The notes under the pieces are model-generated. The model did not search any database, was not told the origin of the DNA, and worked only from the letters and a program-made list of their open reading frames with translations. This document shows positions 1 through 27,673 of a DNA stretch of 27,673 nucleotides, piece by piece; positions within the stretch are counted from its first letter, which is position 1, and every line of letters starts with the position of its first letter. This DNA is from Emcibacteraceae bacterium. Its GTDB lineage: Bacteria; Pseudomonadota; Alphaproteobacteria; Sphingomonadales; Emcibacteraceae. A program made the translations under genes and the position numbers. The stretch lies in assembly GCA_016763335.1 (NCBI GenBank), contig JAESUD010000255.1, forward strand, positions 1 to 27,673, written 5' to 3'.

Positions 1-314
1 CCCTGGTATAGGGTAATGTTATCACCAATTTCCGTAGTCTCACCTATCACGACTCCCATTCCATGATCGATAAACAGGTTTTTATCAATTTTAGCGCCGG
101 GGTGGATTTCTATACCACTGACGAAACGTCCAATGTGAGAAATAAATCGTGCAAGAGTAAAGAACTTATATTTCCATACATGATTTGCAACTCGATAAAA
201 CATAAGAGCGTGAACTCCGGGATAAGAAAGAACTACATCCCATCCTGATTTGGCGGCTGGATCATGTTCCATTACCATTGCTATATAGTTTCGTATATTA
301 TCAAAAATTTTCAT
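1..314 (-). CDS. cysE: Serine O-acetyltransferase, N-terminal part (3' end outside window)
   Basis: The first 104 codons of a serine acetyltransferase, which transfers acetyl from acetyl-CoA to L-serine to make O-acetylserine for cysteine synthase. The visible part has a short helical N-terminus followed by the start of the left-handed beta-helix. The sequence [13 protein letters not shown] (about residues 81-93) contains the Asp-His pair typical of the active site. The N-terminal region before this motif (about 80 residues) is much shorter than in E. coli CysE, so this is the short EpsC-like form. The ATG at 314 begins [10 protein letters not shown], 10 nt after the cysK stop, so the two genes are almost certainly co-transcribed and supply both steps of cysteine formation. 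The C-terminus lies beyond position 1. Confidence 0.93.
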
Positions 315-324
315 GTGCTTTTTA

Positions 325-1323
325 TTATATCCAATTAGGATAAGGTAAGTTTTTTTCTTTTAAAAATGTGGGGTTGAATAGTTTACTCATGTACCTAGAA
401 CCGCCGTCACATAGTAACGTGACAATAGTATGCCCGGGGCCCATATCGGTGGCCATACGCTTGGCAGCGGCAACATTGATGCCGGATGAACCGCCAAGAC
501 ATAAACCTTCATATTTTAATAAATCGAATAATACATTAAGTGCTTCAGCATCAGGGATTTGATAAGCTTCATCGATCAGAACGCTTTCGAGATTAGCGGT
601 GATGCGGCCCTGACCAATGCCCTCCATTATGGAATCTCCCTCAGATTTTAACTCACCATGTTTGTAATAATTATAAAGTGCCGCTCCCATTGGGTCGGCT
701 AAAGCGATCTTAATGTTCTTGTTTTTCTCTTTTAAGAAGTGCGAAATACCACCAATTGACCCACCGGTTCCAACAGAACAGGTAAACCCATCTATTTCAC
801 CTCCCGTTTGATGCCAGATTTCCGGGCCAGTCGTTTTAATGTGGGCTTCGCGGTTGGCTAGATTATCGAACTGATTGGCCCAAATTGCGCCTTTATCATC
901 AGTATTTGCGATTTCGTTAGCTAATCTTTCCGATTTATGAATGTAGTTGTCGGGATTTTTGTATGGTTTAGCTGCGACTAACCTTAAATCCGCACCACAT
1001 AATCTCAGCATATCCTTCTTTTCCTGAGATTGAGTTTCCGGCATGACTATTACGGTTTTGTAGCCAAGCGCATTGCCAACCAAAGACAACCCAATACCTG
1101 TATTACCCGCGGTGCCCTCAACTATTGTGCCGCCTGGTTTTAACAGTCCTCTTTTCTCAACGTCTAATATTATGCTTAAAGCAGCACGGTCTTTTACGGA
1201 CCCACCTGGATTGAGAAATTCAGCTTTTCCAAGGATGGTGCATCCTGTTTCTTCTGATGCCTTTTCAAGCTTTATAAGTGGAGTGTTGCCTATTGAACCA
1301 ACTAAACCATTGCGAATATCCAT
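325..1323 (-). CDS. cysK: Cysteine synthase (O-acetylserine sulfhydrylase)
   Basis: A PLP-dependent enzyme that makes L-cysteine from O-acetylserine and sulfide, 332 aa, a usual length. The PLP lysine is Lys44 in [11 protein letters not shown]. The substrate loop reads [12 protein letters not shown] rather than the EPTSGNTG of enterobacterial CysK; from memory this variant is found in alphaproteobacterial and fungal enzymes. A glycine-rich phosphate-binding stretch, [12 protein letters not shown], follows in the middle, with [14 protein letters not shown] near the C-terminus. It lies immediately upstream of cysE. Its 117-nt upstream gap contains one copy of the shared 17-base motif (1385-1401) and an AT-rich run, TATATTATATAAT, that may include a -10 element. 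A cystathionine beta-synthase-like role is possible but the context favours cysteine synthase. Confidence 0.94.
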
Positions 1324-1384
1324 ATTTACTGTCCTTATTTAATTCTCCAATTATATAATATATGGGGATGCATTAATGACAGTA

Positions 1385-1401
1385 CAAACAACAATTTCTT
1401 G
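1385..1401 (-). promoter_or_regulatory. Candidate LysR-type operator upstream of cysK
   Basis: The plus strand reads CAAACAACAATTTCTTG, matching the copies upstream of cysD and cysG at 14 of 17 invariant positions. It ends 61 nt before the cysK start codon. It overlaps an inverted repeat ACAAT-N6-ATTGT (1391-1406), a dyad of the kind LysR-type regulators bind. The regulator assignment is inference; the shared sequence is directly visible. Confidence 0.6.
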
Positions 1402-1440
1402 ATTGTGAGATAAGTAAATCTAAGGACTATTAAATTATTT

Positions 1441-2346
1441 TTATATCCGTTTTGCTTCTTCTCTAAGCCAATTTATAAAAGCTTTTACTTTCGGTATCTC
1501 TTTGCGGTTTTCTGGGCAAACTATGTAGTAAGCAAAATCAACAGGTAATGCCCTGGAAAATAGTCTAATTAACCTGCCATTTTCAAGGTCATCTTTAGCG
1601 ATCGTTCCTTTAGCAAGCGCGACCCCTCTACCGGCTTGGGCAGCCTCTAAAGTAAGTTGTGTAGTGTTATAATGTTGACGTTTTGAATTGGAAGGTAATT
1701 CGACACCAACAGCTTTTAACCACATCGCCCATTTTGGACAGCTTTCATCTTCTAATGATGAATCGTCGTGAATTAAAGTTATGTTGCGTAAATCTTCGAA
1801 GGTTTTAATACTATTTTCTCCAGAGAGTAAATCTGGGGAGCAAACAGGGAAGATTTCCTCTTTCATTAGCTCTTCGACATAAAGTCCAGGATAGTTTCCG
1901 CGACCGTACCGAATGGATAAGTCAAAATCAGTATTTTTAAAATTAATGAGATCCATTGAAGCTGAAACCCGTACCGAAATTTCTTCATTTTGATCAGTGA
2001 ACCGACCTAGACGAGGGATGAGCCATTTAGAAGCGAAAGAAGGTGATAATGACAGACGTAAATCATTATCTTTTTCACTTTCTTGTAAAATATCAACGGT
2101 TTGCTCAAAATTCTCAAAGGCTTTTTCCAATATAGGTAAAGCGAGTTCAGCCTGCTTTGTAAGGCGTAAGGTTTGTTTATCACGCATAAAAAGCTGAACG
2201 TCCAAATATTCTTCGAGCGTACGAATTTGTTGACTGATGGCCGCGGGGGTCACAGAAATTTCCTCCGCTGCTTTTTTAAAGCTCAAATGACGCGCTGCGG
2301 CATCAAAGGCTCGTAACGCATTTAAAGGTAGCAATGCGCGTTTCAT
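1441..2346 (-). CDS. LysR-family transcriptional regulator, GcvA-like
   Basis: A 301-aa LysR-type regulator with an N-terminal winged helix-turn-helix (about residues 1-65; LPLNALRAFDAAARHLSF and ISVTPAAISQQIRTLEE are characteristic) and a C-terminal periplasmic-binding-protein-like effector domain. The N-terminus resembles the GcvA branch rather than CysB. The gene begins 30 nt after the cysH stop on the same strand, so it is probably the last gene of the cysG-cysH transcript, and it precedes cysK. Inference: it controls the surrounding sulfur genes, with O-acetylserine, sulfate or sulfide as plausible signals. Three copies of a common motif in front of cysD, cysG and cysK support this. If so, being in the cysG transcript makes it autoregulated. 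Confidence 0.9.
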   Translation of the reverse strand: MKRALLPLNALRAFDAAARHLSFKKAAEEISVTPAAISQQIRTLEEYLDVQLFMRDKQTLRLTKQAELALPILEKAFENFEQTVDILQESEKDNDLRLSLSPSFASKWLIPRLGRFTDQNEEISVRVSASMDLINFKNTDFDLSIRYGRGNYPGLYVEELMKEEIFPVCSPDLLSGENSIKTFEDLRNITLIHDDSSLEDESCPKWAMWLKAVGVELPSNSKRQHYNTTQLTLEAAQAGRGVALAKGTIAKDDLENGRLIRLFSRALPVDFAYYIVCPENRKEIPKVKAFINWLREEAKRI

Positions 2347-2376
2347 TTTTTATCCTTTGGATGTTATATTCTTAAT

Positions 2377-3078
2377 TCAACTATAAATGCTATTTGCATG
2401 AATTCCACACTCGGTTTTTTCCTGCCCTCGCCAGCGACCGGAACGTAGGTCTTCGCCAGATTTTACAACTGTGGTACAGGGAAAGCAACCGATAGAAAGG
2501 TAATTGTTTTTTACCAGTGGATGTTCAGGCAAATTATTTTCTTTGTAATAGCTGTCAATTTGTTCTTTTGTCCAGTTAACGAGAGGGTTCACTTTTATAC
2601 GAGTGTCATCAATCTCGAATAGGAGCAGGTTTTTCCTGGATTCAGATTGAAATTTCTTGCGCCCAGAAATCCAAATATTTGTATTCATGAGCGCGCGCTC
2701 TAGTGGTTCAACTTTACGTATGTAACAACATAAATTCGTATTTCTGACATGGGTATTGCCAGTAGGGTCATGCTTGCCAATAAGCTCGGGATTGGGTTTA
2801 AAAATTTGAATGTTTTTTAACCCAAGATGTATTTTTAATGTATTTTTATACTCAAGAGTCTGTTTAAACAATTTACCCGTTTCAATAAGTATGACCGGAA
2901 TTTTAGTATTAATTTGCGAAATTAGATGCAGTAAAACTGCAGATTCCGCGCCGAATGACGATACCAGAGTTAATGACGGAAAACTCGCTTCCAAATCCTT
3001 TAATAATTCTAAAGCGCCAACTTTTTCGTAATGTTGATTTAAAAAATATACTCTATCACTCATTTCCATATAATTCAT
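2377..3078 (-). CDS. cysH: Adenylyl-sulfate (APS) reductase, iron-sulfur type
   Basis: Reduces APS (possibly also PAPS) to sulfite using thioredoxin or a similar donor; 233 aa. The PP-loop-like binding motif is SSFGAESAVLLH (about residues 40-51). Cys117-Cys118 (NLCCYIRKVEPL) together with Cys198 and Cys201 (GCFPC) form the ligand set of a [4Fe-4S] cluster, which marks the APS-reductase type rather than the cluster-free PAPS reductase of E. coli. The catalytic cysteine is Cys224 in the C-terminal TECGIH motif. The start at 3078 has an AGAGAAG ribosome-binding site. It follows the DUF934 gene by about 17 nt and precedes the LysR gene, placing it in the cysG-cysI operon. Confidence 0.93.
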   Translation of the reverse strand: MNYMEMSDRVYFLNQHYEKVGALELLKDLEASFPSLTLVSSFGAESAVLLHLISQINTKIPVILIETGKLFKQTLEYKNTLKIHLGLKNIQIFKPNPELIGKHDPTGNTHVRNTNLCCYIRKVEPLERALMNTNIWISGRKKFQSESRKNLLLFEIDDTRIKVNPLVNWTKEQIDSYYKENNLPEHPLVKNNYLSIGCFPCTTVVKSGEDLRSGRWRGQEKTECGIHANSIYS

Positions 3079-3095
3079 TTTTCTTCTCTTGTAAT

Positions 3096-3515
3096 TTAAC
3101 CACTAAAAGAACCGCCACCACTCAGTAATTGGGCTGTTTTTTTGTTAAGACGATTTTCGTATATTACTTTGCTGTCGGCATTAAACTTTTGATAGGAAAC
3201 CGGGTATTGCATTAAGTTGTTTTTGATAACTTTTGGGTCGTGGGGTCTATCGAAATGTAGACTTGAAAAGCCAACAAGCGCATATTGCCGTGCTTGGTCG
3301 GCTCCGATGTCGCCACTTGCAATTAGGTCGCCTTTAAAGCCAGCTCGCTTAAGGCGGCGTGCCTGGCTGAAGGCTCTTCCATCCATGAAGGTTGGAAAAT
3401 TAAGGATGATTTTAGGTGCTGAGAGAATTTTGGGTGAGATATTTTCCAACAAATTGGTGTTTTCTGATTTGAGTGCGTCTGCGGGCAATAAATCAATAAT
3501 TTTAAGATTAATCAT
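3096..3515 (-). CDS. DUF934 protein, accessory to sulfite reduction
   Basis: A 139-aa member of the DUF934 family, which is regularly found next to cysI and cysH in proteobacteria and is annotated only as probably involved in sulfite reduction. The start chosen is the ATG at 3515 (MINLKIIDLL). It is preceded by AAGGAAG and overlaps the last 8 nt of cysI (ATGATTAA), a sign of translational coupling. A longer frame from 3575 would run 68 nt into cysI and has no family support. Visible motifs are FPTFMDGRAFSQARRLKRAG and the GDIGADQARQYALVGFSSLHF region. No membrane segments or metal-binding cysteines are seen. The biochemical role is unknown; a structural or electron-transfer partner of CysI or CysH is inference from context. 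Confidence 0.85.
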   Translation of the reverse strand: MINLKIIDLLPADALKSENTNLLENISPKILSAPKIILNFPTFMDGRAFSQARRLKRAGFKGDLIASGDIGADQARQYALVGFSSLHFDRPHDPKVIKNNLMQYPVSYQKFNADSKVIYENRLNKKTAQLLSGGGSFSG

Positions 3516-5160
3516 AAAGAACTTCCTTAAATGGTTCCATACCGAGACGGTTATAGGTATCGATAAATATTTCACCGTCGTTTCGAATTTTTAGATAAGT
3601 TTCAATCACTGTTTCAATGGCATCAATTATTTCATTTTCAGAAAACCCTCGTCCGGTAATTTTTCCAATTGATGCGTTTTCATTGGCACTTCCCCCCAGC
3701 ATTAATTGATATGCTTCTTTACCTTTTTTATCGACACCAAGGATGCCAATATGTCCAACATGATGATGAGCACAAGCATTTATACAGCCGGAAATTTTAA
3801 TTTTTAATTCGCCAATTTCCTCCGCTCGGGCGGGATCATCGAACCGGTTACTTATTTCTTGGGCAAGTGGTATGGACCGAGCATTGGCAAGCGCACAATA
3901 ATCAAGACCAGGACAGGCAATAATGTCTGATACTAGGCCGTGATTAGGGGTGGCGAGATCTATAGCGTCCAAATCACGCCAAAGAGCCGGCAAATCATCT
4001 TTGTGAACGTGGGCCAGTACCAGGTTTTGTTCATGAGTTGAACGAATTTCGCCTAATGAATATATATCAGCCAAACCTGCGAGAGTGTCCATTTGATTTG
4101 ACGATATATCACCTGGAATGCCGCCAATAGGTTTGAGAGATATAGTGATTGCGGCGTATCCCACTACTTTATGGTCATGCATGTTGTTATTGATCCATCG
4201 AGCAAAGTCTTTTTGATCTTTGTAGTAATCATCAAAACTTATGATCGATTTTGGTTTGTGATCATATTCAGGCGGTTCGAAATGTTTGAAGATCAACTTC
4301 TGGGCGGCAATCGGTAGATCAGTATAATTTTCTTGCAATATTTCTTGCCACTCTTTCTCGACCGTTTCCCGGTATGTTTCGATACCATTTTCAAGAACTA
4401 ATATTTTAATGCGGGCTTTGTATTTATTGTCCCTTCGTCCATCAAGATTATAGGCGCGAAGAATGGCTTCAAGATAACTTAGCAAATGTTTTTCAGGCAG
4501 AAACCCTTTAATAACGCTACCGATGATTGGTGTGCGACCAAGGCCCCCACCGACCAGCACTTTAAAGCCGATATTACCTTGATCGGTTTTTTTGATTTCC
4601 AAGCCAATATCATGAAATTTAATAGCTGCGCGGTCATGTTCTGATCCAGTGATGGCAATCTTAAATTTGCGAGGAAGGTTTGCAAACTCAGGATGAAGTG
4701 TAGACCACTGCCGAATAATCTCGGCGTAAGGACGTGGATCGGCTACTTCGTCAACGGCTACGCCCGCTAATTGGTCCGCGGTGGTATTGCGGATACAATT
4801 ACCGCTGGTTTGTATTGCATGCATTTCAACGGATGCTAAGTCTTCCAATATATCGGGAATATCAATAAGCTTCGGCCAATTGAATTGTATATTTTGACGT
4901 GTTGTAAAATGACCGTATCCCCGGTCATATTCCCTTCCAATATATGCGAACTTACGTAGTTGGTTTGATGTAAATGTGCCATATGGTATGGCAACACGCA
5001 GCATGTAAGCATGGAGTTGTAAATAAACACCGTTCGCTAAACGCATTGGTCTGAATTCTTCTTCCGTTAGTTCACCATCTAACCGACGTTGAACTTGGTC
5101 TCGGAATTCTGCAGTTCTTTGGGCAAGAATATTATGGTCGTAAGCATCATATTGATACAT
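3508..5160 (-). CDS. cysI: Sulfite reductase, siroheme and [4Fe-4S] protein
   Basis: Catalyses six-electron reduction of sulfite to sulfide. With the start at 5160 (MYQYDAYDHN) the protein is 550 aa and has the duplicated ferredoxin-type nitrite/sulfite reductase fold. The cluster and siroheme ligands are Cys416 and Cys422 (CPGLDYC) and Cys459 and Cys463 (GCINAC, followed by AHHHVGHIG). The ATG at 5160 has a purine-rich AAGAGAT site and leaves 26 nt after the DUF2849 gene; a start at 5193 would overlap that gene. No CysJ flavoprotein is present in the window, so electrons may come from ferredoxin or an unlinked reductase. Siroheme would be supplied by cysG upstream in the same operon. A nitrite reductase role is less likely given the neighbours. 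Confidence 0.93.
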   Translation of the reverse strand: MYQYDAYDHNILAQRTAEFRDQVQRRLDGELTEEEFRPMRLANGVYLQLHAYMLRVAIPYGTFTSNQLRKFAYIGREYDRGYGHFTTRQNIQFNWPKLIDIPDILEDLASVEMHAIQTSGNCIRNTTADQLAGVAVDEVADPRPYAEIIRQWSTLHPEFANLPRKFKIAITGSEHDRAAIKFHDIGLEIKKTDQGNIGFKVLVGGGLGRTPIIGSVIKGFLPEKHLLSYLEAILRAYNLDGRRDNKYKARIKILVLENGIETYRETVEKEWQEILQENYTDLPIAAQKLIFKHFEPPEYDHKPKSIISFDDYYKDQKDFARWINNNMHDHKVVGYAAITISLKPIGGIPGDISSNQMDTLAGLADIYSLGEIRSTHEQNLVLAHVHKDDLPALWRDLDAIDLATPNHGLVSDIIACPGLDYCALANARSIPLAQEISNRFDDPARAEEIGELKIKISGCINACAHHHVGHIGILGVDKKGKEAYQLMLGGSANENASIGKITGRGFSENEIIDAIETVIETYLKIRNDGEIFIDTYNRLGMEPFKEVLYD

Positions 5161-5186
5161 TGTAGATCTCTTATAATAGGTGATTT

Positions 5187-5471
5187 TTAACATCTGATTG
5201 TTGGGCCAGTGGAACGGATTTTTTCACGCATTGTTAACGGCGCTAACTGACTTTTATTTGCGTCAACTTTGATAAGCTCCACACTTATTAAATCTTCATT
5301 TTCTATATTCTTGAGGGCTTCTTTTTCTAGACCTTCATTATCGTCAGATACTAAAGCTTCGTGAATCTCAGTAGACCACCTGGAGCCAGTAAAATACACC
5401 ACGGTGCCATCTTTAAGACGGTTCGCAGTCATAATTTGTTGGGCCAGTGGCTTAATATTTGATTTATTCAT
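5187..5471 (-). CDS. DUF2849 small protein of the sulfite-reduction operon
   Basis: A 94-aa protein resembling the DUF2849 family, which in alphaproteobacteria typically sits between cysG and cysI, as here. It is acidic in its middle part, with NRLKDGTVVYFTGSRWS near the N-terminus, and has no signal peptide, membrane segment or conserved cysteine pair. It begins 12 nt after cysG and ends 26 nt before cysI, so it is part of the same transcript. Function is unknown. Its fixed position between the siroheme synthase and the siroheme enzyme suggests a role in cofactor delivery or enzyme assembly, which is inference only. Confidence 0.82.
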   Translation of the reverse strand: MNKSNIKPLAQQIMTANRLKDGTVVYFTGSRWSTEIHEALVSDDNEGLEKEALKNIENEDLISVELIKVDANKSQLAPLTMREKIRSTGPTIRC

Positions 5472-5483
5472 TTTTAAACCTTT

Positions 5484-6878
5484 TCAATTCGCTATTTTGA
5501 AATTTGTCGGTTCGCGGGATACATAATCATTTGCCTCTGCAACGACGTCTCCGACGATTAGAAGGGCAGGACTTTGAATTTCATGGTCGTTTATGAGAAC
5601 GCCCATCTCTTCTAGAGTGCCATATATGCGGCGCTCATTTGGACGGGTTCCATTTTCTACTATGGCTATAGGTGTTCTCGGATTAAATCCGTCACTTATT
5701 AGGGAGCTTGCAGTTTCCGGGGCAGTACTAATTCCCATATAGATAACAATAGTACGTCCAGCACCGGCTACACCTTTCCAATTCTGCACTTTATTTGCTT
5801 TTAATTGTCCTGTAGCAAAAGTAACCATCGAGGCGTGCTCGCGGTGAGTAAGGGGGATAGAGCTGTGAGCGGCGATACCAACCGCAGAAGTAATTCCGGC
5901 GATTATTTCGTAGCTAATATTATTGTCTCTTAGCGTAGCAATTTCTTCTGCTACACGGCCAAAGATAACGGGGTCTCCACCTTTCAGGCGAACGACAAGT
6001 CGCCCCTTTTGGGCCTCATCAATGATGATCTGGTTTATTTGATCTTGTGTTTTTTTGTGTGAGGCACGTTTCTTCCCAACGTAAATCAGCTCTGCATCAC
6101 GGCGGCTTAAATTTAGGATATCTTCCGAAACCAAATTATCATAAATAATGACATCTGCTTCGTTAAGAGCGCGATGCGCTTTTAGGGTAAGCAGTTCGGG
6201 ATCGCCTGGCCCTGCGCCAACGATAAGAACATGTCCGACACTGCGATTGTGATGAGATGTTCCTAGTAACTTCACTATTCGTTGATTTTTTTGAGCAGTA
6301 TTCAATTTTAGTAATTTATTGATTTCCTGGTCCGAGTAAATTTTATTCCAGAACTTCAATTTATTGGTCGTTTGTTTAATCAATTTATTTGCCGAAGGTC
6401 TGTAATTATAAATAAGATCAACCAATGGCCCCAAATTAAGGGGTAAAAGTCGCTCAATTTTTTGCCTTATGTTGCGCGATAAAACGGGTGCTTTACCACT
6501 CGTCGAAATTGCCACGGTAACGGGGCCTCGTCGAACCATTGCCGGTGTAATGAAAGTAGAGTTTTCAGGGTCGTCAATGTGATTAAAAGGAATGTTTAAC
6601 TTACGCGCAATCCTTAGTATAAGTTTTAGTTCCTCGTCTTTGACGTCTGCAATATAAAGCAGTTTGATATCGTTTAAATATTTTGATTTAAAAGGTCCAC
6701 TAATAACGTCGATGACGTCGCCAAACAGTTCTTCAATTTCGCGATCATCACTTGTCAATGCTGTTACGCTTGCTCCGGCCTCAAGTAAAAGGCGGATTTT
6801 TGCGATGGCGTGAGGACCGTTGCCCGCGACAAATGTGCGAGAATGCGCGAGAGTTAAAAATATTGGATAGTGACTCAT
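5484..6878 (-). CDS. cysG: Siroheme synthase, fused dehydrogenase/chelatase and SUMT
   Basis: A 464-aa multifunctional enzyme that makes siroheme from uroporphyrinogen III. The N-terminal third is the Met8/SirC-like precorrin-2 dehydrogenase and ferrochelatase part (FVAGNGPHAIAKIRLLLEAG for NAD binding, the HIDDPENSTF region with the chelatase aspartate, and AISTSGKAPVLSR). The C-terminal half, from about residue 215, is the SAM-dependent methyltransferase, with VGAGPGDPELLTLKA and RLKGGDPVIFGR. The glycine motif is GNG rather than the usual GGG. The ATG at 6878 follows TAGGAAGC. It is the first gene of a cysG-DUF2849-cysI-DUF934-cysH run. The 147-nt gap upstream carries one copy of the shared motif at 6936-6952. 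Confidence 0.95.
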   Translation of the reverse strand: MSHYPIFLTLAHSRTFVAGNGPHAIAKIRLLLEAGASVTALTSDDREIEELFGDVIDVISGPFKSKYLNDIKLLYIADVKDEELKLILRIARKLNIPFNHIDDPENSTFITPAMVRRGPVTVAISTSGKAPVLSRNIRQKIERLLPLNLGPLVDLIYNYRPSANKLIKQTTNKLKFWNKIYSDQEINKLLKLNTAQKNQRIVKLLGTSHHNRSVGHVLIVGAGPGDPELLTLKAHRALNEADVIIYDNLVSEDILNLSRRDAELIYVGKKRASHKKTQDQINQIIIDEAQKGRLVVRLKGGDPVIFGRVAEEIATLRDNNISYEIIAGITSAVGIAAHSSIPLTHREHASMVTFATGQLKANKVQNWKGVAGAGRTIVIYMGISTAPETASSLISDGFNPRTPIAIVENGTRPNERRIYGTLEEMGVLINDHEIQSPALLIVGDVVAEANDYVSREPTNFKIAN

Positions 6879-6935
6879 TTATAGCTTCCTACTTAAATTT
6901 AATAAGTAAGTGCTAAAGCGCAGCCAAACAAAACT

Positions 6936-6952
6936 CAAACAACAAATTCTTA
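6936..6952 (-). promoter_or_regulatory. Candidate LysR-type operator upstream of cysG
   Basis: The plus strand reads CAAACAACAAATTCTTA, the third copy of the motif also found before cysD and cysK. Its near edge is 57 nt from the cysG start codon. The second half of the dyad is weaker here than at the other two sites. A TATTAA stretch between this site and the gene could be part of the -10 element, but no clear promoter was identified. Confidence 0.55.
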
Positions 6953-7025
6953 CCCTAAAGATAAGCAATTCTTTCGCTTTTGAACTTAGAAAAATTATAG
7001 CTATCGCACCACTCTCCGTGGATTA

Positions 7026-8957
7026 TTAGATAAAATTATTATCTTCCAAATGTTTAATAATTAATAACGCTGAATCTTCTGGCGATAATTGATCTGTTTT
7101 GACGAGAATATCGGGGTTTTGAGGGACTTCGTAGGGGCTATCAATTCCCGTAAAGTTCTTGACCTCACCATTCTTTACTTTTTTATAAAGGCCTTTTGGA
7201 TCGCGTTCCTGACAGACATTTAGTGGTGTATCAATAAAAATTTCAATATAATCATGGCCTAATAATTCGCGAACCATTTCCCTCTCATTGATAAAAGGAG
7301 AAATAAATGATGTTAGCACGATGAGGCCAGCATCACTCATTAGTTTAGCGACTTCGCCCACGCGGCGTATGTTTTCCACGCGGTCCTGATCGGTAAAGCC
7401 GAGGTCTCGTGTTAGGCCGTGCCTTACATTATCTCCGTCGAGTAAATAGCTGTGTTTACCCACGGCGTATAGTTTTTTCTCTACTAGATTTGCAATGGTG
7501 GACTTGCCGGAACCGGATAAACCAGTGAACCACAAAACGGCTGGTTTTTGCATTTTCTGTGTTGCATGCGCGTGTTTATCAATCGACAGTTCTTGCCACC
7601 GAATATTTGAAGCACGTCTTAACCCAAAATCAATCATTCCACAGCCCACGGTGTCATTTGTGATGCGGTCAATGATGATGAAGGAACCAGTAGTGCGGTT
7701 GTGGTCATACGTATCGAAAGCTATTTTTTCCTGTAGGGATATATTGACGACCCCGATTTCATTGAGAGACAATGTTTTTGTCTCAGACTGACTTAGATCA
7801 TTAACGTTTATTTTGTGCTTGATTTTAGTAACGACACCTGACGTGGTTTTATTACAGGTTTTAAACAGATAATTCCTACCAGCGAGCATTTCATCTTCGC
7901 TCATCCATATGATGTGGGCTTGCAATTGATCAGTGATTTCGGGTTTTTGCGCTACTTTTGAGATGATATCGCCACGCGAAATATCTATCTCATTTTCCAG
8001 TACCACCGTTATTGCTTGGTCCGCAACGGCTGAAATTTGTTCTCTATTATCGTATATAATTTGTTTAACAAAACTAGTCTTACCACTTGGTAATGTTACT
8101 ATTTGATCACCTTTTCTAATTTCGCCGGATGCTATAGTGCCTGCAAAGCCCCTAAAGTCGAGATTTGGTCTATTAACCCATTGAACTGGAAGGCGGAAGG
8201 CTTGGTTTTCCTGTTCTTGTGATATTTCAATGGTTTCTAAGAACTCTATAAGACTAGGACCATTATACCAGTTTATCACATGGGATTTTTGTGCAACATT
8301 TTCTCCTTTTAAGGCAGATATAGGAATGAATGACACGTTTTCTATACCCAACTTCTTCGAGAATAAATTATAGTCTTGCTGGATTTGAAAAAACACTTCT
8401 TCGCTATAATACATTTGGTCCATTTTATTAACGGCAACCAAGATATGTTTTATACCAAGTGTTTTGGCAATGTAACTATGTCTTTTTGTTTGGGAGAGAA
8501 CGCCTTTTCGTGCATCAATTAATATAATAGCAAGGTCTGCTGTTGATGCGCCAGTTGCCATGTTGCGTGTGTATTCTTCGTGACCGGGGGTGTCGGCGAC
8601 AATAAACTTGCGTTTATCTGTCTCGAAGAAACGGTAGGCGACATCGATTGTAACACCTTGCTCTCTTTCTGCCGCAAGGCCATCGACAAGTAGGGCAAAA
8701 TCAATTTCGCCACCTTGTGTACCATTTGTTTTGCTGTCTTTAGTTAAGGCAGCGAGCTGATCTTCTAAGATAAGGTTTGAATCGTAAAGTAGACGGCCAA
8801 TCAAGGTGGATTTGCCATCGTCTACACTTCCACAAGTTATAAACCTTAATAAAGGTTTCTGACTTTGTTCTTTAATAAATACATCAAGATCGGAATTCAG
8901 ACTTTCTGATTGATAGTTATTGTCATTGGATGATAGTTTTTTTGCTTGATAGGTCAT
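7026..8957 (-). CDS. cysNC: Bifunctional sulfate adenylyltransferase large subunit / APS kinase
   Basis: A 643-aa fusion. The N-terminal part is the GTPase subunit of ATP sulfurylase: GSVDDGKST (residues 43-51), [12 protein letters not shown] (from 122) and NKMD (177-180) are G1, G3 and G4. It drives APS formation with CysD. The C-terminal part, from about residue 470, is APS kinase, with P-loop GLSGSGKS (479-486) and [10 protein letters not shown]. The start at 8957 ([10 protein letters not shown]) has a strong AGGAAGGG site and lies 1 nt after the cysD stop. A start at 9014 would add 19 residues overlapping cysD and is rejected. APS kinase makes PAPS, yet the local reductase is of the APS type, so the kinase activity may serve sulfation or be regulatory. 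Confidence 0.95.
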
Positions 8958-8958
8958 A

Positions 8959-9861
8959 TTAAAAATACCCTTCCTGTTTTTTTTGTTCCATTGAAGCATG
9001 AGTTTCGTGGTCAATCACGCGGCTCTGGCGCTCTGATGTTTTAGAAAGGATAATTTCTTCAATTATTTGTTCTAAGCTTTCTGCTTCAGATTCTATGGCT
9101 CCTGTTAAAGGGTAACAACCAAGGGTACGAAAACGTATTTTCTTTAAAATTGGGATTTCTCCTGCCTTTAATGGCAAGCGTTCATCATCGACCATGATAA
9201 GATTACCGTCCCGTTCCACTACGGGGCGTTTTTTTGCCAGATAAAGAGGGACAATCGGAATTTTTTCTTTATAAATATATTGCCAAATATCAAGTTCAGT
9301 CCAATTGGATAACGGAAACACCCTTATGGATTCTCCCGGGTGGGTTCGATTGTTATAAATATTCCAAAGTTCGGGGCGTTGTTGCTTAGCATTCCACCTG
9401 TGGTCTTTATTTCTGAAAGAAAAAATTCTTTCTTTAGCTCTTGATTTTTCTTCGTCGCGTCGTGCCCCACCAAATGCCGCATCAAAGCCATACATATCCA
9501 GAGCTTTTTTCAGTGCTTCTGTCTTCATAATATCCGTATGGATACCGGCCCCATGTGTAAAAGGGCCGATCTTTTTCTTTATTCCATCTGGATTGATGTA
9601 AACAAGTATGTCGAGATTATATCTGGTCGCGATTTGAGCTCGACACTCTATCATTTCTGAAAATTTCCAAGTGGTATCAACGTGCAAAAGTTGGAAAGGG
9701 AGTTTTCCAGGGTAAAAAGCCTTGAGCGCCAAATGCAACATGACAGCGCTATCTTTTCCTATTGAATAAAGCATAACGGGCTTTTGCGAAGTGGCCTCTA
9801 CTTCGCGAATAATGTGAATACTTTCTGCCTCAAGTTTTTGTAGGTGCGTTAGTTGCGTCAT
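8959..9861 (-). CDS. cysD: Sulfate adenylyltransferase small subunit
   Basis: The catalytic ATP sulfurylase subunit that adenylates sulfate to APS; 300 aa. The PP-loop is [31 protein letters not shown] and the conserved [10 protein letters not shown] region follow. The start chosen is the ATG at 9861 ([14 protein letters not shown]), preceded by GAGAG. A frame from 9930 would add 23 residues with no family support and would run over the motif region. It is the first gene of the cysD-cysNC pair and is divergent from the plus-strand genes starting at 11339. The shared 17-base motif lies at 9928-9944. Confidence 0.95.
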
Positions 9862-9927
9862 AAATCTCTCATTGAATTGGTTCTGGTAATTGGAATGATG
9901 AGGTTTATGAATTGGGACCTTTATAAG

Positions 9928-9944
9928 CAAACAACTATTTCTTA
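9928..9944 (-). promoter_or_regulatory. Candidate LysR-type operator upstream of cysD
   Basis: The plus strand reads CAAACAACTATTTCTTA. It contains the dyad AACTA-TTTCT-TAGTT (9933-9947) and a wider one, CAAAC-N12-GTTTG, giving the best symmetry of the three copies. AACTATTT recurs 28 nt further upstream (9961-9968). The near edge is 66 nt from the cysD start codon. Confidence 0.6.
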
Positions 9945-9968
9945 GTTTGGGTGTTAGAAAAACTATTT

Positions 9969-10188
9969 ATATGAAAATTGTTTGCCGTTGAATGAAAGGG
10001 GCAGTAAAAGTATGGAGGCTAGAACAGTTTCTGGCACACTTATTTATTAATTCAGAAATTACCAATTAAATCAATTAGGTATAGCATGGTGTGTCAAGCT
10101 CAGAACCTAAGATTTTATGAAAATGGTAGTTTACTATAGTAGCAGTGAGGTAAGAGCCATAACAACGAAAATTTCCTGCTTTTGTTGA
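9969..10188. other. Non-coding upstream region of the sulfur cluster
   Basis: About 220 nt without a recognisable gene, RNA or repeat. It is AT-rich and sits between the cysD control region and the decayed integrase area. Nothing further could be identified. Confidence 0.4.
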
Positions 10189-10389
10189 GTGGTCGTTGCA
10201 CGCAGTAGTTTGACTTTAATCCGCAATATTATGCCTTATGATGAATTTTTAGCTCCAAAAATCAAAGATGGTTCAAGTATTCAAGAAGCCAAAAGATTTT
10301 ATAATAAAGAAGGCTTTCTAACAAAACATTTGAATACTCTCGCTACTGTAGTGCATTTACATGGTTCTTTTTGTAACCCGACGTCGTAA
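10189..10389 (+). CDS. Unrecognised small ORF
   Basis: A 66-codon open frame whose start codon is uncertain (an alternative is an internal Met before PYDEFLAPKIKDG). No family was recognised. The middle part, KDGSSIQEAKRFYNKEGFL, looks protein-like, but the last dozen codons are antisense to the end of the integrase remnant. It may be the tail of another decayed mobile-element gene, or chance. No clear ribosome-binding site was seen. Confidence 0.25.
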   Translation: MVVARSSLTLIRNIMPYDEFLAPKIKDGSSIQEAKRFYNKEGFLTKHLNTLATVVHLHGSFCNPTS

Positions 10390-10888
10390 TGAGCTTGTCA
10401 CCACGTATATATGTTATGGTTTGTTTTTTTGAACCTTCGCCTGTTATCCAGTAATGAGCACGCCAGTTTTGCTATTGAGCGATGTCATTATTTTTAATCA
10501 GATTGATAAATTGGGTGCCAAAATAAGGGCGGAGATTCTTGTCTATGATGTGTTTGTAATCTTGGAGATTGCGCTCGTTCTTTAAACCAATGATAATGTC
10601 GTTCCGTAAGTCATTTAAATAAAGGTTACACATTGCTGAGAATGTATGGCTTTTAACGGACATTCCGCGACTATGCAAGAAGCTTGATTCATTATAGACA
10701 TCAGTGGCAAACTTTAAGATCTCATCCTCTTTCTTCTTTTTTGTCGTTTTTTGCAGCCAACCACCATTTGGGTCTTTTATGCGGGAGAAGGTAAAGGGAC
10801 TGTCGTACCTAAAAAACAATATAACTTTATCATCGTAGTGCCTTGATATTACGGTTATTTTTCCAACTTTCCGTGTAAAGTTGTGCAA
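10343..10888 (-). pseudogene. Tyrosine-recombinase (integrase) remnant with in-frame amber stop
   Basis: The first 138 codons resemble the N-terminal arm and SAM-like core-binding domain of alphaproteobacterial phage-type integrases: FRYDSPFTFSRIKDPNGGW, then a long helical part ending DKNLRPYFGTQFINLI. A TAG at 10472-10474 then interrupts the frame. Reading straight on gives QNWRAHYWITGEGSKKQTI, which continues the integrase pattern (usually a WR...YW.TG segment), so TAG has replaced a sense codon. After about 30 further codons similarity ends, and the catalytic domain with its Arg-His-Arg-Tyr residues is absent. It is therefore a dead, truncated gene. The first codon of the open frame used is a TTG; the true original start is uncertain. 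Confidence 0.72.
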
Positions 10889-10958
10889 ATGTATCGATAA
10901 TAGGTCAACGATGTAATTGTGGGAGAATACTAGATTTTAAAACTGTATATGGATGTAG

Positions 10959-10981
10959 ATGACTGCTTTTTTAAGCGTCAT
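10959..10981 (+). terminator. Possible hairpin terminator
   Basis: ATGAC-T-GCTT, loop TTTT, AAGC-GTCAT forms a 9-bp stem with one bulged T, followed on the plus strand by TTTC. It lies just 3' of the tRNA-like fragment on the minus strand. No plus-strand gene ends here, so its function is uncertain. Confidence 0.3.
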
Positions 10982-11009
10982 TTTCTAAGTCATTTATTTT
11001 AAAGGAGAA

Positions 11010-11059
11010 TGGTGATAGTGGGCGGATTTGAATCACCGACACGCGGGTTTTGAATTGGA
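11010..11059 (-). pseudogene. tRNA-Phe-like 3' fragment, possible attachment-site scar
   Basis: Read on the minus strand, this stretch ends with a T-arm and acceptor-strand pattern. The T loop is TTCAAAT, followed by CCGCC (T-stem 3' side), CACTATC, A and CCA. The preceding GTGTCGGTGA matches, from memory, the variable loop and T-stem of alphaproteobacterial tRNA-Phe. The T-stem has one mismatch. The anticodon-stem region is degraded, and no matching 5' acceptor strand (GATAGTG) or D-arm is present on the far side. So this is a fragment, not a working tRNA. Integrases commonly target tRNA 3' ends and one remnant lies 120 nt away. Confidence 0.55.
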
Positions 11060-11262
11060 TGTGTAGTTAATTTAGTATTTAATATTAGATGGTTAGAAGA
11101 TGTATTTCTTTTGCGCAAGGAATGTGCCGGCTGGTATTGGAGTGGAATGAATAAATTTCTACAATTGCAGTAATTTTTTCAATTTATAAACGTCAATATT
11201 TATGATGCTTTAATTTAAATTTGTGTGAGTGTGTGTTTGTTCTCGCCAAGGGTGAACTTATT

Positions 11263-11275
11263 GATTAAGTTAATC
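11263..11275. promoter_or_regulatory. 13-bp perfect palindrome upstream of the sugar genes
   Basis: GATTAAGTTAATC is a perfect dyad around a central G, 63 nt before the start of the spsF-like remnant. It may be an operator for the plus-strand cluster. No convincing -35/-10 pair could be assigned around it. Confidence 0.25.
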
Positions 11276-11338
11276 TTATGCGAGCGGTGAGGGTATGTTC
11301 ACATTTAACAGATTAACAATATACCAAAGGAAGCAGAA

Positions 11339-11830
11339 ATGGACAATCTGAAAATCATCGGCATATCACAAGCACGTATGGGGTCTAATCGCCTACCTGG
11401 TAAGACACTCGCCTACCTTGCTGGCAAAAAGGTTCTTGATTGGCATGTGTCATGCGTAGCCGACAGCGCATATATGACCAAACATATTATTGTCACATCA
11501 ACAAACCCTGAAGATGATGCTACCGAAGCCTTTTGCAACGACAACAATATCGCCATGTTTTGTGGATTAAACGACGATGTATTAAGTCGTTATTTGGGGG
11601 GCTTTGATGTAGAGGTTTTTTCACGTGCTGCACTGGAGAAGGTAACCACCCTTATTGACAGGGATGAAGAACGCTAGCATGTCACGCTGGGTATGCACAG
11701 ACGTCCAGAGGCATTCAACGCGGGCTTGTATTATAATGAGGTGTTGAGCATCCAAGAAGAACCTGATCGTATTTGCGTAGACACAAAAGAAAACCATGAG
11801 GCTATTGAGGCCTTAATAGATGAATGTTAG
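11339..11830 (+). pseudogene. spsF: SpsF-like cytidylyltransferase, broken by deletion and nonsense codon
   Basis: The N-terminus (ISQARMGSNRLPGKTL) is the nucleotide-binding start of the SpsF/KdsB-like cytidylyltransferase family, which activates nonulosonate-type sugars in surface-glycan clusters. The frame is good through LNDDVLSRYLGG but then jumps to FDVEVFSRAALEKV. In family members about 50 residues with the substrate-binding region lie between these points, so an in-frame deletion is inferred. A TAG at 11675-11677 then interrupts RDEER-HVTLGMHRRPEAF where the family has Glu (GAG). Beyond it the frame stays open to 11830, ending the family's C-terminal region. The remnant is 164 codons against roughly 240. 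It has a good AAAGGAAGC site, so the first 112 codons may still be translated. Confidence 0.8.
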
Positions 11831-11934
11831 GAACAGAGGCGCGTTCTTTAATGGGTGTGTTATCAAACGTTCCAGAAATACAAAAAATCAACAATCATAT
11901 CGAACAAGTCCACGTTGGAGCTAAAAATTCATGA
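11824..11934 (+). CDS. Possible 36-codon overlapping ORF
   Basis: A short frame starting MLGTEARSLMGVL whose ATG overlaps the stop region of the spsF remnant (ATGTTAG) and whose TGA overlaps the pseG start (ATGA). No family was recognised. It could be a coupling peptide, the tail of a deleted gene, or chance. Confidence 0.2.
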   Translation: MLGTEARSLMGVLSNVPEIQKINNHIEQVHVGAKNS

Positions 11935-13550
11935 GTAAATTTGTTATTCGAACTGCGGTTGGAGAAAATATTGGCATTGGGCATCTTATGCGGTGCTTGC
12001 ATTTGGCTCGTGAAATTGAAGCCCAAGGCGGACAAACTCTTTTTGCTCTTGATCACGTTACTGATGAATTGCTCTCTTTCTTGGAAGGGCAAGATTTCAT
12101 TTGTCTTTACAGCGCCGTACAAAGCCAAATCAACTCGCAAGAAGACGCTCGCTTGCTTTTAGAACATACCAAAGGCGCTGATTGGATCATATTGGATGAT
12201 TACCGAATAAACCAAGACTGGGAAGGCATCATCACCGCGGAGCAGCGTGCTACGAAGCTTTGCGTCATTGATGACCTTGAACGTTCTCACACATGCGATG
12301 TGGTCATCGACGTCGGCTCGCGCGGGGAACAAAGCCTCAAAGATTGGAATAGCCGTGTTCCTGAACACTGCCAAAAATTACTGGGCCCTCATTACGTTAT
12401 TTTATCTAAGCACTATCAGTCGCCATGGCAAAAGCAGAAGAAAAACGAAACTTATTCCATATTGCTGAGTTTAGGTGGAGGCGGTGATCTACAAATCTGC
12501 GTAGGGATAACGGACGCGTTATTGGATGCCTTTGACACATCGATTAATATCAACATCTTAATAGGCCCTTTATCTCAAGGTCAAGATGAGCTGAAAGCCA
12601 AATATAGGGACACTGATAATGTTAATTGTTTAACCGGTATACAGGAAGCTTATTCCATACTGCAGAAAACCGATTTATATATTGGAGCAGCAGGAACCAT
12701 GCTGCTTCAAGTGCGCTGTTTAAACATGCCTGCCTTAACCTTTTCTATAGCAAACAATCAAAATAATGATATTTTTAATCTCGAAAAAATTGGACATTAT
12801 TTTCATTTGAACAGTTATACGAATGACGACTTCCCCGCTTTCGCAAAATTTGCACAGATCGTATATGATCATTATGACCGCGTTTTGCAAATGGGGCTAG
12901 AACCACAAAAACCAATTGATGGCTTGGGAAGTAAGCGCATTACAGCAACGTTTTTTGAAAATGAAAGTATTGAACCTGCAAGCGCCAAATTACACAATAA
13001 TGATGATACTCTTGAACGGCTTGCAACGGGTTACGCGATACGCCCAGTGTCGGATCATGACATCAACCTTTACAGGTGCAGCCGCAATCTAGAAAAAAAC
13101 CATCAATTTATGTCTGTGGCCGAAAAGATCGCAGCCATCGGGCATTACAGCTGGTGGTTTAACAGTATGCGGGAATCTTTTATCGTCGAAAAAAACAACA
13201 AACCCAGCCTGATCATTTGGCATCAAAGAGTACAAGCAGGAGGGAAGGCCTTCATGAATGCTGGGTGGTTTGTGTGTGATGAAAAAGGGGCTGATTTCAA
13301 AGATGTTTTGCTTTCTATGAGCTGGCAGGTGAAATATTGCTATGAACATCACAAGGGGATTCCATGGCTGTCTGTCGTTAAAAAAGACAACACATTTGCC
13401 CAACAAATTAATGATTATTTTGGTTTTGAGAAAATGGAGGAAGATCATCCCTTCTATCCAGCGTGCACTCAGATGTTTTCATTAGCAACAAAACAGGATT
13501 TTCACTATATTATATTTGAAAACAAGAGCAAGATACGTAAACGAACATGA
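11931..13550 (+). CDS. pseG: PseG/SpsG-like nucleotide-sugar hydrolase fused to a GNAT-like domain
   Basis: A 539-aa two-domain protein. Residues 1 to about 330 resemble PseG, which hydrolyses UDP from UDP-2,4-diacetamido-2,4,6-trideoxy-L-altrose on the pseudaminic acid route. The motif GIGHLMRC holds the catalytic His18, WIILDDY and LGGGGD follow, and GAAGTMLLQ is in the UDP-binding part. Residues about 365-520 (YAIRPVSDHDINLYRCSRN, IGHYSWWFNS, a late NDYFGFEK) look like a divergent GNAT acyltransferase, reminiscent of PseH, which acetylates the C4 amine in the previous step. The usual acyl-CoA loop is not clear, so the activity of this half is uncertain. GGAG lies 10 nt before the ATG. The protein is cytoplasmic; no signal or membrane segment is seen. 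Confidence 0.82.
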   Translation: MSKFVIRTAVGENIGIGHLMRCLHLAREIEAQGGQTLFALDHVTDELLSFLEGQDFICLYSAVQSQINSQEDARLLLEHTKGADWIILDDYRINQDWEGIITAEQRATKLCVIDDLERSHTCDVVIDVGSRGEQSLKDWNSRVPEHCQKLLGPHYVILSKHYQSPWQKQKKNETYSILLSLGGGGDLQICVGITDALLDAFDTSININILIGPLSQGQDELKAKYRDTDNVNCLTGIQEAYSILQKTDLYIGAAGTMLLQVRCLNMPALTFSIANNQNNDIFNLEKIGHYFHLNSYTNDDFPAFAKFAQIVYDHYDRVLQMGLEPQKPIDGLGSKRITATFFENESIEPASAKLHNNDDTLERLATGYAIRPVSDHDINLYRCSRNLEKNHQFMSVAEKIAAIGHYSWWFNSMRESFIVEKNNKPSLIIWHQRVQAGGKAFMNAGWFVCDEKGADFKDVLLSMSWQVKYCYEHHKGIPWLSVVKKDNTFAQQINDYFGFEKMEEDHPFYPACTQMFSLATKQDFHYIIFENKSKIRKRT

Positions 13551-13595
13551 ACACAGGGACTGAGCTGTACGCCGTAAGCGCGCAGCGTTATACAC

Positions 13596-14648
13596 ATGAA
13601 AACAATTTCAATTGGTAATAAAAACATAGGTGACGGTGAACAAACGTATGTGATAGCCGAGATGTCAGGAAACCATGGTGGCGCTCTTGATAAATGCATT
13701 CGCCTTTTGCATGCAGCCTGTGACACTGGTGCAGACGCTATTAAATTACAAGCCTACCGGCCCGACACCATTACGCTCAAAAGCGACAAAGAAGACTTTG
13801 CTATCGCCAGCGACAATGCTTGGGCAAAGCATAAAAATCTCTATGAACTCTATGAGCAAGCCCATACCCCGTGGGAATGGTTTCCCACATTGTTTGAAGA
13901 AGCAGGCAAACGAGGTGTGGAATTATTTGGGTCTGTCTTTGATGAAACATCCGTCGATGAATTGGAAAAATACCCTTGCAAAGCTTATAAAATAGCCTCG
14001 CCTGAAATAGTAGACATGGGCCTGATTCAAAAGGTTGCGGCAACTGGAAAACCTGTGATTGTTTCCACTGGCCTTGCCGTTATTGACGACATCACACAGG
14101 CCGTTGGTTGGCTGCGTGATGCTGGGTGTAACGATATCATTTTGTTGAAATGCACATCCGCATACCCAACGCCGCCCGAAGAAGTGCACCTGAAAACCAT
14201 GAAGGATATGGAAGAAAAATTTGGCTGTTATACGGGTTTTTCCGATCATACCACAGGCATCGGTGTGTCCATAGGAGCTGTAGCCTTAGGCGCTAAAGTT
14301 ATTGAAAAACATGTCATGCTAGATGATGGCGAAGAAACTGTTGATAGTTTCTTTTCGTTGTCCCCACTTGAATTCCAACAGATGATCACAGAAATTCGCC
14401 GTGCTGAAAAAGCGATAGGCAGGGTCTATTACGACTTGAGTGATGCGGCGGCAAAGAACAAAAGTGGCAAGCGCTCTCTATACGTCAGCAAAGACATCAA
14501 AAAAGGTGATCTGTTCACAAATCATAACATTAAATCTGTGCGCCCTAGCTATGGCTTAGCTCCTAAGCACAAGCCCGAGGTTATTGGCCGGACCGCAAAT
14601 GTCGATCTTGAGGTTGGAGATCGCTTAAGTTGGGATGTCATCGACTAA
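13596..14648 (+). CDS. pseI: Pseudaminic acid / nonulosonate synthase, NeuB family
   Basis: A 350-aa enzyme condensing a 6-deoxy-diacetamido hexose with phosphoenolpyruvate to make a nine-carbon sialic-acid-like sugar. The NeuB TIM barrel covers about residues 15-265 (YVIAEMSGNHGG, ADAIKLQAYRPDTI, STGLAVIDDI, TGFSDHTTGIGVSIGAVALGA as its landmarks). The C-terminal SAF/antifreeze-like domain includes KRSLYVSKDIKKGD and VRPSYGLAPKH. The length and PseG neighbour favour PseI over NeuB or LegI. It starts 45 nt after pseG with no evident ribosome-binding site. PseB, PseC and a working cytidylyltransferase are not in this window and would have to lie elsewhere for the pathway to run. Confidence 0.9.
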   Translation: MKTISIGNKNIGDGEQTYVIAEMSGNHGGALDKCIRLLHAACDTGADAIKLQAYRPDTITLKSDKEDFAIASDNAWAKHKNLYELYEQAHTPWEWFPTLFEEAGKRGVELFGSVFDETSVDELEKYPCKAYKIASPEIVDMGLIQKVAATGKPVIVSTGLAVIDDITQAVGWLRDAGCNDIILLKCTSAYPTPPEEVHLKTMKDMEEKFGCYTGFSDHTTGIGVSIGAVALGAKVIEKHVMLDDGEETVDSFFSLSPLEFQQMITEIRRAEKAIGRVYYDLSDAAAKNKSGKRSLYVSKDIKKGDLFTNHNIKSVRPSYGLAPKHKPEVIGRTANVDLEVGDRLSWDVID

Positions 14649-14795
14649 CCCGACCTCTATAAGTTCATCTATATAACCCTTTATCATTACACTTGTTCTT
14701 GTCCTTTTGCTCTGTTAAACTTGTTGCCCAAAACTAAGTTAATTCTCTTTCAACTTATTTAAGTGAAGCTGTAGAAATATCTTGAGGAATAAGAC
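14649..14795 (+). promoter_or_regulatory. Gap before the acyl cluster; possible promoter region
   Basis: A 147-nt AT-rich gap, the largest on the plus strand between 11339 and 25291, separating the sugar genes from the acyl genes. It could hold a promoter (TTGTCC followed by TTAAACT-like sequence), but the match is poor. No terminator hairpin was seen. Confidence 0.25.
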
Positions 14796-15035
14796 GTGCC
14801 AAACAAAGAAAAATATGACCAAGTTTTCATTGAGAGTTTTTCACTGCCAGCGGATGCTGCGGTAGCAAAATTAGCCTATCAATCTATAACTGAATGGGAT
14901 TCAGTCGGGCATATGGGGTTAATTGCCAATCTTGAAGAAGCATTCGATATCATGATGGATATGGAAGATATTATTGATTTCAGCGACTATAAAACAGGCA
15001 TCGAAACTCTGAAAAAATATCAAATTAAAATTTGA
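14796..15035 (+). CDS. Acyl carrier protein
   Basis: A 79-aa acidic acyl carrier protein. WDSVGHMGLI places the phosphopantetheine attachment site at Ser36. The helix after it, NLEEAFDIMMDMEDI, is typical of the partner-binding face. The start is a GTG at 14796 with TTGAGGAA 8 nt upstream. Its stop overlaps the ligase ATG by one base (TGATG). Dedicated ACPs encoded beside an AMP ligase normally receive an acyl or aminoacyl group from that ligase. It is not the housekeeping AcpP, judging by its different sequence and its location away from other fatty-acid synthesis genes. Confidence 0.92.
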   Translation: MPNKEKYDQVFIESFSLPADAAVAKLAYQSITEWDSVGHMGLIANLEEAFDIMMDMEDIIDFSDYKTGIETLKKYQIKI

Positions 15036-16447
15036 TGCATCAAATACTATGCACTAACACTTCGGAACAAACGGCCATCATTACCGAAACTGGTAAAGTG
15101 GTCACATACTCCACTCTCTCTGATGATATTAAACGCACGGCGAGTTCTCTAAACGATCGAGAACTTATATTTATTCTATGCCGCAATGATTATATGTCAT
15201 TGTTATTTTATCTAGCCGCACTTGATGCAGGTGCTGTTCCTTTATTATTAACTGCTGAAGGCCAAGGTCCTCATCTTAAGAAGCTACTTGAATTATATTC
15301 ACCACAATGGGTAGTGGGCACACCAGGCACTGTTAATACACAAGGAAGCTTTGATCCTGTGTCACAGCATGAGGGGTACACCCTTTATCGAAACAACGCT
15401 TCAACAAGTCCACAATTACATGTGAATTTAGCTTTTTTAGCGACCACATCAGGCTCTACAGGCGATCCAAAATTGGTTCGCTTATCTGCTAATAATTTAA
15501 AGACCAATGCCGCAGCCATTGTAGAGTATTTAGATATTACGCCCGACGACCGTGCCATCACGTCCTTGCCTATAAGCTATTCTTACGGGTTATCTGTCGT
15601 TAACAGCCATCTGCTCGCAGGCGCCTCTATCGTCTTGTCCGGTCACTCATTAATGGAAAAAGAGTTTTGGCAAGAGATAAACACGCATAACGTCACAAGT
15701 TTTGCGGGGATACCTTATCATTATGAAATGTTACTACGCTTAGGGTTGCCGCGCCTCAAAATTCCTTCGATCACAAAGATGACACAGGCTGGAGGAAGGC
15801 TGGATGATGTAAAAATTGAAAAAATTCATAAATTCTGCGATGAGAACGGTATCAAATTTTGGGTAATGTATGGCCAGACAGAAGCCTCACCCAGAATGTC
15901 ATATTTGCCCAGGGAAGACACTGTGCGTAAACTGGGAAGCATTGGGATTCCGATTTCCGGTGGAAAGCTATGGATTAAAGGTGAAAGTGAAGACGATATT
16001 ACCTCTACAGGACAGATTGGCGAGCTCATATATGAAGGTGATAATGTCTGCCTAGGCTATGCTCGCAATAAAGAGGATCTCGCACAGGGAGACGCGAACC
16101 AAAATAAACTTTCAACTGGCGACCTTGCCCGATGCGATAAAGAAGGCTACTTTTACATTGAGGGCCGCTTGACTGGGTTTTTGAAAGTATTTGGAAACAG
16201 GATATCGCTTAATCAAATTGAGAAATACCTCAGCGAAAAAGGCTTTGTAAGTGCAGCCTACGGACAAGATGATCATTTGGTTGTCTCTGTAGTTGTTGAT
16301 AAAGAGCTTGATGAAGAAAAGATAAAACGTGAACTGGCCCATTTTACAGGGGTTAACATGACGGCAATATCGGTTGTGGGCATTAAAGAATTGCCCCGAT
16401 TAGCAACAGGGAAGATTGATTATCAATGTCTAGCAAAGACACAGTAA
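15035..16447 (+). CDS. Acyl-AMP ligase (ANL superfamily)
   Basis: A 470-aa adenylate-forming enzyme that activates a carboxylic acid with ATP and probably loads it on the adjacent ACP. The phosphate-binding motif TTSGSTGDPK lies near residues 137-146. YGQTEASPRMSYLP is the aromatic/acceptor motif, STGDLARCDKEGYFYIEGR holds the ribose-binding Asp and hinge, and LATGKIDYQ near the C-terminus carries the conserved lysine. The ATG at 15035 overlaps the ACP stop; a TTG at 15032 is an alternative giving one more residue. The substrate cannot be read from sequence: fatty, hydroxy or aromatic acids are all possible. At its end it overlaps the LuxE-like gene by 22 nt. Confidence 0.9.
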   Translation: MHQILCTNTSEQTAIITETGKVVTYSTLSDDIKRTASSLNDRELIFILCRNDYMSLLFYLAALDAGAVPLLLTAEGQGPHLKKLLELYSPQWVVGTPGTVNTQGSFDPVSQHEGYTLYRNNASTSPQLHVNLAFLATTSGSTGDPKLVRLSANNLKTNAAAIVEYLDITPDDRAITSLPISYSYGLSVVNSHLLAGASIVLSGHSLMEKEFWQEINTHNVTSFAGIPYHYEMLLRLGLPRLKIPSITKMTQAGGRLDDVKIEKIHKFCDENGIKFWVMYGQTEASPRMSYLPREDTVRKLGSIGIPISGGKLWIKGESEDDITSTGQIGELIYEGDNVCLGYARNKEDLAQGDANQNKLSTGDLARCDKEGYFYIEGRLTGFLKVFGNRISLNQIEKYLSEKGFVSAAYGQDDHLVVSVVVDKELDEEKIKRELAHFTGVNMTAISVVGIKELPRLATGKIDYQCLAKTQ

Positions 16448-17505
16448 AGTCTGTTTTAGACTGGCCTGCATTTGATATGGCAGCATCTGAGAAGCAAAAA
16501 AAGCTTCTTGGTGAAATGCAGCGCCTGACCGAAATGCATATGATCGCATGCCCGCCTTACCAATCTGTTATCAACAAACTGTACGCCCCTATTGAAAATA
16601 TGGATAGCTTGCAAGATGTACCCTTTATTCCTGTTCGTCTGTTCAAACACCAGCGCCTTTCAAGTGTACCCGAACGAGATATCATAAAGACGATGACATC
16701 ATCTGGGACCAGCGGTCACAAACCCTCCCAAATTTTCTTAGACAAAATAACTGCTGCCCTACAGGTTAAAGTTTTGGTAAAAATCGTGTCCAGCTTCTTG
16801 GGCTCTAAACGCCTACCTATGCTTGTCATTGATTGCAAAGCTACAGTGGCTGACCGGAAACGTTTTTCGGCCCGAACCGCAGGAATTCTTGGGTTTTCAA
16901 TTTTTAGCCACAACGTGGAATATGCCCTTGATGAGGACATGTCTCTTAATGAGGACCGCATCAAAGAATTTCTCTCGAAGCACGAAGGCCAAGACATTTT
17001 ATTGTTTGGATTCACCTTTATCATATGGCAAAATTTCCTTCAGGAATTAGAACGTCGTCAATTAAACCTTCCCTTGGAACGCGGCACCTTAATTCATGGC
17101 GGCGGCTGGAAGAAACTAGTGAACGAAGCGGTCGACAATGATGAATTCAAAGACCGTATTTCCAAAGCAACGGGAATTCAGAAAGTGCATAATTATTATG
17201 GGATGGTTGAACAAACTGGGTCCATATTTATGGAATGCGAAGAAGGCTATTTGCATGCGCCAGCTTGGGCCGACATTTTAATCCGTGACCCTATTGATTT
17301 TAAACCACTTCCTATTGGTGAAAAAGGCCTTGTACAGCTTCTTTCAGTTATACCGCACAGCTACCCTGGACATTGTATTTTAAGTGAAGATGTTGGGTTT
17401 ATTGTCGGGATTGATGATTGTGATTGCCACCGCAAAGGCACATATTTCAAAATTGAAGGACGGCTAGAGCAAGCAGAAGTACGAGGGTGCAGTGATAGTT
17501 ATTGA
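16426..17505 (+). CDS. luxE: LuxE-like acyl-protein synthetase
   Basis: A 359-aa member of the LuxE family, which activates an acid as acyl-AMP, binds it on a cysteine and passes it to the LuxC reductase. SSGTSGHKPSQIFLD (about residues 92-106) is the ATP-binding motif, and FGFTFIIWQ and HGGGWKKL are family landmarks. The C-terminus ends VRGCSDSY, keeping a cysteine (Cys355) where LuxE has its acyl-accepting residue. It overlaps the ligase by 22 nt and the LuxC-like gene by 14 nt, so the three are translationally coupled. No luxA, luxB or luxD is present, so luminescence is not implied. The gene symbol is by family only. Confidence 0.87.
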   Translation: MSSKDTVKSVLDWPAFDMAASEKQKKLLGEMQRLTEMHMIACPPYQSVINKLYAPIENMDSLQDVPFIPVRLFKHQRLSSVPERDIIKTMTSSGTSGHKPSQIFLDKITAALQVKVLVKIVSSFLGSKRLPMLVIDCKATVADRKRFSARTAGILGFSIFSHNVEYALDEDMSLNEDRIKEFLSKHEGQDILLFGFTFIIWQNFLQELERRQLNLPLERGTLIHGGGWKKLVNEAVDNDEFKDRISKATGIQKVHNYYGMVEQTGSIFMECEEGYLHAPAWADILIRDPIDFKPLPIGEKGLVQLLSVIPHSYPGHCILSEDVGFIVGIDDCDCHRKGTYFKIEGRLEQAEVRGCSDSY

Positions 17506-18709
17506 TAATAAAATAAGCATTGCTCAAACTGTCTTGGTAGGTAACCCTGAAACATTCGACAACCGTCCTGTGCCCGTATGGGATGCTGCGCGCGTGTCAT
17601 TCCTTTCTGACTTGTCCAAAGAACTTATCGCTCAAAAAGACACCAAAAACCTTCCTGATGTCATGAGCTTTGCCTATTGGATCAGAAAGGGGAACCTAAC
17701 AGCATTAGAAGAACAGACAACATATCAAGACTGCACACGCGTGGGCTTAGGCCTTGTTTTCCATATCTGCCCATCCAATGTGCCTGTGAATTTCGCATTT
17801 TCAATGGCCTTTGGTCTGCTTTCTGGTAACAGTTGTGTTCTTCGTCTGCCCTCAGCTGAAACACCCACCACTACACTCATTGTTGAGGTCGTAAAAAAAC
17901 TTTTACAAAACTCAAATCACAAAGCCATGAATGAAGCTTTGTTATTGTTGCGTTACGATCATAATGATGAAGTAAATGCTTTTTGGCTGTCCCAAGCCGA
18001 TGGACGAATTATCTGGGGCGGCAATCAGACTGTGCAACATATGCGTAGTTTTAAAGTCCCACCTCGCTCGCGGGAGATTGCATTTCCCGATCGTTATTCC
18101 CTCTGTGCATTACACTCTGATGCTATCTTAAATTTGGATGACAAAGGATTGGATGCATTTTGCAATCAACTTCACAATGACATTTATCTGATGGATCAGG
18201 CCGCTTGTTCATCCCCCCAATTGTTGGTGTGGACTGGGGACAGTAACCGTATCAAGATGGCCCAAGACAGACTGTGGCCTACCTTTATAGAGTGCACTAA
18301 AAAACGCTATGACATAACACCTATTCAGGTCATGGATAAATTTGTTGATGCTTGTGATGCGGCCTCGACCAATAAGAATATCACCAGTATTAAAACAGAC
18401 GACCCTATTTTATATCGTTATGAACTAAACAGCTTAGACCAGCATCAAGATGAAAGTCGCGGATACAGCGGGACAATCCACGAAATATCACTTACATCTC
18501 TCAATGAACTTGCTATTATCGTCAATGAAACGTTTCAGACGTTAACCTATTTTGGTTATAGTAAAGACGAATTGATGAGTTTTATTAATAACAATAGATT
18601 GCGGGGAATTGACCGGATCGTACCTGTAGGACAAGCATTGGACATGGATATAACGTGGGATGGCTACGATATGATTTCAAGTTTGTCTCGCATTGTAGAT
18701 ATACGTTAA
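17492..18709 (+). CDS. luxC: LuxC-like acyl reductase (aldehyde-forming)
   Basis: A 405-aa member of the LuxC/acyl-CoA reductase family. It reduces an acyl group delivered by LuxE (or from CoA/ACP) to an aldehyde with NADPH. The catalytic cysteine is probably Cys239 in MDQAACSSPQ. The cofactor-binding region includes HICPSNVPVNFAFSMAFGLL (about residues 91-110). The start is a GTG at 17492, 14 nt inside the LuxE-like gene. It is about 70 residues shorter than the Vibrio LuxC I remember, but the core is complete. An aldehyde from this enzyme would be a natural acceptor for the transketolase encoded further downstream. The symbol is by family only. Confidence 0.87.
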   Translation: MIVIDNKISIAQTVLVGNPETFDNRPVPVWDAARVSFLSDLSKELIAQKDTKNLPDVMSFAYWIRKGNLTALEEQTTYQDCTRVGLGLVFHICPSNVPVNFAFSMAFGLLSGNSCVLRLPSAETPTTTLIVEVVKKLLQNSNHKAMNEALLLLRYDHNDEVNAFWLSQADGRIIWGGNQTVQHMRSFKVPPRSREIAFPDRYSLCALHSDAILNLDDKGLDAFCNQLHNDIYLMDQAACSSPQLLVWTGDSNRIKMAQDRLWPTFIECTKKRYDITPIQVMDKFVDACDAASTNKNITSIKTDDPILYRYELNSLDQHQDESRGYSGTIHEISLTSLNELAIIVNETFQTLTYFGYSKDELMSFINNNRLRGIDRIVPVGQALDMDITWDGYDMISSLSRIVDIR

Positions 18710-18766
18710 AGCACGCATCAGTAAGATTTAATATAAAAATAAGCAAGAATATGAGGACGCACGCAC

Positions 18767-19234
18767 ATGGAAAAATTTAGCCTGAATTGTCTTGAACTAC
18801 AGGAATACCAGCCAAACCGTTACCCTTTCTTGATGATAGATCATGTAGATGAAGTCATGCCCGGTGAATATGCCACCGGCCATAAAAACCTTACCCTTAA
18901 CGAATGGTATTTTCCCGTCCATTTTCCTGATGGTCCAAACATGCCCGGTGCGCTCCAATTGGAAGCACTTGCACAAATGCTAACAGTTGCTATTACAACA
19001 CTGCCCGGATTAAAAGGAAAAGTGACACACGCTCTGCAACATACAGTTCGTTTTAAACGAGAAGTCCTACCAGGTGAACGGCTTGACATCCACACAGAAG
19101 TCCTGTCTTGGAAGCGTGGAATTTGCAAAGGAAAAGGCACTGCATCCGTAAACGGTGAAGTGGCTTGTGAAGCAGACATGACGATCACCATCCCAGAAAT
19201 ATTAGAAGAATATTTACCGAAGGTGAAAGCATAA
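18767..19234 (+). CDS. FabZ-like 3-hydroxyacyl dehydratase (hotdog fold), copy 1
   Basis: A 155-aa hotdog-fold protein close to FabZ. NRYPFLMIDHV matches the family start, and HFPDGPNMPGALQLEALAQ contains the catalytic pair His52 and Glu66. It would dehydrate a 3-hydroxyacyl thioester or a related beta-hydroxy carbonyl compound. The TGAGGA site precedes the ATG. It follows the LuxC-like gene by 57 nt and precedes the GMC gene by 5 nt. A second, more divergent copy is at 24839. Because the usual elongation enzymes are absent, its substrate may not be a normal fatty-acid intermediate. Confidence 0.87.
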   Translation: MEKFSLNCLELQEYQPNRYPFLMIDHVDEVMPGEYATGHKNLTLNEWYFPVHFPDGPNMPGALQLEALAQMLTVAITTLPGLKGKVTHALQHTVRFKREVLPGERLDIHTEVLSWKRGICKGKGTASVNGEVACEADMTITIPEILEEYLPKVKA

Positions 19235-19239
19235 CTAAT

Positions 19240-20847
19240 ATGAATTCCGTTGATGTTGTTATTGTAGGTTCTGGTGCCAGCGGGGCAGCTGCGGCCTGGA
19301 GCCTCAGCCGAGATGCCAATCTGCGCATAGTATGCCTCGAGCAAGGAGGGCAGGGTGACCCCAAGCAATACCCGACAACATTGGCCAATTGGGAATTAAG
19401 CCGTCATGGACTTGCCAGTTCGAAGCCAAGTGAGCGCAACAACCACGCAGATTACCCCATAGATGACACTAATTCCCCTATTTCTATTGCTAATTTCAAT
19501 GGGTTTGGCGGCAGTACGATATTGTACTCTGGCCATTTTCCACGGTTTCACCCCTCCGATTTTCGTACCAAACAACTGGACGGCGTTGGTGATGACTGGC
19601 CACTCAGCTATCAGGATTTGGAACCATATTTCACCCTCAATGAAAAAATGATGGGCATTGCCGGTTTGGTTGGTGACCCCGCGTATCCTGAATATGAAAA
19701 CTTGCTGCCTCCCGTTCCAATGGGACCTGCAGGGCAAAAAATAGCCAATGCCTTTAATACGTTGGGCTGGCATTGGTGGCCTTCTTATAGCGCAATTAAT
19801 ACCCGTTCACATGGGGGGCGTGGCTCTTGTATTAACCTTGGGCCTTGCAATACAGGCTGCACCCAAGGTGCAAAGGGAAGCGTCGATGTGACCTATTGGC
19901 CAATTGCCAAAAGACAAGGTGTTGAAATACGAACAGAGTGTTCAGTTTATGATATCTCCCTAAACCAGCACGATAAAGTAAACGGCGTGCATTATGTCGA
20001 TGCTAAAGGCTTACAGCAATTCCAGGAGGCCTCCGTTGTCATTTTAGCCTGTAGCGGAATTGGAACGCCTCGCCTGCTATTAAACTCAAAGTCCGTGGCA
20101 TTTCCAAATGGCCTTCTTAATGAGTATGGAAATGTGGGTCGCCATTTAATGCTGCACCCACTCGCATATACAGAAGCCGTTTTTGAAGATGACTTGAAAT
20201 CTAGCATTGGCCCACAAGGGTGCTGTATTCTTTCTCAACAATTTTATGAGACCGATATGGATAGGGATTTTTCACGCGGCTATACAATGCAAATATTAAG
20301 AGGCGCACCTCCTATGGAGACTGCGGTGTCCGGCTATATGATGCGGCGCATTCCTTTGGGGCCAGAGCACCATAAGGAGTTTGCTAAATATTTCAATCGC
20401 ACTGTTGGAATTGCCGTTATTGCAGAAGACCTACCACATGCAGAAAACTGTGTGGTGCTAGACGATGAGAACTGTGACATCAATGGCATGCCAGGAGTGA
20501 AAATTCATTATACCCTCGATGACAATACGAAAAAAATGCTGGCACATGGCGTGGAAAGAAGCAAACATGTACTTGAAACAGCCGGCGGGCGTGTGATATC
20601 ATCCTTTGCACCGGTAAAAAATGCAGGATGGCACTTAATGGGAACCGCACGCATGGGACATGATCCAAAGACCTCCGTTGTGAATTCCTTCGGCCAAGGA
20701 CACAATGTAGAAAACCTTTTTGTCGTCGACAGTAGCATTTTCACTACGTCTGGGGCGGTCAACCCTGTTGCAACGGCACAAGCCCTGACTTTAAAAATCT
20801 GCGATCATTTACGTAATAATTTATCAGACTTAGAGAGGTCTACATGA
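19240..20847 (+). CDS. GMC-family FAD oxidoreductase
   Basis: A 535-aa flavoprotein of the glucose-methanol-choline family, which oxidises alcohols or sugars to aldehydes, ketones or acids. The N-terminal VVIVGSGASGAAAAWSLS is the ADP-binding fold. FGGSTILYSGHFPRF and NLGPCNTGCTQGAKGS follow in the FAD and cysteine-bearing region typical of gluconate-dehydrogenase-like members. The C-terminal domain has the catalytic histidine (about His465 in GWHLMGTARMG) and Asn508 in GAVNPVATAQA. No signal peptide is visible, so it is probably cytoplasmic. It overlaps its presumed partner by 4 nt (ATGA). The likely substrate is an alcohol made by the neighbouring reductase and transketolase steps, which is inference. 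Confidence 0.9.
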   Translation: MNSVDVVIVGSGASGAAAAWSLSRDANLRIVCLEQGGQGDPKQYPTTLANWELSRHGLASSKPSERNNHADYPIDDTNSPISIANFNGFGGSTILYSGHFPRFHPSDFRTKQLDGVGDDWPLSYQDLEPYFTLNEKMMGIAGLVGDPAYPEYENLLPPVPMGPAGQKIANAFNTLGWHWWPSYSAINTRSHGGRGSCINLGPCNTGCTQGAKGSVDVTYWPIAKRQGVEIRTECSVYDISLNQHDKVNGVHYVDAKGLQQFQEASVVILACSGIGTPRLLLNSKSVAFPNGLLNEYGNVGRHLMLHPLAYTEAVFEDDLKSSIGPQGCCILSQQFYETDMDRDFSRGYTMQILRGAPPMETAVSGYMMRRIPLGPEHHKEFAKYFNRTVGIAVIAEDLPHAENCVVLDDENCDINGMPGVKIHYTLDDNTKKMLAHGVERSKHVLETAGGRVISSFAPVKNAGWHLMGTARMGHDPKTSVVNSFGQGHNVENLFVVDSSIFTTSGAVNPVATAQALTLKICDHLRNNLSDLERST

Positions 20848-21263
20848 TTGATATTTTATGCGACACTATCTTGCCCGGTGATGAAGACCTTGGGCTGCCG
20901 TCGGGGGCAATCATCGACATCGACCGCTATATTCACCGTGCTGACATAGGGGCACAAGTGAAAGAATATGGTCAATTGCTTGATGAGCTTTCCCTTGAAA
21001 AATTTAACGAAGGGTTTGTAGCGCTTGATGTAGGTTTGCGTTTGGAAATTGTTGAATTAAGCAGACGGAGAAACAATAGGCTTTCTAATATAATCATTAT
21101 ACATTGCATGAAAGCCTATTATACTGACGCCAATGTTTTAAAATGGTTGCCAGCAGGTGCTGTGCCGCCGTTTCCTGCAGGGAATCCATTGAAAGAAGAC
21201 GACTGGTCATTGTTAGAACCCGTTTATGAGAGAGGGCAGGCTTACCGTCCTGTATCGCCATGA
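20844..21263 (+). CDS. Gluconate 2-dehydrogenase subunit 3-like small subunit
   Basis: A 139-aa protein starting MIDILCDTILPGDEDLGLPSG, which resembles the gluconate 2-dehydrogenase subunit 3 family, small partners of GMC flavoproteins. It overlaps the GMC stop (ATGA) and the next gene's start (ATGA), so all three are coupled. Unlike many members it has no twin-arginine leader, which agrees with the lack of a signal on the GMC protein and suggests a cytoplasmic complex. The C-terminus, WLPAGAVPPFPAGNP, is rich in proline. The family call rests on the N-terminal pattern and the context. Confidence 0.65.
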   Translation: MIDILCDTILPGDEDLGLPSGAIIDIDRYIHRADIGAQVKEYGQLLDELSLEKFNEGFVALDVGLRLEIVELSRRRNNRLSNIIIIHCMKAYYTDANVLKWLPAGAVPPFPAGNPLKEDDWSLLEPVYERGQAYRPVSP

Positions 21264-22024
21264 CACAAATAACGTCCCAAATAAATCTCGATGGAGCATA
21301 TGCTATCATCACCGGAGCAAACCGAGGCATCGGCAAACAAATCAGTGAGACCTTCCAAGCGGCCGGTGCTCATGTGTTCGCTTGTACCCGCGAGCTTAAT
21401 TCAGACTTTATGGACTGGGTTGAGACACAAAAACAATCTGGGACCGGTGACGTCACGCCTATTCAACTTGATTTAACCGATGATCAATCCCTTAAATCCG
21501 CAATTAACGATATTCGAATGGTATCCTCCAAGATTGATATTTTGGTGAACAGCGCTGGCGTTGCCCATGGATCATTGTTTCAAATGACACCCATCTCCGA
21601 CATAAAGACCGTTTTTGACGTAAACTTCTTTGGCCAAATAGCCCTATCACAAAGCGTATCGCGCTTGATGGCTCGCAATAAATCCGGCTCTATCATCAAT
21701 ATATCATCATCAACTGCGCATATTGTCGATCCGGGAACTTTAGCCTACGGCACCAGCAAAGCGGCACTAAACCGTGCAACTAAGAGCATGGCAATAGAAC
21801 TTGGCGAAATGGGCATTCGCGTCAATGCAATTTCCCCCGGTGTGACCAACACAGAAATGTCGGCGCAAATGGATGACAATGCACGTTCTATGCTTATTGC
21901 CTCATCAGTCTTAAAGAAGGCTGCCTCTCCTCAAGATATTGCAAACACAGCTATTTTTCTTGCGTCTGACCTCTCTTCCCATATAACGGGACAGATCATA
22001 TGCGTTGACGGTGGCATTGTATGA
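21260..22024 (+). CDS. Short-chain dehydrogenase/reductase
   Basis: A 254-aa SDR. TGANRGIG (residues 18-25) binds NAD(P). NSAG (about 97-100) is the structural motif. The catalytic Ser-Tyr-Lys set lies in NISSSTAH and YGTSKAAL (Tyr163, Lys167). The C-terminal INAISPGVTNTEM and ITGQIICVDGG are typical of FabG-like ketoreductases. It probably reduces a ketone or oxidises a secondary hydroxyl made in this cluster. It is coupled to the small-subunit gene by a 4-nt overlap and followed 13 nt later by the transketolase pair. Confidence 0.9.
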   Translation: MTQITSQINLDGAYAIITGANRGIGKQISETFQAAGAHVFACTRELNSDFMDWVETQKQSGTGDVTPIQLDLTDDQSLKSAINDIRMVSSKIDILVNSAGVAHGSLFQMTPISDIKTVFDVNFFGQIALSQSVSRLMARNKSGSIINISSSTAHIVDPGTLAYGTSKAALNRATKSMAIELGEMGIRVNAISPGVTNTEMSAQMDDNARSMLIASSVLKKAASPQDIANTAIFLASDLSSHITGQIICVDGGIV

Positions 22025-22037
22025 GAATGGAGCCCAG

Positions 22038-22856
22038 ATGAAACAAAAAGATCTTGAGAAGATGGCCTTAGAGATGCGCCGTAAAATCATCGACATCAGT
22101 CATAACTGCGGACATTCGACCCATGTTGGTGGAGCATTATCAATGGTGGAACTCATGACTGTCTTATACGGACATGTTTTGAACTTTGATGTGAAAAACC
22201 CCCGCTGGGATGACCGCGATCGTTTCATCCTTAGCAAAGGTCATGGCGTTTTGGGCTATTACCCTGCTCTCTTGTTGTCCGGCATTATTTCCGAAGAAAC
22301 CTTTAACACTTTTATGACCAATGGCACTGACCTCATTGCCCATCCTGTTATGAATATGGATTTAGGTATTGAATCCTCCAACGGCAGTTTAGGGCAAGGT
22401 ATCTCCATGGCGGTGGGCATTGCACTTGCTGCGAAGAAAAAAAATAAACCTTACAATACCTATACCTTGATAGGGGACGGAGAATCAAACGAAGGTTCGG
22501 TATGGGAAGCGGCCATGCTTGCACCGCATTTAGGCCTTGATAATTTGACCCTCCTTGTGGATTACAACCGTATGCAAAATGACGGTGCAGGGAAAGACAT
22601 TATCAATATCGAAAACATGCCTGAGCGCTTCAAAGCCTTTGGCTGGTATGTGATTGAAGTTGATGGACACAATATCAGCGAAATCGTCGACGCTTTCCAA
22701 GATAGTTCAAACAGCGGCAAGCCAAAAGCCATTGTGGCCCATACCATCAAAGGCAAAGGCGTGCCTTTTATGGAAAATGAAAAAAGCTGGCATCACAACC
22801 GTGTCAATAAAACGAACTATGACCTTGCTATCGAAGCTTTGAATGGTACCCAATAA
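22038..22856 (+). CDS. Transketolase, N-terminal (TPP pyrophosphate-binding) subunit
   Basis: A 272-aa split-transketolase subunit. ISHNCGHSTHVGGALSM carries the substrate-side histidines, and GDGESNEGSVWEAAM followed by VDYNRMQ is the thiamine diphosphate GDG...N motif. The start chosen is the ATG at 22038 (MKQKDLEKM), with GGAG just upstream; a GTG-type start at 22005 would overlap the SDR gene. It pairs with the next gene, which overlaps it by one base. Such split pairs are common in surface-polysaccharide and secondary-metabolite clusters, where they transfer two-carbon ketol units to aldehydes. Confidence 0.92.
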   Translation: MKQKDLEKMALEMRRKIIDISHNCGHSTHVGGALSMVELMTVLYGHVLNFDVKNPRWDDRDRFILSKGHGVLGYYPALLLSGIISEETFNTFMTNGTDLIAHPVMNMDLGIESSNGSLGQGISMAVGIALAAKKKNKPYNTYTLIGDGESNEGSVWEAAMLAPHLGLDNLTLLVDYNRMQNDGAGKDIINIENMPERFKAFGWYVIEVDGHNISEIVDAFQDSSNSGKPKAIVAHTIKGKGVPFMENEKSWHHNRVNKTNYDLAIEALNGTQ

Positions 22857-23824
22857 TGGAAATTACTGAACGCAATGCAAAACAGTGGGCGCGCCTTGGT
22901 CCCCGTGGTTTCTTTGGTCAAGCCATGCTGGATATTGCCGAAGGTAACCCCAACATCATTGCTATGTCAGCAGATTTGGGTAGTTCCTCAGGTCTTGAAC
23001 GTTTCAAAACCGCATACCCTGATCAATTCGTCAATGCAGGTATTGCCGAGCAAAATATGATTGGTGTCGCTGGTGGGTTGGCCAAGGAAGGTTTTAATGT
23101 CTTTGCCACGTCATTTTCGCCTTTTATCGCCATCCGTGCAGGCGAACAAGTCCGTATGAATTTGGGCTACATGCATCTGAATGTAAAAGCCGTTGCCATT
23201 GGCGCCGGCATTAACATGGGCTTTCTTGGAAACTCTCATTTTGGTCTCGAAGACCTGTCATTGATGCGCGCTATTCCTAAAATGACAATCATCAGCCCTG
23301 CAGATTGCGGTGAAGTGTTAAAAACCGTCCAAGCCGCCGCTAATTTTGACGGCCCGATGTATATCCGCCTGACTGGAGACGGCACATGCAAACCGGTTTA
23401 TCTAGACGACTATGATTTCCAAATAGGCAAGTCTGTGAGTTTGCGCGAAGGCAGTGATGTCACTATTGTGGCCTGTGGCTCTATGGTAAAAGAATCTCTT
23501 GATGCCGCAGATTTATTGGCCGAACAAGGTATCGAAGCCACCGTCATCAATATGCACACCATTAAGCCCCTTGATCACAAAGCATTGGACATAGCGGCCG
23601 AGGGGACACCAGCTATCGTTACCGTAGAAGAACACTCCACCATCGGAGGGCTGGGAAGCTGTGTCTCCGAATATATGGCACCACGCAAAGACCGCGTCCC
23701 CCATTTGTCGATCGGCCTGCCTGATGAGTATATAAAGACAGGCTCTTACCGTTGGATGCTCGAACAACAAGGTCTGCTTGGTACTTCCATCTGCACAAAA
23801 ATTGCAGACTTTTTGAAACAATAG
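22856..23824 (+). CDS. Transketolase, C-terminal (pyrimidine-binding) subunit
   Basis: A 322-aa partner with the pyrimidine-binding and C-terminal transketolase domains. NAGIAEQNMIGVAGGLA holds the glutamate that activates thiamine diphosphate. RAGEQVRMNLGY and the GNSHFGLEDLSLMRAIP stretch are typical of transketolase/DXS-like proteins, and VTVEEHSTIGGLGS is in the C-terminal domain. TAATGG makes a one-base overlap with the N-terminal subunit gene, so both are made in step. Together with the upstream LuxE/LuxC aldehyde source this pair is the most distinctive part of the cluster. Confidence 0.92.
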   Translation: MEITERNAKQWARLGPRGFFGQAMLDIAEGNPNIIAMSADLGSSSGLERFKTAYPDQFVNAGIAEQNMIGVAGGLAKEGFNVFATSFSPFIAIRAGEQVRMNLGYMHLNVKAVAIGAGINMGFLGNSHFGLEDLSLMRAIPKMTIISPADCGEVLKTVQAAANFDGPMYIRLTGDGTCKPVYLDDYDFQIGKSVSLREGSDVTIVACGSMVKESLDAADLLAEQGIEATVINMHTIKPLDHKALDIAAEGTPAIVTVEEHSTIGGLGSCVSEYMAPRKDRVPHLSIGLPDEYIKTGSYRWMLEQQGLLGTSICTKIADFLKQ

Positions 23825-23831
23825 GGAAGCT

Positions 23832-24833
23832 ATGGCGAACAACACTTATAAAGCCTTCGTGGTTGAAAAAAATGAAGACAAAACATTTTCATACAGCGTC
23901 AAAGACGACTTGGTCGTGGACGACCTGCCCGATGATGAAGTCTTGATCCGCGTTTATTACTCCACCGTTAATTACAAAGACAGTCTGTCGATTCAAGGTA
24001 ATCCCGCCATCACACGTCGCTTCCCGCATACCCCAGGTATTGATGCTGCTGGCGTCGTCGAAGCTTCAAAGAGTGGTGATTACACAGTTGGTGACAAAGT
24101 TGTCATAATAGGTCAACCCATGGGCATGGCGTCGCCTGGCGGTTTCGGTCAATATATTCGCGTCCCTGCGTCGTGGGCCATGAAAGTGGCTGCAGACACC
24201 GATTTGGAACAGACCATGGTTTATGGCACCGCGGGATATACCGCAGCACTGTCCGTGGATGCTCTCAAGCATCACTTTGGCGATCTTACAAACAGGAAAA
24301 TTATTGTCACAGGGGCGACCGGTGGCGTTGGCTGCATCTCTGTGACCTTGTTAAGCCAGCTAGGATGTCAGGTGACTGCAGTGAGCGGAAAAGCAACTGC
24401 AACTCCATTCCTAAACAGCATTGGGGCCTCAGAGATTTTGGGTCGATCGGAGTTAGAAAGCAAGGGCGGACAAAATCTACTGCGCCCTCAGTGGGACGGG
24501 GCCATTGATGTGGCTGGTGGTAACACGCTGGCGACCATTCTTAAATTGATTGATGATAATGGCTGCGTCGCAGCCACAGGGATGGTCGGCGACACCACCT
24601 TAAATACTACAGTCCTCCCGTTCATTTTGCGCGGCATCACGCTGGTTGGCATAAATGCAGAAAACACTGACATACACACTCGCCAAACTATATGGAATAA
24701 ATACAATTTTCATGACATGCCGGGTAACAGTGCTACATTGTATCACCTCATTACCCTGAACGATCTGCCCGCAGCCATGGACGCCATCATTCAAGGGACG
24801 CAAATTGGGCGAATTGTTGTTGATCTTAGATAA
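23832..24833 (+). CDS. YhdH/AcuI-type NADPH-dependent enoyl or quinone reductase
   Basis: A 333-aa medium-chain dehydrogenase/reductase without zinc ligands. STVNYKDSLSIQGNPAITRRFPHTPG (recognised in part; it covers about residues 49-74) is characteristic of the YhdH/AcuI group, some of which reduce acrylyl-CoA. VTGATGGVGCISVTLLSQLG is the cofactor-binding motif. It starts 7 nt after the transketolase pair and ends 5 nt before the second FabZ-like gene. A natural role is saturating the double bond left by one of the FabZ-like enzymes. The substrate is not known. Confidence 0.88.
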   Translation: MANNTYKAFVVEKNEDKTFSYSVKDDLVVDDLPDDEVLIRVYYSTVNYKDSLSIQGNPAITRRFPHTPGIDAAGVVEASKSGDYTVGDKVVIIGQPMGMASPGGFGQYIRVPASWAMKVAADTDLEQTMVYGTAGYTAALSVDALKHHFGDLTNRKIIVTGATGGVGCISVTLLSQLGCQVTAVSGKATATPFLNSIGASEILGRSELESKGGQNLLRPQWDGAIDVAGGNTLATILKLIDDNGCVAATGMVGDTTLNTTVLPFILRGITLVGINAENTDIHTRQTIWNKYNFHDMPGNSATLYHLITLNDLPAAMDAIIQGTQIGRIVVDLR

Positions 24834-24838
24834 GGGTA

Positions 24839-25291
24839 TTGAGCGTGACCAATAAAATTTTCCAAATTGAAATCTCTGACAGACTAGATATTTCGCCCCC
24901 TTTTTTGATGATCGATGTGTATGAAGAGATTACCACAGGCGAACGCGCGATCGGCACCAAACATTTAAAAAGTGATGATTGGTTTTTGAATTGTCACTTG
25001 CCCAAAGATCAAGCCATGCCCGCAACATTGCAAACCGAAGGCATGCTGCAAACCTTGGTGTTATTGATATACAGTAAAGAGGACCATGGCGATCACAGAT
25101 CATTCATCACAGACAGCAAAGTAAAATTCAAATCATCGCCTGAGCCCGGCCATGACATCATCTACGAAGCACAATTGCTGTCCTTCCGCCGTGGCATCGC
25201 CAAAGGCACAGTAGTTGGCACCAGCAATGGCAAAGAGATTTGCAGTGGAGAGTTTACTTACGCCTCACCCCATTTGATGGTGTTGAGATAG
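24839..25291 (+). CDS. FabZ-like hotdog protein, copy 2 (divergent)
   Basis: A 150-aa protein related to copy 1 at 18767. PPFLMIDVYEE matches the family start. HLPKDQAMPATLQTEGMLQ keeps the catalytic His53 and Glu67 with the same 14-residue spacing as copy 1, but the glycine of the usual MPG is alanine and much of the rest differs. LSFRRGIAKGTVVGTSNGK aligns with the copy 1 C-terminal part (LSWKRGICKGKG). The start is the TTG at 24839 or the GTG at 24845, with AAGGG just before. It is the last gene of the run. It may be a dehydratase for a different chain, or the two may form a mixed dimer. Confidence 0.82.
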   Translation: MSVTNKIFQIEISDRLDISPPFLMIDVYEEITTGERAIGTKHLKSDDWFLNCHLPKDQAMPATLQTEGMLQTLVLLIYSKEDHGDHRSFITDSKVKFKSSPEPGHDIIYEAQLLSFRRGIAKGTVVGTSNGKEICSGEFTYASPHLMVLR

Positions 25292-25734
25292 GGGATGCGG
25301 CATAGCTCAGCAATGCTGACTAGGCCTTACAGAATAAAACGTATCTTTTAGTTTTTGCACGTTGTTCGACGGATTTATTTTGCTGTCTTCCCAGCACTGC
25401 CAGCCTTGTTGGTATTAGTAAAGTGTTTACGCGCCGCCTTCTTCCTTCGTCACTACGATGACCCCGAAAACACTCTCTTATGTAACACCCTTAATTAGTC
25501 CAAGTTATTCTGGCGGGAAACATTCTGCAAACCGAATCGCAACCACGAAAAAAAACAGCGCAGAGATCAAAAATTATTTTACGTAACTTATTTATAAGGA
25601 AAAAGTAATGGTGTCCGGGGGAGGAGCGGGTATCTGTTATTTTTTATCTTTTTAAATCAATTGCTTATATCAGTGATACTAAATGGGTTTATAGAGATAG
25701 TTGTATCACTTGAAGTGGTTACTTTAACGATTTT
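25292..25734. other. Gene-poor gap left of the insertion sequence
   Basis: About 440 nt with no gene recognised. There is a small hairpin, TCAGC-AAT-GCTGA (25307-25319), without a T-run. On the minus strand a 20-codon lysine/alanine-rich frame ending NKAGSAGKTAK is open but has no start or family and may be the tail of a lost gene. The part next to the IS is strongly AT-rich. Confidence 0.4.
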
Positions 25735-25772
25735 TGAGAGTCTGCTTTGGGTCCAGACTGTGTGAAAAGTCT
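25735..25772 (+). repeat. Left terminal inverted repeat of the IS
   Basis: Begins TGAGAGTCTGCTTTGG. It pairs with 27410-27447 at 33 of 38 positions; the mismatches all lie in the outer 18 bases. Confidence 0.85.
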
Positions 25773-25817
25773 TCCCTCTCTGCTATAGTTGTTTTTTTAC
25801 CATATTGGGGATTACTG

Positions 25818-27251
25818 ATGACAAACTTTATTGAAGGAGAAGACCGTTTTCAGGCGACATTGTTTCCCGATCAGCTTGATGATTATATATCTGAAGACAG
25901 TCTGGTGCGGGTGATTGATGTTTTTGTCGAGCAGATGGAACTTGGCGATTTGGGTTTTAAAACTGTTCCTGAGACTAAAGGCAGACCAGCTTATCATCCG
26001 GCGGTGATGCTCAAGATTTATATTTATGGTTATTTAAACCGCATCCAATCATCTCGTCGTCTTGAACGGGAGGCAGGTCGTAATGTTGAGTTGATGTGGC
26101 TGACCTGTCGCCTCTCGCCCGATTTTAAAACCATTGCTGATTTCCGTAAAGACAACGGCTCTGCCATTGCCAGGGTTTGCCGTGAGTTTGTTCTGATCTG
26201 TCGCAAGCTCAATCTCTTCACTAAAGCGTTGGTGGCTATAGACGGCAGCAAGTTTAAAGCGGTCAATGCCCGCGACCGTAATGTTACCAAGGGGAAGATT
26301 ACGCGCCGTCTTGAGCAGATTGATCAGAGTATTGCCCGTTACCTTGGTCAGATTGAGAGCAATGACAGGAGTAGTGATGACGATGTGGATTATAAGACGG
26401 GGCAATTGGAAAACAAAATCAGCAAGCTTCAGCAGGAAGTTGGCCGCCTGAACGCTTTGCAGAAAGAGCTATTGAAAAAAGATGATCAACAAATATCAGA
26501 GACTGACCCTGACGCCCGTTCAATGGCAACAAGTGGCCGTGGCAGCGGTATGGTTGGCTATAACGTGCAAAGTGCGGTCGATACAAAGCATCATCTGATT
26601 GTCGCTCATGAGGTCACCAATGTCGGTCATGACCGCTCTGCATTGCATGATATGGCGAAGGCTGCAAAAGAGATTATTGATAGTGAAACACTGGAGGTGG
26701 TTGCTGACCGTGGTTATTATAATGGCAGTGAGATTTTAAAGTGCGAGAAGTCCGGCATTATCCCGCATGTTCCCAAGACCCAGACATCAAACAGCTTAAG
26801 CAAAGGTCTGTTTGATAAACGGGACTTTAAGTATATTGAGAAAGATGATGAATATCTCTGTCCTGCCGCAGAGCGATTGATCTGGCGTATGAGAACGGTG
26901 GAAAAGGGCAAGGAGCTGAACAAATACTGGAGTAGTAATTGTCAGAACTGTCACCTTAAGCCCAAATGCACCACAGGCAAGAGCCGCCGCGTTACGCGCT
27001 GGCAGCACGAAGCGACATTAGAAGCCATGGAAGCAAGACTTGCCCAAAATCCCGGTATGATGAAGATCCGCAAATCAACGGTCGAGCATCCGTTCGGCAC
27101 CATAAAATCATGGATGGGCGCAACACATTTTCAGATGCGGCGTTTAAAGAACGTCAGTACGGAAATGTCACTGCATGTGCTGGCCTATAACCTCAAACGG
27201 GCAATGAAAATCATCGGCATTATCCCCCTGATAGAGGCAATGAGGACATAA
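25818..27251 (+). CDS. IS1182-family transposase
   Basis: A 477-aa DDE transposase from the ATG at 25818 (MTNFIEGEDRFQ), which has GGGGA just upstream. A start at 25734 would add 28 residues encoded by the terminal repeat and is not believed. The N-terminal DUF772-like domain includes RPAYHPAVMLKIYIYGYLN and FKTIADFRKDN. The catalytic acidic residues fit VAIDGSKFKA, VVADRGYYNGSE and KSTVEHPFGTIKSWMG. A cysteine cluster (CQNCHLKPKC) lies before the last motif, as in other IS1182/IS5-like proteins. The frame is uninterrupted. Confidence 0.93.
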   Translation: MTNFIEGEDRFQATLFPDQLDDYISEDSLVRVIDVFVEQMELGDLGFKTVPETKGRPAYHPAVMLKIYIYGYLNRIQSSRRLEREAGRNVELMWLTCRLSPDFKTIADFRKDNGSAIARVCREFVLICRKLNLFTKALVAIDGSKFKAVNARDRNVTKGKITRRLEQIDQSIARYLGQIESNDRSSDDDVDYKTGQLENKISKLQQEVGRLNALQKELLKKDDQQISETDPDARSMATSGRGSGMVGYNVQSAVDTKHHLIVAHEVTNVGHDRSALHDMAKAAKEIIDSETLEVVADRGYYNGSEILKCEKSGIIPHVPKTQTSNSLSKGLFDKRDFKYIEKDDEYLCPAAERLIWRMRTVEKGKELNKYWSSNCQNCHLKPKCTTGKSRRVTRWQHEATLEAMEARLAQNPGMMKIRKSTVEHPFGTIKSWMGATHFQMRRLKNVSTEMSLHVLAYNLKRAMKIIGIIPLIEAMRT

Positions 27252-27409
27252 TATGCTCTTTTTGCTGACTTGGTCGCCTCAGAACGGCCATGAGAGGTTA
27301 GTTTTATCATTAACTGATCAAAAACAATAAAAACATCGACCACCAATGACTGCGAAAGCAGCCAAGATCGGGAGAATAGGACAAGTTTTATTAACTAAGA
27401 CCCAGATGC

Positions 27410-27447
27410 AGACTTTTCACACAGTCTGGGTCGAAAGCGGACTGTCA
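27410..27447 (-). repeat. Right terminal inverted repeat of the IS
   Basis: Read on the minus strand it begins TGACAGTCCGCTTTCG and matches the left end at 33 of 38 positions. It marks the end of the element, 76 nt before the pirin-like start codon. Confidence 0.85.
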
Positions 27448-27459
27448 CGGTTTGCTGTT

Positions 27460-27491
27460 TTGAGTTTTTAAATTATTCTGTTAAATATAAT
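27460..27491 (+). promoter_or_regulatory. Possible promoter for the pirin-like gene
   Basis: TTGAGT at 27460 and TAAATA at 27482 are spaced 16 nt apart; a TATAAT at 27486 would be 20 nt from the same -35. It lies directly after the IS right end, so the insertion may have replaced the native upstream sequence. Confidence 0.3.
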
Positions 27492-27523
27492 ATATATTTT
27501 GAAAAAGAGGAAAGGGAACACCA

Positions 27524-27673
27524 TTGAGTATCGATGAAATATTGGACAATACCTCAGATATCGAAGTTAAAGTTGATTGCAGTGCGGTTGAGTTGATTAT
27601 TAAACCGCGGGAGAAAGACCTTGGTGGCTTTTCTGTTCGTCGGATACTCCCCCATGCGAAGAGGCGCACTATC
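27524..27673 (+). CDS. Pirin-like protein, N-terminal part (runs off window)
   Basis: Fifty codons from a TTG start at 27524, preceded by GAGGAAAGGGA at good spacing. KPREKDLGGFSVRRILPHAK is the typical beginning of bicupin pirin-family proteins, just before their GPFIFFD motif, which lies outside the window. Pirins are iron-binding cupins of mixed or unknown function; some have quercetinase activity. No ATG in frame lies close enough to be a better start. The gene probably belongs to the resident chromosome beyond the IS. Confidence 0.78.
   Translation, partial: MSIDEILDNTSDIEVKVDCSAVELIIKPREKDLGGFSVRRILPHAKRRTI

Follow-up and report, generated by a model that had tools for sequence, protein, structure and literature searches.

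A twelve-gene operon adjoining pseudaminic acid genes as a candidate source of a short acyl group for glycan modification

Twelve genes in a 27,673-nt stretch of DNA from an Emcibacteraceae bacterium (hereafter the window) form a real and conserved operon, catalytically intact wherever its active sites were checked. There is good reason to think that the operon supplies an acyl donor for a glycan. With somewhat less assurance we favour, as its product, a short hydroxylated acyl group carried on the operon's own acyl carrier protein (ACP) and used to N-acylate a derivative of pseudaminic acid (Pse), most likely on flagellin. Two-carbon (C2) extension is a plausible chemistry for making the group, though one that we put forward with appreciable doubt.

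Results and Discussion

Organisation of the operon

As the first-pass annotation of this DNA had described, the twelve open reading frames share one strand and are closely packed (14796-25291, +; junctions of -22 to +57 nt; Table 1). All twelve occur in the same order in a sister genome (G007), at 58-87% identity, and since the arrangement recurs there it goes beyond chance. Apart from those of the ACP and the GMC small subunit, the gene families originally named were recovered by Pfam and NCBIfam (PF00501, PF04443, PF05893, two FabA/FabZ matches, GMC, SDR, transketolase N- and C-terminal parts and TIGR02823). Equally in line with the earlier reading, the Pfam matches of the 24 window proteins scanned include no ketosynthase, thioesterase, luciferase (LuxAB) or LuxD; nor was a glycosyltransferase seen among the window proteins scanned. 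Having no Pfam ketosynthase match, the operon does not have the make-up of a type II fatty acid or polyketide system. A scan for promoters and terminators returned sites only at about the level of shuffled sequence. The downstream border is an IS1182-family element with 38-nt inverted repeats (25735-25772 and 27410-27447, 87% complementary), and an integrase-like remnant also lies near the operon.

Table 1. Genes and elements of the window discussed in the text.
Feature	Position	Strand	Supporting match or remark
pseF-like CMP-sugar cytidylyltransferase remnant, degenerate	11339..11854	+	PF02348; first ORF ends 11677
pseG hydrolase with C-terminal PseH-like GNAT domain, candidate acyltransferase	11931..13550	+	TIGR03590
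pseI, pseudaminic acid synthase	13596..14648	+	TIGR03586 443 bits, cut-off 340
Dedicated acyl carrier protein	14796..15035	+	WDSxGHM motif Ser; weak PDB match 2lml
Acyl-AMP ligase (proposed acyl-ACP ligase)	15032..16447	+	PF00501 147 bits
LuxE-like acyl-protein synthetase	16426..17505	+	PF04443 182 bits
LuxC-like acyl reductase (aldehyde-forming)	17492..18709	+	PF05893 104 bits
FabZ1-like dehydratase	18767..19234	+	NF000582 122 bits
GMC FAD dehydrogenase, sugar-dehydrogenase type	19240..20847	+	PF05199/PF00732
GMC small subunit, gluconate 2-dehydrogenase subunit 3 family	20844..21263	+	homologues with PF13618
SDR oxidoreductase	21260..22024	+	PF13561 205 bits
Transketolase N-terminal chain (TktN)	22038..22856	+	PF00456 161 bits
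Transketolase C-terminal chain (TktC), substrate-site residues altered	22856..23824	+	PF02779/PF02780
YhdH/acrylyl-CoA reductase-family enoyl reductase	23832..24833	+	TIGR02823 363 bits, cut-off 297
Second FabZ-like dehydratase (FabZ2)	24839..25291	+	PF07977 58 bits
IS1182-family element, downstream border of operon	25735..27447	+	NF033551 451 bits

Core and tailoring enzymes

The ACP has no Pfam or NCBIfam match and resembles the putative ACP 2lml only weakly (E 0.061), its motif Ser being conserved in each of the 32 loci with a detected copy. Residues that we take to be catalytic are likewise kept throughout: Cys355 of LuxE in 34 of 34 loci, Cys239 of LuxC in 32 of 32, His and Glu of FabZ1 in nine of nine copies, His and Asn of the GMC protein in six of six and the transketolase Glu in eight of eight module copies. 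LuxE and LuxC belong to the same families as their counterparts in LuxCDE of luminous bacteria and share the catalytic Cys, but their scores of 88 bits (LuxE) and 38 bits (LuxC) fall far short of the 550 and 750 that NCBIfam requires of the long-chain equivalogs, LuxA, LuxB and LuxD were not seen, and an ACP and a ligase are present. Luminescence is rejected on these grounds, and ordinary fatty-acid synthesis on those of the low scores and missing ketosynthase; that neither luminescence nor fatty-acid or polyketide synthesis is encoded had been the initial judgement as well. A LuxE-like match of 27% was also met in a phage record.

Among the remaining enzymes, FabZ1 is 70-87% identical to its copies in the five other loci carrying the extended gene set defined below. 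The GMC protein matches best to glucose dehydrogenase 6a2u (E 7e-46, residues 3-527), its kin in the PDB being glucose and fructose dehydrogenases; all four relatives whose surroundings were read adjoin a mandelate-racemase-family gene, and three of the four lie in operons with sugar transporters. Its small subunit gives no direct Pfam match and none in a PDB sequence search, and is named from close homologues, of which some contain PF13618 or are annotated as 'gluconate 2-dehydrogenase subunit 3'. The YhdH-type reductase is confined to two of the 34 loci surveyed, the window and L020. Of 296 genomes belonging to the order, two carry FabZ2, for which 67 database rows were found, itself included. 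A third FabA/Z-family gene lies on another contig (C156).

A split transketolase with a remodelled substrate site

For both transketolase chains the best PDB match is the split transketolase of C. hydrogenoformans (TktN, 6yak, E 1e-62; TktC, 6yaj, E 2e-68). The probable start of TktN, which contains the GDG...N motif, is ATG 22038, leaving 13 nt between it and the SDR gene; TTG 22005 is the alternative. The substrate site of the module enzymes is remodelled. We assume for its His, Asp and Arg (human 416, 424 and 474) their accepted roles; none of the eight module TktCs keeps any of the three, so that they do not conform to a canonical pentose-phosphate transketolase, whereas the C. hydrogenoformans enzyme keeps them all. 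The column of human Arg474 holds Gly in all eight module TktCs and Arg in 11 of 11 comparators, of which the plasmid ones were a hand-picked 9 of 716 records, with neighbouring genes read except for L110. A first alignment with fewer sequences placed D, A, G, T and N in this column, again without Arg, and the TktC of locus L083 has another Arg three residues beyond it. The idea that loss of the whole site is unique to the module was rejected: absence of His416 and Asp424 is shared with several comparators, and the Arg change alone sets the module apart.

Linkage to pseudaminic acid genes

Directly upstream and on the same strand lie pseG and pseI, the latter ending 147 nt before the ACP gene. 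This context had not been used in the first-pass annotation, whose dedicated acyl pathway is upheld but whose stand-alone product pathway is not. In G007 the twelve genes have pseG/pseI on one side and a cytidylyltransferase gene paired with pseB on the other, and each end of the stretch shows flagellin matches. The degenerate cytidylyltransferase of the window aligns, with gaps, to that of G007, and the same genome as the window contains a full-length relative on contig C334. The designation 'pseF-like' is used because none of the copies found scores high enough for the PseF model (TIGR03584; 20 bits for the window remnant, 206 for the C334 copy), and the name PseF is not borne out at that level. 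Beside a flagellin gene, C334 also carries pseB (516 bits), pseI (491 bits) and a two-piece pseC; the flagellin-linked pse genes are thus on a separate contig here, whereas in G007/L020 the operon itself adjoins flagellar neighbours. The C334 pseI and pseB are open; the assembled pseC and pseG carry frame breaks, which may be errors in an assembly of 371 contigs but which leave function in this strain unsure. The own genome contains no PF01973 domain, presumably a marker of Maf-type flagellin glycosyltransferases. For a radical SAM/B12 gene downstream in G007 the window offers no significant match; a 78% homologue lies on the 3.4 kb contig C104.

The PseG part of the fusion protein exceeds the TIGR03590 cut-off (176 bits, residues 3-278) and is followed by a GNAT domain at about residues 361-539. 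In a model of the full-length protein (pLDDT 55) the PseG half prevailed, and a separate model of low confidence (pLDDT 62) was therefore made of the C-terminal domain; the 50 PDB matches listed in the resulting fold search were all GNATs, C. jejuni PseH ranking tenth. A PDB sequence search with the PseG-GNAT protein gave no match. The GNAT-fold domain fused to PseG is known from three sequences, two of them in twelve-gene loci and the third on a contig equal in length to one that carries FabZ2; in comparison with the PseH-like relatives L097 and L100 the glycine-rich CoA loop is missing from all three. Profile matches to PseH itself reach 39-43 bits at best in G000 and G007, none being on pse contigs, whereas each of the four core-type genomes searched has a match of 64-90 bits some 2-13 kb from LuxE; the family cut-off of 93 is attained in none of the six.

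Occurrence of core and extension

The locus table comprises the window and 33 fetched stretches, mostly picked through LuxE or LuxC, so that core frequencies are biased upward: ACP in 32 of 34 loci, ligase in 33, LuxE in 34 and LuxC in 32. Left out were L024 (partial LuxC and SDR match only), seven genomes whose matches were weak and a further six with LuxE, of which four have 822-833 aa open frames like fused LuxE-LuxC, one has its match near a contig end and one is partial. Where a locus runs to a contig end (L023, L056), a gene scored as absent may in truth be present. PseI-like matches accompany 11 of the 34 loci. The extension, comprising split transketolase, FabZ-like enzyme, GMC protein and small subunit, is found together in six, which belong to this genus, to a Rhizobium plasmid and to three further genomes. 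GMC never occurs without TktC, the two being together in these six (Fisher p 2e-5); two further TktC loci, L004 and L083, are without GMC and FabZ1, and L082 has no SDR match. LuxE/LuxC stand together with TktN/TktC in 8 of the 34 mostly LuxE/LuxC-selected loci.

Pse is not an obligate acceptor, since no pse gene was detected in the stretches L022, L025, L049 and L082. Every extended locus nevertheless contains an acyltransferase candidate: the GNAT fusion in the window and L020, a hexapeptide (LbH) type adjoining the ACP gene in L025, L049 and L082, and a PF02522 type about 3 kb from it in L022. In LuxE and LuxC trees the extended loci fall into two supported trios. A single clade, also considered, was not recovered, although it is compatible with the data (AU p 0.42 and 0.38).

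Relation to known systems

The cluster had initially been taken as unknown, which is partly incorrect because its ACP-ligase-LuxE-LuxC(-SDR) core has been published. Flagellin glycosylation islands of Aeromonas Group II and enterobacteria contain ACP, SDR (3-oxoacyl-ACP reductase), AMP-dependent synthetase, LuxE and LuxC, in Aeromonas beside pse genes, and PseG-PseH chimeric proteins are mentioned (PMC7874193, PMC4875605; accessible portions). The window shares with them the clustered core and adjacent pse genes. It differs in that the terms transketolase and GMC oxidoreductase are absent from either text as available, FabZ is given there for one enterobacterial strain only, and the islands have many glycosyltransferases (PMC7874193, PMC4875605). 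For the extended set our literature search found no description, and in the sources as available no known product. In Aeromonas, the same portions report a 376.14 Da Pse derivative and a 102 Da group (PMC7874193, PMC4875605). Computed values for dihydroxybutanoyl are 376.148 and 102.032, so both groups would fit this acyl substituent.

In V. cholerae O1 the acyl acceptor is perosamine in LPS. The RfbN protein of this organism is, we assume, LuxC/LuxE-like, and we know of no transketolase or GMC gene in its cluster. RfbL and RfbK between them provide a carrier protein and a ligase that activate the short hydroxy acid 2,4-dihydroxybutanoate in the O1 O-antigen cluster (PMC12208996, in the part available). 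Likened by description, this related but smaller gene set gives the nearest known product, and no cluster with the gene order of the window and a known product was found. The azinomycin enzymes AziC3-AziC6 activate an acid and reduce it to an aldehyde, to which a two-gene transketolase then adds two carbons (PMC9570651, likewise in part). By gene content the window is alike in clustering acid-to-aldehyde enzymes with a two-gene transketolase; azinomycin synthesis, as described there, differs in employing a kinase and phosphate reductase (AziC3/C4) instead of LuxE/LuxC and in yielding an amino acid for an antibiotic.

A proposed pathway and its alternatives

Aldehyde formation followed by C2 ketol transfer, the mechanism first suggested, is also the best that we can offer. 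Inference underlies the choice of substrate, the sequence of reactions, the product, the part of the ACP as donor and that of flagellin as target. A small acid would be activated by LuxE and reduced by LuxC to an aldehyde, to which the split transketolase may add two carbons as a ketol; the chain would then grow with no ketosynthase involved, an unusual mode of acyl extension. The SDR could then reduce the ketone and the GMC pair oxidise a sugar-like hydroxyl, while the FabZ-like enzymes would remove water and the YhdH enzyme reduce the double bond, hydroxyls thereby being lost; this third step is a guess, because FabZ, SDR and MDR folds are versatile. The resulting acid would be loaded onto the ACP by the AMP ligase, and the PseG-fused GNAT domain would acylate the 4-amino group of the UDP-sugar before its hydrolysis by PseG. 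The joint reading, namely ketosynthase-free elongation by a transketolase no longer recognising phosphorylated aldoses, deoxygenation by presumed oxidation, elimination and reduction, ACP loading and ACP-dependent transfer of a sugar-like acyl group to a nonulosonic acid, is tentative. If true, it would constitute a second logic for carrier-protein acyl chain growth, aldehyde plus C2 ketol replacing Claisen condensation, in the decoration of surface glycans, and would give the unexplained 'fatty acid' genes of flagellin islands a testable function.

Alternatively, transketolase, GMC, FabZ and SDR might convert the sugar itself into a branched or C2-extended one, with the core separately supplying a simple acyl group such as dihydroxybutanoyl. 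The 26 of 34 loci without a transketolase pair and the sugar dehydrogenase kinship of the GMC protein suit this idea, as do the core-type Aeromonas islands, where exchange of one acetyl for dihydroxybutanoyl would fit the 376.14 Da derivative and the core alone may therefore suffice for the acyl group. We nevertheless regard it as unlikely: the extension is never seen without core genes in the 34-locus table (mostly LuxE/LuxC-selected), the sugar genes around extended loci differ, and thioesters are the usual substrates of FabZ-like enzymes and enoyl reductases.

A fatty or lipid-like chain, turning the glycan into a liposugar, was suggested for the core by the flagellin-island authors (PMC7874193, PMC4875605, as available) and accords with the FabZ, FabG-like and acyl-ligase families, but is improbable given the missing ketosynthase, the LuxE and LuxC scores cited above, a dehydrogenase of sugar type and Aeromonas masses that fit a short hydroxylated group. 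Equally doubtful is an independent route, adjoining pse genes by chance, to some acyl or hydroxyketone compound that is secreted or stays in the cell. The enzymes needed to form an aldehyde and transfer a ketol unit are indeed all present, pse genes are missing from the stretches read for four extended loci and a Ponticoccus core stretch has no annotated glycan gene; against this stand the pseG/pseI adjacency conserved in G007, the pse-like matches or glycosyltransferases adjoining core genes in many loci, and the rarity and distribution of the PseG-fused domain. That the island has fallen into decay in this genome, yielding no product there, is very improbable, since the degenerate cytidylyltransferase, broken C334 pseC and pseG, IS1182 element and integrase-like remnant are set against twelve open operon genes with intact catalytic residues where checked, open pseI and pseB on C334 and frame breaks that may be errors of assembly. 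Plasmids of Rhizobium leguminosarum offer the extended module in a culturable form.

The operon and its flanks

The first-pass annotation had claimed a twelve-gene cluster, and this was borne out: gene order, tight spacing and families were all confirmed, the twelve same-strand ORFs form a single tight operon, and the catalytic residues were intact in every case checked. Its reading as a dedicated acyl pathway is partly supported: with pseG and pseI (pseudaminic acid, Pse, genes) adjoining, the operon is probably a glycan acyl-donor module and not a free-standing pathway. Three genes lie directly upstream on the same strand: a pseF-like cytidylyltransferase in degenerate form, pseG, which is intact and has an extra C-terminal domain, and pseI. 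The downstream boundary is an IS1182 element with 38-nt ends; on the upstream side, an integrase remnant is a possible island edge. The IS1182 element takes the place after FabZ2 that a radical SAM gene occupies in the sister genome; the homologue of that gene (78%) is on another contig, C104.

Features and their coordinates in the window and at other loci
Feature	Location	Strand	Content
Twelve-gene operon	window 14796-25291		ACP, AMP ligase, LuxE, LuxC, FabZ1, GMC, GMC small subunit, SDR, TktN, TktC, YhdH, FabZ2
Sulfate assimilation run	window 325-9930	-	cysteine-synthase-like PALP enzyme, LysR regulator, two PAPS-reductase-domain proteins, sulfite reductase, siroheme synthase
CysNC	window 7026-9014	-	basis: translation reading only
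Integrase N-terminal remnant (PF14659)	window 10472-10888	-	between sulfur genes and pse operon
Second pse locus beside flagellin	L047 (contig C334, window's genome) 672-6806		pseC, pseG, pseI, pseB, pseF-like cytidylyltransferase
B12-binding radical SAM protein	L020 (sister genome) 15508-17250		directly 3' of FabZ2
Extended module	L025 (R. leguminosarum plasmid pRLgr12_3) 17148-28197
Locus L004	Ruminococcaceae MAG 6254-21128		split transketolase, two LuxE and two LuxC matches, acetolactate-synthase-kind TPP enzyme, HMGL-like gene
Locus L083	8700-18500		transketolase pair, two SDR matches, LbH acyltransferase match alongside core
LuxE-like protein	fecal phage record MT835565.1 11830-12783		27% identity, 88% coverage

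In the second pse locus of this genome, pseI and pseB are open and score above cut-offs; pseC and pseG are each in two frame-broken pieces. Its full-length cytidylyltransferase did not reach the PseF model and is termed pseF-like. Between them the two pse loci could supply a single pathway; alternatively, the breaks may be assembly errors.

The core and its likely product

Passages of two papers describe a related gene set: Aeromonas Group II islands combine pse genes with ACP, SDR, ligase, LuxE and LuxC (PMC7874193), and the same core, shared with the window operon, occurs in enterobacterial islands (PMC4875605). The former source also reports a 376.14 Da Pse derivative and a 102 Da group described as unknown on AH-3 flagellin. 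Adding C2H4O2 to Pse5Ac7Ac (316.127) gives 376.148, corresponding to dihydroxybutanoyl in place of one acetyl, and dihydroxybutanoyl alone is 102.032. Because of this mass fit, and of V. cholerae RfbL, which handles 2,4-dihydroxybutanoate (PMC12208996), a donor of the dihydroxybutanoyl type is a plausible product of the core.

The core was counted over 34 loci (the window plus 33), mostly chosen through LuxE/LuxC, a choice that biases core frequencies upward: ACP in 32, ligase in 33, LuxE in all 34, LuxC in 32 and SDR in 23. PseI-like and PseG-like matches each occurred in 11. The extended layer (TktN and TktC, the split transketolase chains, with FabZ1, GMC and small subunit) was complete in only six: the window, L020, L022, L025, L049 and L082. 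YhdH and FabZ2 were confined to the window and L020. In L004 and L083 the transketolase pair comes with two SDR matches but no GMC or FabZ1; the former is a possible different acid-building route upon the same core, the latter possibly a simpler C2-extending form.

In LuxE and LuxC trees the extended loci formed two well-supported trios within one wider group, itself supported for LuxC and weak for LuxE; tree tests with either protein did not reject a single origin.

Proposed chain extension

The extension genes would add two more carbons to the core-made acyl group and then tailor them. The azinomycin pathway offers a likeness, in that an aldehyde plus split transketolase can add two carbons, according to passages of PMC9570651. 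TktN and TktC of the operon both found their best match in the split enzyme of C. hydrogenoformans. At the positions of human His416, Asp424 and Arg474, which we take to bind phosphate and the C2 hydroxyl, the eight TktCs of LuxE/LuxC loci have Gly/Ala, Leu/Ser/Phe and Gly, respectively. Among 11 comparators (nine hand-picked plasmid split TktCs, human and C. hydrogenoformans) Arg was kept in all, His in six and Asp in four. In an earlier alignment of fewer sequences the module proteins also had no Arg at that column, the letters being D, A, G, T or N. All three residues are among the modelled active-site residues of human transketolase in a passage of PMC8016368. Since the catalytic Glu is kept in 19 of 19 TktCs while substrate-site residues are altered, transketolase chemistry should remain, with substrate recognition changed. 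A change of this sort would be expected for an acceptor lacking phosphate and α-hydroxyl, such as a LuxC-made aldehyde; the donor may have changed as well.

Across its full length, the GMC enzyme aligns with FAD-type dehydrogenases of glucose and fructose. Neighbourhoods were read for four of the best non-Rhizobium records (49-51% identity) among 617 matching plasmid records: all four relatives adjoin a mandelate-racemase-family gene, three also sugar transporters and an aldehyde dehydrogenase. Given sugar dehydrogenase kin in such surroundings, the chain is probably polyhydroxylated rather than a fatty acid. The two operon FabZ-like genes are likely pathway-specific, because a third FabA/Z-family gene is present elsewhere in the genome.

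The operon is best read as a variant of the known glycan acyl-donor modules, in which the step that builds the chain would be unusual and can be tested; titles, term counts and passages of the open-licence PMC literature yielded no description of the combined gene set.

Candidate acyltransferases

The domain following PseG (residues 361-539) was represented by three sequences in the protein database at the sensitivity used: the window, the sister genome and a third, putatively on a contig with a FabZ2 homologue. Modelled alone, it adopted GNAT topology (pLDDT 62), and all 50 listed PDB matches were GNATs; C. jejuni PseH ranked tenth among them. In GNATs a glycine-rich CoA-binding motif sits in one loop; it is absent from that loop in all three sequences, which we take as a hint of acyl-ACP as donor. 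Of two PseH-like relatives read, G099 has the motif (HGKGIG) and G779 a weaker form. Neither the window's genome nor its sister has a PseH-profile match on its pse contigs; the four core-type genomes searched alongside all have one near LuxE, the family cut-off being reached in none of the six. Elsewhere, a hexapeptide-type transferase adjoins ACP in L025, L049 and L082, and a PF02522-type transferase lies about 3 kb from it in L022.

Conservation and spread

A LuxC scan of a genome collection gave two relatives, one an Emcibacteraceae MAG. The sister genome (G007, same genus) has all 12 genes in identical order at 58-87% identity, flanked by pseG/pseI on one side and a cytidylyltransferase plus pseB on the other, with flagellin matches at both ends. 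Counting the window's genome each time, LuxC had a match in 13 of the 147 related genomes scanned, five of the other 12 being strong enough for follow-up, and LuxE in 10 of 385 genomes at class level and 23 of 398 at phylum level. FabZ2 was found in 2 of 296 genomes of the order (E <= 1e-25). Ten Rhizobium plasmid records each carry TktC, LuxC, GMC and FabZ matches together, in pieces in two. Homologue lists (31 small-subunit rows, 67 FabZ2 rows) hint at six common contigs, including those of the window and sister genome; others putatively include rows named Magnetovibrio sp. PR-2 and Roseospira marina. The gene set is distributed patchily, the pattern that an island spreading by horizontal transfer would be expected to show.

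In L095, L096 and related genomes of one genus, with no ACP detected, the LuxE match lies within a long open frame (831 aa) followed by LuxC and then AMP ligase, and falls on a far branch of the LuxE tree.
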